Source: Desulfolutivibrio sulfoxidireducens
GTDB taxonomy: Bacteria > Desulfobacterota > Desulfovibrionia > Desulfovibrionales > Desulfovibrionaceae
DNA length: 64,000 nt
Assembly: GCF_013376475.1 (NCBI RefSeq)
Contig: NZ_CP045508.1
Location: forward strand, 124,001 to 188,000
Direction of reading: 5' to 3'
The notes beneath the pieces are model-generated. The model saw nothing but the letters and a program-made list of their open reading frames with translations, had not been told where the DNA came from and did no database searches. Both the position numbers and the translations under genes were made by a program. Shown one piece after another: positions 1 through 64,000 of this stretch; the stretch's first letter is position 1; every line of letters starts with the position of its first letter.

Positions 1-81
1 GGTGGCCGGCCGATCAGGGCGGCCCGGCCGGGACGGGCCGAGGACCGGGCAAATGACGAGGGTGTCGGGGAGCCTGCCTAA
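1..81 (+). CDS. 3' end of an upstream gene (partial)
   Basis: The first 26 codons of the window stay open in the frame that ends with TAA immediately before the ATG of the next gene, with no base between stop and start. That spacing suggests the C-terminal tail of a co-transcribed upstream gene. The tail is rich in Gly, Arg, Ala and Pro and carries no recognisable motif. In DNA this GC-rich, 26 open codons can occur by chance, so the call rests mainly on the stop-start junction. Confidence 0.35.
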   Translation, partial: GGRPIRAARPGRAEDRANDEGVGEPA

Positions 82-852
82 ATGACCAAGAACTGGCTTC
101 GAGAAAAACACGACGAGTTCGTGCGCGACCTGTTGCGGGATTTCTGCCTGTCCGCGCGCATTCTGGAGGAACGCTTCCAGGCGTTCGACCGGGGCGGGGG
201 CATGGTCTTCGAGATCCTTCGCGATCTTTTGGGCGAGCAGATGAACAAGGGGCTTTTATGGCGCCTGAAGGACACGGCCCACCACCTGTTTAGGGACCGG
301 GAGGAGGAAAGCCCCGTGGGCCAGTTTCTGGACTGGTGCATCGGCTACATCTTCCACGAGACCATGAAGCTCAAGGAAGACGCCTACCAGCAGCAGAACT
401 ACGCCCCCTGGTTCAGGGAGATGCAGGGCCGGGCATTGCCCGAGACCGACCTGATCATCAGCCGCGAGCTGTTTCAACTGCTCATGCAGACCAACGAGAG
501 CATGCAGCGCGAGAGCCGCCGCATCCGGTTCATCATTCGCCAGTGCCGCAAGCTCTTTCCCCTCTATCTGGCCGACCAGGACAAGAACCTCTGGCTGGCC
601 CGGTTCCTGTTCAAGCGCAACGACCTGGTGCGGGAGGTCTTCGAGGAAAGCTACCGGGATCTCACTCGGGCCATCTACAAGGAGGCCCCGGAGATGCTTG
701 AGATCATGGCCTCGCGCAGCCTGCGCGAGGGGGGGTGGGTGGTCCAGGCCGCCGAGGCCGCAGAGGCCGCCTGCCGCATGTGGCCCGACAGCCAGGCTGC
801 TGTTTCGGAAAAGCGGGCCGTGGACGCCTGGCGGACCCGCCTGCGGGTCTGA
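82..852 (+). CDS. hypothetical cytoplasmic protein, 256 aa
   Basis: I do not recognise a family. The product is charged, predicted mostly alpha-helical, and has no signal peptide, membrane segment or cysteine cluster. It is rich in Arg, Glu, Leu and Phe, with repeated Phe-Arg and Phe-Leu-Phe-Lys patches. The ATG directly follows the TAA of an apparent upstream gene, so translation is probably coupled to it. The codon third positions are strongly GC-biased as in the neighbouring core genes, which supports a real gene. Next downstream is a hybrid sensor kinase about 230 bp away, but nothing in the sequence links the two functionally. Confidence 0.7.
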   Translation: MTKNWLREKHDEFVRDLLRDFCLSARILEERFQAFDRGGGMVFEILRDLLGEQMNKGLLWRLKDTAHHLFRDREEESPVGQFLDWCIGYIFHETMKLKEDAYQQQNYAPWFREMQGRALPETDLIISRELFQLLMQTNESMQRESRRIRFIIRQCRKLFPLYLADQDKNLWLARFLFKRNDLVREVFEESYRDLTRAIYKEAPEMLEIMASRSLREGGWVVQAAEAAEAACRMWPDSQAAVSEKRAVDAWRTRLRV

Positions 853-1082
853 GTCCAGGGCCGTGGCGCCTTTTTAGGCGGGAAAAAAGCTGTTGCGTCT
901 TTTGCAGCCTCGCGTATTTTTTGGGCAAAAGCGCACGGCATGGACGTGAAAACGCGCACGCGCACGGATGCGCGAAGGGAGAATCGCCCGGGCTTTGGAC
1001 CGTCCTCGCCCGGCAACCGCACATCCCGGCGTCTTTTGCAGCCGCCAACGGGGGACGCCCCGCTCTCGCATCGAAACCACGT

Positions 1083-3044
1083 ATGGACACCTACCTCACC
1101 GCCTTTCGGCACTTTCCCCAGGCCGTTTTGCTTGTCAGCCCGCGTCTTGAGATCGTGGATCTGAATCTGGCCGCGTCGGACCTGTTTTTAGCCGGCGATT
1201 CCGATCCGTCCCGGATGTCGGGACTGCAAGAGGATATTCGGGACTGGATCGGCGGGGAGCTTCTCCAATTCCAGGCCGGCGACAAGCAGGCCGACCTTTT
1301 CGAGAAAAAAAGGCGCGACGGTTTCGGGGCCAAGTATTACCGGATACGCCTGTCCAAAACAGATCCCCAAAGCCGCGACTCCGGGTTGGTGCTGATTTTT
1401 TCGGAAATCACCGAACGGCTGAAATATCTCCAGGAACTGGTCTTTCTGGCCACCATCGTGGAGTCCTCCGACGATGCGGTCATCGGAATGGCCACGGACG
1501 GCAAGGTGGTCAGTTGGAACCGGGCCGCCGAACGCATCTACGGCTACCCCGCCCGGGAGATCCTGGGCCGGGACGTGGCGGTGCTCGTCCCCCCGGGCCG
1601 GCGCAAGGAATTTTTCGCCTACATGGCCCGGGTGGCCGCCGGGGAGCCCCTGACCCGGCTGGAGACCATCCGGGTGCGCAAGGACGGAGGGCCGGTGCAC
1701 GTTTCCCTGACCGTCTCCTCCATCCGGGGCGAGACGGGAGAGGTCATGGGCATCTCCTGCATCGCCCGGGACATCACCCAGCGCAAGAAGGCCGAACGGG
1801 CCCTGCGCCGGGCCAAGGAGGACGCCGAGGCCGCAAGCGCGGCCAAAAGCCGGTTTCTGGCCAACATCAGCCACGAACTGCGCACCCCCCTAAGCGGCAT
1901 CATCGGCATGACCTCCCTGGTCCTGGGCACCCCGCTACGACCCGACCAGGAGGAGCTTCTGCTCCTGTCCCTGCGCTCGGCCAGGGACCTTCTGGGGGTG
2001 GTCAACGATCTGCTCGAACTGGCGGCCATCGATTCCGGCCGCACCCCGCTTCGCCCCAAGCCGTTTTGCCTGGAGGAATTCTTTGCCTCCGTGGCCGGAA
2101 TGTTCGCGGTCCAGGCCAGGGCCAAGGGCCTGACCTTCGATCTGGACATCCCCCGGGATCTGCCGACCCTGGCCGAGGGCGACCCGGTGCGGCTCAAACA
2201 GGTGCTCATCAATCTCTTGGGCAACGCCCTGAAATTTACCGCCGAAGGCGGCATGTCCCTGACGGTGAGCCTGCGCCCGCCGATGGCCGGGACCGTGGGC
2301 CTGCGCGAGACCCTGCTTGGGCTGCGCATCCGCGTCAGCGACACCGGGCCGGGCATTGAGCCCGAACTTCGGGAAGTCGTGTTCGAGAGCTTCACCGTGG
2401 GCGAGAATTTTCTGACCAAGCGCCAGGCCGGGGCCGGCCTGGGGCTGGCCATCTGCAAACGGCTGGTCGAGGCCATGGGCGGGGTCATCGACCTGGAAAG
2501 CACGCCCGGCCAGGGCAGCCGGTTCACCGTGGACCTTGATCTGGTCGTCCCCCCGGCCGGGTCCCAAGCCGCGGCCCGGGATCCCCGCCGGGAGACGCCG
2601 CAATCCCCGGATGCGGACCTGGCCGGGCTGGTGGTGCTGGTGGTGGAGGACGAGGTCGTCAACCGCATGGTCACGGTCAAGACCCTCAAGCGGATGGGCC
2701 TCGAGACGGTCGAGGCCCAAAACGGCGTCGAGGCCCTGGACAGGCTGGCCCGGGCACCCGTGGACGTGGTGCTCATGGACATCCAGATGCCGGTCATGGA
2801 CGGCATCGAGGCCACACGGCGCATCCGGGCCGGGACGCTCCCGGGACAAGGCAAAGACGTGCCCATCATCGCCTTGACCGCACATGCCATGCCCAGCGAC
2901 AGGCAAAAGATCCTCGACGCGGGCATGGACGGGTATGTGGCCAAGCCCTTCGAGGCCTGGGACCTGTGCGAGGCCATCCGTCTTGTCCTGAACCAAAAGG
3001 ACCGGGGACGCCCGCGTGAACGCCAGGGGAGCGGTGATTCGTGA
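1083..3044 (+). CDS. PAS-containing hybrid histidine kinase with C-terminal receiver
   Basis: The product (653 aa) is a cytoplasmic sensor kinase. It reads as a divergent PAS-like region (about 1-105), a clear PAS domain ending in DITQRKKAE (about 118-240), a HisKA domain with the phospho-acceptor in SHELRTPL (His264), a HATPase domain with NALKF, DTGPGIEPE and GLGLA motifs (about 365-480), and a receiver whose phospho-acceptor lies in VLMDIQMP (Asp566). There is no transmembrane segment, so the ligand should be intracellular. The ATG at 1083 is preferred because the frame further upstream encodes low-complexity Arg/Pro sequence; no strong ribosome-binding site is visible. Its TGA overlaps the GTG of the next gene by four bases, so the kinase and the c-di-GMP enzyme are probably translated together. 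Confidence 0.9.
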   Translation: MDTYLTAFRHFPQAVLLVSPRLEIVDLNLAASDLFLAGDSDPSRMSGLQEDIRDWIGGELLQFQAGDKQADLFEKKRRDGFGAKYYRIRLSKTDPQSRDSGLVLIFSEITERLKYLQELVFLATIVESSDDAVIGMATDGKVVSWNRAAERIYGYPAREILGRDVAVLVPPGRRKEFFAYMARVAAGEPLTRLETIRVRKDGGPVHVSLTVSSIRGETGEVMGISCIARDITQRKKAERALRRAKEDAEAASAAKSRFLANISHELRTPLSGIIGMTSLVLGTPLRPDQEELLLLSLRSARDLLGVVNDLLELAAIDSGRTPLRPKPFCLEEFFASVAGMFAVQARAKGLTFDLDIPRDLPTLAEGDPVRLKQVLINLLGNALKFTAEGGMSLTVSLRPPMAGTVGLRETLLGLRIRVSDTGPGIEPELREVVFESFTVGENFLTKRQAGAGLGLAICKRLVEAMGGVIDLESTPGQGSRFTVDLDLVVPPAGSQAAARDPRRETPQSPDADLAGLVVLVVEDEVVNRMVTVKTLKRMGLETVEAQNGVEALDRLARAPVDVVLMDIQMPVMDGIEATRRIRAGTLPGQGKDVPIIALTAHAMPSDRQKILDAGMDGYVAKPFEAWDLCEAIRLVLNQKDRGRPRERQGSGDS

Positions 3045-5176
3045 GCAGGAAGGCCGTAGCGCATGCCGTCGCCACAGTGGCCGCGATCCCCGGGGACGCC
3101 TCCCCGTCCGCCGTCCCTCCGAGCATCCTCGTGGTCGAGGACGAGCGGATCATCGCCCTGGACATCAAAGCCCGCCTGCGCCGGCTCGGCTACGCCGTGG
3201 CCGGGATCGCGACCACGGGCCAAGAGGCCCTTTTGGCCTGCCAAAAAGAGCCCCCGGCCCTGGTGCTCATGGACATCTTCCTCGACGACGGCATGGACGG
3301 CATCGAGGCCGCCCGGCTTATCCGGGAACGCCACGACATCCCCGTGGTGTACATCACCTCCCACGCCGACCAGGAGACCCTGCGCCGGGCGGCCATGACC
3401 GCGCCGTACGGCTACGTGATCAAGCCCGTGGACGAGCGCTGGCTGCAAAGCGCCATCGAGGTGGCCCTGTACAAGCACGCCACCGAGATCGACCTCAGGC
3501 GCAGCGAGGAACGGTTTCGCGGTCTCTTCGAGCGCATGCTCAACGCCTTCGTGCTCTTCGAGGCGGTTTGCGACGACCGGGGCCGGGTGACGGACCTGCG
3601 CATCCTGGAGGTCAACCCGGCCTTTGAGCGGGTCACGGGTTTTCCCCGAAACGAGGTGGAGGGCCGTCTGCTTACGGACGTCATGCCCGGCGTGGAGCCC
3701 TTCTGGATCGAGACCCTGGGGGCCACGGCCACGAACCGTACCCCCACCCGTTTTGAAAACTATCTCGCCGACCTGAACCAATATTTTCTGGTCGAGGCCT
3801 ACAGCCCAAACCCCGGCCAGGTGGCCACCGTGATCGAGGACGTCACCGACCTGCGACGGGGCGAGCAGCTCCTTAAGCACCGCACTTTCCACGATCCCCT
3901 GACCGACCTGCCCAACCGGGCCCTGTGCCTGGATCGCATCCACCGGGCTATTGAACGGGCCAGACGGCGGCTCAATTACGTCTATGCCGTGATCTTTCTC
4001 GACCTGGACCGCTTCAAGCTCATAAACGACAGCATGGGGCACGTGACCGGGGACAAGGTGCTGCGCCAAGTGGCCGCCATCCTCAAAAGCCACGTGCGCC
4101 GCCTGGATACCGTGGCCCGGGTGGGCGGGGACGAATTCGCCATCCTGCTCGAGGAAATCGCCTCCCCGGGCGACGCCCTGCGGGTGGCCCGAAATATCCG
4201 CGACAACCTCAAGGAGGCCATGTTCGTGGACGACCAGAGGATATACCTGTCGGCGGGCATGGGCATCGTGCTCGGGCCGGCGGACTATGATCGTCCCGAT
4301 GAGCTTCTCCAGAACGCCACCATCGCCATGAATCACGCCCGGCGCGGCGGGTCGGGCCGGATCAGGGTGTTCAACTGGGCCATGCGCGAGTTGGCCGAGC
4401 ACGATCTGGGGGTGGAGCTCGACCTGCGCCGCAGCCTTGAGGAGAAACGGTTCAACCTGCACTACCAGCCCATTTTTTCCTTGAAGGACGGCTCCCTGGC
4501 CGGTTTCGAGGCCCTGGTGCGCCGCGTCCGACTGGACGGGGGATTCGATCTGCCAGGGGATTTCATTCCCGTGGCCGAGGAAACCGGGCTTATCATCCCC
4601 CTGGGCGCCATGGTCATGGTCGAGGCCTGCGCGGCGCTGAGCCGTTTTTGCAGGGACCTGCCCGCGCAACACGGTTTTTTCATCGCCGTCAATCTTTCGG
4701 CCAAACAGTTCTCCCAACCCGATCTGGTCAAGCAGACGGTCAAGTCCTTGCGCGAGACCGGGGCCGACCCGAGGCGGCTTCGGCTCGAGATCACCGAGAG
4801 CGTGCTCATGGAAAACCCGGAGTCCGCCCTGGCCAAACTGCGTGGACTGCGGGAGATGGGTGTCAAGATCAGCATCGACGATTTCGGGACCGGCTATTCC
4901 TCCCTGTCCTACCTGCAGCGCTTCCCCATCGACTGTCTCAAGGTCGATCGGGGGTTCGTGGGCGGCATGGACGACCACGGCAACATGACCATCGTCAAAA
5001 GCGTGGTCAACCTGGCCCATAGTCTTGGTCTGGAAGTGGTGGCCGAGGGCATCGAGACCCCGCGCCAGGAGGCGTTGCTCAAGGAATTCGGCTGTGACTA
5101 CGGCCAGGGATTCCTGTATGCGCGGCCCTTGCCCCCGAACCAGGCCGAACGCCTGCTGCATCCCCCGACGGCCTGA
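3041..5176 (+). CDS. receiver-PAS-GGDEF-EAL cyclic-di-GMP regulator
   Basis: This 711-residue response regulator carries both a diguanylate cyclase and a c-di-GMP phosphodiesterase domain. The order is receiver (about 28-145, VLMDIFLDD), PAS (about 155-285), GGDEF and EAL. The active-site GGDEF is intact (362-366), and an RxxD inhibitory site (RRLD, 353-356) sits at the canonical five-residue spacing. The EAL motif (490-492) lies in FEALVRR, and the loop motif IDDFGTGYSS is also intact, so both activities could be functional. It starts at GTG inside a GTGA overlap with the upstream hybrid kinase. That kinase is the obvious phosphodonor candidate, although this is inferred from position only. 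Confidence 0.92.
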   Translation: MSRKAVAHAVATVAAIPGDASPSAVPPSILVVEDERIIALDIKARLRRLGYAVAGIATTGQEALLACQKEPPALVLMDIFLDDGMDGIEAARLIRERHDIPVVYITSHADQETLRRAAMTAPYGYVIKPVDERWLQSAIEVALYKHATEIDLRRSEERFRGLFERMLNAFVLFEAVCDDRGRVTDLRILEVNPAFERVTGFPRNEVEGRLLTDVMPGVEPFWIETLGATATNRTPTRFENYLADLNQYFLVEAYSPNPGQVATVIEDVTDLRRGEQLLKHRTFHDPLTDLPNRALCLDRIHRAIERARRRLNYVYAVIFLDLDRFKLINDSMGHVTGDKVLRQVAAILKSHVRRLDTVARVGGDEFAILLEEIASPGDALRVARNIRDNLKEAMFVDDQRIYLSAGMGIVLGPADYDRPDELLQNATIAMNHARRGGSGRIRVFNWAMRELAEHDLGVELDLRRSLEEKRFNLHYQPIFSLKDGSLAGFEALVRRVRLDGGFDLPGDFIPVAEETGLIIPLGAMVMVEACAALSRFCRDLPAQHGFFIAVNLSAKQFSQPDLVKQTVKSLRETGADPRRLRLEITESVLMENPESALAKLRGLREMGVKISIDDFGTGYSSLSYLQRFPIDCLKVDRGFVGGMDDHGNMTIVKSVVNLAHSLGLEVVAEGIETPRQEALLKEFGCDYGQGFLYARPLPPNQAERLLHPPTA

Positions 5177-5330
5177 GACGGCGACCTGTGGCCGACGCCC
5201 CGAGGCGTCGCCGTTTCGTCATCTTCGCCGCGTATGCCCGCGATGGCAACGGATTCCGGCTGGCGCGCCGGGCCGGTGCGACGGAACGGTTTTTCAATGC
5301 CAGCGCGCCAATCCTCAGAGGGGGTGTCTC

Positions 5331-5702
5331 ATGGCTACCGTTTGCATCGCCGATGACGACGTCACGTCCCGCCAGACCCTGCGGGCCATCGTTTCCGCCG
5401 AGGGACACGAGGTTGTGGAGGCCGCCGACGGCGCCGAGGCCCTGCGCGCCGTCAACGAACGCGCCGTGGACCTGCTTTTGACCGATATTTTCATGCCCGG
5501 CATTGAGGGCCTGGAGGTCATCCGCATCCTTCGCGAATCCCATCCCCGGCTGACGGTCATCGCGTTTACCGCCGGGAGCACGTTTACGGCGTATGAAACC
5601 CTCAATTGGGCCAGGACCTACGGCGTGGCCGGGGCACTGACCAAGCCCTTCAGCCGCGAAGAGGTTCTGGGCGAGGTCAGAAGGGCTCTGCCCGCGGCCT
5701 GA
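5331..5702 (+). CDS. stand-alone receiver-domain response regulator
   Basis: This 123-residue protein is a single CheY-like receiver with an acidic triad start (ADDD, residues 7-10), the phospho-acceptor in LLLTDIFMPG (Asp52), a conserved Thr (AFTAG) and the terminal Lys in LTKPF. There is no output domain, so it should act by protein-protein contact or as a phosphate sink. The ATG at 5331 is chosen because AGAGGGGG lies just upstream and the residues after it match the domain start. The frame extends further upstream but overlaps the previous gene. It follows the kinase and c-di-GMP pair on the same strand and may belong to the same pathway. Confidence 0.88.
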   Translation: MATVCIADDDVTSRQTLRAIVSAEGHEVVEAADGAEALRAVNERAVDLLLTDIFMPGIEGLEVIRILRESHPRLTVIAFTAGSTFTAYETLNWARTYGVAGALTKPFSREEVLGEVRRALPAA

Positions 5703-5708
5703 CGGTTC

Positions 5709-5744
5709 GCGGGCCGCGCGTGGGGGACGCCGCGTGCGGCCCGC
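5709..5744 (+). terminator. GC-rich hairpin after response regulator
   Basis: A perfect nine-base-pair stem (GCGGGCCGC / GCGGCCCGC) encloses an 18-nt loop six bases after the response-regulator stop codon. There is no T-tract, so it is at best a weak or factor-assisted terminator, or a 3'-end stabilising stem. Confidence 0.4.
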
Positions 5745-5789
5745 GCAAGAATCGAATGCGGCCGGCGCGCCCTTTCCTTTTTCAACCGG

Positions 5790-6761
5790 ATGCCGTATGC
5801 GACGATATCCGGGGGGGCCATGGTGCGTCCTTCCTCAAACCGCTTGGACGACATGGCATCGACGGTCTCATCAGGGCTTCGTGAGGCCCAGGCTCCGCAG
5901 CGGGGGCAGGGAAAAGACGCGCCACTTCCGACGGGGGGGCCGGATTCAGACGTCGCATCCGGGACTTCCCGCACCTCTCCGAATATCCCTGTCCTGTCCA
6001 ACCGGTTTCTGGTCGCAAGCCTCCGGGGCTTGCTCCCGCTTCGCCTGCTGGCCGTCCTGCTGGCCTTTTTATTGGCAGTCGGGAGCTTGGGATGTGGTAC
6101 AAAAAAACCATCCCCGCCTCCCGGAGGCTGGGGCTCCGTCCCGCCGACCCAACGGCCCTACACCATCAAGGGCAAGACCTATCAACCCATCCCCTCGGCC
6201 AACGGCTATTACGAGGAGGGCGTGGCCTCCTGGTACGGGGAGGACTTTCACGGCAACCCCACGTCCTGCGGCGAGATCTACGACATGCACAAGCTCACGG
6301 CGGCGCACAAGATTCTGCCCATGCATACCAAGCTCAAGGTGACCAACCTGGAAAACGGCAAGACGGTGGAGGTGCGGGTGAACGACCGGGGGCCCTTCGT
6401 GGCCGGCCGGGTGATCGACATGTCCTATGCCGGGGCCAAGGCCCTGGACATGCACGTCAAGGGCACGACCAGGGTGCGGCTTGAGAGCGTGGGAAGCATT
6501 CCCGGGGCCGCGTCGGCCCGGGAACTGCCTGGCCCTTTTTACGTGCAGATCGGGGCCTTCGTGCACCAGGGCAACGCCGAAAGGCTTGTGGCCACAATCC
6601 GGCGGGCTGGATATCCCGGATCGCGTATCCACTTCAAGGAGGTGGGCGGCGAGCGCTTCTACCGGGTGCATGCCGGGACGTTCGCCACCCTGGACGAGGC
6701 CGAAGCGGCCCGGGCGAAGCTCGCCCGGGACTACCGGGGGGCCTTCGTTATCGGCGAATAG
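5790..6761 (+). CDS. rlpA: RlpA-like septal ring lytic transglycosylase lipoprotein with SPOR domain
   Basis: The protein carries a double-psi beta-barrel RlpA domain (GVASWYGEDFHG, TNLENGK, VRVNDRGPF, IDMSYAGAKALDM) followed by a C-terminal SPOR domain (FYVQIGAF to the end). RlpA proteins cleave or bind denuded peptidoglycan strands at the septum and cell poles, and SPOR domains target septal glycan. A lipoprotein signal is clear: a Leu/Ala-rich hydrophobic stretch ends in GSLGC. However, about 80 residues precede that signal when the first ATG (5790) is used. Translation more likely begins nearer the signal, for instance at the in-frame TTG at 6030, which would place the lipobox Cys near residue 22. 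Function is well supported; the start is not. Confidence 0.85.
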   Translation: MPYATISGGAMVRPSSNRLDDMASTVSSGLREAQAPQRGQGKDAPLPTGGPDSDVASGTSRTSPNIPVLSNRFLVASLRGLLPLRLLAVLLAFLLAVGSLGCGTKKPSPPPGGWGSVPPTQRPYTIKGKTYQPIPSANGYYEEGVASWYGEDFHGNPTSCGEIYDMHKLTAAHKILPMHTKLKVTNLENGKTVEVRVNDRGPFVAGRVIDMSYAGAKALDMHVKGTTRVRLESVGSIPGAASARELPGPFYVQIGAFVHQGNAERLVATIRRAGYPGSRIHFKEVGGERFYRVHAGTFATLDEAEAARAKLARDYRGAFVIGE

Positions 6762-6797
6762 CCTCCATGGCCAGGCGAGCGGGGCTTTTGGCCGGGC

Positions 6798-7091
6798 CTA
6801 TTCGGGATTGAGTTCAGCCCGAAATTTCCTGGAAAGACGGAAGACCACCACCTTTCGGGGCGGCAGGACGATGCTTTTGTTGGTCTGGGGGTTGCGTCCC
6901 TTGCGAGCCCGCTTGTCGTAGGCCTCGAACTTCCCGAAGCCGCTGACCAGAAGCGAATCGTCCTTTTTGATCGACTGCTTCATGACGTCCAGGAGGTGGT
7001 CCACCAGGACCTTGACCTCGGCCCGGTTGCGTTCGGTTTTTTCGTAGATGTAGTCGACGATGTCCGCTTTGGTCAGAGTCTTTCCGCTCAT
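6798..7091 (-). CDS. ihfA: integration host factor alpha-like DNA-bending protein
   Basis: This 97-residue protein belongs to the HU/IHF family of nucleoid DNA-bending proteins. It shows the N-terminal helical dimerisation region (LTKADIVDYIYEKT), SGFGKF and the DNA-intercalating beta-arm with GRNPQTNKSI. The arm sequence and the length favour an IHF-alpha type over plain HU. It is convergent with rlpA and lies divergently downstream of nothing obvious. The AGGAG-like sequence just upstream of its ATG supports the start. IHF commonly assists sigma54 promoters and integrases, both of which occur in this window, but any direct link is inference. Confidence 0.85.
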   Translation of the reverse strand: MSGKTLTKADIVDYIYEKTERNRAEVKVLVDHLLDVMKQSIKKDDSLLVSGFGKFEAYDKRARKGRNPQTNKSIVLPPRKVVVFRLSRKFRAELNPE

Positions 7092-7167
7092 GTTCTCCTC
7101 CGGAGCGTGGAAGCCGATTCCGGGGTCGGCCGCGGGCCTCGCCAGCGCGCCGCCGCCCGGGCTGACG

Positions 7168-7584
7168 TTAGATCCGGGACCGGATGGCCTCGGCCAGGCG
7201 CGACATGGCCTGGGGGTCGGCGTAGGGCGTGCCCGGCCACAGTTCGAGCCCGTCGTCCCGGACCCGGGGAATGACGTGAAAATGGGCGTGGGCCACGAGT
7301 TGCCCGGCCGGCGCGCCGTTGTTCATGACCACGTTGCATCCGCCGGCCCCGGTGGCCTGGACCACGGCCCGCCCGACGATCTTCAGCGCCGCCAGCAGGT
7401 CGCGGCCGTCTTCGTCGGGCAGATCCCACAAGGCGGGATGGTGGGCCTTGGGTATGACCAGGGCATGCCCGGGCCGAACCGGGGCGATGTCCAAAAAGGC
7501 CAGCACCGAGGGGGTTTCAAAAATTTTGGCGCAGGGGATGTCGCCGCGTATGATCTTGCAAAAAATGCAGTCCGTGTCGATCAT
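7168..7584 (-). CDS. HIT family nucleotide hydrolase/transferase
   Basis: This 138-residue protein has the histidine-triad motif HAHFHVIP near residue 100, an N-terminal CIFC pair typical of zinc-binding HIT proteins, and the GHALVIPKAHH strand. Family members hydrolyse purine nucleoside phosphoramidates or related dinucleotides in the cytoplasm. The motif is complete and the length normal, so it should be active. It lies upstream of the IHF-like gene on the same strand with about 76 bp between them, and is divergent from the radical SAM gene. Confidence 0.9.
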   Translation of the reverse strand: MIDTDCIFCKIIRGDIPCAKIFETPSVLAFLDIAPVRPGHALVIPKAHHPALWDLPDEDGRDLLAALKIVGRAVVQATGAGGCNVVMNNGAPAGQLVAHAHFHVIPRVRDDGLELWPGTPYADPQAMSRLAEAIRSRI

Positions 7585-7771
7585 GCCCGTATCCAGTGGG
7601 TGAAGGGAAATTGTCCGGCATGGCCGTACGCCTGACGGGTCACGCCTTTTGAAGTCACGACGTGATCATAACCATCCAATAGCTAAGTAAAAATTTTTTT
7701 TCAAGGGGCATGATGCACATTTCGTCAAAAAGGCGGTTCAAATATTCTTTCGCCGGTCGCGGAGGCAGGTC

Positions 7772-8857
7772 ATGGGAGTGATTTTTCGTCATCCGGAGCC
7801 CACTCCCGGGAACATCCGCATCCGGCCCGTGTTTTTGCCGTTCGCCGGATGCCCGGGGCGGTGTGTGTATTGCGCCCAGCACCTGCAGACCGGGGTGCTC
7901 CCGACACGTCTGGACGCTGCCCTGGCCCGGCTGCGGCTGGAACTGGAGGCGGCCCTGGCCGCGGGTCGGGGACCGTATGAGATCGGATTTTACGGGGGCA
8001 CCTTCACGGCCCTGCCAGGGGACTACGCCGAGCGATTCACGGCCCTGGCCGGGGAGTATCGGGAACGGGGGCTGGTGACCCGGGTGCGCTGTTCCACCCG
8101 GCCGGACGCGTCCGACCCCGGGCGGTTGTCCGTCCTGCGGGGGCTCGGGCTGGACATGGTGGAGATCGGGGCCCAGACCTTCGATGCCGGAGTGCTGGCC
8201 ATAAGCGGCCGGGGGCACGGGCCGGACGACATTTTTCGGGCCTGCCGGGCGGTCCGCGAGGCCGGGCTGGCCCTTGGCTTGCAGCTTTTGCCGGGACTCC
8301 CGGGACATACCAGGGAGATGTTCTCCCGGGATGTGGAACTGGCCGCCTCCCTAGCCCCGGAAACGGCGCGCATCTACCCTTGCGTGGTGGCGGCCGGGAC
8401 ACGGCTGGCGGCCATGTATGAGGCCGGGGAATATGCGCCCTGGGACGAGGAAACGGCGGCCGAGGCTGCGGCCGAGGGGGTTTTGGTCCTGTGGCGGGCC
8501 GGGGTGCGGGTCATCCGTATCGGGCTTGCGCCTCAGGACGAACTGACCGCGGCCGTGATTGCCGGGCCGGTCCATCCGGCCATGGGAAACCTGGTCCGGG
8601 CCAGGGCGCTTTTTACGCTTGTCCGCGACAAGGCGCGGGAGCTTGGTGCCGGCCCCAAGCGGCTGGTGGTCCCGGCGAGGTATGCCGGGGAGTTCTGGGG
8701 GCACGGGCGGGAGCTTTCGGACGGGTATGCCGGCCTGGGCCTTCCCCGGGAATCGGTGCGCTTCGCCGACGTTGCGGTCTTTACGATGTGTTTCGAGGGG
8801 GAAGGCCAGGCGGCGGACTTTTTTTCGAGAGCGGAGCAGCCCGTATCCGTTTCCTGA
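7772..8857 (+). CDS. radical SAM protein, Elp3-like without acetyltransferase domain
   Basis: The product (361 aa) opens with a radical SAM core containing CPGRCVYC, the CX3CX2C ligand set for the 4Fe-4S cluster, then the GFYGGTFTALP strand and EIGAQTFD, which match the Elp3/YhcC-like branch. The C-terminal GNAT domain found in true Elp3 is absent. The family does 5'-deoxyadenosyl radical chemistry, often on RNA or peptides, but the substrate here is unknown. GGAGGCAGG lies just upstream of the ATG. The 187 bp shared with the divergent HIT gene are AT-rich and probably contain both promoters. Confidence 0.82.
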   Translation: MGVIFRHPEPTPGNIRIRPVFLPFAGCPGRCVYCAQHLQTGVLPTRLDAALARLRLELEAALAAGRGPYEIGFYGGTFTALPGDYAERFTALAGEYRERGLVTRVRCSTRPDASDPGRLSVLRGLGLDMVEIGAQTFDAGVLAISGRGHGPDDIFRACRAVREAGLALGLQLLPGLPGHTREMFSRDVELAASLAPETARIYPCVVAAGTRLAAMYEAGEYAPWDEETAAEAAAEGVLVLWRAGVRVIRIGLAPQDELTAAVIAGPVHPAMGNLVRARALFTLVRDKARELGAGPKRLVVPARYAGEFWGHGRELSDGYAGLGLPRESVRFADVAVFTMCFEGEGQAADFFSRAEQPVSVS

Positions 8858-8993
8858 CATGGGTGATGCGAACGGCAAGGCGGTTGGCGAGATGCCGAGC
8901 CTGCTTGTCATGAGAAAAGATGAGGGAGGCGTGGCTTTCTGGCGCTGCCGGCAACCTTTTTTAGCCCCAGATCGAGCGGATCGACGGCGGGCC

Positions 8994-9022
8994 TTGACAG
9001 CCGGGCCGAATCTGAGTATCCG
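8994..9022 (+). promoter_or_regulatory. putative sigma70 promoter for the tRNA pair
   Basis: TTGACA (8994-8999) is followed after 17 bases by TATCCG, which leaves a start point about 13-15 nt before the tRNA-Gln 5' end. The -35 box is perfect and the -10 box is weak. No other promoter-like sequence is seen between the two tRNAs, so they are probably co-transcribed. Confidence 0.55.
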
Positions 9023-9041
9023 CCTTCGTTCACGAGTTTGC

Positions 9042-9115
9042 TGGGGGATCGTCTAGCGGCAGGACTATGGACTCTGACTCCATCAACCTAGGTTCGAATC
9101 CTAGTCCCCCAGCCA
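9042..9115 (+). tRNA. tRNA-Gln (anticodon CTG)
   Basis: The acceptor stem pairs TGGGGGA with TCCCCCA. The anticodon stem ATGGA/TCCAT encloses a seven-base loop whose anticodon CTG is at 9074-9076. GGTTCGAATCC forms the T-arm, and the discriminator G is followed by an encoded CCA. All arms fold, so the gene appears functional. Confidence 0.95.
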
Positions 9116-9129
9116 ACCATGAAACTCGC

Positions 9130-9207
9130 GTCCCCATCGTCTAGCCTGGTCCAGGACATCGGCCTTTCACGCCGGTAACAGGGGTTCAAATCCCCTTGGG
9201 GACGCCA
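9130..9207 (+). tRNA. tRNA-Glu (anticodon TTC), island attachment site
   Basis: The acceptor stem pairs GTCCCCA with TGGGGAC. The anticodon stem CGGC/GCCG encloses the loop CTTTCAC with anticodon TTC (9166-9168). GGGGTTCAAATCCCC forms the T-arm, and CCA is encoded. Its 3' part, from the anticodon stem to beyond CCA, is repeated exactly at 22901 and 32750, which marks it as the integration target for the adjoining islands. The gene remains intact, as is usual when an element supplies the 3' end on insertion. Confidence 0.95.
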
Positions 9208-9208
9208 A
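9163..9208 (+). repeat. attachment-site core, copy 1 (inside tRNA-Glu)
   Basis: This 46-base stretch covers the anticodon loop, T-arm, acceptor 3' strand and CCA of tRNA-Glu. It is identical to the copy at 22901 and, with five more bases, to the copy at 32750. It is the presumed left junction (attL) of the composite island. Confidence 0.9.
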
Positions 9209-9278
9209 AGAAATCAACAGGTTGCAACCTGTTCGCCTCTGACAGGCCCGGCGGAAGTACCGGGCGGAAGTACTCTTC

Positions 9279-9470
9279 TCAAGCCCCCGAGGTTAGCGCC
9301 TTGGGGGCTTCTTGCTTGACGAAGGGAATCACCCTGGCCGGGCCTTTCTTCACCAGGACGGATTCCAGGGCCTCCCGGGTATGCTCCAGGCCCAGGCTAC
9401 GCAGGTAGCGTTCCGTGGTTGCGGGCGACTTGTGGCGCAAGATGGCTTGGATCACGGCCACTTGCCTCAG
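9279..9470 (-). pseudogene. tyrosine recombinase (integrase) C-terminal remnant
   Basis: The reverse strand encodes IQAILRHKSPATTERYLRSL followed by a basic tail, which is the C-terminal end of a phage-type integrase. It includes the His of the RxxR-H box region and the nucleophilic Tyr in TTERYL. The rest of the catalytic domain and the N-terminus are missing, replaced upstream by a fragment of an unrelated gene. Its place next to the tRNA, reading towards it, is where integrases of tRNA-targeting islands usually sit. It is very likely inactive. Confidence 0.8.
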
Positions 9471-9784
9471 ATATCCAGCTTCGGCAGCGCGTTCACGATT
9501 TTCATGGTCTCCAGGCTCACAGTCACCACGCGGGCGAACAACTCCAGCGGGTAGCGCGGGTTGTTCATCGTCTCCGTCGCCCAATCGTTGGCGTCGTTGG
9601 CGATGCCGCTGGCCTTGTCGGTCTTCACGCATTGGCGTTCCACCACCCAGTCCAGGGCTGGCTTGCCATTGACCACGTAGTCGTAGGCTTCAAGGGGAAT
9701 GCCGGTCAGGGTGATCTTGTGGTTGTAGATCAGCGTGGTGAGGTCTTTGCCCTTGCCTTTTTTGCCGTAGCGCATTGTTTCCAC
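9467..9784 (-). pseudogene. C-terminal fragment of a predicted helicase / type ISP-like restriction protein
   Basis: The fragment (about 105 residues) contains DYVVNGKPALDWVVERQ, KTDKASGIANDANDW and a VVTVSLETMKIV ending. These are recognisable as the C-terminal end of the large DEAD/DEAH helicase-like proteins associated with type ISP restriction-modification. Nothing of the nuclease, helicase or methyltransferase parts is present. Its stop lies directly against the integrase remnant, so a deletion appears to have joined the two genes. Family assignment is from memory of the motif. Confidence 0.6.
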
Positions 9785-9902
9785 GCATCAATCAGCCCGG
9801 CCCAATCCGCCCGCAAAGGTCGTGACCGCTAAATGCGCCAACCCAATCAGATGAATGGGAATTTGGTCCATTTTTACAATGAGCGGCGACCGAACACGGC
9901 CT

Positions 9903-9932
9903 TTGACGGTCGTTGCCCCATAGATGTATACT
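9903..9932 (+). promoter_or_regulatory. putative sigma70 promoter of the STAND-BTAD regulator
   Basis: TTGACG and TATACT are separated by 18 bases, a good match to the housekeeping consensus. Transcription would start near 9940. That excludes the in-frame ATG at 9924 as a translation start and leaves a leader of about 135 nt before the GTG at 10077. Confidence 0.6.
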
Positions 9933-10076
9933 GGAAAAGCCAATCAACCTCGAAGGCGGCATGAGCAGCAACCGGACTCTGGCTTGCCTTCGCCCCAAAA
10001 CTGTCCAACCATCCGGGTCCGCCTCAATCAGGGCAGGATGGCTGGAAGGCCATGTCCGTTTCACAAGGAGCCCGGT

Positions 10077-13000
10077 GTGTACGTTGGGGTTGATAAATTT
10101 TACCCACCCCAGGTTGGCGGCCCAAAATTCCTGTTTCGGCAACGGGTTGTTGACAACCTTATCCGTAGATGCTCCAGGCAAAAGCCCATCATCGTCTTCG
10201 AGGCCCAGGCAGGGCAGGGCAAGACGACCGTCATCAAGCAGTTCCTCGACCGTCTCGGCGGCGATTCGGCGTGGTATCAGGTCACGCCCGAGGATGCCGA
10301 CCCGGCCAATCTCCTAGCCGCGCTCCAGGCGTGCCTGTCCCAAGGCTGCCCGGAGCAGCCTGAGATCGCAGACATCCCCCGGTGGACCGCAGGCAACATC
10401 AGCTGCTACAATCTTCCCAAGCATCTTGCCCGCCTGCTTGGACAGGTCCGGTCGCATCTGGCCAATGATCTGTATCTGGTCTTCGACGATCTCCACCACC
10501 TGGCAGGGCATGAAGAAAGCGTATTCCTGATCAACCATCTGATCGCCACCGCACCGCCCCGGCTGCGTTTCATCCTATCCTCGCGAGAACCCGTCAGATT
10601 GCAAGCCCTTGCGCACTCTGGCGAGTCTGCGAGCGTGGCGCGCGTGGGCAACAGGGAACTTGCCCTTGAGGACAGTGAAATCGCCGATCTGTTCCATCAG
10701 GTTTTCGGAGGCGCGCTCTCCCACAGCATGATCCGGGAGATTTCCATAAAAACCGACGGCTGGATCATGGGCGCGCTTCTTTTCGGGCTCCAGATGGTCA
10801 GCAGGGGGGATGCCGAACCTCTGGGCAGCTGGGATGGCGCGAGATGTTCGGACATCCGCGCGTATTTCAGGCGAAAGGTGTTCGCCCTGCTTGAACCGGA
10901 GTTGCGCCACCCGTTGCTGGTGCTGTCGCTGCTGGAAGACATCCCGGTGGATCTTGCCGCAGGGCTCACCGGCAGGGAGGATATCCACGCAAGGCTTCAT
11001 CAGCTGGCTGCGCGCAATTTTTTCATCCGGGATCTGACTCCGGATTCCACGGTATTCGGACTGCACCATCTGTTTCGGCAGTTCTTGCGCGACAAGGCTG
11101 CGCAAGAGCTGGCTCCGGAGACGCTTCGGAAGGTGCACCGGGATGCCGGCGCGTATTACCTCCGGTGCAACACCCCCGCCCAGGCCCTGCGGCATTACCT
11201 GAAGGCAGGCGACTTGGAGGCCATTGATGCCGCGCTTCGCGAACAGGGTCCGGCCATGCTCGCGGCCAACCAGACGGCGACGCTCTCCTCAATCCTGGGA
11301 TCGATACCAGAGCAGGACTTGGCGCGCCTGGGCTGGGGCTGCCTCTTCCTCGCCTTGGCCACCATGGACAGCGCCCCGGCCAATGCCCTGCCCCTGCTCC
11401 GCAAGGCCCTCGCGGTCTTTGCGCCCGCGCATGACGAGCTTGGAGAGCTTGTCTGCCTTGCGCACATCATTTCCATTCACATCACCACCACGGGGCACTC
11501 ACGGGAAGGCGAACAACTCCTGGAACGCGCTGAGGAACTCTTCCAGGGCCTGGAAGGCGGCATCGATTCCTGCACCACCATCCTTATTGCCCGAAGTATG
11601 GCCATGGGTCGGGTCATCTTTCTGGCTGACGTGGACACGGCCACGCGCTACGCGGACATGGCCATGTCCTTGGCCATGAAAGACCACCTAGTGAATTTCG
11701 AGGCGGCCATGCTGATGGTCATGGGATACATCAAGATATTTGCGGGGCACCTCTCCATGGCCAGACAGTGGATGGAGCGCGCCCACGAAATTGTGCCTCG
11801 CTCTGAGGTGGGAGCATTCCATTGTCTGGCCATCCGCATGATGCTGATGAATTTCCTGTTTCATGACGGATGCTTTGACAATTACTATACCGAGAAAAGC
11901 CAAATCGTGGATGCCGTCGGCATGGATATGTTCTCCCAGAGCATCGTCGGCCCCTTCTGCCATGTATGGGAAATGGACATCGCCATCAATCAGGGTCGCT
12001 TCGAGGAAGCCCTGCGCATCGCGAAAGAGGCCGACGCCCTGAGCCCGCACCTGAAAAGCCAGACCCTCCAATTGAAGGCCGTGGTCCTGGCGCTTCAGGG
12101 ACAAGCAGCCGAGGCCCTTGCAGCCTGTGACGAATCGACCAGGCTAAGGGAACAGGCCGGAGGCCTCTATTTCATCACGCTTCAGAAGATTGTTGGCGGC
12201 CTCATCCACGGCTTCTGCGGCGAGTACGACGTCGCTGTCTCCATGCTCACGGAAGGTATCCAAAAAGCAAGGTCCATGCCTACCGACTATCTGGAGTCCT
12301 GCGGGCTCATGCACCGTGCGGCGACGTTTCTGCTGCGCGGTGAATGCGAGGCGGCCACAGCGGACATCCGCAGAGGACTCGGGCTCATGCGCCGCAACGA
12401 CTACAAGCATTTCTGGGCCTGGACGCCGGGCAGCATGGAGCAGGTTCTTGGGTTCGCCGTTTCCCGAAATATCGAACCCGCTTACGCCCGTAAACTGGCG
12501 GTGGAGCACATCCGTCACGACTTCACGGACCAGGGGGAATCCATTCCCCTCCTGGAGGTCAGGTGCCTCGGGGAACTCGCCATACTCTTCCGCGGCGAGC
12601 GGGTTTTGCCTCCGGAGGCCCTGACGCAGGGGCAAAGGGAGCTGCTTTGTCTGCTCCTGGCCTCCCCGGACTTGAAAATACCCCAGGACACGGCGTGCCT
12701 GCACTTCTGGCCGGACGGCTCCCCCTTGGCGACCAGGACCAATTTCGACACCATGATGTCGCGCCTGCGCAAGTCCTTCGCGGAGGTGTTGCCCCAAAGC
12801 CTCGCGGGCCGGTACCTGTTCAGGGAGCGAGGCATGGTCTGGCTGGCCAACTGCCGGGTGGACGCGCTCCTGTTCCTGGAAGAGGCGAAAAAGGGCCAGG
12901 AGCACTCCCGCCTGCAGCAGCGCTGGCAGGCCGCCAACGCCTTCTCACGGGCGGCGGCCCTTTGGAAGGGGGAGTTCGCCCCCGGAGTCACCGGGGAGGA

Positions 13001-13298
13001 TCGAATCAGCGCATTCCGCCACAAACTCACCGCTGCGCTGGCCCGCCTGGCTCTGACGTGGGGCGGCCATCTTGACCGGATAAACCGCACCCAGGCCGCC
13101 ATCGACATCGTGGAAAAAGCCCTCCGGCCTGATCCACTCAACGATTCTCTGTGGGCGCTCTTGTACCGGCTGCACGGCCGCCACTCCGTCCTCCAGGCCC
13201 GCCAAGTGGCCAACCGCCTGGCCACGGTTTTGCGAAACGAAGGATACCCCGAGGCTGACATCGAACAGATCCTCGCGGGTGTCACCGTCGCACCCTGA
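10077..13298 (+). CDS. STAND ATPase transcriptional regulator with BTAD domain
   Basis: This large regulator (1073 aa) has an N-terminal NTPase of the MalT/STAND type with Walker A AQAGQGKTT (Lys49) and Walker B LYLVFDDLHH. A helical, TPR-like middle (about 350-820) follows, then a C-terminal winged-helix plus bacterial transcriptional activator domain (about 820-1073, from LEVRCLGELAILF). Such proteins are one-component activators in which ATP and an inducer drive oligomerisation on DNA. The GTG at 10077 is chosen because AAGGAG sits six bases upstream; the in-frame ATG at 10038 is the alternative. It is convergent with the six-gene exported hydrolase block and is the only regulator in that island segment, so it is a candidate controller of that block. 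That link is inferred from position. Confidence 0.88.
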   Translation: MYVGVDKFYPPQVGGPKFLFRQRVVDNLIRRCSRQKPIIVFEAQAGQGKTTVIKQFLDRLGGDSAWYQVTPEDADPANLLAALQACLSQGCPEQPEIADIPRWTAGNISCYNLPKHLARLLGQVRSHLANDLYLVFDDLHHLAGHEESVFLINHLIATAPPRLRFILSSREPVRLQALAHSGESASVARVGNRELALEDSEIADLFHQVFGGALSHSMIREISIKTDGWIMGALLFGLQMVSRGDAEPLGSWDGARCSDIRAYFRRKVFALLEPELRHPLLVLSLLEDIPVDLAAGLTGREDIHARLHQLAARNFFIRDLTPDSTVFGLHHLFRQFLRDKAAQELAPETLRKVHRDAGAYYLRCNTPAQALRHYLKAGDLEAIDAALREQGPAMLAANQTATLSSILGSIPEQDLARLGWGCLFLALATMDSAPANALPLLRKALAVFAPAHDELGELVCLAHIISIHITTTGHSREGEQLLERAEELFQGLEGGIDSCTTILIARSMAMGRVIFLADVDTATRYADMAMSLAMKDHLVNFEAAMLMVMGYIKIFAGHLSMARQWMERAHEIVPRSEVGAFHCLAIRMMLMNFLFHDGCFDNYYTEKSQIVDAVGMDMFSQSIVGPFCHVWEMDIAINQGRFEEALRIAKEADALSPHLKSQTLQLKAVVLALQGQAAEALAACDESTRLREQAGGLYFITLQKIVGGLIHGFCGEYDVAVSMLTEGIQKARSMPTDYLESCGLMHRAATFLLRGECEAATADIRRGLGLMRRNDYKHFWAWTPGSMEQVLGFAVSRNIEPAYARKLAVEHIRHDFTDQGESIPLLEVRCLGELAILFRGERVLPPEALTQGQRELLCLLLASPDLKIPQDTACLHFWPDGSPLATRTNFDTMMSRLRKSFAEVLPQSLAGRYLFRERGMVWLANCRVDALLFLEEAKKGQEHSRLQQRWQAANAFSRAAALWKGEFAPGVTGEDRISAFRHKLTAALARLALTWGGHLDRINRTQAAIDIVEKALRPDPLNDSLWALLYRLHGRHSVLQARQVANRLATVLRNEGYPEADIEQILAGVTVAP

Positions 13299-13390
13299 TC
13301 AACGGCGTCTCAAAGAAATCCCTTGAGGAAAGAAAACGGCGCCCGCCCTCGCGTGCCCAACCAGTGGCGGTCAGGGGCTGAGGCGCGGAC

Positions 13391-14671
13391 TCAGCGGGGC
13401 GAGAAGGTCACGTCCAGCCAGTCGAAAACCACCTGGCTCATGAGGCTGCGGTTCTCCATGACGCAATGGTTGGCGGCCCCCTCGGCGGCAGGCGTAACCA
13501 CCATGGTCTTGCGCGTGCTGGCTAGGCCTTCCAGGCAGAGCGTGTTCTGCCGCTCGATTTCGGGGCTCTGGTATTCTCCTGCCGCCACCAGGATGAGCGC
13601 GGGCGCGTCAACCCTGGCCGGGTCGAAGCGCAGTTCCTTGTTGGCTTCGACAAGGCCCGGCAGGTTGTTCATGTCAACGCCGAATCGCCAGGCGATCATC
13701 TGGTTGCTCGTCCGGTTGAACGAGGACCAGCCCTTGACCGTCTCCGGGGTGGCCGTCGCCACGGCCATCTTGGCCACGCCCGCGCCCGCATCCACCACGC
13801 AGTTGTTCATGATGACGGCCTTGATGCGCCCGTCCCGCTCAGCCGCCATGGGCGCGAAGCCTCCGCCGCTGCTGATGCCGTAGACGGCCAGGCGCCTGGG
13901 GTCCACGTCCTTGCGGGAGAGGGCGTAGTCCACCGCCGCCGAGATCGAAGCGCCGATGTCCGGGCTGAAGAAGCGCCCCTCCAGAGGCAGGAGCCCCTGC
14001 CCGGGCAAATCAACGGTCAGGAAATTGTATCCCCGGTCGAAGGCCTGGGGCGCGATGTAGAAATACTGGTCCTCGGCGAAGGTCTCGGCCCCGCCGATCA
14101 TGACCAGGGTCGGGGCGGGGGCGTCTTCGGGCGCGGCCTTGCGGAAATATCCGGGGAGAACCGCTCCCTTGAAGGGAATCTCGATGTATTCGAGTTCCGG
14201 CTTCATGAGCTTTCCGGCCCGCTTCATGAGCCCCCGGCTCTTGCCGGCGGTCGGCGCGAGGCGCGGATCGTCCGGGAGCATGGCCGCCATGGCCGCGCGG
14301 TAGGCGTAGGATGCCCGCATGAACTGGTCGCGGGCGCTGACCGCGTGCCCTCCGGCCAGGGCCTGCTCGCCCCTCGCTTCGATGAGCGCGGCGGTTTTCA
14401 GCCACTGGTCGCGCCAGCTGTCCGCGTCGCCGTCCTTGATGGCGGCGGCGGTGGCGAAAGCCTCGCCCACCTCGCAGCCATGGTTCACGGCGGACCCGAG
14501 AATCAGCGAACCGAAAACGAAGTCCATGGCCGGGTCCTTGAACTTGAAGCCCACATGGGCCGCGTGCGGGTCCATGGCAGGCTCCGGGGACGCCCCGGCG
14601 GCCGGTCGACAGGAAATGATCGCTGCGATTCCAGTCAACAAGAGCGTCAATGCAAAGCTTGAACGACGCAT
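13391..14671 (-). CDS. exported alpha/beta-hydrolase (FrsA/DHPON-hydrolase-like), lipoprotein
   Basis: The product (426 aa) begins with a lipoprotein-type signal ending in AIISC (Cys21), so it should be anchored on the outer side of the inner membrane or in the outer membrane. A helical cap region with AIKDGDADSWRDQW precedes an alpha/beta-hydrolase core showing VDLPGQG, the nucleophile elbow YGISSGG (Ser267) and a late histidine in ANHCVMENRS. The family is usually esterase or C-C hydrolase; the substrate is unknown. It is the last gene of a six-gene block on this strand and is closely related to the genes at 20848 and 34637. It retains all motifs expected for activity. Confidence 0.85.
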   Translation of the reverse strand: MRRSSFALTLLLTGIAAIISCRPAAGASPEPAMDPHAAHVGFKFKDPAMDFVFGSLILGSAVNHGCEVGEAFATAAAIKDGDADSWRDQWLKTAALIEARGEQALAGGHAVSARDQFMRASYAYRAAMAAMLPDDPRLAPTAGKSRGLMKRAGKLMKPELEYIEIPFKGAVLPGYFRKAAPEDAPAPTLVMIGGAETFAEDQYFYIAPQAFDRGYNFLTVDLPGQGLLPLEGRFFSPDIGASISAAVDYALSRKDVDPRRLAVYGISSGGGFAPMAAERDGRIKAVIMNNCVVDAGAGVAKMAVATATPETVKGWSSFNRTSNQMIAWRFGVDMNNLPGLVEANKELRFDPARVDAPALILVAAGEYQSPEIERQNTLCLEGLASTRKTMVVTPAAEGAANHCVMENRSLMSQVVFDWLDVTFSPR

Positions 14672-14740
14672 CGCCCCCTCTCCACGTTTTGTTGCGCTGA
14701 GCGCGAGGGGGCGGCCTCACGGCCGCTCCCCCGCATCAGG

Positions 14741-16468
14741 CTATTGTTCGGGCTTGGCCCGTTCGTCCAGCCAGTCCAGTATGCGTTCGCTGGACACGAG
14801 AGGAGCGCCCAACTGGCAGTGGAACTGCGCGCCCCTGGACGCGTCGAACTCCATATAGGTCTTCTTGGCCTTCAGCCCGTTATAGAACAGCTTGGACTGG
14901 GCGTTGGAAGCGGCGACCTGGTCCTCGCTGGAGTTGACCACCAGCATCTCGGTCTCGATCTTGCCCATTGTGTCCGCCTGGTTGAATGTTTTGAGCTTCG
15001 AGAACAACGCGCTCGGGGTCTTGGCGTCGAAGGTCCAGAGCATCTGGCTGATGAACTGGTTCAGCTCCGGGCGCTTGCCCATCTCCTGGGTCACGATTTC
15101 GTCCACCCTGGCCGCCTGGGCGGGCGCGTCCACCCCTTGGAGGACTTCGGGCGGGAACTTGGTCATGACCCCGTCAAAGGGGCTCACCACGCCGCCGTCG
15201 GCGATGCCCCAACTGATGCGCTTCTCGAAGGCCAGGGCGCGTGGGACCAGGTAGCCGCCCATGGAGTAGCCGATGATGGCCATGCGCTTGGAATCCACCT
15301 CGGGCAGGGTCACGGCGAAGTCCACCACAGGGGTGACGACCTTTTCCCAATCGAACCGGAAGGGCAGGCCCTGCTTGACGATCATCTCGCCCTGGCCTGG
15401 GCCCTCGTAGATCAGGCAGGCGTAGCCGCGCTTCACGGCCTGGGCGGCGATGATGAAGTAGAGGTCCTCGGCGGTGCCGTCCAGGCCGGTCTGGATGAGC
15501 AGCAGGGGCCTCTTGCGGCCGGAATTGTCCGGGGTGACCAGGTAACCGGGCAGGGTGGTCTTCTCATAGGGGATGCGCACGTGACGTATGCGCCCCTCGG
15601 AGAGCTGGGCGGCCTTCAGGAAGGCGTCGCGCCCGTCCTGCCAGGCCACGGCGCCGCGCGGGTCGCTGCCGAAGAGGTAGATCGAGCTGGCCCGGAAGTA
15701 CTCGGTGGCGCGGAAATACTGCTGCATGGCGCTCACGGCGCGCCTTACGGCGGCGTCCCGGTCAGCCGCGTCGCGCACCCTGCGGGCCATGCCGTTCCAG
15801 GCCTGATACCAGCTCTCCTTGTCGTAGTCCTTCACCTGGCTGGTGATGGTGAGCAGTTCGCCCAGATCCGCTCCGCCCGAGGCGATCAGGCCCGTTCTCC
15901 AGAGGCATTGGAAGACGAAGGCGCCGTCGTTGAAGAGGTACTTGGACATGGCCCGGTCGGCGATGTCCCGGACGGGCTTGTCGGGCTTGCCCCGGTAGGC
16001 GTCCCAGTGGGAGACCTCGCCGTTGATGTAGACCTGGCCCTGCAGGGGGAAGTGGGTGTGGACGAAGACCCACTTCTTGTCCAGGCCGGTGTTCCTGGCC
16101 AGGGACTCCGCGATGGCGGTCATCATCTTGGCCACCAGGTCGTCGGTGAAGAAGCCGGGCACGTAGAGGTCCACGAACAGGGGCTTGTCCGTGGAGGGTT
16201 TGCCCATGCAGTGCACGGCGTCGAAGGTCTGCCAGTAGTAGGTGACGAGCTCCTCGCCCAGGCCCGTGGACTTGGCCACGTCGCGGCTGACGGCGGCCAG
16301 CACGGCCGGAACGTCCAGGTTCGATTTGGCGTAGGTGATGCGGACCATGGGGTCGGCCGGATTTATGCCGCCCTGGGCGTTGGCCACGGCAAGACCTGGA
16401 GAGCCGAGCAAGACGGCAAAGACTATTAAAAGCGCCGGAACGGCGTGCCTCCAAACGTGAAGCAGCAT
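14741..16468 (-). CDS. exported two-domain protein: tautomerase-like (DUF1904-type) domain fused to alpha/beta-hydrolase
   Basis: The 575-residue product has a cleavable signal peptide (to about residue 30). An N-terminal domain (about 36-150, DPMVRITYAKSNLDVPAVLA through VYINGEVSHW) resembles small tautomerase/MIF-fold proteins of the DUF1904 type. A complete alpha/beta-hydrolase follows, with TPDNSGRKRPLLLIQTG, YEGPGQGEM, the nucleophile elbow IGYSMGGY (Ser402), an acidic residue in VNSSEDQV and the late His in FHCQLGAP. The DUF1904 assignment is by eye and only moderately sure; the hydrolase is clear. The neighbour at 16580 is a paralogue that lacks the N-terminal domain. The fusion suggests two sequential steps on one substrate, which is inference. 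Confidence 0.82.
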   Translation of the reverse strand: MLLHVWRHAVPALLIVFAVLLGSPGLAVANAQGGINPADPMVRITYAKSNLDVPAVLAAVSRDVAKSTGLGEELVTYYWQTFDAVHCMGKPSTDKPLFVDLYVPGFFTDDLVAKMMTAIAESLARNTGLDKKWVFVHTHFPLQGQVYINGEVSHWDAYRGKPDKPVRDIADRAMSKYLFNDGAFVFQCLWRTGLIASGGADLGELLTITSQVKDYDKESWYQAWNGMARRVRDAADRDAAVRRAVSAMQQYFRATEYFRASSIYLFGSDPRGAVAWQDGRDAFLKAAQLSEGRIRHVRIPYEKTTLPGYLVTPDNSGRKRPLLLIQTGLDGTAEDLYFIIAAQAVKRGYACLIYEGPGQGEMIVKQGLPFRFDWEKVVTPVVDFAVTLPEVDSKRMAIIGYSMGGYLVPRALAFEKRISWGIADGGVVSPFDGVMTKFPPEVLQGVDAPAQAARVDEIVTQEMGKRPELNQFISQMLWTFDAKTPSALFSKLKTFNQADTMGKIETEMLVVNSSEDQVAASNAQSKLFYNGLKAKKTYMEFDASRGAQFHCQLGAPLVSSERILDWLDERAKPEQ

Positions 16469-16579
16469 GGTTGAAACCTCCTTGGACTGTCTTTTTGCCC
16501 TGCACGGGGTCAGGTTGCAGCGACCGACGGCCGACTGCCCGTCCTTTCGTGCGCCTGGACGCGTGAATACCGAATGGCC

Positions 16580-17959
16580 TTATGGTTTGACCCGTTCATC
16601 CAGCCAGTTGAACATGTTCTCACTGGCAACCAGGGGAGCGCCGACCTGACAATGGGACTGAGCGCCTTGACTCGCATCGAACTCCAAGTAGGTTTTCGTG
16701 GACACGAGCGCGTTGTAGAATTGCTTGGCCTGAGCGAAGGAGTCATTGATCTTGTCGGCGCTGGAGTTGACCACCAGCATTTCCGCCTCGATCTTGCCGA
16801 CAACGTCAGCGACGGTATAGGGCTTCAGCTTGCGGAAAAGGTCGCTTGGAGACGTGGCCTTGAATATCCACAATCTCTGGTTGATGGCGTGACGAAAACC
16901 GAGACTCCTGCCCATTTCCTGGGTGACGAGGGCATCCACCGTTGCGGCCTGGGCCGGGGAATCGACGATTTTTCGTACGGCTTCGGGCAGTTGCTTCAGG
17001 GTCCCCTCGTAGACGCTCCAGACGCCGCCGTCGGCAATGCCCCACTTGATGCGTTTCTCAAAAGCCAGGGCGCGAGGGACGGACATGGATGGGCCGAAAA
17101 TGGCCATGCGCACGGCGTCCACTCCGGGAAGGGTCATGGCGAAGTCCACGACAGGGGTAACGACTTTCTCCCAGTCAGGCCTGAAGGGCAGTCCCTGCTT
17201 TATAATCATCTCCCCCTGGCCGGGGCCTTCAAAGATCAGACAGTTGTAGCCGCGTTTCACGGCCTCTGCGCCGAGGAGGAAGTAGAGGTCCTCCGCTGTG
17301 CCGTCCAAACCTGTCTGGAGCAGAAGCAGAGGCCGCTTTTTGCGGCTGTTGTCCGGGGTGACCAGATACCCCGGCAGGGTGGTCTGCTCGTAAGGTATCC
17401 GCACGGGCTGGATGCGCCCCTGGGAGAGCGACGCCGCCTTCATGAAGGCGGCGCGGCCTGCTTGCCAGGCGAGAACGCCCCTTTCGTCGCCATACTCGAA
17501 GACCCCTGCGGCTCGGAAGGCGTTGGTCGCCCTGAAATAGGCCTGCATGGCGCTTTGGGCGTGGCCGGAGGCAAGATAGGCATCGGCGTTGGCGCGCAGT
17601 TTTACGGCCATACCATTCCAGGCCTGACGCCAGCTTTCCGTGTCGCCATCCTTGATCTGACTGGCTACAGTCAATATCTCCCCGAGGTCTCCTGCGCCGG
17701 TAGCGATCAACCCCGCTCGCCACAGGGTCTGGAAGAGGAACGTCCGTTCATGGAACAGGAATTTGTCCAAATACCTTTCGCCGTCATTCCGTGGGGAAGC
17801 GGTCGGTTCGCTGGCGCCGTCCATCTGCGGGGCCTTGGCGGCAGGTGGGGAATCGCCGCCGCTGAAGGCCAGAGCTGTCGGAGCCATGGTCCAGGCCAGG
17901 AACGCCAAGACGAGGATCGCCTGGGCCGGGACCAGGGTGTGGATGCGGACACGAGCCAT
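16580..17959 (-). CDS. exported alpha/beta-hydrolase paralogue with degenerate nucleophile elbow
   Basis: This 459-residue protein has an N-terminal signal peptide and aligns along most of its length with the hydrolase part of the neighbouring 575-residue protein, sharing TPDNSRKKRPLLLLQTG, FEGPGQGEM and the late His in SHCQVGAP. At the catalytic elbow it reads IFGPSMSVPRAL where the paralogue reads IIGYSMGGYLVPRAL. Three residues are gone and the GxSxGG glycines are lost, although Ser291 remains. The frame is otherwise intact, so this looks like an in-frame deletion rather than decay. The protein may be catalytically dead or may bind ligand without turning it over. AAAGGGAG precedes the ATG at good distance. 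Confidence 0.83.
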   Translation of the reverse strand: MARVRIHTLVPAQAILVLAFLAWTMAPTALAFSGGDSPPAAKAPQMDGASEPTASPRNDGERYLDKFLFHERTFLFQTLWRAGLIATGAGDLGEILTVASQIKDGDTESWRQAWNGMAVKLRANADAYLASGHAQSAMQAYFRATNAFRAAGVFEYGDERGVLAWQAGRAAFMKAASLSQGRIQPVRIPYEQTTLPGYLVTPDNSRKKRPLLLLQTGLDGTAEDLYFLLGAEAVKRGYNCLIFEGPGQGEMIIKQGLPFRPDWEKVVTPVVDFAMTLPGVDAVRMAIFGPSMSVPRALAFEKRIKWGIADGGVWSVYEGTLKQLPEAVRKIVDSPAQAATVDALVTQEMGRSLGFRHAINQRLWIFKATSPSDLFRKLKPYTVADVVGKIEAEMLVVNSSADKINDSFAQAKQFYNALVSTKTYLEFDASQGAQSHCQVGAPLVASENMFNWLDERVKP

Positions 17960-17995
17960 GGGGCTCCCTTTGGTTTCGCGTATGGCGCGAGGAAT

Positions 17996-19645
17996 CTACC
18001 TATCCAGCCTGAATCGCGACATCCTGTCGATGAAGTCGCATTCTTTGCCGTAAAGGTGTTGTTCAACCCGGATGTGGTCAGCAAAGTTCAGATTCAAGTC
18101 TGTCGTTGAAGCATACGCGGGCCACTCCGCCAGGCCCGGCCCGTTGGGGTCGCCGGTGCGGGCGAAATTCACCCAGTAGGCCATCATCAGGCGGGAGAGG
18201 GTCCTGTCCGCGTCCGTGTAGCCGTCGGCCGGGTTCATGTCGCCGAACACGTAGGCCAGGTCTACGCCGTGGAACGCGCCCAGCTCCCGGGCCCTGGCCG
18301 TGTCCGGGCGCCTGGTGAAGCGGTACAGCCATGCCTTGACGCCGGTCCGCTCCAGGGCGCGCGCCTCGTAGTGCGCGGGTTGGGCGTTCACGGCCACGGT
18401 GATGAACCGGTCGATGGCTCCGTACACGTCCGCGTCCGCCGGGGCGGGGAACATGGCCAGGGCGTCCTTCCACTGTTCGCCGAAGCGGGCCTTCAGGAAC
18501 GCCTCGTATTTCGCCGTGGTCAGGTTCTTCTCCCCGCGCAGGTAGGTGGTCCCCTCGTTGCCGGTGCTGCCCATGATCATGGGCACATGCCCCGCCTTGG
18601 CGTCGGCCAGGGCGGCGGCAGGATCCCGAGGCAGCGCCACGCCGTCGAAGACCGGGGCGAAGAAGAGGCCGTCCGCGAAGATGCTGGTCTGCGTGTCGGC
18701 GGCCCGCAGCGCCTCCTCGGCGGACTTGGCCCGCATGCAGGCGAGTTCGTCCGCCTGTCCGGCGCAGCCGAGCCGCCGGGAGAGCTCCCGGCCCATTTCC
18801 GACACCGCCTTGGCGTCGCCGTTGAAGGCTGGGCTCAGGTACTCGGACCCGATGATGGGGCCGCCGCTCTGGGCGATGGCCCGCTTGAAGAGGCCAGCAG
18901 CCAGCGGGCTTAGCGTCAACAGGGACACGGAGCGGGATCCGGCGGATTGGCCGAAGATGGTCACGTTGTCCGGATCGCCGCCACAGGCCGCAATGTTTCG
19001 CCTGACCCAGCGAAGCGCCTCAATCTGGTCCAGCAGGCCATAATTTCCGCCTCCACCTGCTTCCGACTCGGCCATCAGGCCTGGATGGACCAGGAACCCC
19101 AAGGGACCAAGGCGGTAGTTGACCGTGACCGCCACGACGCCCTGCCGGGCCAGCTCGCTTCCCGCGTACTCCGGCTGCGAGGACGCCCCGAAGGTGAATC
19201 CGCCGCCGTGAATCCACACCATCACGGGGAGCTTTCCGTTGACCTCGCGCACGGGGGCGAACACGTTCAGGGTAAGGCAATCCTCGGAGGAGCCGTTTCC
19301 CAGCGGTCCGGTCTGGGCGCAGGCGGGGCCGTACGCGGTCGCGTCTCGAACGCCTTCCCAGGGGCGCGGCGGTTTTGGCGCTTTCCAGCGAAGATCGCCT
19401 GTGGGGGGCTGCGCGTACGGGATGCCAAGAAAGACCCGCACGTCCCCGGCGATCCGGCCCGAGACGGGTCCGCTGTCCAGGTTGATGGTTGTTTCAAAAT
19501 CCCCCGCCGCGCCGACAGGCAGGGCGGCGGACAGAAGACCGAGAAGAAGGGCCGCAGCTGCGAGTCCCAACCTTCCGGCGGCGGATAGGCCGCGAGCGTC
19601 CCTGGGCGGCTTTGAATCGGCGTTTTTTGGCGCGCGTCTCATCAT
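17996..19645 (-). CDS. exported type B carboxylesterase
   Basis: The 549-residue product has a long Ala/Leu-rich signal peptide (about 25-47) and a full type B carboxylesterase domain: RVFLGIPYAQPP, EDCLTLNVFAP, the oxyanion loop WIHGGGF, nucleophile elbow IFGQSAGS (Ser234), GNEG with the acidic residue, and the histidine in GAFHGVDLAYVFG. All triad elements are present, so it should hydrolyse carboxylic esters in the periplasm or outside. Its start overlaps the stop of the upstream lipoprotein gene by four bases (ATGA), indicating coupled translation. It belongs to a different hydrolase branch from its four hydrolase neighbours, which suggests a multi-enzyme degradation set. Confidence 0.92.
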   Translation of the reverse strand: MMRRAPKNADSKPPRDARGLSAAGRLGLAAAALLLGLLSAALPVGAAGDFETTINLDSGPVSGRIAGDVRVFLGIPYAQPPTGDLRWKAPKPPRPWEGVRDATAYGPACAQTGPLGNGSSEDCLTLNVFAPVREVNGKLPVMVWIHGGGFTFGASSQPEYAGSELARQGVVAVTVNYRLGPLGFLVHPGLMAESEAGGGGNYGLLDQIEALRWVRRNIAACGGDPDNVTIFGQSAGSRSVSLLTLSPLAAGLFKRAIAQSGGPIIGSEYLSPAFNGDAKAVSEMGRELSRRLGCAGQADELACMRAKSAEEALRAADTQTSIFADGLFFAPVFDGVALPRDPAAALADAKAGHVPMIMGSTGNEGTTYLRGEKNLTTAKYEAFLKARFGEQWKDALAMFPAPADADVYGAIDRFITVAVNAQPAHYEARALERTGVKAWLYRFTRRPDTARARELGAFHGVDLAYVFGDMNPADGYTDADRTLSRLMMAYWVNFARTGDPNGPGLAEWPAYASTTDLNLNFADHIRVEQHLYGKECDFIDRMSRFRLDR

Positions 19646-20769
19646 TGCACCGGAATTGTGAGTTGGGGCGGCAGGGTGGCGTTTTTCTCCTCCATCAGGG
19701 TGAAGGCCAGCATGAGGAAAGAGAACACCCGTTTGGCCAGGATATCGCGGTCATCGACCCAGAACCAGTGTCCGTGGAAGGAGATGGCCGCAAAGGCGTC
19801 CAGGGGCCTCACGCCGCCGCTGTGCACGGCCACGGGGTCCAGGATGTCCGAGCCCGGCGAATCTTTGATGGAAGGCAAGGCGCGGCGCGAGTCGATGTCC
19901 TCGGCGGGAATGTCCACCCGCGCAGCCACGGACGCCAGGATCTGCATGAGGGAGAACGCCTGTATGGCGATCTGGCGTCGGTTCTCGACCTCCGGGTCGA
20001 TGGTGATTTCATATTCATAGACTGCCGGGTCCAGGTGCAGGATATCCCGCAACTCCGATATCAGAGCGGCCACTTCGGGCGAGGGCCGCTTGCCGCCCAA
20101 CATCAGGTACATGCGTCCTTCCCTGCTGTTCTGGCCGTGTTCGACCCTGACGCGCACGGCGCTCTCCAGTTGCAGTTGCGAGATGATTTCCACAGTCCGC
20201 TTGAATCCCTCTTGGGCCGGGACGTTGCCCGAAGCGGTGAGGGTGGCGTTGCGCAGTCCGTTTATGGACCGCACGCCCAGGTTGAACAGGAATTTCGCCG
20301 AAATGCCGGTATCCAGCCCCATCATGATGTTTCGCACCGGCAGCGCGGACATGACTCCCAGGCGGAAAGAGGCGCCGGTCATGGGCTTGTAGGTGATTGT
20401 CGGGCGGTCGGTGTAGCGGGCGCTTGCACCGAATTCCAGTTTGCTGAAGTTGCTCAGCACGGGGTTATTGTTGTCGGTAATCAGGGTGGGGCCGTTGTAC
20501 AAGGTGCGCGAGAAGCCGACGCTGCCGCCGGTTTCCATGGAATAGCCGGCCACGATGTCGCCCACGTCCATGAAGAAGATGGGCTCCGCATAGCGGACTT
20601 TCACGATGTTGAGCAGTATCTGACGTTTCCAGGATTCCGTGTACGAGGCGATATAGTCGGTGCGGTCCTGGAGCATCCGTCTCGGTCCGATGGAGCCGCA
20701 GCCCGCGGACGTCGCCGCGGCCACAAGGAGCATGATGCAGGCGGCCTTGCCGCGCCAACGGGTTTTCAT
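19642..20769 (-). CDS. exported lipoprotein of unknown function
   Basis: The first 25 residues form a lipoprotein signal ending in SAGC. The remaining roughly 350 residues are soluble, with KRQILLNIVKVRYAEPIFFMDVGDI near the start and no catalytic motif that I recognise. Similar short motifs are seen in poorly described outer-membrane-associated lipoproteins of proteobacteria, but I cannot name the family. It is locked into the hydrolase block by a four-base overlap with the carboxylesterase start. It is the only non-enzyme in the block, so a role in anchoring or substrate delivery is possible. That role is speculation. Confidence 0.75.
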   Translation of the reverse strand: MKTRWRGKAACIMLLVAAATSAGCGSIGPRRMLQDRTDYIASYTESWKRQILLNIVKVRYAEPIFFMDVGDIVAGYSMETGGSVGFSRTLYNGPTLITDNNNPVLSNFSKLEFGASARYTDRPTITYKPMTGASFRLGVMSALPVRNIMMGLDTGISAKFLFNLGVRSINGLRNATLTASGNVPAQEGFKRTVEIISQLQLESAVRVRVEHGQNSREGRMYLMLGGKRPSPEVAALISELRDILHLDPAVYEYEITIDPEVENRRQIAIQAFSLMQILASVAARVDIPAEDIDSRRALPSIKDSPGSDILDPVAVHSGGVRPLDAFAAISFHGHWFWVDDRDILAKRVFSFLMLAFTLMEEKNATLPPQLTIPVQ

Positions 20770-20847
20770 TGCTGTGTCCTTCTGGTCCTTGACCTGCGGC
20801 TGGCGGCGCGCCCGGATCGATGGCGCGCCGTTCGGAGGGAACCGCCG

Positions 20848-22155
20848 TTACTTCTTGAACACGCCGTCGAGCCAGTCGAAGACCACCTGGGCCACCACGC
20901 TGCGGTTCTCCATGACGCAGTGGTTGGACGCGCCCTCGTTGAGCGGCGTGACCACCAGCTTCTTCATGGGGTTGGCCAGCCCGTCGATGCAGAGCTTTTG
21001 CTGCCGCTTGGTCTCGTCGCTGGAGTATTCTCCCTCGCCCACCAGCGAGAGGGCGGGCGCGGTCACCTTGGCGGGCTCGAAGCTGAAGCCCCTGTTGGCC
21101 TCCACCAGGCCGGGAACGTTATCCATGGGCACGCCCCAGCGCCAGGCCACGATCTTCACCGTGTTGCCGTGGAAGCTGGTGAACGTGGCGACCTTCTCGG
21201 GCGTGGCCGTGACCACGGGGGTCATGCTGGCAAACAGGGGGTAGGCGTCCACCACGCAGGCGTTCATGATCACGGCCTTGATGCGCGGGTCATGCTGGGC
21301 CGCCTGGGGCGCGAAACCGCCGCCGCCGGAGATGCCGAACACGGCCAGCCGGGCGGGGTCGACGTCCTTTCGGGCGAGGGCGTAGTCTACGGCCTTTTCC
21401 ACCGCGTGGTGCATCTCCGGCCTGAAGGTCTTGCCCTCAAGCGGCAGGATGCCCTGGCCCGGCATATCCAGGGTCATGAAGTTGTAGCCGCGCTCGATGG
21501 CCTGGGGCATGATGTAGAAGATCAGATCCTCGGCGAAGGTCTCGCCGCCGCCCAGCATGAGCAGCGTCTTGCGGGGCTTGCCGTCCTTGGCGGCCTTGCG
21601 GAAGTAGCCGGGCAGCATGGCGCCCTCGAAGGGTATCTCGAAGTATTCGAGCGGCGGATCGAGAAGCTTGCCTGCCTGCTTCATCACCTCGCGCGATTTG
21701 ATTGCGGTCTGTTTCAGGCGCGGGTCGTCGGGCATCATGGCCAGGAGGCCGAAGCGGTAATAGTTGGAGGCGCGCATGAGCTGCTCGCGGGCGCTTATCG
21801 CGTTCCCGCCCTCCAGCGATTTCAGGCCTCTTGCCTCCACCCTGGCCGCCATCTTGAGCCACTCGTCCTGCCAGCTGGCCGCGTCTCCATCCTTGATGTT
21901 GGCCGCCACGTAGAACGCCTCGCCGGTCTCGGCCCCGCCGTTGCTGATGGAACCGAGCACCACGGATCCGAAGGTGAAGTCCATGTCCGGATCCTGAAAG
22001 TGGTAGCGCACGTAAGGCGCGTGCATGTCGAATTCTTTCTGCGCCTTCTGCCCGGCGTCGTTCTTGGCTGAAATATTGGACCGTTCGGCCGTGCACGAAA
22101 TCAGGAGGGCCGAAATAAGCAGGACGCCTGCCGCCCATACGCAACGCTTCTTCAT
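20848..22155 (-). CDS. exported alpha/beta-hydrolase lipoprotein, first gene of the block
   Basis: The protein (435 aa) starts with a lipoprotein signal ending in LLISC, then the family cap with NIKDGDAASWQDEW. The hydrolase core contains LGGGETFAEDL, LDMPGQG, the nucleophile elbow FGISGGGG (Ser276) and the late histidine in SNHCVMENRS. It is a paralogue of the last gene of the block and of the gene at 34637. The ATG is preceded by AAGGAGT at ideal spacing. A perfect inverted repeat lies in its 5' region and may control the whole block. Substrate unknown. Confidence 0.87.
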   Translation of the reverse strand: MKKRCVWAAGVLLISALLISCTAERSNISAKNDAGQKAQKEFDMHAPYVRYHFQDPDMDFTFGSVVLGSISNGGAETGEAFYVAANIKDGDAASWQDEWLKMAARVEARGLKSLEGGNAISAREQLMRASNYYRFGLLAMMPDDPRLKQTAIKSREVMKQAGKLLDPPLEYFEIPFEGAMLPGYFRKAAKDGKPRKTLLMLGGGETFAEDLIFYIMPQAIERGYNFMTLDMPGQGILPLEGKTFRPEMHHAVEKAVDYALARKDVDPARLAVFGISGGGGFAPQAAQHDPRIKAVIMNACVVDAYPLFASMTPVVTATPEKVATFTSFHGNTVKIVAWRWGVPMDNVPGLVEANRGFSFEPAKVTAPALSLVGEGEYSSDETKRQQKLCIDGLANPMKKLVVTPLNEGASNHCVMENRSVVAQVVFDWLDGVFKK

Positions 22156-22189
22156 GGTGGGACTCCTTCACGGGAGAGGATTGTGGACC

Positions 22190-22227
22190 GAATCCAGAAC
22201 AGCAGCATGATCTTTCATTCTGGATTC
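22190..22227. promoter_or_regulatory. perfect 10-bp inverted repeat upstream of the hydrolase block
   Basis: GAATCCAGAA and TTCTGGATTC are separated by 18 bases, 35-72 bp upstream of the first hydrolase ATG. The half-site spacing (28 bp centre to centre) could suit a large dimeric activator or a leader stem-loop. A loose sigma70-like pair TTGTCA-N17-TTATCG lies further upstream on the same strand. The STAND-BTAD regulator is one candidate ligand, without direct evidence. Confidence 0.45.
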
Positions 22228-22334
22228 AAGGCGTGCAGCGATAACCATAGCAGGTTGCCGCTGACAAAAACCTGACAACAGGGTCGCTTCCGACAACGTG
22301 GTGAAAATATTTCCGCCGTTGAGTTGATAATCGG

Positions 22335-22770
22335 TCACGCCGTCTGCGGCGATATTTGCGTGAGTTCGATCTCGTTGGGCTGGAGGCTGCGTTCGGCCAT
22401 GACCTCGACCTGCATGTAGCGGCTTTGGAGTCTCCATTCGTCCTTTTGCTCCAGGCGAATGGCCCCGATGAGCCGGATGATGGACTGCTCGTCAGGGAAA
22501 ACGCCCGTCACGTTCGCCCGTCACGGGACTTCCTTGTTCAATCTTTCAAGGGTATTGGCTCTGCGTAGCTTGAGCAGGCGCTGGGCCGGGAAAGTGAAGT
22601 GCGCCAGCGCGTCGAGCTCGGTTTCGTCCATAAAGGCTGCAAGCTTCGGCCAGCGTCCTCGAAGCTGGTCGGCCACGTCTGGCTCGCGCTGACCGTGTCC
22701 GGCTGGAGGAAGGCTTGCCGAAGCGCGGCGGAGATCATGGCGCGCTGTCCCTTGGGCGCCCCATGTATAT
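22335..22770 (-). pseudogene. IS256-family (mutator-type) transposase remnant
   Basis: Reading the reverse strand gives PKGQRAMISAALRQAF, then after a one-base frame change VADQLRGRWPKLAAFMDETE, NTLERLNKEV, and after an in-frame TGA FPDEQSIIRLIGAI and LEQKDEWRLQSRYM to a stop. This is the C-terminal third of an IS256-type transposase in correct order, broken by one frameshift and one stop. The N-terminal two thirds are missing, and the break falls next to the repeated segment that carries attachment-site copy 2. Confidence 0.85.
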
Positions 22771-22772
22771 CG

Positions 22773-22946
22773 CCGGGCAAACCCTGGTCCACACGACTGT
22801 CCACATCACGTGTGGCGCCTCTGTACTCTCTGGCGCGTGGGGATCGAAAAAAATCAAAGTATATGAGGGTGTTTGAAAAAGTGTTTGAGTCTGCTCTGCC
22901 CCTTTCACGCCGGTAACAGGGGTTCAAATCCCCTTGGGGACGCCAA
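22773..22946 (+). repeat. long direct repeat, copy A (right end of island segment 1)
   Basis: About 174 bases beginning CCGGGCAAACCCTGG and ending with the tRNA-Glu 3' segment recur almost unchanged at 32623-32795. The differences are a handful of substitutions and a one-base indel. The shared part in front of the tRNA segment is not found near the tRNA-Glu gene itself, so it belongs to the inserted elements. Confidence 0.88.
22901..22946 (+). repeat. attachment-site core, copy 2
   Basis: This is identical to 9163-9208. The 5' half of the tRNA is absent, so it is not a tRNA gene. It marks the junction between the two island segments. Confidence 0.9.
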
Positions 22947-22953
22947 GTATTTC

Positions 22954-22990
22954 AGCGGTTTACGGCAACCACGTAAGCCGCTTTTTCTTT
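22954..22990 (+). terminator. rho-independent terminator after att copy 2
   Basis: An 11-bp stem (AGCGGTTTACG / CGTAAGCCGCT, one G-T pair) with a seven-base loop is followed by TTTTTCTTT. It probably derives from a terminator that once followed a tRNA at this junction. The rest of the stretch up to the IS3 element (about 260 bp) is AT-rich and shows no gene. Confidence 0.75.
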
Positions 22991-23287
22991 GGTCCACATC
23001 TTGTCCACATCCCGTCCCCTGACGCCAGTTCAAAATGGCCTGTGTCCTGCGCGACTAAGGATTCGTTTCCGATGGTGTGCAAGGCCATATTGCAATTTCC
23101 ATCATTACTTTTCAAAGTGACAGATTTTTTATCAGTTTAAAAAAGCAAAATAGTTTACGTACAAAAGAATGAAAAATGGCCATACCCGTGAACGATCAAG
23201 TTGCTGCATTTGTATTGAGCAGAAGACCCCCCGAGGGTAAATCACCGACGCCTGCGTGGAGTTGCCCCCGCTAAACCGGACACCAGT

Positions 23288-24217
23288 TTAAGAACGTTGG
23301 CCACGCCCCGCCGCCGTCCGGCCGCCTCCGACGAGCTCGTTGGCGGCCCATTCTCGGCGGCGGGCCGTCGGCTTACTCCGCAGTGACTCGCCAGCAACAC
23401 ACATCCGTATGAACTCACGAGGCGACATCATCTTCAGCCCTTTGTGCGGATGGATTTCGTTGTAATCCTCGAACCATGCCGCAAGCTGGCTCAGGACGGT
23501 CCGGGCATCTGGACGATCGTTGACGTACACGTAATCGCGTTTGAAGGTCTTCACGAACGCCTCGGCCATGCCGTTGCTCTCCGGGCTTCTGACCGGGGTG
23601 AACCTGCTAACCAGGCCCAGCCAGGACGCAAATTCCACAGTCTCCTTGGCCGTGAAGCAGGAGCCGTTGTCGGTCAGCCACTCCAAACGGTGCGGCGCAT
23701 GGCTCGTCCCGAATCGTTTCTCCACGCATTCCAGCATCATATCCCGCACCATGGCGCCGGAGATGCCCCCTGTCGCGGCCACAAAGCCGATGATTTCCCT
23801 ATCGCAGCAATCCAGGGCGAACGCCACCCTGACCTTCTCGCTGTTCAAGCATCCAATCTCGAAAGCATCAGCACACCAGCGCAGATTGCTCCGCAGCATG
23901 ATGACCTTGCCATCATGAGACCGCTCTGGACGCTTGCCGGTGTGCCTGGCCAAAAGCAGGCCGTAAAGGCGCATGATCCGATACACGCGCTTGTGGTTCA
24001 CCCGTGCCTGCCCCAGTTCCACGAGACGCCGGTTCAGCAGGGCGCACACTCGCCGGTAGCCGTAGGTCAGCCGACCATCGACGATCTCACGGATCAAAGG
24101 CAGCAGGACTTCGTCCTGGGCCTTGGAATAACGGAGAGGGCGATTCCTTGGGCCGGTCGCCAGTCGTTCGGACAACTGCGAACGGGCCACGTCGAACGCC
24201 TCCGCCACCCGTTTCAC
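23288..24217 (-). CDS. IS3-family transposase OrfB (DDE integrase core)
   Basis: This 309-residue protein has an HTH_21-like N-terminus (LTYGYRRVCALLNR) and an rve catalytic core with the acidic residues in RWCADAFEI, WLTDNGSCF and SPESNGMAEAFVKTF. It starts at GTG within a GTGA overlap with orfA, and GAGGAGG lies just upstream. It may therefore be made separately by coupling as well as by a -1 frameshift fusion. It catalyses cleavage and strand transfer of the element. The gene is intact. Confidence 0.95.
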   Translation of the reverse strand: MKRVAEAFDVARSQLSERLATGPRNRPLRYSKAQDEVLLPLIREIVDGRLTYGYRRVCALLNRRLVELGQARVNHKRVYRIMRLYGLLLARHTGKRPERSHDGKVIMLRSNLRWCADAFEIGCLNSEKVRVAFALDCCDREIIGFVAATGGISGAMVRDMMLECVEKRFGTSHAPHRLEWLTDNGSCFTAKETVEFASWLGLVSRFTPVRSPESNGMAEAFVKTFKRDYVYVNDRPDARTVLSQLAAWFEDYNEIHPHKGLKMMSPREFIRMCVAGESLRSKPTARRREWAANELVGGGRTAAGRGQRS

Positions 24218-24612
24218 AGGAAATCCTCCTCGAAAGGCAACGGCGTGCGCGATATCAGTTTTTTTTCGCGCGCGATCTTGATGCCTTCCTTGAGAATTTC
24301 CACCTCCATGGTCTTCTTGCCCAGGAGTCGTTCCAGCTCGCGAACCCGCTTCTTGAGAGCACGAGCCTCCGAAGCGCTGACCACTTGGTCGTCCGCCTGT
24401 ACAGCCACCTTGCCGCCCTCGCTCATGAGCTTCCTCCAGTGGAAGAGCTGGTTTGGTGCGATGCCGTGCTTGCGGGCGACGTACGAGACGCTCATCCCTG
24501 GCAGGGACGACTCCTCCACGATCCGAAGCTTCTCCGACAATGGCCAGCGCCGACGCTGGACCTCGTTGACCAACTCGACCGTGGCGAACTCGTTAGCACT
24601 ATGTCTGGACAT
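24214..24612 (-). CDS. IS3-family transposase OrfA (helix-turn-helix)
   Basis: This 132-residue protein has the HTH_Tnp_1 domain (RWPLSEKLRIVEE, SVSYVARKHGIAPNQLFHWRK) that binds the terminal repeats. A leucine-zipper-like coiled coil follows (KKRVRELERLLGKKTMEVEILKE split over about 25 residues), which mediates multimerisation. It precedes and overlaps orfB as usual for the family. Confidence 0.95.
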   Translation of the reverse strand: MSRHSANEFATVELVNEVQRRRWPLSEKLRIVEESSLPGMSVSYVARKHGIAPNQLFHWRKLMSEGGKVAVQADDQVVSASEARALKKRVRELERLLGKKTMEVEILKEGIKIAREKKLISRTPLPFEEDFL

Positions 24613-24676
24613 ACCTCTAGACCTATCTCCTAGGTTGAAGAGGGTGTCCGGTCGAATTGGGGGCTACTCCACTGCG

Positions 24677-25194
24677 ACTTCCTCATACAAAATACTTATA
24701 CTCGCTGGGGCAAGCTCTCCTGCAGGAGGTACCGGGGGATGATTTTTGGGGCCGTCGCCTGCCCATGCCCCCCCTGGAAGTGACCCCTCACCCCACATCA
24801 CTACCTAATTTTGCAATAAATTTAAATAGTTATCTGCAAAGGGAGAGGGAGTGGCCCCCGGGGGTATTCCCCCCTTTTGAAATGGTTTTTGGGGACCGAT
24901 TTGGGGGGGCAGTGGGCGGACCCAGGGGGGATATACCCACCCCTCACTTCCTCACTTTTCCTCTACCAAGTTAGATAAAAATATTAAAATTATTAATTTT
25001 TTTGGTAGTGAGTTTGGGGGTGAGCCCGGTGCAGGACTCACCCCCGGTGCGGCGTCAGGACAGCTGGAAGGGATTATGTCGGGCCGATACTGGCGCTATC
25101 GGTGAGGAGGGCGTGGGCGTCAGATCAAGTCCCAACTTGACCTCGAACACCTTGCGCGGGATACAATAAGCCTTCTCGACTTTCGGTGTAGCCT
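24677..25194. other. 518-bp non-coding stretch with G/C runs and imperfect inverted repeats
   Basis: No convincing gene is seen. The base pattern differs from everything around it: long runs of G or C (for example seven G in a row near 24905) alternate with AT-only blocks (24965-25005). TCACTACC near 24797 reappears inverted as GGTAGTGA near 25005, with similar C-rich flanks. A tight hairpin GGGGGTGAG/CTCACCCCC occurs at about 25014-25043. It could be the end of a further mobile element or an origin-like region; function unknown. Confidence 0.45.
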
Positions 25195-26579
25195 TCAAGC
25201 TGCAATATCCCGTGATCTTTGATAAATTGTTTCTTGAAGGCCGAAATATAGGATTGCCTGGCCAAGAATCGCATCGGCCAAGGCCGCATAAATGTCCGTG
25301 GTGGCGGGGTCTTTCGGTGGTGTCTGGGCCATTGCCAGTTCGAGAATGCGTTTAAGGGATTCGAGGTAGGTCACATCGCGTATTTCTTCGCAGCAAGCAT
25401 GGAACAGAAGCCCCAGAGAGCGAGGATCGTCCAGCCGACGTTGTTCAAGGGCAAGGAAGATGTAGCGCATCAACACGATGGTGGAATGGGCGATGAGCGT
25501 GTCGAACCCCCTGGCTTGACTGCCCTTCTCCAGTTGCAGGAACTGTTTGGCGGTTCGGAAGAAGACCTCGATGTCCCAACGTTTGCCGTAGATGCGGACC
25601 ACCTCTTCGTCGGGCAGGTTGATGTCGGTAGTGAGCAGGGCCAACCAGTCCTTTTTCCGGCGGTCCCGGACGAGAACGATCCGAGCAGGTTCGCCGTCGT
25701 TTATGGCGACCACGACGCTGGAGAGGATTTTGGCTTGCCCCCGGCGCTTCTTGAGTGCGCGATAGATGCCGTCAAGGGAAAGACGCTTGCCCTGAAACCC
25801 GTATAGGATTTTAGGGGTTCTCTCGACCATGCAGAGGACCGGAATCAGGGGGCGCAGGGCCAAGATGATGGCGGGCATGCCGAACCAACTGTCCATGAGC
25901 AGATAGCGGGCCTTGACCCCGGCTTCAAGAGCGCGGCGCACCATGGGCGCGAGGAGGGCCGTGGATTTGGTCACGGCTTCCCGGCGGCGCTTGGCCCCGC
26001 AAGACCGCCTATCAAGATCCTTGGTGACGCCCTGGTAGCCGTTGCAGGGGTCGGTGGAAGAAAGAAGGGCGAAGTCCAGAGGAACCAGACTGGCGCCGTC
26101 CGACCAGGCCAGGGTCAGCATACGGAAGCCCCTGAGAAAACGATTCTCGCAGTGGTCGTAGAGCCTGGCGAGGAGTTCCACTTTCTTGGCCCTGGGCGAT
26201 GGATGGAGGTATCGTCCAGGATAAGCACGGTTTCGCGGTCGTCGCCGGTGAGCGCATCGAGCATGGCCGTGGCCTTTATGGCCACCATGAGGAGCAACCG
26301 TCTCCAACTGAAGCGGGATGAACCGAGGAAGTCGTAAACCGCATCCTTGCCGAATTCGCAAGAGTTGTTGCGGACGACACCCCGGAAGATGTTTTGCCCG
26401 AGAAACGGCAAGGCGAAAATCGTCATAAGCAAGATTCTCGGAGAAATACCTTTTCTTTTTGTAATGCCGCACCTTGCGGCAAGCCGTCTAAGGCTCAGTT
26501 TGTCGAAAAACAGGTCGATGCGATTTGCAATGCTTGCATCATTTGCTTGAAAAATTGGGGAAATCTCTGTACGTTGCAT
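25195..26579 (-). pseudogene. IS4-type DDE transposase interrupted by a frameshift
   Basis: The first part (from 26579) reads ISPRILLMTIFALPF and VLILDDTSIHR. The matching continuation AKKVELLARLYDH, YLLMDSWFG, YGKRWDIEVFF and the rest to the stop is in another frame. The switch falls at a CGCCCAGGGCC run near 26190-26205. Together the two frames give the expected length (about 460 residues) and the DDE residues. It is either an inactivated IS, a site of programmed frameshifting, or a sequencing slip in a C/G run. I could not define the terminal repeats. Confidence 0.82.
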
Positions 26580-27004
26580 TCGGGTACTTCCTCTCTTGTT
26601 TACTGCTGCGTGGGAACAACAGTTTACAAGGGCAGGGAGTGTCCATTAAGTAGAAAATTGCAAAATATCAATATGTTATCTGTTGCTTAAAATGCAACGC
26701 ATGTCCGAAAGTCGAGGAAGGGAGAAGAATAAGCAGGTGCCGTCGCGGGGGGGGAGATTAGTGACAGCGGCCAGGCCGTCAAGGCTTCCCTTCGGTTCGC
26801 TCCGAAGACTCCGCTCGGCCTTGACCGCCCGCCCTTGCTCCCACTGGAGTGACCCTAGGCGACAGCGAGAGGAGCGGCCCTCCCTGCTCCAACTCGAGGT
26901 GCTCAACGAGAAAGACAACGTGACTTCACTGGCAATCAAAAATGGTCCAAGGGGGTTAAATAAGCGCGCCCCAGTAGGGGGTCAATTCACTGCGGCGTTG
27001 ACAC
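26580..27004. other. non-coding stretch between two transposase remnants
   Basis: About 425 bp follow the IS4-type transposase start. The first 100 bp are AT-rich and probably hold the IS end and promoter. The rest contains no frame with protein-like composition. Confidence 0.4.
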
Positions 27005-27150
27005 GGGGTCGAGAATCTGGAAAAGCGATACTTGATTCATGTGGCCGGTTTCAATCTCGGCCTTCTGATGCGGCGTCTGATCGGGGTTGGTACGCCCTGT
27101 GAGGCTGCGGCCTTATCGGCTTGGCTCCTCACCACACAATTCGGCGGCTG
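27005..27150 (+). pseudogene. C-terminal remnant of a DDE transposase
   Basis: The forward frame reads ENLEKRYLIHVAGFNLGLLM then RRLIGVGTP, the conserved ending of a group of DDE transposases (IS1182-like in my recollection). No upstream catalytic part is in frame and the sequence loses similarity soon after. It shows that several different elements have hit this island segment. Confidence 0.55.
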
Positions 27151-27368
27151 CTACTGGCTGGTTCTGGTGGTAATTGTTCAAGATGCCGTCGGAGAAATCA
27201 TCGCCGGAGCTGTGATGTTCGGAATTGCCCCGGGAAATCGGCAAAAATCAACGGGCTGTCAGGCTGTGTTCTGGGAGCGGCAGGAAAGCGTTGCCCGACG
27301 ATGCTACAGCCCGGGCCGCACGCGCCGGTCATGTCCGTCAAGGTGGTTATGGGATCATCGCGCAGTTG

Positions 27369-27396
27369 CTATATGTTTGTCGTTACAAACATATAG
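27369..27396. promoter_or_regulatory. perfect 12-bp palindrome upstream of the AOR operon
   Basis: CTATATGTTTGT and ACAAACATATAG are separated by four bases. The symmetry and short spacer are typical of a dimeric repressor or activator operator. There is no T-tract, so a terminator is less likely. It lies about 370 bp ahead of the ferredoxin gene, so the operon link is tentative. Confidence 0.45.
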
Positions 27397-27604
27397 GCCG
27401 ATGCTCAAGTCCCGTGTTCGTGCCATGTAACCTGTTGCTGCGAATCCATTTGATTGTCTATCCCCGAATCTCGCTACAATGTATCAGTGAAAACCTTGAC
27501 AGACTTCGACGTTAACTCCGTGATACGAAATACCAAGAAGGAAGGTGGGCGAAGGCGGATTATGCAGGAAGGCATCCGTTGGGCGTCGCTAGCACGGGCA
27601 GTTG

Positions 27605-27721
27605 ATGACGAGCATTTGTCGTGTCGGCCTGCGCGCGGGTGCCGTTGTCCTGCTCATGGCTGTTGCCGCCTGCGCATGTGACGCGACAAGGGGTGAATCA
27701 TTGCATCCGGCCGCCGCATGA
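27605..27721 (+). CDS. possible small lipoprotein, 38 aa
   Basis: The short frame encodes a basic start (MTSICRVGLRAG), a hydrophobic run (AVVLLMAVAAC) with a lipobox-like Cys at residue 23, and a short tail. Its stop lies 42 bp before the ferredoxin gene. The ribosome-binding site is weak. It could be an entericidin-like peptide, a remnant of an exported protein, or a chance frame in GC-rich DNA. Confidence 0.35.
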   Translation: MTSICRVGLRAGAVVLLMAVAACACDATRGESLHPAAA

Positions 27722-27763
27722 CGGGCAAGGGCGTCCGCGCCGGAGGAACGAGGGGGTGCCGCG

Positions 27764-28315
27764 ATGGAAAAGAAAAACGATCAAGACATGAAAGATGCCA
27801 GACGTGCGTTGCCCGTCTATAAAATGAAGAATATCATGCGCATAATTGTGGTTGAAGGGGAAACGGCTTGCACCAACGATCACTTCAGACCAAGCGAAAA
27901 GTGTACAGGCTGCATGTCCTGTATGGCGGTGTGCGCGCTTTCGCATGAAGGACGCAGTTCATCGGAATTCTCCGGGATAAGAATAGGCCACTTCACCAAC
28001 GAGTGGACCCTTCACGAAAAAGAACAAATGCTTGACCACTCAATATGTCGGCATTGTCCTGGCATACCTCCATGCGATGAGGTCTGCCCGAAGCACGCCC
28101 ATTTTCGTAGCGACAAGCTGGGTGCTGTTTTGATTGACCATGATGTCTGCATTCGCTGCCGCGCCTGTGTGAAGGCATGCCCATATCATGCCTGCTGGTA
28201 TTCGAAGGAGCTTGATAAGATCGTGAAATGCGACCTGTGCCACGATCATGACGATGATCCCCTGTGCATCGGGAAGTGCCCCTCTTTGGTGCTCAAGCTT
28301 GAGAAGGCAGTATAG
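27764..28315 (+). CDS. 4Fe-4S ferredoxin-like electron-transfer subunit of AOR
   Basis: This 183-residue protein contains four cysteine clusters, including CTGCMSCMAVC (about 47-57), CRHCPGIPPCDEVCP and CIRCRACVKACP, typical of multi-cluster 4Fe-4S partner subunits. There is no signal peptide, so it acts in the cytoplasm. Only one base separates its stop from the aldehyde:ferredoxin oxidoreductase start, which marks it as the dedicated electron acceptor or donor for that enzyme. The start could be a later in-frame ATG (codons 9, 20 or 25). GAGGGGG lies before the first ATG. Its base composition is clearly less GC-rich than the core genes, consistent with transfer on the island. Confidence 0.85.
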   Translation: MEKKNDQDMKDARRALPVYKMKNIMRIIVVEGETACTNDHFRPSEKCTGCMSCMAVCALSHEGRSSSEFSGIRIGHFTNEWTLHEKEQMLDHSICRHCPGIPPCDEVCPKHAHFRSDKLGAVLIDHDVCIRCRACVKACPYHACWYSKELDKIVKCDLCHDHDDDPLCIGKCPSLVLKLEKAV

Positions 28316-28316
28316 T

Positions 28317-30326
28317 ATGGAAGAGAATGAAAACACCCAGGTCTGTGGCTGGAACCGCTGTCTTCTGAGAGTCGATTTGTCCGATAACACGACGCAAAAG
28401 ATACCTTTGTCCGAGGAATTGCTCGAGAAATATCTTGGAGGAATGGGGCTCGCCGATAAGATTATCTGGGATTATATGCTTGAGAAGGATATCCGGGCGG
28501 GATTCGACCCCTTGAGTCCGGACAATATCCTCGTCATCGCCATGGGCCCGTTGACCGGGCTCTCCACGCAGGGCGGAAGAGGGATATACCAATACATTAG
28601 CCCGGTGACCGGACATCTTGGCGGCGGCTCGGGCGGCGGCTTCGTCCATGCGATGCTCAAGCAGGCGGGGTATGACGCATTGGTCATTACGGGGAAAGCC
28701 GACCATCCTGTGTATCTCTGGATCGAAGACGATTCAGTGGACATTAAGGATGCGTCGGAAATGTGGGGTCTGGGCGCGCACCAAACGGTGTCGACGCTGA
28801 AAAAGCAGCATGGTGAAGTCTGCAGCGTTGTCATAGGGCCAGCCGGTGAAAACTTGGTACGCCATGCGACCGCCATGATCGATGGATTCAAGTCTGCTGG
28901 CGGCAAATGTGGTACAGGAGCCGTGCTTGGGTCGAAAAACCTGAAGGCGATCATCGTCAGGGGCAAGCGGGGCGTCACCGTTGCCGATCCGAAAGCGTTT
29001 TTGGACAACGACGCAGAGTTTCGCAACGCTATTAAAGAAAACAGCGCCTGGCCACGCTTTGCACTTTGGCTCGCCTATTTTCATACGACACCCTTCAAGC
29101 CAAGGCTGGGCGAACACATTTATGATTACGCTGTCAGGCTCGAAGCCTGCTGGAACTGTCATATGGCTTGTTGTGGATATCATGAACAGAGCAGGGGAAA
29201 ATACCGGACACGTGGAACGGGGCCGGAGATCGCAAACCAGGAGAGTTTTTCCGCTCTGGGCGTCAACGACCTTGAAGCGCTGAATTATTATTCCGACTTG
29301 TTCAATGACTATGGAATAGATTGGAAAGAGGGTCCCGGTGATATTGGCATCGTCATGCAATTATACAAGGACGGAGTCCTTTCCGCAAAGGAAACCAATG
29401 GCCTCGAACTCGATTCCGGTGATGGCAAGATCATTGAGGAGATGATCCACCTGATGGCGAAACGGGAGGGTATCGGCAACCTTGTCGCCGAAGGGAAAAT
29501 GAACATTGCCAGGCTGTTTCCCGAAGCTCGAAAGTACGACAACACGGTACGGGGGACGACCGGATACGGTAAGGACGATCCGCGGACGGACAGGAGGAAT
29601 ATCGGCCCGGCTGTCATGTGCCATTTTACGCCCTATAGGGGCGCTTGCCTGGAGACCTGGGGGTGGCAGTCAATTGGTCTGGCCGATTTCAGTTGGGAGT
29701 TCCCGGGAAAGGAAGGACTTCGTTCTGGCAGAGGGTATACAAGGGAGGAGGCGTCCGAAATAGTCAAGGAGGTTGTCGGAATTGATGACCATGCATTGTT
29801 CATCAAGGGTGAGCCCAAAGGGTGGTGCAAGCTGAACGTCAGGATAGGCAATTGGGTTGTCGCCAACGAAAGCCTCATCTTGTGCAGACGGATAGCCTGC
29901 ATCGTTGATAACAATATCACGCGGGCCGGCATTTCCGCACGCATGTTGTCCACGGCGACTGGAAAAGAATTTACGACAGAATCAATTGAAAGAATTGGGG
30001 AAAGAATACTCAATCTCCAAAGAATGATAGATGCTAGGCTGGGGATAACGCGAAAGCAGGACAAGTTCCCTGAATATTTCTACCAGTCGCTCGGCGATGG
30101 TGTGGGAGGCCTGACTGAAGAAGATGAAAAGTTAATTCGTGAGGAAATGGACTATTATTATTCCTTGAGAGGCTGGGACCTGGAAACTGGGCAGCCGACA
30201 AAGGAGAAGGCCAAAGAATTGAGCTTGGCTATCGAGTGGACTGCCTTGCAAAATGGCGGCCCCTACATGGACTGGGAGGGGCCGCCATTAGCAGGCGTGT
30301 CCCGTGAGCAACGTGCTGCCCCGTAG
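28317..30326 (+). CDS. aldehyde:ferredoxin oxidoreductase family tungsto/molybdoenzyme
   Basis: The 669-residue product has the AOR N-terminal domain (KYLGGMGLADKIIW, GPLTGLSTQGGRG, SGGGFVHAMLKQAGYDAL) and the AOR central/C-terminal domains. The 4Fe-4S ligands are visible as CWNCHMAC (Cys278, Cys281, Cys285) plus a distal Cys523 in LILCRR. The family oxidises aldehydes to carboxylic acids, or runs in reverse, using a bis-pterin tungsten or molybdenum cofactor. The ATG at 28317 is preferred as it lies one base after the ferredoxin stop. The sequence is full length without frameshift. Codon use is more AT-tolerant than in neighbouring core genes, which suggests acquisition from another anaerobe. 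The actual aldehyde is unknown. Confidence 0.93.
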   Translation: MEENENTQVCGWNRCLLRVDLSDNTTQKIPLSEELLEKYLGGMGLADKIIWDYMLEKDIRAGFDPLSPDNILVIAMGPLTGLSTQGGRGIYQYISPVTGHLGGGSGGGFVHAMLKQAGYDALVITGKADHPVYLWIEDDSVDIKDASEMWGLGAHQTVSTLKKQHGEVCSVVIGPAGENLVRHATAMIDGFKSAGGKCGTGAVLGSKNLKAIIVRGKRGVTVADPKAFLDNDAEFRNAIKENSAWPRFALWLAYFHTTPFKPRLGEHIYDYAVRLEACWNCHMACCGYHEQSRGKYRTRGTGPEIANQESFSALGVNDLEALNYYSDLFNDYGIDWKEGPGDIGIVMQLYKDGVLSAKETNGLELDSGDGKIIEEMIHLMAKREGIGNLVAEGKMNIARLFPEARKYDNTVRGTTGYGKDDPRTDRRNIGPAVMCHFTPYRGACLETWGWQSIGLADFSWEFPGKEGLRSGRGYTREEASEIVKEVVGIDDHALFIKGEPKGWCKLNVRIGNWVVANESLILCRRIACIVDNNITRAGISARMLSTATGKEFTTESIERIGERILNLQRMIDARLGITRKQDKFPEYFYQSLGDGVGGLTEEDEKLIREEMDYYYSLRGWDLETGQPTKEKAKELSLAIEWTALQNGGPYMDWEGPPLAGVSREQRAAP

Positions 30327-30557
30327 GGGATCCCAACCCAATCGGCTGAACGGAAGCCTCGGCTCATTTCCAGGCTTACGTTCATGCAATACCGCGCTAT
30401 TTCGCCACTCCCGGCCAGGAGGTTGGACACGGGGCTTGCGCCGCAGAGGCACGAGTCCTTGACCACAGTGTCGTCCAACGCCGTCGCCGGAATGCTCGAC
30501 AACGGTTCGGCACTGCCGTAGGGAATAGCGCATCGCCGCGCGATATCGGGTGGATGC

Positions 30558-32450
30558 ATGTTCCTGACGCATCATGCAAGACCTCTTGCCTCATTGGTTT
30601 TCCTGATCGTGCTGCCTTGTCTGGGATGCTCCAGTCCGGACAAAAATGCGCCCATGGCCGAGGGCGGCCTGCTCGACCTGGCCGGTTGGGACATCGTTGG
30701 GGACGGTCCGGTTGCCCTCAACGGCCAGTGGGAATTCTACTGGGATCGGTTGCTTGCCCCCGATCCTTTCAAGTCCGACATTGCCACGCCTCAGCCATCC
30801 GGCTTTATGAACCTGCCCGGCACCTGGAAAGGCCAAGAGCTTGAGGGCAAGACCTTGCCCGGCCAGGGACAGGCCACCTTTCGCTTGCGCCTGTTGCCAG
30901 GGCCAGGGACTCTCCGGCCTTGCGGATTGTCGGTATTCATGCCGCTTACAGGCTGTGGATCAACGGGAGGCTCATCGCCGAAAGCGGCGTGGTGGGACGG
31001 AGCCCCGCCACCGAATCGCCGCATCGCTCCCTGGTCCTGACCAAGTTCACAAGCCAAGGCGTTCCCCTCGATCTGGATCTGCAGGTGTCCAACCACGCGT
31101 ATCGCCGGGGGGCTGTTGTATCCGATCCTCCTGGGCCTGCCGGATCAACTGGACCAGGTACATATCCGTATCTGGTCCTGGGGCATGCTTTTTGTCGGTA
31201 GTCTGCTGATCATGGCCATATATCATTTGGTCCTCTATTTCTTGAAACGAAAGGAGGCCTCCACGCTTTATTTCAGTATGGGTTGTCTCTTGTTGGTTTG
31301 TTATTATATCACGGCAGACACGTCGGATTGGTTGATAGATTTGTTTGTATCGAGAACAGATCCCGCAGTCATTCTTCATATTTCGCTTGGGAGTTATGCT
31401 GCCCTGTCATCAGACATATACAGATTCTATAAAACGTTGTATCCAGATGAGTTTTTTATTTTTGTTCAGCATCTTTCTGATTTTAGGAATGTCATATTCA
31501 TCTCTATTATTTTACAAAACCGAACCTTGTCGTGTATTCAGTGCTGCACTGGTATGCCTTGTCCACCGTGCTCTTCAATGTATATTTCCTGGTTATGTTG
31601 CTGGTCTGCGTGCGACGTGGCCGTGACGGAGCCCTTTTCGTTTTGATGGGATACTTTTCCTTGTCGGTAGCCACCCTGAGCGAAATTTATGGTCATATTC
31701 TAAGCTTCTCCGAGGTAAGTTTCCTTCCCTTCGGTCTGCTTGGCTTCGTCCTCTTCCAGGCCTTGGCCATGACCCAGCGTTTTGCCACAGCCTTTACGGC
31801 CGTGGAAAACCTTTCCGCCGACTTGCGCACGGAGATGGACGAGCGCACCCGGCTGGAGCGGGAAATCATCAATGTCAGCGAGGAAGAACGCCGACGCCTC
31901 AGCCATGATCTGCACGACGGGCTGTGTCAGCAGTTGGTGGGCATCCGGGCGCGTTGCGCGGCCCTGGCCCGCAGCGCCATCGCGGAACAGGGTGTGGCCG
32001 AGGAAGTCACGGAGATCGCCTCTCTGCTCACGGATTCGGTCGGTCAAGCCTACGACCTCTCCCGGGGACTTTGGCCTGTGGAGTTCGCCTCCGGGGAAGT
32101 CGGGTCGTCCCTGGCAGAGTTGGCGCGGCGCGTGGGCCGGTCGACCGGCATCGCGGTCCAATACCGCGAGCATTTGTCCTGTTCGTCTTGCCGCAACGAA
32201 CATCTCGTCCAGCTCTACCGCGTCGCCCAGGAGTCGGTGACCAGCGCCGTCAAACATGCCCACCCCGGACGGATCGCCATCAGCCTGGATTGCGGGCTCG
32301 ATCGGCGGCTGATCCTGGCCGTGGCCGACGACGGCATCGGCCGCCGGGCAGCGGCCGGGCCCTCGGGCAGGCTTTGGTCTTTGCTCCATGGGCCTCCAGC
32401 GATCCCGGAATCCAGGCTGTTCTCCAGCTTCGCCCGCTCAACTGACGACA
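30558..32450 (+). pseudogene. frameshifted 7TMR-DISM sensor histidine kinase
   Basis: The pieces in order are a lipoprotein-like signal (LVFLIVLPCLGC), a 7TMR-DISMED2 sensory domain (LDLAGWDIVGDGPVALNGQW and FYW), then RLWINGRLIAESG in a second frame, and membrane segments from IWSWGMLFVGSLL in a third. Another shift leads into a membrane segment and a HisKA_3 kinase (SEEERRRLSHDLHDGLCQQL, YRVAQESVTSAVKHAHP, VADDGIGRRAA). The frame changes again before the last ATPase motif. At least four frameshifts make this a clear pseudogene, and the decay is still recent enough for every domain to be legible. The roughly 230 bp between the AOR gene and this remnant contain no gene that I can support. Confidence 0.85.
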
Positions 32451-32622
32451 TCAGCCTTCAAAACCAGCCATCGACGCCAAAAACTCCCCGGCGGCCATGC
32501 GGTCGCCGGGGAGTTGACGTTTCGTGCCGCCAGGGGGGCGCTGATTGACCCTGTCCGGAGGGACTGCACCTGAAGCCACTGGCGCACACACGGCCAAAAC
32601 GCCACCCGCCCCTTGCTCAACA

Positions 32623-32795
32623 CCGGGCAAACCCTGGTCCACATGCGTGTCCACATCACGTGTGGCACCTCTGTACTCTCTGGCGCGTGGGGATCAAAAA
32701 AATCAAAGTATATGAAGATGTTTGAAAAAGTGTTTGAGTCTGCTCTGCCCCTTTCACGCCGGTAACAGGGGTTCAAATCCCCTTGGGGACGCCAA
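32623..32795 (+). repeat. long direct repeat, copy B (right end of island segment 2)
   Basis: This matches 22773-22946 nearly base for base, including CTCTGTACTCTCTGGCGCG and the run into CTGCTCTGCCCCTTTCACG. Its conservation at both right ends indicates that two related integrative elements used the same tRNA. Confidence 0.88.
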
Positions 32796-32800
32796 AGAAA
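32750..32800 (+). repeat. attachment-site core, copy 3 (chromosomal right junction)
   Basis: The 51 bases are identical to 9163-9213, five bases longer than copy 2. The extension into the natural tRNA downstream sequence (AGAAA) suggests that this copy is the original chromosomal downstream flank. Confidence 0.9.
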
Positions 32801-32803
32801 ATC

Positions 32804-32842
32804 AAGGTCCTCCAGCCGACAGGCTGGAGGACCTTTCTCTTT
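32804..32842 (+). terminator. strong rho-independent terminator after att copy 3
   Basis: A perfect 14-bp stem (AAGGTCCTCCAGCC / GGCTGGAGGACCTT) with a four-base loop is followed by TCTCTTTC. It is probably the ancestral terminator of the tRNA-Gln/tRNA-Glu transcript, now displaced 23.6 kb from the tRNAs. The 245 bp from here to the next gene show nothing else. Confidence 0.85.
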
Positions 32843-33087
32843 CCCCCACACTATTCCCAGATTCAGCGCCAATATGGGGGAAAGGTCATATTACGCTTCA
32901 GGCTGGTCAGAAACGCAGGGGTGATAACCTGCAGGGAAGCGTCCCCCATGACTCGACAGCGGTTGAGTATCTATGCTTTAACCTGAAAACGGGGCATTCG
33001 CAGCGCTGATTCACAATTGGAAGGGGCATCCTCATGCTTGGGCGTGGCCCCAGCCTCATTTACAAAGCCTGACGCCAAGGAGACTCC

Positions 33088-33348
33088 ATGCGCCCGATCA
33101 TCCTCGCCATTATGCTTCTGGCCTTGTCATGCGCTCCGGCCATGGCCACGGACGACACCGATGAAACGGAGAGTAGCCGGGTCTACGATGCCGAGGGCCG
33201 ATACCAGGGCAGGACTGTCGAGCGGGACGGGACCACCCGCATCTACGACGCCCAGGGACGGTACCAGGGGCGCGTCAGCGAGAAATCAAGTGGTGACGCC
33301 ATGATTTATGATGCCCAGGGCAAATTTCAGGGGCGTATCAAGAAATGA
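33088..33348 (+). CDS. small exported protein with three YDAxGRYQGR repeats
   Basis: The 86-residue product has a signal peptide (MRPIILAIMLLALSCAPAMA) and a mature part built of three repeats of about 20 residues: VYDAEGRYQGR, IYDAQGRYQGR and IYDAQGKFQGR. Such short Tyr/Gly repeats resemble periplasmic or surface repeat proteins of unknown role; an adaptor or beta-strand repeat is possible. Its TGA overlaps the ATG of a umuC remnant by four bases, as though the two once formed an operon. Being just outside the island boundary, it is likely resident DNA. Confidence 0.65.
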   Translation: MRPIILAIMLLALSCAPAMATDDTDETESSRVYDAEGRYQGRTVERDGTTRIYDAQGRYQGRVSEKSSGDAMIYDAQGKFQGRIKK

Positions 33349-33520
33349 CCCGCTTCGCCTTGGTCAACTTCAACAACTTCTATGCCTCGTGTGATCGGGT
33401 GCTTGATCTCTCTCTACTCATGGGCCTCCGGTGATCGTTCTCCCAAACAATGTTGGTTGTGTGATCGCCCGATCCGCAGAGCTCCACAGGAACGAGGGCT
33501 GAAGGGCGTTGGCGCGGCTC
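33345..33520 (+). pseudogene. umuC: umuC (DNA polymerase V catalytic subunit) N-terminal remnant
   Basis: The first frame reads TRFALVNFNNFYASCDRVLD, the opening of Y-family polymerase UmuC. It stops after about 29 codons and the similarity resumes in another frame as VIVLPNNVGCVIARSAEL, the next conserved block. The typical DxNxFY metal motif has become NFNNFY and the remainder of the gene is absent. It is therefore a degraded 5' fragment. The roughly 460 bp that follow show no other recognisable coding remnant. Confidence 0.78.
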
Positions 33521-33983
33521 TGACGGGTTGCTGTCGTCGCTGGCGTCGCCCTGTTTCTTCTTGTGCCTTGCTCGCACGCAGAGCCAGGAGACACGGCGGG
33601 ACAGGCATGTCTGGGAGGTTCGACGTCGATCGCCTCAAAAGCCGAAGCTTTGGAATGCGGGGCCTTCACGACAAGACCAAATGGGGCCGCGCCTGCTCGT
33701 CACATACCTTTGCCGGGTCCTCATCCCCATGGTCGGGATTCATGGTCCTGCTCCGGCGGCGGATTCCTCCTGTCGGTGGGCTGACAGGAACGGTTGAACT
33801 TGAATCGATATATGAGCTCTTATTCCAGAGTGGACGATTGCGCATCCCGTTGTGGAGATGCTCACGACTTGGCGATAATTGACGGCCTCGTCTGGAATCT
33901 GAGACGATGCGGTCGTATGCATTCGAATGCTGACAGGCCGCCCCTGGCCTGGGCCATCGAGACGCGACTGGAGCTTCATTCGG

Positions 33984-34511
33984 ATGCGGCGAGACGTTTT
34001 TTCTTCCGCGACGTTGGTGACGATCCTGCTTGCGATCCCCCCGGTCCTGGCAGCCTGTACGCCTCGTGAGAGTCCGGACGAGATATCCAAGGGGAAGCTC
34101 GATCTCTCGTCCCGGAACCTTCCAGACCACGCTCCCCTCACGCTCATCGGCGAATGGGCCTTCGCCCGGGAAGACGCGGCCGCCCAGCCTGCGCGGAACT
34201 GGCCCGGACCCTGGCCCGTTTCCGCTCCCTGCCCTCGTGTCGCCCGGGAACTCCTGATTGCCGCAGTCCTCATGCATGGGAACATTGAGGATGACAGGCT
34301 CGCAGAGTTGTTTTTCTCGGAATCCGATTCTGTCTTCAAGGGACGTGACACAAGCCTCGATCCTTTCGTGTCCGGCCCTCTGGGGAAAGTCCTTTTTTTC
34401 CTTGACGTTGCGCTATTTCTCACGGAAATTCACGGAACCTTCGCACGATACGGCGAATCGCGCCGGGCGAGGATCTGCCACGGCGAAAATTCTTTTTTCC
34501 ATGCCGGTTAG
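33984..34511 (+). pseudogene. N-terminal fragment of a 7TMR-DISM-type sensor lipoprotein
   Basis: The frame encodes a lipoprotein signal (SATLVTILLAIPPVLAAC) followed by GKLDLSSRNLPDHAPLTLIG and EWAF, which matches the start of 7TMR-DISMED2 sensory domains and the corresponding part of the broken kinase at 30558. After about 70 residues the similarity ends. The remaining 80 or so residues look unrelated and no membrane or kinase part follows. It is most likely a truncated copy; a short functional lipoprotein cannot be excluded. Confidence 0.5.
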
Positions 34512-34636
34512 GCCATTTCTCACGGGATTTCACACGGGTTATATTTGACAAACCGCCCCTCCCCGGGGCTCGTATGACCGTGAGAGAACAGGACCGTCGC
34601 CCACGAAACCGCGAATGACAAAGGAGTCGCACCCCC

Positions 34637-35929
34637 ATGACGTCAAAACGCAACCTTCGTGCGGCCGTGTGCGCCGTCTGCTGCATCTTCGCGGCCGCGT
34701 TTCCCCTGAAGGCCGCCCAGGACGCCCAGGACGCCCAGGACGCCCAGGACGCGAAGGCCTTCGACGCCCACGCCACCACCTTCAATTATTTCTTCAAGGA
34801 CGGGGACATGGATTTCCACTTCGGAACCCTGGTCCTCGGGGCGGCCGTGAACGGCGGGCTCGAGATCGGCGAGGCCTTCTACGCCGCCTCGCACATCAAA
34901 GACGGCGATGCCGCCGCGTGGCATGCCCAGTGGGCGGCCCTGGCCGAACGCGTCGCGGCCCGGGGCCAGGCCGCCCTGGCCGCCGGACACACGGTGAGCG
35001 CCAGGGAAGAACTCCTGCGGGCGGCGAACTACCTGCGCTTCTCCCTCATCTCCATGCTGCCGGACAATCCCGAATTCCTCAAACGGGGCGCCCGGGTCCG
35101 GGAACTCATGCGTACGGCCGGGCCGCTCTTCGATCCGCCCCTGGAATATTTCGAGGTTCCCTTCGAGGGCCGGGCGCTGCCCGGCTACTTCCAGCCCGCC
35201 CCGGGCAACGGTCCGCGCAAGACCCTGCTCATGATCGGCGGCGGCGAAACCTTCGCCGAGGATCTCTATTTCTACATCGCGCAAAGGGCCATCGAGCGCG
35301 GCTACAACTTCGTCACCGTGGACCTGCCCGGCCAGGGCCTGCTTCCGGCCCAGGGCATGGTCTTTCGCACCGACACCTACAAGCCCATGAAGGCCGTGGT
35401 GGACTACGTCCTGTCCCGCCCCGAGGTCGATCCCGGGCGCCTAGCCGCCTACGGCATCAGCGGCGGCGGGCTCTTCGTGCCCCAGGCCGCCCAGCGCGAC
35501 CCGCGCATCAAAGCCATCGCCGTAAGCTCCGCCGTGGTGGACGCCCACACCCTGTTCGCCACCATGCCCGCCGCCACGGCCACGGCCCAGGACATGGCCG
35601 CGTGGTCCTCGTTCCATTCCGGCGTGGTGCACTCCATCTGCTGGCGCTACGGCGTGGACAAACCCACGGATCTTGTCGCCGCCAACAAGGGCAACACCTT
35701 CACTCCGGCCAAGGTGTCCGTGCCCGCCCTGATCATCGTGGGCCAGGGGGAATATCGTAGCCAGGAGGTGCGGCGGCAGCAGAAAATCGCCATGGACGGC
35801 TTCCCCAACCCGGCCAAAAAGATGGTGATCACGCCCTCCGACGAAGGCGCCTCCAACCATTGCATCATGGAGAACCGCACTTTGGTGGGGGTGGTGCTTT
35901 TCGACTGGCTGGACACGGTGCTCAAGTAG
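34637..35929 (+). CDS. exported alpha/beta-hydrolase, paralogue of the island hydrolases
   Basis: The 430-residue protein has a signal peptide, an Asp-Ala-Gln tandem repeat just after it, and the same cap (HIKDGDAAAWHAQW) and core (GGGETFAEDL, VDLPGQG, nucleophile elbow YGISGGG with Ser275, late His in SNHCIMENRT) as the proteins encoded at 13391 and 20848. AAAGGAG precedes the ATG. It stands alone outside the tRNA-Glu repeats and has the GC-rich codon use of the core. Either the island copies and this gene share a common donor, or this is the resident form. Substrate unknown. Confidence 0.87.
   Translation: MTSKRNLRAAVCAVCCIFAAAFPLKAAQDAQDAQDAQDAKAFDAHATTFNYFFKDGDMDFHFGTLVLGAAVNGGLEIGEAFYAASHIKDGDAAAWHAQWAALAERVAARGQAALAAGHTVSAREELLRAANYLRFSLISMLPDNPEFLKRGARVRELMRTAGPLFDPPLEYFEVPFEGRALPGYFQPAPGNGPRKTLLMIGGGETFAEDLYFYIAQRAIERGYNFVTVDLPGQGLLPAQGMVFRTDTYKPMKAVVDYVLSRPEVDPGRLAAYGISGGGLFVPQAAQRDPRIKAIAVSSAVVDAHTLFATMPAATATAQDMAAWSSFHSGVVHSICWRYGVDKPTDLVAANKGNTFTPAKVSVPALIIVGQGEYRSQEVRRQQKIAMDGFPNPAKKMVITPSDEGASNHCIMENRTLVGVVLFDWLDTVLK
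34715..34750 (+). repeat. four tandem 9-bp repeats inside a hydrolase gene
   Basis: GCCCAGGAC occurs four times in a row and encodes the Asp-Ala-Gln run right after the signal peptide. A unit length divisible by three means copy-number slippage would change linker length without breaking the frame. Confidence 0.85.
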
Positions 35930-36148
35930 TGTGGCGCTGCTTGGAAAAACGCCGGTGTGTTTGCCGCGGACGATACCGATCAGGGGTATCAGGGCATGGC
36001 TAATGGACTTACCAAGGAGAGCGTGGCCAGGGTGCGCGTATCAAGCAGAACCTTGCGTTGGGTCAGCAAGCAATGGCTTCCCTGTCCGTAGGACGACGAT
36101 CTGTGTCCGGGTTCCCGGTCCATCAACCGAACGGGCAAAAAAGGGGGG

Positions 36149-37537
36149 TCAGCTTGCGATGACCTTCACCACGCCGTTGTCAGCGTCAAGCTCGACCATA
36201 TCCTGATTGTGAAATACCTTGGTGGCGTTGCGCGTGCCGATGATGCAGGGTTTCTTCAGCTCCCTGGCCACAATCGCGGCATGGCACGTCAAGCCGCCCT
36301 CATCGGTCACGAAGCCCGCGGCCTTGCGCAGGGCGGGCAGATAATCAGGCGTGGTCATGGGCGTTACCAGGATGTCTCCCTCTTGCACCACGTCTTGGTC
36401 CCTCGCATCCATCACCAGGCGCACGGGGCCTCGGGCCTTGCCCCGCGAGGCCGTCATGCCATGCACGCAACGTCGCTTGTGGTGATCCGGCCCCGCCTTG
36501 TCAGCGATCCGCAGTCGCGCCTCCTCGCCCTCCAGAATCTTGACCTTGCCGTTGTGAAGCTTGAATACGAAGGCCGAGCGACGGTTTGCGATACGTTCCG
36601 GGGCGACCGGCAAGCCATCCCGTAAAAGCGCGACAAGTTCGGATAAGGAGTAGGAGGAGGCGTCATGCTGCTCCAGCCCGTATTCCTCTTCGATGGCCGC
36701 GAGACAGGGCTCCATGAAGAACAAGGCCTCGTACGCCCGTTCCGTGCGGTAGGTGCGGAAAAAGACGAACTCGTCCAACAGCCGCACAAACTCCCGGTCG
36801 GCCTCGGGCAATGCGTCGAAAACGGCCGGATAGCGCGGCGGCGGCGGTTCCCAGGCCTTGGCCTCGGCTAGCCGGCGTCGATAATAGTCCACATCGTAGC
36901 CATTGGCGAAGGGTTCGCGGTAGCCCAGATAGCCGAAGCGCTCGGTATGGCGGAGCAAGACCGCCTCCAGATCGAAACCGGGTTCGGACATGGCCCGCTT
37001 GATCTCCCACAGGGCCTGCGCCTCCTCTTCCGAGCCGTTCGGTTTTGGGGCCACCGACATGTCCAGAAGCGTCTGGGCCATATCCTTTGGCTCCACCCCA
37101 TGCGCCGCGAGCATGGCCTCCACCCGGTGGGCCACAGCCAGAGCCAGCGGATGGGTGATGAAGACAAAGGCGAAATTGTTCTCAAAATACGTGCGCCAGG
37201 CCCAAAGCAGCTCCGCCCTGCCTGTTTTGTCCGGCCAGGCGGCTGGAAAACCGTGTCGTACGAAATCGCGCAAGGCCTCGCCGTGTCGGTAGCCCTTTTG
37301 CATGAAATCCCAAAAAAAACGCGCGGACTCGGACCCGAACCTGGCCGCCGCGGCGTTCATCCAGGCCATGTCCGCCCAGAAATCGTCGCCGAGGTACTCG
37401 ATGTCGCGCACGCAGTCCGGCACCCCGGTCACGTCCATGCATCCGGTGCAGTCGGCCCAGGCCTCATAGACCAGGCTCAGCGCGAAATACGAATACTTAC
37501 GGGTGAGGTACCTCTTGAGCTTCGGCTTTATGGACAT
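36149..37537 (-). CDS. PEP-utilising-enzyme mobile-domain (phosphohistidine swivel) protein
   Basis: The 462-residue product ends in a PEP-utilising mobile domain with the phospho-acceptor histidine in GGLTCHAAIVAREL (about 70 residues from the end) and GDILVTPMTTPDYLPAL before it. The first roughly 330 residues are helical with no family I recognise, and may bind the substrate to be phosphorylated. The ATP-grasp half needed to charge the His is encoded separately at 38374. This division matches the alpha/beta split of phenylphosphate synthase and differs from one-chain PEP synthase or rifampicin phosphotransferase. The ATG at 37537 overlaps the end of the upstream gene by ten bases, so the genes are translationally coupled. 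Substrate unknown. Confidence 0.8.
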   Translation of the reverse strand: MSIKPKLKRYLTRKYSYFALSLVYEAWADCTGCMDVTGVPDCVRDIEYLGDDFWADMAWMNAAAARFGSESARFFWDFMQKGYRHGEALRDFVRHGFPAAWPDKTGRAELLWAWRTYFENNFAFVFITHPLALAVAHRVEAMLAAHGVEPKDMAQTLLDMSVAPKPNGSEEEAQALWEIKRAMSEPGFDLEAVLLRHTERFGYLGYREPFANGYDVDYYRRRLAEAKAWEPPPPRYPAVFDALPEADREFVRLLDEFVFFRTYRTERAYEALFFMEPCLAAIEEEYGLEQHDASSYSLSELVALLRDGLPVAPERIANRRSAFVFKLHNGKVKILEGEEARLRIADKAGPDHHKRRCVHGMTASRGKARGPVRLVMDARDQDVVQEGDILVTPMTTPDYLPALRKAAGFVTDEGGLTCHAAIVARELKKPCIIGTRNATKVFHNQDMVELDADNGVVKVIAS

Positions 37538-38370
37538 GGCGCGCTCCTTGCGCTGCGGAGGTTTTCCAGGGCGGCGGCCAGGAGCAGGTGGTCGGAGAAG
37601 TCGTCGGAATTGCGCATCGATTCCACAATGGTCCGGTCGGCGTTGAGGATCGGAACGCCGTACACGCGCAAGGCATCCAGAAAAGCCAGGCTCCGCAAGA
37701 CCTGGTTCCCGGTGCCGCCGTTCGGCTCGATGATCACGTTGGCGTTTTCGGCCAGGGCGATATCGAAATCGATACCGTAATTCCTGATGTCCAGCCTGTC
37801 CGTGAAATGCTCCACCAATGCGTCCGCATCTAAATGACTTTGGCGCATCACCACCGGGGCCTCGTCGAAGTTCTCTTGGCGGCAATAACTCAAGACCGCC
37901 ACTTTGACCGGCAGGCCGAGTCTGGTCAGCACATCGGCTGACGCTTCAACCAGGGGAATTTTGTCCGCCACGTCCCATCCCCGGGGGTTGGTCACCGGGC
38001 TCAGCAGCAGGACTCGCCCCTTGGCGTCTTCCGTCACCGCGACAAAGGCCGCACCCGGGTCCACTCGGCCCTGATAGAAAGCGGCGAAGGCGGCGCGGAA
38101 CGGTTCAGCCGAAACCTGGCCCCGGATGATGGCCTCCACCCGGCTCTCCTTGAGCAATTCGAAAAGTAGGTCGTGCGGGCGGTCCGCAGTGAAGCACTCG
38201 AAGCCCTCCGCCGTGGCGCCGACCAGCACGGGCGTGCAGAACTCATAAGCCTTTTTCAGATAATGCAGGATGCTTGCAGTCGGGTTTTTCACCCCAATGG
38301 CCACCCGCACTGGCCTGGATTTTGCGAGACGTAGGAACAGCGGTTCCAGCGTGGACTTTTCCTGTCGCAT
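37528..38370 (-). CDS. phosphotransacylase-fold protein (PTA/PTB-like)
   Basis: The 280-residue protein resembles the phosphate acetyl/butyryltransferase fold: VRVAIGVKNPTASILHYLKK at the start and ANVIIEPNGGTGNQVLRSL near the end, with a middle segment VTEDAKGRVLLLSPVTNP. Classic members swap CoA and phosphate on acyl groups; divergent members such as the methanogen MtxX type have no proven activity. It lies between the ATP-grasp and phosphohistidine subunits, three bases from one and overlapping the other. It is therefore probably a working part of the same pathway, for instance passing on a phosphorylated acyl intermediate. That role is inference. Confidence 0.72.
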   Translation of the reverse strand: MRQEKSTLEPLFLRLAKSRPVRVAIGVKNPTASILHYLKKAYEFCTPVLVGATAEGFECFTADRPHDLLFELLKESRVEAIIRGQVSAEPFRAAFAAFYQGRVDPGAAFVAVTEDAKGRVLLLSPVTNPRGWDVADKIPLVEASADVLTRLGLPVKVAVLSYCRQENFDEAPVVMRQSHLDADALVEHFTDRLDIRNYGIDFDIALAENANVIIEPNGGTGNQVLRSLAFLDALRVYGVPILNADRTIVESMRNSDDFSDHLLLAAALENLRSARSAPCP

Positions 38371-38373
38371 GTC

Positions 38374-39318
38374 TCATCCTCTCAAGGTGGTTATAGGTCT
38401 GCACTGTACGATAAAGAGCGTATCGTCCTGCAAGGCCCATTCGATGTCGCAGGGAAATCCGAAATGCTGCTCGACCTTGAGCACGAGCCTGGCGAGCTCT
38501 TTGATCTTCGCTTCCGCAAGCTTGGGAATCCTGCCATCCTTGGCCGAGAGCCGGTGCCAGGCATCGCCTTCGCTCCCGTGAGAAAGCGCCCTGGTCTGTC
38601 TGGAGATCGTTTTTTCAAGAATTTCCAGGCTGTCTTTGGCCACCACATAATTGTCCGGGGTGATCGCGCCCGAGACCACGGCCTCGCCGAGTCCGAAACC
38701 CGCCTCGATCACCATTTGGTTGGCGTTCTCGGTCACCGGATGCACGGAAAAGGCCACGCCGGACGCCTTGCTCGCCAGCATGGCCTGCACGACCACGGCC
38801 ACGGCGATAGGCTCCGCCAGAAGCCCGGCTTCGGCCCGGTAGCTTATGGCCCGGGCAGTGAACAGCGAGGCCCAGCAGCATTTGAGGTTGGCAAGAAGAT
38901 GGGGCGCGTCGGTGTCCAGATAGGTGGCGAGCTGGCCGGCCCAGGCCTGACTTGCCCCGTCCTCCGAGGTCGCGCTCGAGCGCACCGCGACCAGGGGCGC
39001 GTGCAGATGCGCAAACTTGCTGTCAATCTCCCCGGCCATGGACCGAGGCACTTCCGCTGCGGTGATGCGTGCGCGAAGCGCAGCAGAAAGCGCGTCCACG
39101 GCGTCAATCTCCAACGCCTCCGGGGGAAGCTTGGACAGGTCGCAAAAACCGGTCAATCCGTTTGCTTCCAGAAAGGCGTCAAATGCCTCTCCTATAATCA
39201 CGAAACCGGGCGGCACGGGGATGCCGGCCTGGTACATATCGCCCAAATAAGCGCCCTTGCCGCCCGCGATGGCCCTGTCCGTACGGTTAAGTTCGCTAAA
39301 ACCCCTGGTATAGGTCAT
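38374..39318 (-). CDS. PEP synthase/PPDK-type ATP-binding subunit
   Basis: The 314-residue protein is the N-terminal ATP-grasp half of PEP synthase on its own: GGKGAYLGDMYQAGIPVPPG, VAVRSSATSEDGASQAWAGQ, SGVAFSVHPVTENANQMVIE and a final IVQCRPIT. It lacks the swivel and PEP-binding domains. Proteins of this type transfer a phosphate from ATP to a histidine on a partner. The ATG at 39318 has GGGGGAA at good spacing; the in-frame ATG at 39354 is less likely. It is first in a three-gene operon with the transacylase-fold and swivel proteins. Confidence 0.88.
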   Translation of the reverse strand: MTYTRGFSELNRTDRAIAGGKGAYLGDMYQAGIPVPPGFVIIGEAFDAFLEANGLTGFCDLSKLPPEALEIDAVDALSAALRARITAAEVPRSMAGEIDSKFAHLHAPLVAVRSSATSEDGASQAWAGQLATYLDTDAPHLLANLKCCWASLFTARAISYRAEAGLLAEPIAVAVVVQAMLASKASGVAFSVHPVTENANQMVIEAGFGLGEAVVSGAITPDNYVVAKDSLEILEKTISRQTRALSHGSEGDAWHRLSAKDGRIPKLAEAKIKELARLVLKVEQHFGFPCDIEWALQDDTLFIVQCRPITTLRG

Positions 39319-39369
39319 GGATGATATTCCCCCACACAGCACAACCTTACCCATTGTTCATTTGCTGAT

Positions 39370-39397
39370 ATTGTACAATAATTGGCGGAAGAGGCAA
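39370..39397 (-). promoter_or_regulatory. putative sigma70 promoter of the split PEP-synthase operon
   Basis: On the reverse strand TTGCCT and TACAAT are separated by 16 bases, with a start point about 45 nt before the ATG at 39318. The rest of the 470-bp gap up to 39791 shows no gene or further structured element. Confidence 0.55.
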
Positions 39398-39791
39398 GCT
39401 TGGCGTTGGACAAGAAGCCGTTTATGGGCCGATCCCTGTCCAAGCAGACCGACTAAGATGGTGACGACATGGAACTAACAGGTTGAGGTACAGAGAGATT
39501 TTCCGAAGGACACATTCTGAACCGCTGTAGCCAGGCTTGTCGCAAAGGGCCAAGGTGTGGCGGAACTACAAATCATCTCCCTGAACCTTCCGGTACTCCT
39601 GCCCGTAGCGGTGGGCCAGCTTATCGTGCGCCGCAGTTGGTTACTGCACAGGGATGGACCGGATGGAAATTCCCAGGGGTGATGTGGCGCAGTGCCGACG
39701 CGCGTTTGGAAGACCGGGCGGGGGAAGTCATGGAGCGGCAGCTAACGTCGACCTGTACGGAACCCGCCTCATCGGATTGGCTTCGGCGGTG

Positions 39792-40424
39792 TCAGATGGG
39801 GGGGGCGCCGGACGTGGGCTTCGGGGTGTCCCCGTCCCCTGCTTGGTTCTTTTCGTAGCCGAGTTCATGGCGAAAACGGGATCGTACAAACAGCAAAACG
39901 ATGTTTCCGTACAGAAGAAAGATGATCCCGACGAACCCGAACACGGACAGGGACACGCTTGTCCACCAGGCAAAGCTCGTATCCAGCGACTTGAAAAAAT
40001 AGACACCGGCCAGGAAGGCGACATAGACCAGATAGGCTTTCCACGATTCCATGACAGGCCCTCCCGGGCGCCGTAGCGCCAGGGAGACAAAGGCGGGATA
40101 GACGAAAAGCAGGAGGTTCCCGCCGAAGAGGATGCCCGTCAGATACCGTATTTCGTTGGACGGCGCGCGAAGCTTCGCCCAGAGCGTGGCGACGTCGACG
40201 AACAGGAGCGAGCCCAGCAGCAATGCGCACGCGGCTATGGGCAGAGGGGGGATTTTGCCGGCCCGTCGGTGGGCGCATAAGAGCCACACCAGTCCGGCCC
40301 CTATCCCGGCGTAGATTCCCGCACAGCGGGCATCCCACGGATGGGTATGCCCGCCGATATACAGCGCCCGGTCTGGAGTCCAGTGCAGGACGAGACGTTG
40401 AAAGGTTTCAGGAACTTCCAGCAT
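39792..40424 (-). CDS. multi-pass membrane protein, DUF2085-like
   Basis: The 210-residue protein has four to five hydrophobic helices. Its N-terminal pattern DRALYIGGHTHPWDARCAGI matches the DUF2085 signature of a short polar start and an ARCxGIYxG turn, though the usual first Cys is replaced. The function of the family is unknown. The ATG shares one base with the TGA of the preceding lipoprotein gene (TGATG), so the two are co-translated. The C-terminus is polar and cytoplasmic or periplasmic. Confidence 0.65.
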   Translation of the reverse strand: MLEVPETFQRLVLHWTPDRALYIGGHTHPWDARCAGIYAGIGAGLVWLLCAHRRAGKIPPLPIAACALLLGSLLFVDVATLWAKLRAPSNEIRYLTGILFGGNLLLFVYPAFVSLALRRPGGPVMESWKAYLVYVAFLAGVYFFKSLDTSFAWWTSVSLSVFGFVGIIFLLYGNIVLLFVRSRFRHELGYEKNQAGDGDTPKPTSGAPPI

Positions 40425-41245
40425 CAGTACCGCTTTAGCACCCGGATTTCCTTGCCCTTCTCCTTGAGCATGACCAGCTCTTCGGGCTCCAGATATCGCC
40501 ATACCGTGTCCATCATGCTGGGGTAGATCTTCTTCAACATGTTCGCCACGGCGTCCTGCGATCCATCGAACTCGACCTGGCCGATCTGGTAGCTGTCCGG
40601 GATGACGCTGCTGGTGATGTAGACAGGAACGGCCTGGGCGATAACCGTGGCCCGCTCGACCAGTTCATCGACGGGTATTTTCTTGATCCAGATCTTCTCG
40701 GAGGACAACGGCTCGCGCAGGACGAGAATGACCGCCCCGAAGAGTTTCACCTCGACTTCCTTCTCTGCCGAACCTTGCTTTATCGCCCAACGGGTAAGGT
40801 CCCTCGTCTGCACCTCGATCAGGAATTCCGGCGTCAGGGAAAGATCCGAGTTCTTTTTGTCCGGGTAGGTCATCATGTCCAGACTGTCGAAAGAGCCCGT
40901 GACGGTCATCCCGCGCGCAACGATGATCTTGTCAAGATCGGTGGCGAACGATTTTGCCAGCCCCTTGGCGACCTTTTTGAAATCCTTGTTGATGCTTTGC
41001 TCGGGATAATACGGGCTGACGACGGCCAGCGTCACCTTGACGGAGTTGACGCCGGAATCTTGCGGAGGGTCATAGGCATAGATGAAATTGTCGTTCCAAC
41101 TGGAGACTGGACGGGAGATGTTCCGGGTTGTTTCCGAAGGCGCACAGGCCAGGGTGAATGCCGTAAACAGCAGAAGCGTGGCTATCGTCGCCAAGATGGG
41201 GTAGGTTTTTTGCCCCAACAAAAGTCGCTCGAGTCGCCTTCGCAT
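40424..41245 (-). CDS. exported lipoprotein, HpaA/NLBH-like (tentative)
   Basis: The 273-residue product has a lipoprotein signal ending in FTLAC and a mature domain with a KVAKGLAKSFATDLDKIIVARG helix, followed by GSFDSLDMMTYPDKKNSDLS. This pattern reminds me of the HpaA/neuraminyllactose-binding lipoproteins of epsilonproteobacteria, but I cannot confirm it. A strong GGAGGGA lies just before the ATG at 41245; a frame extension upstream to 41287 is possible but lacks such a site. It is coupled to the DUF2085-like membrane protein and may form a cell-envelope complex with it. Confidence 0.6.
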   Translation of the reverse strand: MRRRLERLLLGQKTYPILATIATLLLFTAFTLACAPSETTRNISRPVSSWNDNFIYAYDPPQDSGVNSVKVTLAVVSPYYPEQSINKDFKKVAKGLAKSFATDLDKIIVARGMTVTGSFDSLDMMTYPDKKNSDLSLTPEFLIEVQTRDLTRWAIKQGSAEKEVEVKLFGAVILVLREPLSSEKIWIKKIPVDELVERATVIAQAVPVYITSSVIPDSYQIGQVEFDGSQDAVANMLKKIYPSMMDTVWRYLEPEELVMLKEKGKEIRVLKRY

Positions 41246-41537
41246 GAAGTCCCTCCGACTGGCTATGGTTGCTGGCGAAGTCATCAAAACAGGTCACGGA
41301 ACGGCGCTGGAGTTGCAACGACCCAGCACATGACACAGCGGTGAAAATCATTACACATGGTGCAATTGTTTGGCAAGAAAAATGAAAATCGTGAGGATTT
41401 TCTGTATGCAAGAGCGTGAATGGTCGCGCCCGTCCACGCGGTATGGGCCGCATCGGCACGGCGCCCTGTCCGGGAGTCTTGCGCCGGGGGGCGGCGGGCT
41501 GAATCACTCCCGGTGGGATCAGGCGGCAACGGGCCGA

Positions 41538-42179
41538 TCATCGGCGATTTCGGACCGCGATGACGCGGCTGTCGGCCGAGATATTATTCCGATTGCCCCA
41601 GGCTGTTCCGCCACCATTGAAAAGCATGTAGCCGGCCGACATGGGCTCCTTGAGATCGCCAGACCATGGACAGCAGGCGCTAATGGCGAAGATGGGATCG
41701 ATGCGCAGGATGTATTTTTTCCCGGGGATGGTATATTCGCCGGATCCGTAAAGGCCTTGCAGTTCCGCCAGGGTGGGAAGACGCCATCCCCCGCCTCCAG
41801 CCGACAGGCCCTGGGCCCACGAGTTGGCCTGCACCCAGGTCATGTCGTGATCGGGGCCGACGAACCATTGCAATCCTGTTCGCGAATCCGTGATGACCCC
41901 TTCCGCATCCTTGGAAAATCGCCCCGAGGAGGTCTTTCGGGCCGCTCCGGCCGCGGGTTTGGATGCCGGCTTTGACGCCGTGCCGGTTTTTTTGGCCGGC
42001 TGCGCCTCCCCGGGTTTGTAAAAAAATTCCTCGGGGAGGGTCGCGGCAAACCCCGCCGCAAGCATGATGGACAGAAAGCAGGCCGCCAGGGCCAGGGACG
42101 ATTTCGCGATCATGCGGAGCAAGGAGACCCCGTGCGGTACTTCTCCGGAAGCTGAAGCCATGTCCTTCCCCCTTCCCAT
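41538..42179 (-). CDS. exported DUF1566 (Lcl-type) domain protein
   Basis: The 213-residue protein has an N-terminal hydrophobic signal (SLALAACFLSIMLAAGFA), a Lys/Pro/Ala linker and a DUF1566 domain: VITDSRTGLQWFVGPDHDMT, WVQANSWAQGL, GWRLPTLAELQGLY and a final NISADSRVIAVRN. The domain occurs in many exported proteins and is probably a C-type-lectin-like binding module. It starts 14 bases after the caspase gene ends and so belongs to the same transcript. The ATG at 42179 is chosen over upstream codons, which encode an Arg run. Confidence 0.8.
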   Translation of the reverse strand: MGRGKDMASASGEVPHGVSLLRMIAKSSLALAACFLSIMLAAGFAATLPEEFFYKPGEAQPAKKTGTASKPASKPAAGAARKTSSGRFSKDAEGVITDSRTGLQWFVGPDHDMTWVQANSWAQGLSAGGGGWRLPTLAELQGLYGSGEYTIPGKKYILRIDPIFAISACCPWSGDLKEPMSAGYMLFNGGGTAWGNRNNISADSRVIAVRNRR

Positions 42180-42193
42180 GATCTTTTCGCCGC

Positions 42194-43510
42194 CTAGTTC
42201 CCGAAGACGACGTCGGCGATCCGCACGTCGCCTTCGGCGGGTTGCGCGTTCACTGAAAACTTTTTTCGGCACCCGCGCACATCCGCGACAAATCCTTTCT
42301 CTGTCAATTCAACGGATAAACATCGGGAGTCATCCTTTTTGACAGAGTACAGCTTGGTGTCGGACTTCAGGTACAATGTCCGGTTTTTGTCCGCATACAG
42401 CGCATCGGGGCTCGCCCAGAGTTTTTCGCCGACAACCGCATCCCTCAGCCCATGGAAATACTTTACGTCGATGACCTCGAGGTCATGCGCCTCATGCCGT
42501 TCGATCGCGTCCCATTTGTAGTCGCATCGCGACACGTCCACCCGGTACCCCGTGGCGGTCTTTTCGAGGAGCATGGTCGCCGTGGCGCTTTGCGCGGGAG
42601 AAGCCATGGAATCCTGCCTGAGAAACAGCTTTCGGTCCCGGTCGCCATACATGGCCCGGGGCTCGGCCCACATTTTCCGCCCCATGACCATGCTGCCGAC
42701 GGGGATGGGTTTGGCGCTGGTCCGCGCGTCCACCCCGGTATCGGGACCACCCTCCACAGCCTGCCCCGGCGCCTCGCCCGCGGGAAAGAACATCTTGGTC
42801 ATGGAGGAGGCATCCCAGGGAATCTGTTGGTTTCCGGTCGCGTCCATGACCTGAACCCGGACGTTGAGGATGGTCTGTTGAAGGCTCTGTCCCGGGAGAG
42901 GCAGTTCCTGGATCAGGTACTGGGTGAACACGCCGTTGCTGCCGTCCCCGTCCGACGCCTCCTGGCCCGGCCCTGTGGCGTACACGATGAGGGATCCCCT
43001 CGGGGCGTCCATCATGGCCAGGCCCCTGCCCATGCCGCGCCATCCCCTGGCGAAGGGATTGTTGCGGCAGGCGTCCAGGATGACGATGTTTACGGCCGTC
43101 TGCATGTCTTCCATCTTGCCCAGGACCCGGGAAGCCGAGAGGGACTCGGCCTCGATATCCGACTCGCTGGAGATGCGGGCATCCACCGGGATGAGCCAGT
43201 TTTCATTGCGCACCTGAAGACCGTGCCCGGCATAGTAGAAGAACCCGACCCCGTCCTTTTTGAGCTTGTCGCCGAAATCGTAAATGGCACGCCGCATTTC
43301 CTTTTGGCCGGCGTCGATGATCTCGATGACGTCAAAATCCAGCTTCCGCAGCACCTCGGCCATGGCCCGGGCGTCGTTTGGGGGGTTTTTGAGGGGGGAG
43401 TCCGGATAGCTGCCGTTGCCGATCACCAGGGCGACGCGGTTTTCAGCGGCCAAGCCGCCCAGCGGACAGCCAAGGCACAAAAGGAGACAGAAAACGAGGA
43501 TGCGGCTCAC
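42194..43510 (-). CDS. exported caspase-fold (orthocaspase) peptidase
   Basis: The 438-residue product has a signal peptide (MSRILVFCLLLCLGCPLGGLAA) and a peptidase C14 p20 domain starting at NRVALVIGNGSYPDSPLKNP. The catalytic dyad is complete: His96 in YYAGHG and Cys148 in LDACRNNPF. The C-terminal 170 or so residues contain two copies of a K-W-A-x-P-x-A-x-Y-x-D-x-x-R/K pattern and are unknown. The GTG at 43510 is chosen because GGGGGGA lies at ideal spacing and the signal peptide then begins at once; the frame extends upstream without such a site. Export makes this a periplasmic or envelope protease, unlike cytoplasmic bacterial caspases of defence systems. Confidence 0.88.
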   Translation of the reverse strand: MSRILVFCLLLCLGCPLGGLAAENRVALVIGNGSYPDSPLKNPPNDARAMAEVLRKLDFDVIEIIDAGQKEMRRAIYDFGDKLKKDGVGFFYYAGHGLQVRNENWLIPVDARISSESDIEAESLSASRVLGKMEDMQTAVNIVILDACRNNPFARGWRGMGRGLAMMDAPRGSLIVYATGPGQEASDGDGSNGVFTQYLIQELPLPGQSLQQTILNVRVQVMDATGNQQIPWDASSMTKMFFPAGEAPGQAVEGGPDTGVDARTSAKPIPVGSMVMGRKMWAEPRAMYGDRDRKLFLRQDSMASPAQSATATMLLEKTATGYRVDVSRCDYKWDAIERHEAHDLEVIDVKYFHGLRDAVVGEKLWASPDALYADKNRTLYLKSDTKLYSVKKDDSRCLSVELTEKGFVADVRGCRKKFSVNAQPAEGDVRIADVVFGN

Positions 43511-43675
43511 AAAATCCCCCCGGGATCGCGATGGGATCGATCGAACATCCCTCATCAGGCGAGACGTGAGCCGGAATCCGTGGCCACGTAAGTCCTGCTT
43601 GACCTCACCACGAAACAAAGTCAAGGCGAGCGCGCGATTGCGGACTCGTTCGCGCCCGGCCACGCCCTGTTCCAC

Positions 43676-44569
43676 TCAATAGACGGCGGTGTTGGAAATC
43701 AGGTTGCAGTCCATGACCTCCTCGACCACCCGGCCAAAAAGCTTCCTGGCCAAGGGCTTATTTTCTTGCGACAGGCTGTCGCGCGCCACGTCGCGGCATT
43801 TCTGGTCCGGCCCGCCCATCATGAGGCAGTAGTATGTGAGATAGACGGCGTCCGCAGCGTTTTCATCCTTGTGTTCCTCACCTTCGAGCACAGGATTGTT
43901 CTTCTTGAATTCCTCATACAGCGCTCGATACTGCTCCGGGAATTCTCCCTCCCGGTCCACCCGCCAGGCATTGTTTTCAAAGACGTAACGCCGTTCCGGA
44001 CGCGGAAATATGGCCAGATAGAAACTGGCGTAATGTTCTCCCTCGGAGACAGAATCATCCATGAAACTTTGATCGTAGAATCGCAGCAAACCGCCGTCTA
44101 CGAGAATATTCCCATCCACAGACCGTGGCTGCTGGAAAAGGGCATGGGCCAGCTTTTCTCCATTCTTGACGAATACATGGTATGAACCGCAGCACCGCCC
44201 GCCACCGTCCCAGGCGGGGAGGACCAGCGTGGCCATGCCGGGATCGGGAAAGTTCTGGCGAATCTCAGCGGAATCAAGCATGAAGCATCCGGGATACCCT
44301 TCAGGTGAAACCTGCGTCCCCTTGTATGACATGGTAAATGTGTCCTCAGCGCACATGTATTGTTCTTCACCTTTGTGCAAATCGATCTCCATGCCATAAA
44401 ATGTCACCTTCTCATCCGTCACCGTCACGTCCGGATTCCCGTTGGTTTTTGCGTACTCCTGAAGCGGCATGGCCATGGCCTGATCCGGCGCCAGGCACAG
44501 GATGGCCAGCAGGGCGCACAATGTGGGCCAGCGGCGGACGGGGGGAGGCCTCTTTCGACCCTGTCGCAT
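43676..44569 (-). CDS. exported hypothetical protein
   Basis: The 297-residue product has a basic start and hydrophobic signal (WPTLCALLAILCLAPDQAMA), then a soluble domain with several cysteines (MCAEDTF, GCFMLD, RCCGSYHVF, CLMMGG) that could form disulfides in the periplasm. No family is recognised. It lies first in the leftward cluster, followed by the caspase-fold gene about 165 bp later, and is divergent from the cyclase gene across 317 bp. The shared upstream region suggests joint regulation of both arms of the locus. Confidence 0.7.
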   Translation of the reverse strand: MRQGRKRPPPVRRWPTLCALLAILCLAPDQAMAMPLQEYAKTNGNPDVTVTDEKVTFYGMEIDLHKGEEQYMCAEDTFTMSYKGTQVSPEGYPGCFMLDSAEIRQNFPDPGMATLVLPAWDGGGRCCGSYHVFVKNGEKLAHALFQQPRSVDGNILVDGGLLRFYDQSFMDDSVSEGEHYASFYLAIFPRPERRYVFENNAWRVDREGEFPEQYRALYEEFKKNNPVLEGEEHKDENAADAVYLTYYCLMMGGPDQKCRDVARDSLSQENKPLARKLFGRVVEEVMDCNLISNTAVY

Positions 44570-44850
44570 GCGGACTCCGGGGTATGGGGACGGCGGCAAC
44601 CGCCCAGCAAGATGTTTCGACCGTTCGGCCAACCGTTGGATATGGACTGATCAGTAATGCACGCCCCATGATATGCCCCGCCATACCAGAGAACCCGTAA
44701 ATGGTGAACCCATGCTTGCCGGACGAAGGATGGCGGAACGAGGCCTGATCCCATCGGTTCCGCAGGCGGAAACGATGGCCGACAAAGACAGGCCACGTTC
44801 CGCCGTCATCTCGAAACCGTTGCCCGCAACGACTTATCCATGCGTTCCTA

Positions 44851-44881
44851 TTGACTCTTTGTAGCGGCTAAGCCATATATG
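44851..44881 (+). promoter_or_regulatory. putative promoter directly abutting the cyclase ATG
   Basis: TTGACT is followed by CATATATG with the -10-like TATATG 19 bases away, only six bases before the ATG at 44887. In-frame TAA at 44869 excludes an upstream start, and no ribosome-binding site is visible. If this is the promoter, the transcript would be leaderless or nearly so. The rest of the 317-bp divergent region (44570-44850) has no gene. Confidence 0.4.
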
Positions 44882-44886
44882 CCGCT

Positions 44887-46830
44887 ATGGACATTTGGAG
44901 GCCGGCATTCGGCAAACACCGCATTCCGGCGCTCATTGCCGTTCTTTGCATCTGCTTCGTGCTCACCAGCGCCGCACTGCACTTCAATTATCTGACTCCC
45001 CTCGATTCCTGGTGCCACGACGTCTACCACATCCTGGCCGGACAACAGCACGATCCGGAAGCCACCCTGATCGTCTCCATTGATGACGTCTCGCTCGAAG
45101 CCTTTCCCGACACCCCCCTGGTCTTCTGGGGCCCGTTGTATGCCCGCGCCATCCGGAATCTGAAAAACGCCGGCGCACGGAGCATCGCCCTGGACATCCA
45201 TCTGGGCGTGACCCCCGGCCAGTGGGTGAATACCCTCGGCGAAAACCCGGGCTTGCGCATGGCCCTGCTCGACTACGATCAGGACTTCGACGCGGAGCTT
45301 TCCGAAGGCCGCGTCATTCTGGCCGCCGACACGGTCCGCACGCCCGCCGGATTGGACATCAGGTTTCCGGCCCGGGAATACCTTGGCGTCCTGCCGTCGC
45401 CGGATGACGGCATCGGGCTGACGACCATGTTCCGCGACCCTGACAACGTGGTCAGATCTCAGGTCCCCGCCTACCCCCGGGAACCGGTTGCGCCCCGGCA
45501 GGGGCCGCAGGACGCTCAAGAGGGCATGCAACCCGGCGTCTGGTGGACGCTCGGAGCCCAGGCGGCGCGGCAGGGATGGGGCGAAACCATGTTGACAGCC
45601 TCGCAGCCGTTTCAGCGACCCCGCCCGATCGCCTATTGCGGCCCGCCGGGAACCATCCCCCGGCTTTCCTTTGCCGCCATCGCCCGCGAGGGAGGACTGA
45701 CCCTGGAGGAGACGTCTTTGGTCAACGGGCGCGCGGTGATCGTCGGGGTCGAATATGAGGGCTCCGGGGATCGCCTGCCCACTCCGTATTCCCGGGGTGT
45801 GGCATGGGTGGCGGGACACCGGGACATGAGCAATGTCGAAATACATGCCAATATCGCCGAGACGCTCCTGTATCCGCAGCGTCTGACGCATGAGCCGTTC
45901 TGGATGGCGGGACTCGTCTGGCTGCCATTTTTTGCCGCGGCGGGGGGGCTTGTCGCCCATTGGCCGCCATGGTGCGCCGCGCTTGGCCTGTCGGCGCTGG
46001 CCGTGGCGGGATGGGGCGCGGGGATGGTGTTTTTTCACGCGGGCATCCTTTTTCCGGTATCCGGAATCCTCGCGGGCATGGCCGGCACCGCCGTGGGCAT
46101 GGCCGGGATGCGCCTTGGCCGGACGGAGCGGGCGCGGGCCCGCATACGCCGTCTTTTCGGAAAGTATGTTTCCGAACAGGTCCTGGAGCAGATACTGCAA
46201 AGTGGAGAGGATCCTCCCCTGGGGGGCAAGGGGTACACGGTGACGGTGCTGTTTTCGGATATCAGGGACTTCACCACCATAAGCGAGCGCCTCGGGGCGG
46301 AGGCCACGGTGGACCTGCTCAACGCCTATCTGCCAGAGGCCTGCGCCGCCGTGCAAAAACACGGCGGCATGATCGACAAGTTCATCGGCGACGCCATCAT
46401 GGCTGTGTTCGGCATGCCCAGCGCGAACGCCGATCACGCACGACAGGCCGTTCTGGCCGCCTTGGCGCTTCGGGAGTGCGCCGACCGCTTCCGTGCGGCC
46501 AGGGCGGGCCAACTGGCCGCGAAGGATCTGAAGCCCTTCCGCATCGGCATCGGCCTGCACACCGGCCTGGCTGTCGCCGGAAACATCGGCACCCCCCAGC
46601 GCATGGAATTCACCTTCATCGGGGATACGGTCAATGCCGCATCGCGTCTGGAGGGTCTGTGCAAAGACCTGCGCTGGACCATCGTGGCCAGCCGGGAAAC
46701 TGTCGAGGCCGCCGGGCCGGGGGTGTTGACCGGCGGCATGGAGCCTGCACAGAGGGTGAAGGGAAGGAAAGAAGGCATTGATGTCTTCGAGATACTCGGC
46801 ATGAACCCCCCGCAAGGAGAAGGGACCTGA
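44887..46830 (+). CDS. CHASE2-domain class III adenylate/guanylate cyclase
   Basis: The 647-residue membrane protein has one N-terminal membrane helix (about 13-33), an extracytoplasmic CHASE2 sensory domain (about 40-340, LIVSIDDVSLEAF, GARSIALDIHL), three membrane helices (about 345-425) and a class III cyclase domain (about 450-620). Both metal-binding aspartates are present (VLFSDIRDFT and IGDAIMAVFG), as are GIGLHTGLAVAGNIG and TFIGDTVNAASRLE. The sequence cannot by itself settle cAMP versus cGMP. Its stop shares one base with the next start (TGATG), so sensor and effector proteins are co-produced. The protein should convert an envelope signal into a cyclic nucleotide. Confidence 0.92.
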   Translation: MDIWRPAFGKHRIPALIAVLCICFVLTSAALHFNYLTPLDSWCHDVYHILAGQQHDPEATLIVSIDDVSLEAFPDTPLVFWGPLYARAIRNLKNAGARSIALDIHLGVTPGQWVNTLGENPGLRMALLDYDQDFDAELSEGRVILAADTVRTPAGLDIRFPAREYLGVLPSPDDGIGLTTMFRDPDNVVRSQVPAYPREPVAPRQGPQDAQEGMQPGVWWTLGAQAARQGWGETMLTASQPFQRPRPIAYCGPPGTIPRLSFAAIAREGGLTLEETSLVNGRAVIVGVEYEGSGDRLPTPYSRGVAWVAGHRDMSNVEIHANIAETLLYPQRLTHEPFWMAGLVWLPFFAAAGGLVAHWPPWCAALGLSALAVAGWGAGMVFFHAGILFPVSGILAGMAGTAVGMAGMRLGRTERARARIRRLFGKYVSEQVLEQILQSGEDPPLGGKGYTVTVLFSDIRDFTTISERLGAEATVDLLNAYLPEACAAVQKHGGMIDKFIGDAIMAVFGMPSANADHARQAVLAALALRECADRFRAARAGQLAAKDLKPFRIGIGLHTGLAVAGNIGTPQRMEFTFIGDTVNAASRLEGLCKDLRWTIVASRETVEAAGPGVLTGGMEPAQRVKGRKEGIDVFEILGMNPPQGEGT

Positions 46831-48476
46831 TGCGCATCACCGTTATGACGCTTGTTGCCGTTTTCCTCTGCGCAAGCATTCCGATCCGGGCCATGGCCCA
46901 GGTGGCCTGCATCGTGACCGGCGTTTCGGGACATGCCGTCCTGCTGCGCGATCAGTCACCCGCCGTGAATGTGACGAAATTTCGTAAACTCATCGTCGGT
47001 GACCGCATTGATCTTGGCCAGGACGCCAGGGTCCGACTGACGTATCTGAGTGGGGACGTTGCCGAGGACTGGTCTGGGCCGGCAAAGCTGCGTGTCGCCG
47101 CGCAGGAGGCCAACGACGAGACGGGGACCGCAACCCCGGCGCGCACCAGACTGGGGATCGGCTCGCTTGGTGTGACAGACTCGGAACTGTTGCGAGATCA
47201 GCGCGAACTTGTGTCTGGACAATTCCGGGTCAGGGGCATGGATGCCGACGCCACGCTCGGGGCATCCGGGGAACAGGCGCTCACGGCACTACGCGAGCGG
47301 TGCGACGCGATCCGGGCCATGTCTCCGCAAGGCGATGGCGCGGCGGACGTCGTGTATCTCGCCGGATTGGAAAAGCTTGGGCAACATGCTGAAATTGTCA
47401 AACATCTCAGGGGACTGTCTGGAAAGGACGCCGACCCAGCCAGGGAAGGCCGCCTCCGCGTGGCGGTCCTGGACTTCGAGGCGCTGGGCGAGTCCGCCCG
47501 GAACCAGGCCCTGGGGAGGGTTGTCTCGGAAATGTTGACCTCGGCCCTGGGCAAGACCGGCGCGTTTGATCTGGTGGAGCGCAAGCAGCTCGAATCCCTG
47601 CTGGGGGAGATGGAGATCGGCCCCAATCCGAACTCGGGCCTTGTGGCCGAAAAGATCGGAAGCCTGGCCCAGGCGGACGCCTCATTGTGCGGAACGGTCA
47701 CGGCCTTGCCCGGCGGCATCCGCATCGACGCCAGGATCATCGGCGTCAGCGACGGCCGCATCCTGTCCGCACAGGACGCCAAGGCGTCCGTAGCGGCCGG
47801 TTCTCTGGAAGCGGCGGTCACGTCCCTGGCCGCCCGGTTCGCCGCCGCCGGTCCGGAGGGGGTGCGACATTCGCATCCCGCCGGCGAAGGGGCGCCCAGG
47901 GCGTTCCGGTTCGGGGTGCTGGCCCGGCGGGGCGAAGAGGATGTGCTCCTGCCCATCTCGGACGGCGCCTCCCTGCGATCCGGGGACCAGTACAAGATAT
48001 CGTTCACACCTGATCGGGACGCCCATGTCTATATTTTTCAGGTTGATAGCGCCGGCCAGTTGTACATGCTGCATCCGGCCCGGGAATTTCTGGGGACGGC
48101 GGTGGAAAACGCCAACCCCGTGCGCAAGGGGCGCGACTATGTGCTGCCCGCGCCGGACAAGGCCTATGTGCTCGACGACCAGGCGGGACGGGAACGGATC
48201 TATCTGGTGGTTCGGGACGCGCCGGACGCCAGGCTTGAGACCCTCCGCCAGTCCCTGGCGTCGGCCGAAACCCGCCAGGACGCCGTGGCCTCGGCGGCGG
48301 CCCAGAAGGAAATCCTGGACAGCTTCCAGACCAGGGGCATCGCGCTCCTGGCCAAGGACGCCAAAGGCGACGCAGGGGGCGGCTCCGGCGGCAACGCCTT
48401 TACGCTTCTCGGCCAACGCCTCAACGCCATGTGCGGCGACTGCGCCCAGGTCATGGAATTTTCCCATCTCCCCTAG
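46830..48476 (+). CDS. exported FecR-like / CsgG-FlgO-like / DUF4384 protein
   Basis: The 548-residue product has a signal peptide (about 1-23) and a FecR-like beta domain (about 27-95, GVSGHAVLLRDQ). A CsgG/FlgO/LpoB-like domain follows (about 205-335, LRVAVLDFEALGESARNQAL to VSDGRIL), then a DUF4384 domain (about 355-455, SGDQYKISFTPDRDAHVYIF). Such combinations occur next to CHAT and caspase genes in proteobacteria and are thought to act in the envelope. Its ATG overlaps the cyclase stop. A Gly/Ser-rich stretch near residue 515 is probably a linker. Confidence 0.78.
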   Translation: MRITVMTLVAVFLCASIPIRAMAQVACIVTGVSGHAVLLRDQSPAVNVTKFRKLIVGDRIDLGQDARVRLTYLSGDVAEDWSGPAKLRVAAQEANDETGTATPARTRLGIGSLGVTDSELLRDQRELVSGQFRVRGMDADATLGASGEQALTALRERCDAIRAMSPQGDGAADVVYLAGLEKLGQHAEIVKHLRGLSGKDADPAREGRLRVAVLDFEALGESARNQALGRVVSEMLTSALGKTGAFDLVERKQLESLLGEMEIGPNPNSGLVAEKIGSLAQADASLCGTVTALPGGIRIDARIIGVSDGRILSAQDAKASVAAGSLEAAVTSLAARFAAAGPEGVRHSHPAGEGAPRAFRFGVLARRGEEDVLLPISDGASLRSGDQYKISFTPDRDAHVYIFQVDSAGQLYMLHPAREFLGTAVENANPVRKGRDYVLPAPDKAYVLDDQAGRERIYLVVRDAPDARLETLRQSLASAETRQDAVASAAAQKEILDSFQTRGIALLAKDAKGDAGGGSGGNAFTLLGQRLNAMCGDCAQVMEFSHLP

Positions 48477-48521
48477 GCCGTGCCCTCGGAATTCGAGAAC
48501 ACGAATTATGAAGATAAGAAT

Positions 48522-48548
48522 TTGAAATAAGTATTTATATCGTAATAA
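48522..48548 (+). promoter_or_regulatory. possible promoter of the OmpA-CHAT pair
   Basis: The 118-bp gap after the DUF4384 gene is strikingly AT-rich for this region. It holds TTGAAA and a TAATAA about 15 bases later. The spacing is short of the optimum, so this is tentative. Confidence 0.3.
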
Positions 48549-48594
48549 AAACCGGCGTATTCGTTAAGGGACGCAACACGAGGAGGTTTGCCGT

Positions 48595-49140
48595 ATGCGC
48601 CTCATGCCCGCCTTGTTCATCCTGGTCCTGGTCCTGGGCGTCGGGGGCCGCATCCAGGCCCAGCCGCTGGAATTTCCCAAGACCGAGGAGGAGATCGTCA
48701 AGGCCCTGCAACCGCAGGCTGCGCCGTCCCCGGCCCGGACACGGGGGCTTTCGGGACGGACCCGGGGGATCGCCAAGGTTGCCGAGGCTCCGCCCAAGGT
48801 CGCGGCCCTTGTCCTTTTCGATTACGATTCGGCGGCCATCCGCCCGGAATCGTTGCCGCTTGTGGACGAATTCGGCAAGGCCCTGCGGGGGGGACTTTCG
48901 AACGCCACGATCCTCGTGATCGGTCACACGGACGACGTCGGGGACGAGGCCTACAACGAGCGCCTCTCCCTGCGTCGGGCCGAGGCGGTGCGGCACAGCC
49001 TCGTCACGCGGCATAGCATCGATCCCGGCCGCATCCAGGTGGGCGGCATGGGCGAGGCGCAACCGGTCGCAGACAACGGGACCGAGCAGGGCCGGGCCAT
49101 GAACCGACGGGTGGAGTTCGAGCGCATCGGCGGCCAGTGA
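48595..49140 (+). CDS. OmpA-family peptidoglycan-binding protein
   Basis: The 181-residue protein has a signal peptide (about 1-22), a short Pro/Ala/Arg linker and an OmpA C-terminal domain (about 68-180): LFDYDSAAI, IGHTDDVGDEAYNERLSLRR with the diaminopimelate-binding Asp and Arg, and NRRVEFE. It should tether to cell-wall peptide stems. GAGGAGG lies just before the ATG. It precedes the CHAT gene by 62 bp on the same strand. Confidence 0.9.
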   Translation: MRLMPALFILVLVLGVGGRIQAQPLEFPKTEEEIVKALQPQAAPSPARTRGLSGRTRGIAKVAEAPPKVAALVLFDYDSAAIRPESLPLVDEFGKALRGGLSNATILVIGHTDDVGDEAYNERLSLRRAEAVRHSLVTRHSIDPGRIQVGGMGEAQPVADNGTEQGRAMNRRVEFERIGGQ

Positions 49141-49202
49141 GGCGCCGACGACGCCCGGAAAACCGACGCTTCCCCTTTCAGCCATCCCGAGGAGCCGGAT
49201 AT

Positions 49203-52200
49203 ATGCGCATGCGCCTTGCCGTCGCCATCGTGCTGTGGCCCCTCCTTTTTTCGGGCCAGTCCGCCGGGGCCGCCGAGATCTGCCCCAAGGCCCTGGCCGA
49301 GAAGTCCCAGTCCGAAAAGGCCAAACTGTACACGCAGTGCCTGGAGAGCGGGAAGCTTTCCAAGGACCAGCGGGCAGAGGCGCTTTTCCAACGGGGCGTG
49401 GCCTTGGCCAATTCCGACCAGACGGAGCAGGCCATTGCGGACATGAACAGCTGTCTGGAGGTGACGTCGCGAGGCGGCGAGGTGCTCTTCGTCCGAGCAC
49501 AAGTGTATCTCATGGACGTTGAATACGAGAAAGCCCTGGCGGATATCGAGGAATCCATTCGTCTGGCTCCGTATCCGGAGCGGTATGTGGTCAAGGGCAG
49601 GATATTGGCAGGTATGGAGGATGGTCCAGAGTCGGATACGGCCTTCGAGATCGGCATCGCATTGAATAAAAAGCGGCGGGGGTTTGAGGCGAAAGTCGCG
49701 GAAATCCACTCCAAGCGGGCGTACCTGCGCATGGAGCGGGACGATCTGCCTGGCGCTCTCGACGATTTCAATGCCGCCATAAGGATTCACCCCGATGCCG
49801 CGTTGTATAACGGACGCGGGGCGTGCCACATGCGACTGGGGAAGCATGCCGAAGCCAAGAATGATTACTCGAAAGCCTTGGCGGTCTCCCCAGGTGATGA
49901 CACGGCGCAGTCTGGCCTGAGGCGCGTTGAGGCCATTGTTGCCGGGAAGGAGCCTGAAGCAGACCATGATTCGTTATATTTCGCGACGTATGTCGCTAAA
50001 TCGAAGGAGGCGGAGAAACTCATAAAGAATGGCAAATATGTCGAGGCATCCCGGAAATTGCAGCAGGCCAAGACGGCTATGGAGCGCTGTTTTGATGCAA
50101 ATTCAATTGCCTCCTTGGGCGTCTTGGATTCTTTGATTGCTGTTTACATGCAGCTGAATGATTACGCGTCAGCCCTCCCTCTACTGAAACAATCCCTCAC
50201 GATTCTGGAAACATGGAGTGGTCATGAGACGGCTGAAACCGCCACCGCCATGGACCGCCTGGCCAACCGCTATGCGGAGATCGGCGACCTGGAGCAGTCC
50301 GTCGCCCTGCATGAAAAGGCGCTCGACATTCACAAGAAGGCTTTTGAGCCAAACCTCATGGATCTTGCCAACAACATGCGCACCCTCGCATCGGATTATA
50401 TGCGCCTGGGAAATGCCGCCGCGGCCGAACCGCTGTTGACGCGGGCCTACGCCATCCAGTCGCGCATCGTCGGCGAGGACGACCCCTCTATCCTGCCCCT
50501 TATGACCGCAATGGCCGAATACCACTGGCGCATGGGCCAGCATGACAAGGCCGGGGAATATTTTCGCAAGGCCCTGCTCCTTGCGGAAAGCCAGGGTCCA
50601 GACCACACGGATGTGGCGTGGTGCCTGGGCAACCTGGGGGCGTTCGAGGCCGCCCAGGGGAACATCCAGGAGGCGGAGCGGTTATTTAGGCGCGCCATCT
50701 CCATCATCGAGCGGGCCAAGGGGGCGCAGGACATCCAACTGGCCCCATCCCTGGCCTATGCCGGGATGCTGGCCGCCATCCAGGGACGCGAGGCCGAGGG
50801 GCTGGAACTTATGGTGCGCGGGCAGCGCATCACCGACGGGTTCATCGACCAGATCATGGCCGCCACCTCCGAGAGGCAAAAAATCCTGTTTCTGGCCGAA
50901 CAAAATCGCGAACTCGTCGATCTCTTCGGCCTTGTGGCCAGCAGGATGAGCGACGATCCCAAGGCGGTCAAGGCCTGTCTGGATGTCTGGCTCAAGCGCA
51001 AAGGGGCCGTCCTGGAAGTGCAGCGGGCGTATCAGCAGGCGCTTTATAAATCCGCCGACCCGCAACTGGGGAAGTTGTTGCGGGATATGAGCCAGGCCAG
51101 GACGGACCTGTCGAATATGATCCTGCTCGGGCCGAAAGAAGGGGAAGACCCCGCCGCCCGCCGGGACAAGATCGCGGCGCTTGAGACCCGTATCCAGGAT
51201 CTGGAGACGGAAGTCTCCGGCCTGAGCCGGTCCTTTTCCCTGTCCCGCACACGACAGACGGCGCGCACAGATCAGGTGGCCAGACTGTTGCCCGCCGGGT
51301 CCGCCTTGGTGGAGTTCGTCCGCACGCCATTGCGCCCTGTCGTCCCGTCCGCCGGAAAAATCGCTCATGTGACGCCGGATCATTATCTGGCGTTCGTCGT
51401 ACATGCCGCGGAATCCGACAAGGTCGGCCTGACGGATCTCGGCGAGGCCGCTCCCATCGATGCGGCTCAGGAACGCTTGAAAGGTCTTTTGGCCGATCCC
51501 AACGCCGACCATGCCGACCCGGCAACGGCCAAGACGGTCGCCGACGCCTCGCGCGAACTGCATGACCTGCTTTTCGCCCCCCTGCGCGGGGCCATCGGGT
51601 CTGCCCGGGACATCTCCCTGTCGCCCGACGGCCCCCTCAATCTCCTGCCCTTCGAGATCCTACAGGGGCCGGGGGAGCGCTTCCTGATCGAGGATTTCAC
51701 CTTCGTCTATTTGACCTCGGGCCGGGATCTCCTGGGGTTTGGGGTCTCGGACGCCAAAGCCGGGAAGAGTCTTTTCCTCGGCAATCCGGACTTCGACCTA
51801 AACGAGAACGACCGTCAGGCGGCGATCACGAGGCTTGGGCTGACCCGCTCCGGCACCCAAACCCAGGCTGCAACCTCCCGTGATCTGCGGGGGGTGCACT
51901 TTGAACCTCTGCCCGGCACGCAACAGGAGATAGACGCCTTGCGGGCCATCTTCGGAATGGCCGAAGCGGAATACCACACCGGAAAGGAAGCCCTGGAAGA
52001 CCTGCTGCGTAACCGCAAGAGTCCACGCATCCTGCATTTGGCCACCCACGGTTTCTTCCTGCCGGACCAGATGTCCTCGGACGTCGCAGATGCGGGCATC
52101 GGCCCGGAGGGCAGGAAGCCTGGAGATGCCTGGCGGGGATTCGAAAATCCCCTCGTGCGCTCGGGACTCGCCCTTGCCGGGGCGAATAAAGCCCTTGCCG

Positions 52201-53051
52201 TTGGCCCGGGCGGTTCCCGGGACGGGCTGGTCACGGCGCAAAAAGTGCTGGGCCTCGATCTCCAGGGAACGGAATTGGTGGTCTTGTCCGCATGCGAAAG
52301 CGGACTGGGCGAAACCAGGGCCGGCGAGGGGGTCTTCGGCCTGCGCCGGGCCTTCATGCAGGCCGGGGCCAGGGGACAGATCATGAGTATGTGGCCGGTC
52401 CCTGACGAGGAAACCACGCAACTCATGGTCAGTCTCTACGGCCAGTTGCGCACGGACGGCGGCAATCCGGCCCAGGCCCTGCGGCATGCCGCATTGCAGA
52501 CCATGGCTTCGGTGCGAAAGCGCCTGGGGCACGCCAACCCGTTTTTCTGGGGTGCTTTCGTCTTTCTTGGGGATTGCGGGACAGTGAAAAACACCGTTGT
52601 CGCCCCGGAAGCCGCTGCTCCAACTTCCGGCTCAACACCGGCCGTCGCGGGAAAGGCTGTGCCCGTGGACCTGGAACTGCACGCTTTTCTGGAAAAGTTT
52701 TTTGCGGCCCGGGCCTCGAACGTCACGGAAGACGCCATGCGGTTTTATGGCGATGAGGTTGATTTCTTCAAAATGGGAAAGGTCGGCAGGAACATCGTGA
52801 GGCAAAATTTGAAATATTATTCGGACCGATGGCCCGTTCGCAGCAGCACAATCACCGATGTTTCCGTGTCGTTCAACCCTGACAGACAGACTTTCGAAGT
52901 TGAAGTGGCATACGAATATTTGACGCAGAACGGAAACAAGAAGAAGAATGGAAAGGCAAAGGATGCGTTCGGCATTCAACGAACAAAGGACGGCTATCGC
53001 GTCATTGCGGAAAAAAATGTTTCTATCCAGCGCGTTGACGGCAGCAAATGA
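49203..53051 (+). CDS. exported TPR-CHAT protease-like protein with C-terminal NTF2-like domain
   Basis: The 1282-residue product has a signal peptide (about 1-22), two blocks of TPR repeats (about 45-240 and 285-560), a helical linker and a CHAT domain (about 760-1130). The clan-CD dyad is intact: His949 in LHLATHGFF and Cys1031 in LSACESGLGE. A final 120 residues (LHAFLEKFFAARASNVTEDA to VSIQRVD) look like an NTF2/SnoaL-like fold. CHAT proteins are caspase relatives; known examples include separase-like and defence proteases, mostly cytoplasmic. Export together with an OmpA-like wall anchor and a cyclase makes a defence role less obvious. The ATG at 49203 has GAGGAG before it and begins the signal peptide at once. 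Confidence 0.9.
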   Translation: MRMRLAVAIVLWPLLFSGQSAGAAEICPKALAEKSQSEKAKLYTQCLESGKLSKDQRAEALFQRGVALANSDQTEQAIADMNSCLEVTSRGGEVLFVRAQVYLMDVEYEKALADIEESIRLAPYPERYVVKGRILAGMEDGPESDTAFEIGIALNKKRRGFEAKVAEIHSKRAYLRMERDDLPGALDDFNAAIRIHPDAALYNGRGACHMRLGKHAEAKNDYSKALAVSPGDDTAQSGLRRVEAIVAGKEPEADHDSLYFATYVAKSKEAEKLIKNGKYVEASRKLQQAKTAMERCFDANSIASLGVLDSLIAVYMQLNDYASALPLLKQSLTILETWSGHETAETATAMDRLANRYAEIGDLEQSVALHEKALDIHKKAFEPNLMDLANNMRTLASDYMRLGNAAAAEPLLTRAYAIQSRIVGEDDPSILPLMTAMAEYHWRMGQHDKAGEYFRKALLLAESQGPDHTDVAWCLGNLGAFEAAQGNIQEAERLFRRAISIIERAKGAQDIQLAPSLAYAGMLAAIQGREAEGLELMVRGQRITDGFIDQIMAATSERQKILFLAEQNRELVDLFGLVASRMSDDPKAVKACLDVWLKRKGAVLEVQRAYQQALYKSADPQLGKLLRDMSQARTDLSNMILLGPKEGEDPAARRDKIAALETRIQDLETEVSGLSRSFSLSRTRQTARTDQVARLLPAGSALVEFVRTPLRPVVPSAGKIAHVTPDHYLAFVVHAAESDKVGLTDLGEAAPIDAAQERLKGLLADPNADHADPATAKTVADASRELHDLLFAPLRGAIGSARDISLSPDGPLNLLPFEILQGPGERFLIEDFTFVYLTSGRDLLGFGVSDAKAGKSLFLGNPDFDLNENDRQAAITRLGLTRSGTQTQAATSRDLRGVHFEPLPGTQQEIDALRAIFGMAEAEYHTGKEALEDLLRNRKSPRILHLATHGFFLPDQMSSDVADAGIGPEGRKPGDAWRGFENPLVRSGLALAGANKALAVGPGGSRDGLVTAQKVLGLDLQGTELVVLSACESGLGETRAGEGVFGLRRAFMQAGARGQIMSMWPVPDEETTQLMVSLYGQLRTDGGNPAQALRHAALQTMASVRKRLGHANPFFWGAFVFLGDCGTVKNTVVAPEAAAPTSGSTPAVAGKAVPVDLELHAFLEKFFAARASNVTEDAMRFYGDEVDFFKMGKVGRNIVRQNLKYYSDRWPVRSSTITDVSVSFNPDRQTFEVEVAYEYLTQNGNKKKNGKAKDAFGIQRTKDGYRVIAEKNVSIQRVDGSK

Positions 53052-53347
53052 CCGTTCTTTCCGGTGTGCGGATAGTTTGCAGCCTGCGAACCCTTCTCAG
53101 ATCGTCAACCTTGTGTCGTTCCGGTTGTCGAAACGAATGAGACCGTGGCACAATTTCGTTGGCAGGCTCCCCATCTGAACTGAAATTCCAACCAGGGGCC
53201 TCTCAAGGTCATTTTGGTGGCCACGTTGTCGATCCGTGCGCGCTATGAGGGCGTGCCCGGACGGGGGGCGGTTGGAGTTCCGGAATGCAATAGGCTGGGG
53301 AAAGGGGGGAGGCCGTTGGAATCGTTTTTGCCTGGCGGGGAGGCGAC
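53052..53347. other. 296-bp intergenic gap between convergent units
   Basis: This gap separates the CHAT gene from the end of the dms operon on the other strand. I see no gene, and no stem-loop with a T-tract. Confidence 0.4.
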
Positions 53348-53776
53348 CTATCCGCCTCGGGCGCAAATGCGGCAGTAGCCGCCTTCATTGAGGACCGCTG
53401 TGGCGCTACGGCAGCGGCGGCAGAAAAAGAGGGGGCCTTCGGCCAGAATGTCCGGCGTGTCGTTTCCGGGGGAGGCCTCGTCGGGAATACGGACCAGACA
53501 GCCGGCAAGGCAGGTCTTCAAACAGAGGCCGCAATCCGTGCACAATTCCGGCTGGAACCGAAGCCGGAAGCCCTGTTGCTCGGTGGAAAGGCGGAGGGCC
53601 TTGTCGGGGCAGGCCCTGGCGCAGGCGCCGCAGGCCAGGCACACCCCCAGAATCTTGAGTCGGACGCGCCCGGCGGTGCTTTTCGGAGCCGGGTCTTTCG
53701 CCCGGGTTCCGGCCCCGGTGAAGCGCAACAGGAAAGATCGGCGGGACATGGCCGTAGCCATGGATCGATCAGCCAT
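53348..53776 (-). CDS. 4Fe-4S ferredoxin with twin-arginine-like start (NapF-like)
   Basis: The 142-residue protein has a near-N-terminal MSRRSFLLRF, a twin-arginine-type sequence, then CLACGACARACP and CTDCGLCLKTC cluster motifs. A further CRRC/CRIC set near the end may bind zinc or another cluster. NapF-like proteins support assembly or electron supply of molybdoenzymes. Its ATG lies inside the end of the chaperone gene (eight-base overlap), so it is the last gene of the dms operon. A start at the internal ATG nearer SRRSF is possible. Confidence 0.8.
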   Translation of the reverse strand: MADRSMATAMSRRSFLLRFTGAGTRAKDPAPKSTAGRVRLKILGVCLACGACARACPDKALRLSTEQQGFRLRFQPELCTDCGLCLKTCLAGCLVRIPDEASPGNDTPDILAEGPLFFCRRCRSATAVLNEGGYCRICARGG

Positions 53777-54476
53777 GGTCAGGACCCTGTCCCACCGGCC
53801 GAGGGGGGTGAATGGTTTCCAACGTATCCAGGGTGGCCCGGAAAAGCAGGGCCACCCCGCGGTAGAAGTCCGTGACGGCGCGACGTCCCAGTTCCAGAAG
53901 AAACGAGCCGGCGAAGCGCCCAAGATGTCCGGCGAAAAAGGTTTCCGCCTCCTCCGTCCAGGCCGCCGCCATGGCGGACTCGCCGTTCTCCCTGGCCTGG
54001 GCCGCCCGCTCCAGCAGGCCGCCGAGAAAGGCCAACTCCAGAGCGATGTGATCGTCGGGGACCGTCCCGGACACGGCCATGCCCAGCCGGGCGTAGTCTT
54101 CGCGCACCGCCAGGGTCGGCTCCCCGAAGAGCAGGCCCTCCTCGGTCGTCCAGGTCGACTCCCACTGTCGCAGGGGGTTGACCGGACCGATGAACAGCGC
54201 GGTGAAGTCCTCCCGTATCCGGGAGGGCGTCTCCTCTTCCAGGGAATGCGCAAGCAGGTCCAGGCCCAGACGGGCGTGGGGGCTTTCGTCGGGCAAAGGC
54301 CAGGAGGAAAACAGGTCCTGTTCACGCAGGGCGGATAAAACGTCCTTCTCCGGGGCCTCGTGAAACACCCGGCTGAAGAACCGGCAGACCAGGGAAGCGC
54401 CCCTAAGCATGTCCGCCGCGTCCGTGGCGGCGGGAATCTCCGACAGGGGCTGGGTCGTGGAAGGCGCGGCGTTCAC
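53769..54476 (-). CDS. TorD/DmsD-family molybdoenzyme chaperone
   Basis: This 235-residue all-helical protein has the features of TorD-like chaperones: ALREQDLFSSWPLPDE, EEDFTALFIGP in slightly altered form (REDFTALFIGPVNPL), WESTWTTEEGLLFGEP and AVSGTVPDDHIALELAFLGG. Such chaperones bind the twin-arginine signal of the catalytic subunit and help cofactor insertion. The GTG at 54476 is chosen because it follows the dmsC TAG by one base and gives the usual family length. The next gene overlaps its end. Confidence 0.87.
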   Translation of the reverse strand: MNAAPSTTQPLSEIPAATDAADMLRGASLVCRFFSRVFHEAPEKDVLSALREQDLFSSWPLPDESPHARLGLDLLAHSLEEETPSRIREDFTALFIGPVNPLRQWESTWTTEEGLLFGEPTLAVREDYARLGMAVSGTVPDDHIALELAFLGGLLERAAQARENGESAMAAAWTEEAETFFAGHLGRFAGSFLLELGRRAVTDFYRGVALLFRATLDTLETIHPPRPVGQGPDHG

Positions 54477-54477
54477 G

Positions 54478-55347
54478 CTACACCCCCAACCGCAGGTAGG
54501 AGCCGTAGAAAAGCAGCCGCCCCAGCACCTCCCCGGCCAGGACACAGATCAGGGCGCAGACGCCCAGGCGCACCAGCAGACGAGGATTGCCGAAGGACAG
54601 CGGTCGAAACATGGTCCAGGCGAAAAGGACGGCCCCGAAAAAAATCAGGACGATCCGCAGGGCCAAAAGTCCAAGGCCGCCGGAACTGAGCGCGAACGGG
54701 GCGGCCAGGGTCGGTGCGGGGGCGGTTCCAATGGCCGCCAGCCCCAGGGGGATGCCCAGGAGCTGCAAGGCCAGTCCCAGGATCGCGACGGCGCAGAAGA
54801 TGCCCGACAGCCCGGAGGACCCGTTTGATGCGGGCGTGCGCCCGCTTTGGATGGCGTACAGCAGGCCTCCGACCACCGCGCCCAGAAGCAGGGCCGTGCC
54901 GAAGAAGCTCAGCACGGTGGCCACGGTGTCCCAGACAGGCACGGAGACCAGGAGATAGACGCCGGACATCACGGCCACCGCCGCCAGGCCGAGCAGGACG
55001 GCCACGGCGGACATGCCCCAGGCGTTGTGTCCCGGGGTCCTGACGCGTTGCGCGGTCAGGACCAGGAGAGACAGGAAAAAGGCCCCGGTGAACAGAATCT
55101 CGCGGCTTAGCCAGGACGAGGATATGTTGAGGATGGTGAACACGCTGTGGGTGGGCGTGCCCAGGTGCGAGAGGGAAAGCAGCAGCCCGAGAGCGGCAAG
55201 GCCGCAGGCCGTGGGACTCTGCCAGGAGAGCGCCCCGCCCGAGGACCCGCCGCCGACGAGCCGGGCCGCTTCGGAGGCCAAAAGCAGGCCCACGGAGGTC
55301 TGCATCAGGATGGTGAACAGCACGAGGCTCCATTCATTCGTGGGCAT
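54478..55347 (-). CDS. dmsC: DmsC-like membrane anchor subunit
   Basis: The 289-residue protein has eight hydrophobic helices and the DmsC/NrfD-like start (EWSLVLFTILMQTSVGLLL) with LSHLGTPTHSVFTI and SSWLSREILF. The family anchors the molybdoenzyme in the inner membrane and oxidises menaquinol. The ATG lies two bases after the dmsB stop. The length agrees with E. coli DmsC (about 287 aa). Confidence 0.92.
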   Translation of the reverse strand: MPTNEWSLVLFTILMQTSVGLLLASEAARLVGGGSSGGALSWQSPTACGLAALGLLLSLSHLGTPTHSVFTILNISSSWLSREILFTGAFFLSLLVLTAQRVRTPGHNAWGMSAVAVLLGLAAVAVMSGVYLLVSVPVWDTVATVLSFFGTALLLGAVVGGLLYAIQSGRTPASNGSSGLSGIFCAVAILGLALQLLGIPLGLAAIGTAPAPTLAAPFALSSGGLGLLALRIVLIFFGAVLFAWTMFRPLSFGNPRLLVRLGVCALICVLAGEVLGRLLFYGSYLRLGV

Positions 55348-55349
55348 GG

Positions 55350-55970
55350 CTAGACCTCCTCGGGGTTGCGGATTTTTCCCGCGTGGGACCCGGCCGGCCT
55401 GGCGTGGCGACTGGGGGTGATGATCAGGTTGGGCTGGGTGATGGACGCGTCCGGCAGGGGCGCGATGACCTGGGACGTCCCGTATTTGGCCACGAGGTCC
55501 TCGTATTCCCCGAAATCCAGGGCGCGGTTGGGACAGGCGGCCACGCATGCCGGCGGCTTGCCCTCTTCGAGGTTGTCGCGGCAGAAGTCGCACTTGGTCA
55601 TCTTGCCCAGATCCGCGTCGTACTGCGGCGCGGAATAGGGACAGGCCCATTCGCAGTAACGGCAGCCCACACATTTCTCGTGGTCCACGCTGACGATGCC
55701 GTGCGCATCCTTGTGCATGGCCGTTGTCGGACAGGAACGCACGCAAATGGGGTTTTCGCAGTGGTTGCAGGCGATGGGCAGATAGTAGGCGAAGACGTTT
55801 TGGGTATATGTCCCATCGCCCTGGCGCATCCAGTCGCCGCCACAGTATTCAGTCACCCGTCTCCAAAGAACCCCTGGCGGCAGGTCATGTTTGTCGATAC
55901 AGGCAATCATGCATGTCTTGCAGCCTGTGCAGGCCGATATATCCACATGGAACGCGGGACGTTTGAGCAT
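55350..55970 (-). CDS. dmsB: DmsB-like 4Fe-4S electron-transfer subunit
   Basis: The 206-residue protein carries four 4Fe-4S cluster motifs in the DmsB order, beginning CTGCKTCMIAC and including CNHCENPICVRSCP, CVGCRYCEWACP and CDFCRDNLEEGKPPACVAAC. It passes electrons from the membrane subunit to the catalytic subunit. No signal peptide is present, which is normal because it is exported with the catalytic subunit. The ribosome-binding site AAGGAG is embedded in the dmsA stop region (TAAAGGAG). Confidence 0.94.
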   Translation of the reverse strand: MLKRPAFHVDISACTGCKTCMIACIDKHDLPPGVLWRRVTEYCGGDWMRQGDGTYTQNVFAYYLPIACNHCENPICVRSCPTTAMHKDAHGIVSVDHEKCVGCRYCEWACPYSAPQYDADLGKMTKCDFCRDNLEEGKPPACVAACPNRALDFGEYEDLVAKYGTSQVIAPLPDASITQPNLIITPSRHARPAGSHAGKIRNPEEV

Positions 55971-55981
55971 GAGCGTCTCCT

Positions 55982-58399
55982 TTAGGCCTTGACGACTTCA
56001 ACGAGATTGGTGTGTTGCGGGTTGCCCTTGGCCTGCGGCGAGGGCCGATGCGAGGTCAGGATGTTCACGCTGCCGTTGGTGTCCACCCCCTTGGCGTCGG
56101 GGGTGTACCAGGCCCCCTGGGGCAGGTTGAGCACCCCGGGCATGATGCGCGGTGTGACCTTGGCCGTGACCAGGGTGGCGCCGCGATCATTGAAGACGCG
56201 GACCGTATCGCCGTGCTTGATGCCCCGGGACTCGGCGTCAATGGGATTGATCCACAACTGCTGGGGCGCGACCTCCTGAAGCCAGGGCACATTGCCGAAG
56301 GAGGAGTGGGTGCGCTGTTTGTAATGCTGCCCGAAGAGCTGGAGGGGATACTTCTCGCGCAGGGGGTCGGAAACCCCCTCCCAACAGGGCAGGTATTCCG
56401 GCAGGGCGGGGATGGCCTCGCCGGGTCCCAGCTCCCAGGTATGACCGATATCCCACAGGCGTTTGGAGAAGATCTCGATCTTGCCGGAGGGCGTGGCCAA
56501 GGGATTCTTGGCCGGGTCCTCGCGGAAGCTCTTGAAGGCCACCAGAGGCGGCTGCGGGGCCTTCCACTTGAAGATGCCCTTCTTTCGGGCCTCGGTGATG
56601 TCCTCGGGCAGATCAGGCTTGATCTCGCGGCACTTGGCATACAGATAGCGGATCCAGCCCTCGCGGTCCCGGCCCTCGCTGAAGCGTTCCTCGACCCCCA
56701 GACGCCTGGCCAGATCGCGGACGATCTCATAGTGGCCGCGCGATTCGAACATGGGCTCCACGGCCTTCTGGGTCAAAAACAGGGCCCCCATGTTCACGTT
56801 CGCCCCCTGGTAGACGATGTCGTCCTCCTCCAGGTTCGAACAGGCCGGCAGGAGGATGTCGGCGAACTTGGCGCTCGCGGTCATGAAGTTGTCGATGACC
56901 ACGATCATTTCGCAGGCGGTGTCGTCCTGCAGGATGCGCGTGGTGCGGTTGATGTCCGAGTGCTGGTTGATCAGGCAGTTGCCGGCGTAGTTCCAGATGA
57001 ATTTGATGGGGACCTCGAGGCGCTTCTTGTTGCGGACCCCGTCCTTGATGTCGGTCATGTCCGTGGGCGCCTCGATGGCCTTGGTCCAGGTGAAGACCGA
57101 GATCAGCGTGGAGACCGGATTCTTGCCCGTGGGCAGGCTGGGGAAGGGCAGGGTCATGAAGCCTTCCCGACTGCCGGTGCCGCCGCCCTGGATGCCGACG
57201 TTGCCGGTCAAAACGGCCAGCATGCAGATGGCCCGGACCGTCTGTTCCCCGTTGGCCTGGCGCTGTGGTCCCCATCCCTGGGCGATGTAGCAGGGTTTCG
57301 CGTCCCCGATCTCCCGGGCGAGCTTGACGATGCGTTCGACGGGGATCCCGGTGATGGCGCTGGCCCAGGCCGGGGTCTTGGGCGTCTTGTCCGGGCCGGC
57401 CCCCAGGATGTACTCCTTGTAGGAGTTTCCGGCGGGGATGCCCTCGGGCATGGTTTTTTCGTCATAGCCCACGCAGTACCTTTGCAGGAAATCCTCCTCC
57501 ACCATGTTTTCCGTGATCAGCACAAAGGCCAGACCGGCGGCCAGGGCCGCGTCCGTGCCGGGGCGGATGGGGATCCATTCGTCGGCCAAAGGGGCCGTGT
57601 CGCTGTAGTGCGGGTCGATGATGATGAACCGGGCCTTGCTCTGCCGCAGGGCATGGACGAGGTCATAGGTCAGGCTGCCGCCACTGGTTCTGGTGGCCGC
57701 GGTGTTGTTCCCGAAAAAGACCGCCAGCTTGGTGTTGGCGATGTCCAGGATGGAATTGCCGCCCGAGTACTTGCCGTAGAGATAGGGGAGCGCATCTTGA
57801 ATCTGGGCGGTGCTGTAGGAGCCGTAGAACCCGAGTTGTCCGCCGAGCAGGTTCGCCAGACGGTCGAAGCTCTCGCGGCCGGAAACGCGGGCCCCCAGAA
57901 CACCCGTCGAATAGATGCGATAGACGGCCTCGTTGCCGTAGGTGTCGATGATGCGCCGCAGTTCGCGGGCCACGGTATCCAGGGCCTCGTCCCAGGAGAT
58001 GCGTTCGAATTTCCCCTCGCCGCGTTTGCCGACGCGCTTCATGGGATACTTCAGGCGGTCCGGGGAATACACCCACTTGCGCATGGAACGGCCGCGCAGG
58101 CAGGGCCGGATCTGATGAACGCCGAAGGTGTCCTCGCTGTCGTCGCTTTCCACCTGGACGATGCGGCCATCGCGGACACGGACCTTGAGCGGACAGCGGT
58201 TTCCACAGTTGACGTGGCAGGCGCCGACGACAATCCGGTCGGGCTCGGTGTTGACGGCGGCATCGCCGACCTTGAGTTTGTAAAGCAGCCCCGCGCCCCC
58301 GAGGGCGGCCGCGCCGCCGAGCAGGGCGCTCCATTTGAGAAAATCACGTCGTTTCACATCGCGAAAGCTGCGTTCGCCTGGGGTCTGATCGCGTATCAT
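55982..58399 (-). CDS. dmsA: DmsA-like S-/N-oxide reductase catalytic molybdoenzyme
   Basis: The 805-residue protein has a twin-arginine signal (VKRRDFLKWSALLGGAAAL), a 4Fe-4S motif (CHVNCGNRC then RPCLRG) and the full molybdopterin oxidoreductase fold. YGSYSTAQIQ places a serine at the molybdenum-ligand position typical of the DMSO reductase group, and VFNDRGATLVTAKVTPRI lies in the C-terminal dinucleotide-binding domain. It probably reduces DMSO, other sulfoxides or N-oxides in the periplasm, coupled to menaquinol oxidation. Substrate range cannot be read from sequence. The ATG at 58399 gives the signal peptide near the N-terminus; the frame extends slightly upstream into the promoter. It heads the dmsABC-chaperone-ferredoxin operon. 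Confidence 0.92.
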   Translation of the reverse strand: MIRDQTPGERSFRDVKRRDFLKWSALLGGAAALGGAGLLYKLKVGDAAVNTEPDRIVVGACHVNCGNRCPLKVRVRDGRIVQVESDDSEDTFGVHQIRPCLRGRSMRKWVYSPDRLKYPMKRVGKRGEGKFERISWDEALDTVARELRRIIDTYGNEAVYRIYSTGVLGARVSGRESFDRLANLLGGQLGFYGSYSTAQIQDALPYLYGKYSGGNSILDIANTKLAVFFGNNTAATRTSGGSLTYDLVHALRQSKARFIIIDPHYSDTAPLADEWIPIRPGTDAALAAGLAFVLITENMVEEDFLQRYCVGYDEKTMPEGIPAGNSYKEYILGAGPDKTPKTPAWASAITGIPVERIVKLAREIGDAKPCYIAQGWGPQRQANGEQTVRAICMLAVLTGNVGIQGGGTGSREGFMTLPFPSLPTGKNPVSTLISVFTWTKAIEAPTDMTDIKDGVRNKKRLEVPIKFIWNYAGNCLINQHSDINRTTRILQDDTACEMIVVIDNFMTASAKFADILLPACSNLEEDDIVYQGANVNMGALFLTQKAVEPMFESRGHYEIVRDLARRLGVEERFSEGRDREGWIRYLYAKCREIKPDLPEDITEARKKGIFKWKAPQPPLVAFKSFREDPAKNPLATPSGKIEIFSKRLWDIGHTWELGPGEAIPALPEYLPCWEGVSDPLREKYPLQLFGQHYKQRTHSSFGNVPWLQEVAPQQLWINPIDAESRGIKHGDTVRVFNDRGATLVTAKVTPRIMPGVLNLPQGAWYTPDAKGVDTNGSVNILTSHRPSPQAKGNPQHTNLVEVVKA

Positions 58400-58463
58400 G
58401 GGCGGTTTCTCGCTTGTTGCGGTGAGATTCCGGGCCTCTGGCTCGGAGAGATGACGCCAAAAT

Positions 58464-58479
58464 ATCAAAAGGCGTGCCA
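58464..58479 (-). promoter_or_regulatory. sigma54-type promoter of the dms operon
   Basis: The reverse strand reads TGGCACG-CCTT-TTGAT, a perfect -24 box with a near-consensus -12 box (TTGAT for TTGCA). Transcription would start about 65 nt before the dmsA ATG at 58399, so a leader of about 55 nt is expected. The adjacent NtrC-type regulator, with an intact GAFTGA motif, is the obvious activator. Confidence 0.75.
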
Positions 58480-58536
58480 GTAATTTTATCGTGTTATTTT
58501 AGTATGTTATGCGAGAAAGGGAAAGGAGGGCGGAGA

Positions 58537-58561
58537 GTTTCCAAAAAAAATGGCCGGAAAC
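58537..58561. promoter_or_regulatory. possible upstream activator site for the dms promoter
   Basis: GTTTCC and GGAAAC form an inverted repeat around 13 bases, about 60-80 bp upstream of the sigma54-type promoter. Enhancer sites for NtrC-type activators often sit in this range. The half-sites are short, so chance occurrence is possible. Confidence 0.3.
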
Positions 58562-58626
58562 GACGATTCGTATGGAGATTCGTCCAAAATAAATGGAAAA
58601 AGTCGGGAAACACACCGGGCCGCTGA

Positions 58627-60066
58627 TCAGCTTTTATCGATGCCGTGGCGCTTGAGCTGGGCGTACAGACGGCTTTTGCCCAGGCCGGAAAGTTCGCAGG
58701 CCTGGCCGATGTCCCAGCGCGCGGCGGCCATGACCCGGGCGAAGTAGTCCCGTTCCGCCGCGAGCAGCACGTCCTGGCGGAACTCCTTGTAGGTGGAAAT
58801 CTTCGCCGCGTCGGAGGGAGACGTCCCGGACCGGGGCTGGGCAACGCTCTCCGGTTGGGCAACCCGGGGCGCGTCGCCGGGGCCGCCGAAGGAACTTTTG
58901 AGCTGGGCGATGCGCAGGCGCTCGGGAAGATGCCGGGCGAACAGCATCGGAATGGTGCAGGCCGCGGCGACGGAGCTTTCGATGACATTGACCAGTTCGC
59001 GAACATTCCCTGGCCAGGCGTATTCCCGCAGGACCTCGAGGAAATCCGGGGCCATCTCTTTGAGGGGGATCCCGTTTTTTTCGCAGACGGCGTGAACCTG
59101 TTTCCGGGCCAACTCCTCGATGTCCTCCTTCCGGTCGCGCAGGGGGGGCAATTCGATGGTCGTGGCCCCGAGCCTGAAGAGCAGATCCCGGCGGAACTGC
59201 TCCCGCTCGGCCATGGCCTCCAGGTCCCGGTTCGTGGCCGCAACCAGGCGGAAGTCGCTGCTGACCTCCTGGCTGCCGCCCACCGGGCGGTATCGTCTTT
59301 CCTGAAGGACGCGCAGGAGTTTTTTTTGCAGATCCAGCGGCAGCTCGCCGAGTTCGTCCAGAAAGAGGGTGCCGCCGCAGGCCTCCAGGATGAGCCCCGG
59401 GGAGGCCTTGTCGGCCCCGGTGAAGGCCCCTTTGACGTGGCCGAGCAGGGTGCTTTCCAGAAGGTTGGCGGGGATGGCCGCACAGTCCACGATCACGAAC
59501 GGGCCCTTGGCCCGGCGGCTGTTGGCGTGCAGGGCGTGGACGAAGAGCTCCTTGCCCGTTCCGGTCTCGCCGGTGAGCAGGACGCTGGTATCGCTGCGGG
59601 CCGCGGCGGCCAGGCGTTCGAGGGCATGGCGCATGGCCGGGCTCTCGCCGGCGATGCCACAGCGGTCGAAACCGCTTAAGGTCGGTTCCTGTTCGCGCAG
59701 GGCGTCGCGATACCTGAGCACGCGCCGCAGCGGCAGGAGGATGGCCTTGGGCGAAATGGGCTTGCGCAGGTAGTCCCAGGCGCCGTTGCGGATGGCCAGT
59801 TCTGCCCCGTCCGGATCGCCCAGGCCGGTGAGGATGATGACTTCGGGGGACCTGGGCAACTCGCGCAAGCGGGGCAGCAGCTCCAGGCCGTTGCAGTCCG
59901 GCAGGCGCACGTCCAAAAAGATCACGTCGAAATCGCCGCCCTGGGCCGCCGCCATGCCCGAGGAGCCGCGCAGGGCGTGCTCGGCCTCGTGGCCGATGTG
60001 GCGCACCATGTCCATGAGCGCCTCGCACGTCAGTTGGTCGTCGTCAATAACCAGGACCTTGGCCAT
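58627..60066 (-). CDS. NtrC-family sigma54-dependent response regulator
   Basis: The 479-residue protein has a receiver (phospho-acceptor Asp52 in FLDVRLPD), an AAA+ domain with Walker A GETGTGKE, the sigma54-contact loop GAFTGA, Walker B GGTLFLDELGELP and the arginine-finger region. A Fis-type helix-turn-helix follows at the end (WDIGQACELSGLGKSRLYAQ). It should activate sigma54 promoters when phosphorylated, and a matching promoter precedes dmsA on the same strand. Its partner kinase is encoded directly upstream. Confidence 0.95.
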   Translation of the reverse strand: MAKVLVIDDDQLTCEALMDMVRHIGHEAEHALRGSSGMAAAQGGDFDVIFLDVRLPDCNGLELLPRLRELPRSPEVIILTGLGDPDGAELAIRNGAWDYLRKPISPKAILLPLRRVLRYRDALREQEPTLSGFDRCGIAGESPAMRHALERLAAAARSDTSVLLTGETGTGKELFVHALHANSRRAKGPFVIVDCAAIPANLLESTLLGHVKGAFTGADKASPGLILEACGGTLFLDELGELPLDLQKKLLRVLQERRYRPVGGSQEVSSDFRLVAATNRDLEAMAEREQFRRDLLFRLGATTIELPPLRDRKEDIEELARKQVHAVCEKNGIPLKEMAPDFLEVLREYAWPGNVRELVNVIESSVAAACTIPMLFARHLPERLRIAQLKSSFGGPGDAPRVAQPESVAQPRSGTSPSDAAKISTYKEFRQDVLLAAERDYFARVMAAARWDIGQACELSGLGKSRLYAQLKRHGIDKS

Positions 60067-60172
60067 GTCCCTTCCTCTCCTCCCTCGTGTCGCGTCCTCG
60101 AAGGTGGTGTCGCAGAATGTTGAGAGTACTTTGCTTGAATACGTGTTTTTTAAAAAAAGACCGTCGTGTTTT

Positions 60173-62734
60173 TCAAGAGGCGTGGCACGCGTCGTGGCGC
60201 GGGATGTGCCGATTCAGGCAAGCGGCCAGTTCGCGAAGATTGACCGGTTTTTTGAGATAGGACCTGATGCCCATGGCCGTCGCGTCGGCCTCCCCGAAAC
60301 TGTGGCTGAAGCCGGTGCACAGGATTATCGGAAGGTCCGGCCGCATGGCAAGCATCTCCCGGGCCAGCCGGTCGCCACGCAACCCCGGCATGCTGAAGTC
60401 GGTGACCACGATGTCGAAGCGGTCCCGGGCCTGACTGAAAAGCGCCAGGGCCTCACGGCCGTCCGTGGCCGTTTCCACCGTGTAGCCCAGGCGGCGCAGG
60501 AATGCGGCGCAGGATGCGGCCAATTCCCGCTCGTCGTCCACAAAGAGCACCCTCCCCGAACCCGGACAAAACCCCTCGGCAACGGAGACGGACGGGGGCG
60601 TTCCCGGCGGTGTCGGGCTGACCGGGAGATAGACCTGGAAGGACGAGCCCTGGCCCGTTTCGCTGTGGACCCGCACCACGCCTCCCCAGGATTTGACGAT
60701 GCCTTCCACCACGGCCAGCCCGAGCCCTGTGCCCTCGCCCTGGCTCTTGGTGGTAAAGAAGGGATCGAATATCCGCCCCAAAAGTTCCGGTGGAATGCCC
60801 ACGCCGGTGTCGCTCACCGTGAGGACGTGATAGCCGCCCGGGCGGATGTCTCCTCCGGGGGGAATCTCCTTTGGGGACAGGGTGATGCGCAAAACCCCGC
60901 CCTCGCCCCGCATGGCCTGGGCCGCGTTGGTGCACAGATTCATGAGCACCTGATGCACCTGGGTGGGGTTGGCCAGGACCGCGGCCGCGGGTTCCCGGAT
61001 GTCGGCCGCGATGCTGATGGACGCGGGCAGGGAGGCCCCCAGGAACTTGACGGTTTCACGGATGATCGGCCCCACTGTCAGGGGGCGGACCTCCTCGGTG
61101 CCTTTGCGGGCGAAGCTTATGATCTGGCTGACCAGATCGCGGCCCCGGTAGGCCGCTGTGAGCAGGGCCTTGGTCTTGGTTTCCAGTTGCGGATCGTCAC
61201 CCAGATGGAAGAGTTCGATCATCTCGCCGTTGGCGATGATCACGCCAAGGATGTTGTTGAAGTCGTGGGCGATGCCGCCGGCCAGCGTGCCCAGGGCCTC
61301 CATGCGCTGGGCGCGTTCCAACTGCCGCTGCTTGTCGTGCAGGGAGATTTCGGTGCGCTTGCGTTGCAGGGCCTCCTCGAAGGCGAAGAGCACCTCGGTC
61401 AAAAGGGCGGCCTCGCCCGGAAGATAGGGCCTGTTCCGGCGGACCACGGCGATGGCCCGGGCCTCTTCGGTCCCGGCCCGATGCAGCGGCACGGCCACGA
61501 AATACACGCGCCCCGCGATGCCGGAACAGGTCACCTTTCCGACGCGCAGTTCCTCCATCTGCTCGGGCGTCAACCGCATGCCCCCCAGTTGCTCCCCGGT
61601 CCACTGCGCGTCGGTGCTGTTCGGCGAGGCCGTCAACAGGACATCGAGTCGTCCGTCCCCGCCGATGCGCCCCAAAAACGCCTGGTCGCTGCCGGCGATG
61701 ATCCGGGCTTCGTCCAGGCAGCGGACCATGACCTCGGGCTCGGTGTGGCATTCCAGGGAACCGAGCAGGACGGTGTTGATGGAACTTAAGGCCATGGTGC
61801 GTTGGGCCACCTGGCGTTTCAGGCTGCGGTTCCAGACCAGGACCAAGACGATGGCGCCGAAGACCGCGCCGCTTATGACGATGAAGCCTGTCCAGAAGGC
61901 GCGGCTGGCCCAGAACGGCCGATATTCCAGGGACAGCCATTCCTCTTCGATGGCCTTGCGTTCGTGGGGCGGGATCAGGGCCAGGCCCTTGCGCAGGATG
62001 GAGCCGAGTTCAGGCTGGTCCTGGCGCGAGGCGATGCGCAGGTCGATGGAATAGTTGGTCACGCCGGCGATGCGCAGATTGCTGATGCGGGCATTGGCGA
62101 TATAGTGCGAGGCCAGGGCCATGTCGCAGATCAGGGCGTCCACGTCGCCCACGGCCAGGGCGCGCAGGCCGCCGATGTAGCCGCCGTCCAGGGGAATGAT
62201 GGTATATGTGCCCTTGTGGCGGTCCCGGAGATAGGAGGTGAACTGGGGCGAGATGGTCACGCCGATGCGCATGCCGTCGAGCCGGTCCAGAGTGAGGTCC
62301 TCGGTATATTCCTTGCGGGTGATGATGGCCGCCGGAACGCTCACGAAGGGCTGGGTGAAGTCGAGGGTGTCGTCCAGGCCGTCGGACATCTCCAACGCGG
62401 CCATCACGTCCACCTCGCCCGCTGCGATGGCCTTGAGTGCTTCCTGACGGTTGCGATAGCGTACCGGCACGAACGTGAGGCCGGTTTTTTCGCCGATGAG
62501 CCGGATATAATCCGCGCTGAGTCCCTGGTAGGCCCCCTTGGCGCTATAGATTTCATAGGGGGGGTAGGAAATGCCCACGCCGATGCGGACGCCGTCCGGG
62601 TGATGCTTCACCCAGCGGTATTCCTCCTCGGTCAGCGGGTCCTGGCTGTTGAACGAACAGGCGGCAACCACCAGCAGCGGAAGAAGGAGGACGATCCGGC
62701 GCGCGCGATGTCGCATCAGTTCCTCATAGGGCAT
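60173..62734 (-). CDS. hybrid histidine kinase with periplasmic solute-binding sensor
   Basis: The 853-residue protein has a lipoprotein-like signal (IVLLLPLLVVAAC) and a family 3 solute-binding domain (about 45-265, GVRIGVGISYPPYEI, DGMRIGVTISPQF). A membrane helix lies near 285, then a GAF-like region (about 315-450), HisKA with AHDFNN, HATPase (NAAQAM, DTGVGIPPE, GTGLGLAVV) and a C-terminal receiver (VTDFSMPG). It should sense a small periplasmic ligand, plausibly the oxide substrate, and phosphorylate the NtrC-type regulator next to it. The ATG at 62734 is chosen; an ATG six codons later is equally plausible. Confidence 0.9.
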   Translation of the reverse strand: MPYEELMRHRARRIVLLLPLLVVAACSFNSQDPLTEEEYRWVKHHPDGVRIGVGISYPPYEIYSAKGAYQGLSADYIRLIGEKTGLTFVPVRYRNRQEALKAIAAGEVDVMAALEMSDGLDDTLDFTQPFVSVPAAIITRKEYTEDLTLDRLDGMRIGVTISPQFTSYLRDRHKGTYTIIPLDGGYIGGLRALAVGDVDALICDMALASHYIANARISNLRIAGVTNYSIDLRIASRQDQPELGSILRKGLALIPPHERKAIEEEWLSLEYRPFWASRAFWTGFIVISGAVFGAIVLVLVWNRSLKRQVAQRTMALSSINTVLLGSLECHTEPEVMVRCLDEARIIAGSDQAFLGRIGGDGRLDVLLTASPNSTDAQWTGEQLGGMRLTPEQMEELRVGKVTCSGIAGRVYFVAVPLHRAGTEEARAIAVVRRNRPYLPGEAALLTEVLFAFEEALQRKRTEISLHDKQRQLERAQRMEALGTLAGGIAHDFNNILGVIIANGEMIELFHLGDDPQLETKTKALLTAAYRGRDLVSQIISFARKGTEEVRPLTVGPIIRETVKFLGASLPASISIAADIREPAAAVLANPTQVHQVLMNLCTNAAQAMRGEGGVLRITLSPKEIPPGGDIRPGGYHVLTVSDTGVGIPPELLGRIFDPFFTTKSQGEGTGLGLAVVEGIVKSWGGVVRVHSETGQGSSFQVYLPVSPTPPGTPPSVSVAEGFCPGSGRVLFVDDERELAASCAAFLRRLGYTVETATDGREALALFSQARDRFDIVVTDFSMPGLRGDRLAREMLAMRPDLPIILCTGFSHSFGEADATAMGIRSYLKKPVNLRELAACLNRHIPRHDACHAS

Positions 62735-63208
62735 TTCGAGCCTCTTGCCAAAGGGCGCTTGTGAGGGCGCGGTTGGAGCGGCCAAAGGACAAAACCGCCC
62801 TCTCCCGGACGCGTCATGTCGTGCCCGACCTCGCGTCCCCGGCATTCGAAAAAGACGTCGTCGCGAAAAACGGGCATGGGGGGTCCTTCCGGTCGCGCGT
62901 TCCGATCAGGAAATACAAATCCTGTGCCTGCGATGCGCAGCATGTGGAACCTGCTTATTTCATTGTCGAAGTACGTTATGGATCAAGAAGAAGGGGAAAG
63001 GCGTTCCACTTTTTTTGGATGAACCCGCCCCGAGAAAACGTTTCGCCACCAGTGGAGCAGCGCCACCTCTCCGGGCTGGAGAAAGAGGGCGGGCCTCGCA
63101 CATGTATGGCGAAGAGTGCGGTCGAAAACACGCTGTCGCTTGCGCGCGGGAGTGGTCAAGTGCTAGGATTGCCCTTGTTACCATGACGATGGGGGTGGGC
63201 CGTTGAAA
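62735..63208. other. 474-bp divergent intergenic region
   Basis: It lies between the hybrid kinase and a rightward sensor gene. Small overlapping frames exist on both strands but none has protein-like composition. An AT-rich patch at about 62915-63000 probably holds promoters for one or both genes. Confidence 0.45.
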
Positions 63209-64000
63209 ATGGTCTTGGTGTTTCTGGCCATGGCGCTTGCCGCCCTGGGCGCGCAGCCGTCAAAGGCGAATCCTCCACCGTCGGAAGATATATTGGTTTT
63301 GCTTTCCTATGACGTTCGGGACAAGTGGTCGTCCACGGTCCTGGAAGGCCTGGCCGCTGTCTTGGCCGGTTCCCAGGCGCACATGCATGTGGAATGCCTT
63401 GACGCCCGTCGCCACCAGGGCGAGGCGTACCTTTCGGACTTTGAGCGGTTTCTCGCCTCGAAATATGCGGCTACCGGTTTCAAGATGGCGATAGTCGTCG
63501 ACAACGCGGCCTTTGACTTCCTGCTGCGATTCAGGCCCACGTTCAAGCCCGGACTCCCGATCGTGTTCTGCGGGGTCAACAACGTTCAAGCCGGGATGCT
63601 GCGCGGCCATGGCGACATCACCGGCGTCAACGAGGCCGTGGATATCGTCGGCACGGTTCGACTCGCGCTCCGGCTTTTTCCCGGGGCATCACGCCTGGCC
63701 GTGGTGGCGGGGTCCACCGGCGTGGGGGGCGTCAACCTGGAGAACTTCCGCGCGAGCATCCCGGCCTTTCCCCGAAAGGTCGCCATCCAGGAGTTCGTGG
63801 ATGTCCAACGGGATGGCCTTGCCCAAACCCTGGCCGACCTGCCGCGCGACAGCATCCTCCTGCGCCTGGACAACCTGCGTGAACCGGACGGGTCGAGCAC
63901 CCCTTTGGACCAGAGCATCGCCCTCCTCTCGACGTATGCCCCGTGCCCCGTCTTCTCCTTCTGGGACTTCGACATGGGGGGTGGCGCGCTGGGCGGTGTC
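63209..64000 (+). CDS. exported ABC_sub_bind-type sensory protein, probably kinase N-terminus (cut by window end)
   Basis: The frame stays open to the end of the window (264 codons). It begins with a signal peptide (MVLVFLAMALAALGAQPSKA) and continues with ILVLLSYDVRDKWSSTVLEG, FLASKYAATGFKMAIVVDN, LPIVFCGVNNVQA and ITGVNEAVDIVGTVRLALRL. This is the pattern of the ABC_sub_bind family. In Desulfovibrio-type genomes such domains often form the periplasmic sensor of PAS or histidine-kinase proteins, but the rest of the gene is outside the window. An in-frame TTG two codons earlier is an alternative start. Confidence 0.75.
   Translation, partial: MVLVFLAMALAALGAQPSKANPPPSEDILVLLSYDVRDKWSSTVLEGLAAVLAGSQAHMHVECLDARRHQGEAYLSDFERFLASKYAATGFKMAIVVDNAAFDFLLRFRPTFKPGLPIVFCGVNNVQAGMLRGHGDITGVNEAVDIVGTVRLALRLFPGASRLAVVAGSTGVGGVNLENFRASIPAFPRKVAIQEFVDVQRDGLAQTLADLPRDSILLRLDNLREPDGSSTPLDQSIALLSTYAPCPVFSFWDFDMGGGALGGV

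Follow-up and report, generated by a model that had tools for sequence, protein, structure and literature searches.

The window, a 64,000-nt stretch of contig NZ_CP045508.1 from Desulfolutivibrio sulfoxidireducens in which all coordinates are given (1 is its first letter), contains a 13.8-kb element flanked by identical 46-bp copies of the 3' end of a tRNA-Glu gene. The integration site is tRNA-Glu(ttc) at 9130..9207 (+; ARAGORN; repeat of 46-51 bp). Copy 1 of the att repeat lies at 9163-9208, and copy 2 (22901-22946) lies in the right terminus of the element (22757..22946). The terminus of a second, tandem element was found at 32607..32800, with att copy 3 at 32750-32800. Like tRNA-integrated genomic islands, the element has the tRNA 3' end duplicated at both borders and a second element in tandem, and with both borders located through these repeats the original prediction of an island is borne out. 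The element differs from such islands in that no intact integrase was found in it: the gene scraps in its left part (9279..9784, -) have no integrase match in Pfam. Of the two scraps, one (9467-9784, -) is the C-terminal piece of a Type ISP restriction gene, and the other (9279-9632, -) is, by a motif without a Pfam match, a putative recombinase-like tail.

Seven genes make up the cassette: a regulator, REG, on the plus strand, and a six-gene unit, H1, H2, H3, H4, LP and H5, entirely on the minus strand, of which H5 is the first gene. The sequences of all six unit products start like those of exported proteins. The open reading frames, the families and the single strand are as first described, namely five exported alpha/beta-hydrolases and a lipoprotein. 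Of the two overlaps reported earlier there is only one, of 4 bp between LP and H4, and the earlier term "export system" is misleading, as the proteins resemble Sec substrates and the element contains no secretion machinery.

H1 (13391..14671) and H5 (20848..22155) are exported FrsA-like hydrolases of branch A by Pfam and share 60% identity. H2 (14741..16468) is an exported protein in which Pfam places an FrsA-like hydrolase domain and a structure model places a tautomerase-like fold. By sequence comparison, H3 (16580..17959) is an exported FrsA-like paralogue of the H2 hydrolase domain (64% identity), and identity across the two pairs is about 28%. H4 (17996..19645) is an exported type-B carboxylesterase that matches PF00135 over its full length (E 2e-123, 413 bits; residues 52-538 against profile positions 3-514 of 515) and has no blastp match to H1/H5 or H2/H3 at E 1e-3. 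The blastp identities accordingly uphold three branches. Scores against the FrsA-like family PF06500, with a gathering score of 22 bits, are 35.5 for H2, 27.2 for H5, 25.6 for H3 and, barely above it, 22.1 for H1. The GXSXG nucleophile elbow is present in H1 (GISSG), H2 (GYSMG) and H5 (GISGG); in H3 it is shortened to GPSMS, a departure from GXSXG that recurs in the sister species. Ser267, Glu366 and His402 of H1 are invariant in A1, with Glu366 the putative acid residue of the triad, and the H2 hydrolase domain carries Ser402, Asp516 and His550.

The H1/H5 profile has six matches in the 4.16-Mb genome at E 1e-5 (one partial), four of them within the 9 kb of the unit, and one of the two type-B carboxylesterases of the genome lies within the same 9 kb. 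This concentration of hydrolases exceeds chance. Between two species, dN/dS of H1-H5 is 0.18-0.31, which indicates that these genes are under purifying selection. Lipobox-like cysteines can be read in H1 and H5 of this strain, in keeping with the claim that at least two hydrolases are lipoprotein-anchored. The lipobox is missing from the H1 orthologue in G002 and from the H5 orthologues in G001 and G002, so hydrolase anchoring is not conserved. LP itself (19642..20769) has a conserved lipobox with invariant Gly23-Cys24 and no Pfam or NCBIfam match at E 0.1, and a fold search with its model (pLDDT 55) yielded no hit reaching E 0.001. We know of no role for the LP family.

REG (10077..13298, +) has by Pfam the architecture of a transcriptional activator with a STAND NTPase, a MalT-like TPR and a BTAD domain. 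AAA_22 and BTAD score above the Pfam cut-off (BTAD 34.2 against 22.1 bits) and TPR_MalT just below it. REG shares these three parts with MalT-type STAND/BTAD activators but differs from MalT itself, scoring 154.7 bits on the MalT NCBIfam equivalog, far under its cut-off of 537 bits. The predicted regulator architecture therefore stands, whereas a regulator facing the unit does not: the two are convergent, tail to tail, and have no promoter region in common. No common operator was readable upstream of H5 in an alignment of this genome with two sisters, because its sequence has diverged from both. To our knowledge, no role has been assigned to REG.

Relatives of the hydrolases and the H2 fusion

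Profile comparison relates the window hydrolases to SMU_737, DHPON hydrolase and Ayg1p/Wdyg1p, and A3 also reaches FrsA and AntI. SMU_737 (PDB 3fnb) is the closest solved structure, with a nearly full-length match (A1 E 2.4e-53) that in H2 starts past the N-domain; the PDB names it only as an acylaminoacyl peptidase. For Ayg1p, Wdyg1p, AntI (with A3 only) and 2,6-dihydroxy-pseudo-oxynicotine hydrolase, the match spans the cap and continues through the core as far as the nucleophile. DHPON hydrolase acts in alkaloid breakdown. As in the FrsA-like C-C hydrolases, the Ser-acid-His residues are present in the window proteins, and their aligned loop contains an acidic residue (GLD in H2/H3, GG[A/G]E in H1/H5). 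The window proteins differ from these enzymes in looking exported, in coming in sets and, for H2, in having an additional tautomerase-fold domain. According to an excerpt of PMC11165489, Ayg1p, Wdyg1p and AntI function in pigment biosynthesis, and a polar network with Asp188 of Ayg1p converts enol to keto before C-C cleavage. The GLDG loop of H2 aligns with the Asp188 stretch. By sequence relation and the acidic loop residue, splitting a C-C bond adjacent to a ketone is a candidate activity of the window hydrolases. The solved-structure relatives suggest that C-C hydrolysis of 1,3-dicarbonyls is as good a candidate as hydrolysis of esters; an ester-rich polymer or a xenobiotic is a possible substrate.

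On a low-confidence model, H2 may be a newly recognised exported fusion of a tautomerase-superfamily fold (about residues 40-144) with an FrsA/Ayg1/DHPON-hydrolase domain (about 170-575). The model has a mean pLDDT of 55. Its N-domain has a paired beta-alpha-beta fold (Foldseek E ~6e-6) and reaches a VIA Z of up to 13.2 against tautomerases over 104 residues (rmsd 4.2), a value to be read beside the Z of 12.6 that helical MIT domains score elsewhere on the same model. Sequence searches with the N-domain in Pfam and PDB did not detect a relation to tautomerases; among the PDB profile hits the unrelated beta-2-microglobulin (E 0.07) outranks the sole MIF match (E 0.12). Like the tautomerase superfamily (fused 4-OT, cis-CaaD, MIF), the N-domain would comprise two beta-alpha-beta units. 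It differs in looking exported, in being joined to a hydrolase and in its proline: Pro40, which in the model aligns with chain residue 1 of most tautomerase rows, is internal as encoded, after an invariant Asp, and is not an N-terminal catalytic proline. Because in the fusions Pro40 comes after a start resembling a signal peptide and a GG[I/L][N/D]P[A/T]D stretch, and because 346 known superfamily members lack Pro-1 (excerpt of PMC5818174), we limit the proposal for H2 to a tautomerase fold rather than a catalytic tautomerase. At locus L051, a stand-alone gene for this domain precedes an H1-type gene by about 16 bp, as judged from mechanical ORF starts. Two exported stand-alone relatives of the domain lack any FrsA-like gene within about 9 kb. 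We left out PF14552 tautomerase loci, which are short 4-OT forms or unclear.

Recurrence, erosion and rival readings

DNA of the sister species was compared by blastn, as tblastx was too noisy. In G002 all seven genes are present in order with REG and LP truncated, and in a third species one hydrolase and an LP stump are left at the same tRNA as a deletion remnant; two of the genus's three species show an eroding cassette. We rejected purposeful shortening of REG and LP in G002: the REG deletion has taken away its start together with about 222 codons, and what is left of the open frame starts, in another frame, in sequence upstream of the window's REG. The LP deletion there keeps the frame, which by itself is no evidence either way.

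With the H1/H5 profile we collected 40 loci, of which 19 carry another cassette or partner protein. Related units, mostly in deltaproteobacterial anaerobes by name, consist of an H5-type hydrolase and then LP, with varying further exported hydrolases; LP is immediately downstream of the H5-type gene in all 11 other loci that have both. Related BTAD regulators are adjacent in L062, L064 and L083; in L044 a single gene separates the regulator from the cassette. Of the 40 loci, 16 were scanned for tRNA genes, and three of the 16 have one (L051, L054, L056). The predicted co-localisation therefore holds for the hydrolase branches and the lipoprotein on an island, and for the STAND-TPR-BTAD-like regulator in few loci. 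Hydrolases scattered singly, which the original prediction had named as evidence against itself, were found in part, since most strong H1/H5 relatives in an evenly drawn sample stand alone and 28 LP relatives outside the cassette clade have no cassette hydrolase close by. In an evenly drawn genome sample only one of seven strong H1/H5 relatives outside the genus was clustered, so single H1/H5-type copies are common. We also rejected specificity of LP for cassette hydrolases, as none of the 28 LP loci examined beyond the cassette clade (L009, L026-L030, L032-L040, L123-L135) has a cassette hydrolase nearby; they include the short contigs L033 (3.2 kb), L132 (5.0 kb) and L129 (8.3 kb). Outside the 28 are L041, which was searched and gave no LP match, and the LP matches of G080, G230, G357, G428, G457 and two of seven plasmid records. 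Some LP relatives outside the clade adjoin RND pumps or glycoside hydrolases. Of five plasmid relatives inspected, four are annotated, with efflux genes in three of the four and metal-transport ATPase genes in two; the plasmid relative L028 carries no annotation.

In five of the 40 loci the related cassette also has an exported metallo-beta-lactamase-fold enzyme, and in two it has an amidohydrolase (fold from Pfam) that resembles an N-acyl amino-acid deacylase. Such additions to exported enzymes of several hydrolase classes would suit defence against an extracellular inhibitor, in which antibiotics, signals or bioactive esters, lactones and amides are inactivated before entry and the compound induces REG. 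Mobile, eroding genes would also suit an intermittent benefit. The FrsA-like proteins weakly resemble the UilS lactonase and lasso-peptide isopeptidase models, but score far below their cut-offs; several paralogues of one family fit stepwise or varied substrates better than a single inhibitor, and no resistance or efflux gene was recognised within the element. We consider defence unlikely, though not without weight.

Trimming of acyl groups from the cell's own surface lipids or polysaccharides would fit the HGSNAT-like membrane acyltransferase in cassettes L045, L047 and L056 and the MGH1/GH63-like glycoside hydrolases near L044 (by Pfam), L052 and L079 (both by clustering with that of L044). 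We think this quite improbable: neither type of enzyme was recognised within the window's element, and LP is present in only 3 of 39 relatives searched, all of the same genus and two of them remnants, so it is not a core envelope function. Common solitary copies, varying partner sets, tandem elements with scraps and deletions in two sister species would suit broad-specificity scavenging hydrolases accreted by the island with no common pathway, an account made improbable by an H5-LP order fixed across differently named taxa, by recurring BTAD regulators and by the low dN/dS.

Proposed function and significance

We tentatively favour, at somewhat less than even confidence, a mobile cassette, probably inducible and catabolic or detoxifying in role, that would break down acylated or 1,3-dicarbonyl compounds outside the cytoplasm. 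This reading draws on the att repeats, the gene order in the sister and the remnant at the tRNA, and purifying selection; on the partners in 19 of 40 loci, the H5-LP adjacency and the BTAD regulators; and on the relation to C-C hydrolases, the enol-to-keto step of Ayg1p, the GLDG loop, the H2 fusion and the L051 gene. Against it stand the lack of any recognised transport or downstream pathway gene within the element, the scarcity of clustered relatives in the evenly drawn sample, the LP loci without cassette hydrolases, the weak H2 model with profiles that miss the tautomerase and a proline that is not N-terminal, the lone domain relatives, the erosion and the sole naming of SMU_737 as a peptidase.

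Under the favoured reading, REG would bind an inducer, oligomerise in the STAND manner and turn on transcription of the six genes from upstream of H5. Sec would carry the hydrolases through the inner membrane, and their substrates, acylated or 1,3-dicarbonyl compounds of polyketide or phenolic type, would be attacked in the periplasm or at the outer membrane. H4 would split carboxyl esters, and the FrsA-like enzymes would split esters or carbon-carbon bonds via an acyl-serine, with the tautomerase-fold domain of H2 perhaps binding the enol or shifting it to keto before cleavage. LP may anchor the H5-type enzyme, or hand substrate to it, at the envelope, and the small acids and phenols would then be taken up and oxidised. 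A more specific version seems to us rather unlikely: an undescribed mobile, REG-controlled pathway by which anaerobes would dismantle 1,3-dicarbonyl natural products outside the cell, using FrsA-like C-C hydrolases together with a periplasmic tautomerase-fold domain whose proline is unmasked or acts from within the chain, and with LP, of a new lipoprotein family, as partner of the H5-type enzyme. Searches of the open-licence literature, covering listings and the starts of abstracts, found no description of the cassette or the fusion.

In anaerobic communities, the breakdown of compounds outside the cell is generally ascribed to other community members. If the favoured reading is true, groups of sulfate reducers and syntrophs exchange a dedicated kit for it. 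The exported tautomerase-hydrolase fusion would offer a testable model for coupling a keto-enol shift with C-C or ester cleavage, and H2 bears on whether tautomerase-fold proteins may work without a free N-terminal proline.

Cassette genes and element borders

The open reading frame description in the original prediction was borne out for the regulator gene REG (10077-13298, plus strand) and the six-gene unit on the minus strand (H1, H2, H3, H4, LP, and H5; 13391-22155). Pfam and NCBIfam searches identified in REG a STAND/MalT-kind NTPase, a MalT-like TPR region just below the cut-off, and a BTAD domain. The same searches assigned H1, H2, H3, and H5 to the FrsA-like hydrolases and H4 to the type-B carboxylesterases, and matched the lipoprotein LP to no known family. 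Signal peptides and lipoboxes were assigned by reading the sequence rather than by computed prediction. The FrsA-like enzymes fall into two pairs, H1 with H5 (60% identity) and H2 with H3 (64%), with about 28% identity between pairs. REG is oriented towards the unit and ends 92 bp from the end of H1. The small gaps reported within the unit were confirmed (36-111 bp), but of two claimed overlaps we found only that between LP and H4 (4 bp).

The island proposed originally now has located borders, marked by att repeats. The 3' end of a tRNA-Glu gene (9130-9207) recurs without mismatch as 46 bp at 22901-22946 and 51 bp at 32750-32800, and the cassette fills the stretch from copy one to copy two. 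The next interval, up to 32800, closes with a terminus that has 174 bp in common with the first terminus at 96% identity; the interval carries transposases, and a 4Fe-4S protein together with an aldehyde:ferredoxin oxidoreductase. This second tandem element (22947-32800), at the same tRNA-Glu site, includes IS3-type transposase genes, a DDE transposase, and an apparently broken 7TMR-DISM sensor kinase (30558-32548). An intact integrase was not found; 9279-9784 holds gene scraps, one of them a Type ISP restriction piece.

Just outside the elements lies an additional H5-type exported hydrolase (34637-35929; 58% to H5), preceded by an apparent sensor-gene fragment read by eye. Further on, a PEP-synthase-like enzyme is split into two genes (36149-39354), carrying a PEP-utiliser domain and a PPDK N-terminal domain, with a Mmp4/MtxX-like gene (below cut-off) between them, an arrangement that we take to resemble phenylphosphate synthase. 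A caspase-domain protein, a CHASE2-cyclase, a CsgG/DUF4384 protein, and a TPR-CHAT protein are encoded near one another at 42194-53051.

The cassette within the genus

Among 39 relatives searched, LP matches were confined to three genomes of this genus. The sister species G002 has the full set of seven genes in unchanged order (81-96% identity), but REG is shortened by ~222 residues at its N-terminus, which removes the NTPase part, and LP lacks residues 33-312. Beyond the truncated REG is an att-like 45-bp relic (93%), at which no tRNA gene was found. In the other sister species, G001, the same neighbouring gene (69%) and tRNA-Gln and tRNA-Glu are followed by H5 and 39 LP codons. A ~230-bp block upstream of REG (9799-10033) adjoins deletion end points in both sisters (L008 2848-3074; L007 ~18968-19180), and G002 has a further copy (L043 ~1880-2063). 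G002 also has an H1/H5-type copy elsewhere without cassette partners (L170), and the window genome has a distant LP paralogue (25%; L009 8744-9940) with no cassette hydrolase nearby.

Between the window genome and G002, dN/dS was 0.20 for H5, 0.31 for H4, 0.23 for H3, 0.18 for H2, 0.25 for H1, and 0.28 for the shared part of REG. The element appears mosaic, since dS is far lower for REG (0.07) than for the hydrolases (0.27-0.48). H3, which has no tautomerase-fold domain, carries GPSMS in place of GYSMGGYL, identically in G002. Given its dN/dS despite this motif, H3 may be an enzyme with altered properties or a partner that lacks catalysis.

Recurrence and linkage in other genomes

We scanned the H1/H5 alignment once against the species-genome collection, obtaining 41 loci, or 40 after removal of L069 (identical to L068 in length, contig number, and match), and searched these for the cassette proteins and for three partner proteins taken from genome G190. 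At least one further listed protein was present in 19 of the 40 (L044-L052, L054, L056, L061, L062, L064, L070, L071, L076, L081, and L083). L048 and L052 enter solely via a metallo-beta-lactamase-fold partner, and L062 and L064 solely via a regulator (21-23% identity); L047, judged by its length and match, is the contig of G190 from which the partner proteins came. The remaining 21 loci, several on short contigs and one from G001, held no listed protein. LP occurred in 11 of the 40 loci (a fragment in L046), H4-type genes in nine, H2-type in four (the N-domain alone in L051), and the metallo-beta-lactamase-fold partner in five. An H1/H5-type gene is present at every locus by design of the scan, which started from H1/H5 patterns, whereas LP adjacency was not built in. 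Pfam searches of one representative each placed among other neighbours a lipocalin-like lipoprotein, an Abhydrolase_3 enzyme, a patatin, an HGSNAT-like acyltransferase, amidohydrolase and metallo-beta-lactamase folds, an MGH1/GH63-like enzyme, a TonB receptor, and an MMPL protein.

The conserved co-occurrence proposed originally as a check held in part. LP immediately followed an H5-type gene, on the same strand and within ~150 bp, in 11 of 11 cases. Outside the genus, however, seven genomes gave H1/H5 matches of at least 1e-100 strength, and in just one of these, G190, did the flanks retrieved contain a cassette partner. Another of the seven, G349, has an MGH1/GH63-like gene nearby. At 1e-60, H1/H5 matches occurred in 11 of 297 genomes of the phylum. 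Of 395 genomes, 28 had an LP match at 1e-20, and the 28 loci examined that hold LP but fall outside the cassette clade, from genomes and plasmids alike, showed no cassette hydrolase. Plasmid annotations place RND pumps at such loci; other neighbours, judged by their sequence, look like glycoside hydrolases, AI-2E-like, and sulfatase-like proteins. LP is therefore probably an older family, of which one clade moves with H5-type genes.

Proteins with a C-terminal BTAD (1,089-1,105 residues) are encoded at L062, L064, and L083, where they precede the H5-type gene by 300-490 bp, and at L044, downstream of the cassette past an MGH1/GH63-like gene. REG is 62% identical to the L044 regulator and aligns nearly end to end with the other three at 21-23%. 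The Pfam NTPase match was weak (below cut-off) in L083 and not found in L062 or L064, in both of which a P-loop-like stretch is readable. These three loci have neighbours in common and therefore amount to roughly a single independent case. Within the phylum, at least 93 of 148 genomes have BTAD matches, many partial, so finding a regulator nearby at four of 40 loci suggests, but does not settle, an association with the cassette. At L070, a 7TMR-DISM sensor gene (6175-7833) lies directly upstream of an H2-H5-LP set and is a possible alternative regulator.

The H2 fusion and the nature of the cassette

Residues 40-144 of the H2 AlphaFold model, which is weak overall (pLDDT 55), match tautomerase-superfamily structures. 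Foldseek aligned fused 4-OT at E 5.8e-6, and VIA gave Z up to 13.2 (104 residues, rmsd 4.2), and most of its tautomerase alignments put model residue 40 on residue 1 of the chain; helical MIT domains scored up to Z 12.6, in their case against the other domain. By sequence profile the tautomerase relation was insignificant (top PDB match, an unrelated protein, E 0.07; MIF, E 0.12). The N-domain was found in four of 395 genomes sampled. Eight proteins share an invariant Asp-Pro pair at the fold start. Three are stand-alone: the one in L051 is directly followed by an H1-type gene, and those in G210 and G126 have no FrsA-like gene alongside. Two distant genomes encode stand-alone tautomerase-like proteins of 160 aa with signal-peptide-like starts (L138 1486-1968; L139 1480-1962), with the same Asp-Pro and no FrsA-like neighbour.

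By profile, the C-terminal domain of H2 is related to SMU_737, Wdyg1p, Ayg1p, DHPON hydrolase, FrsA, and AntI. According to published work, catalysis by Ayg1p includes an enol-to-keto step with help of Asp188 (PMC11165489); the loop aligned with this stretch has Asp in H2 (GLDG) and Glu in H1 and H5. A survey of the tautomerase superfamily describes a relatively simple domain structure and 346 members without Pro-1, and the terms hydrolase, signal peptide, secreted, and periplasm are absent from the main text as available (PMC5818174). No description of the cassette's one unusual protein architecture was found in the open-licence literature searched.

Taken together, the observation behind the original prediction stands, and its interpretation was half right. 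The cassette's chemistry is put forward as a proposal. The tRNA-borne catabolic or detoxifying island is a known kind of system, and we conclude that the cassette is a variant of such islands.
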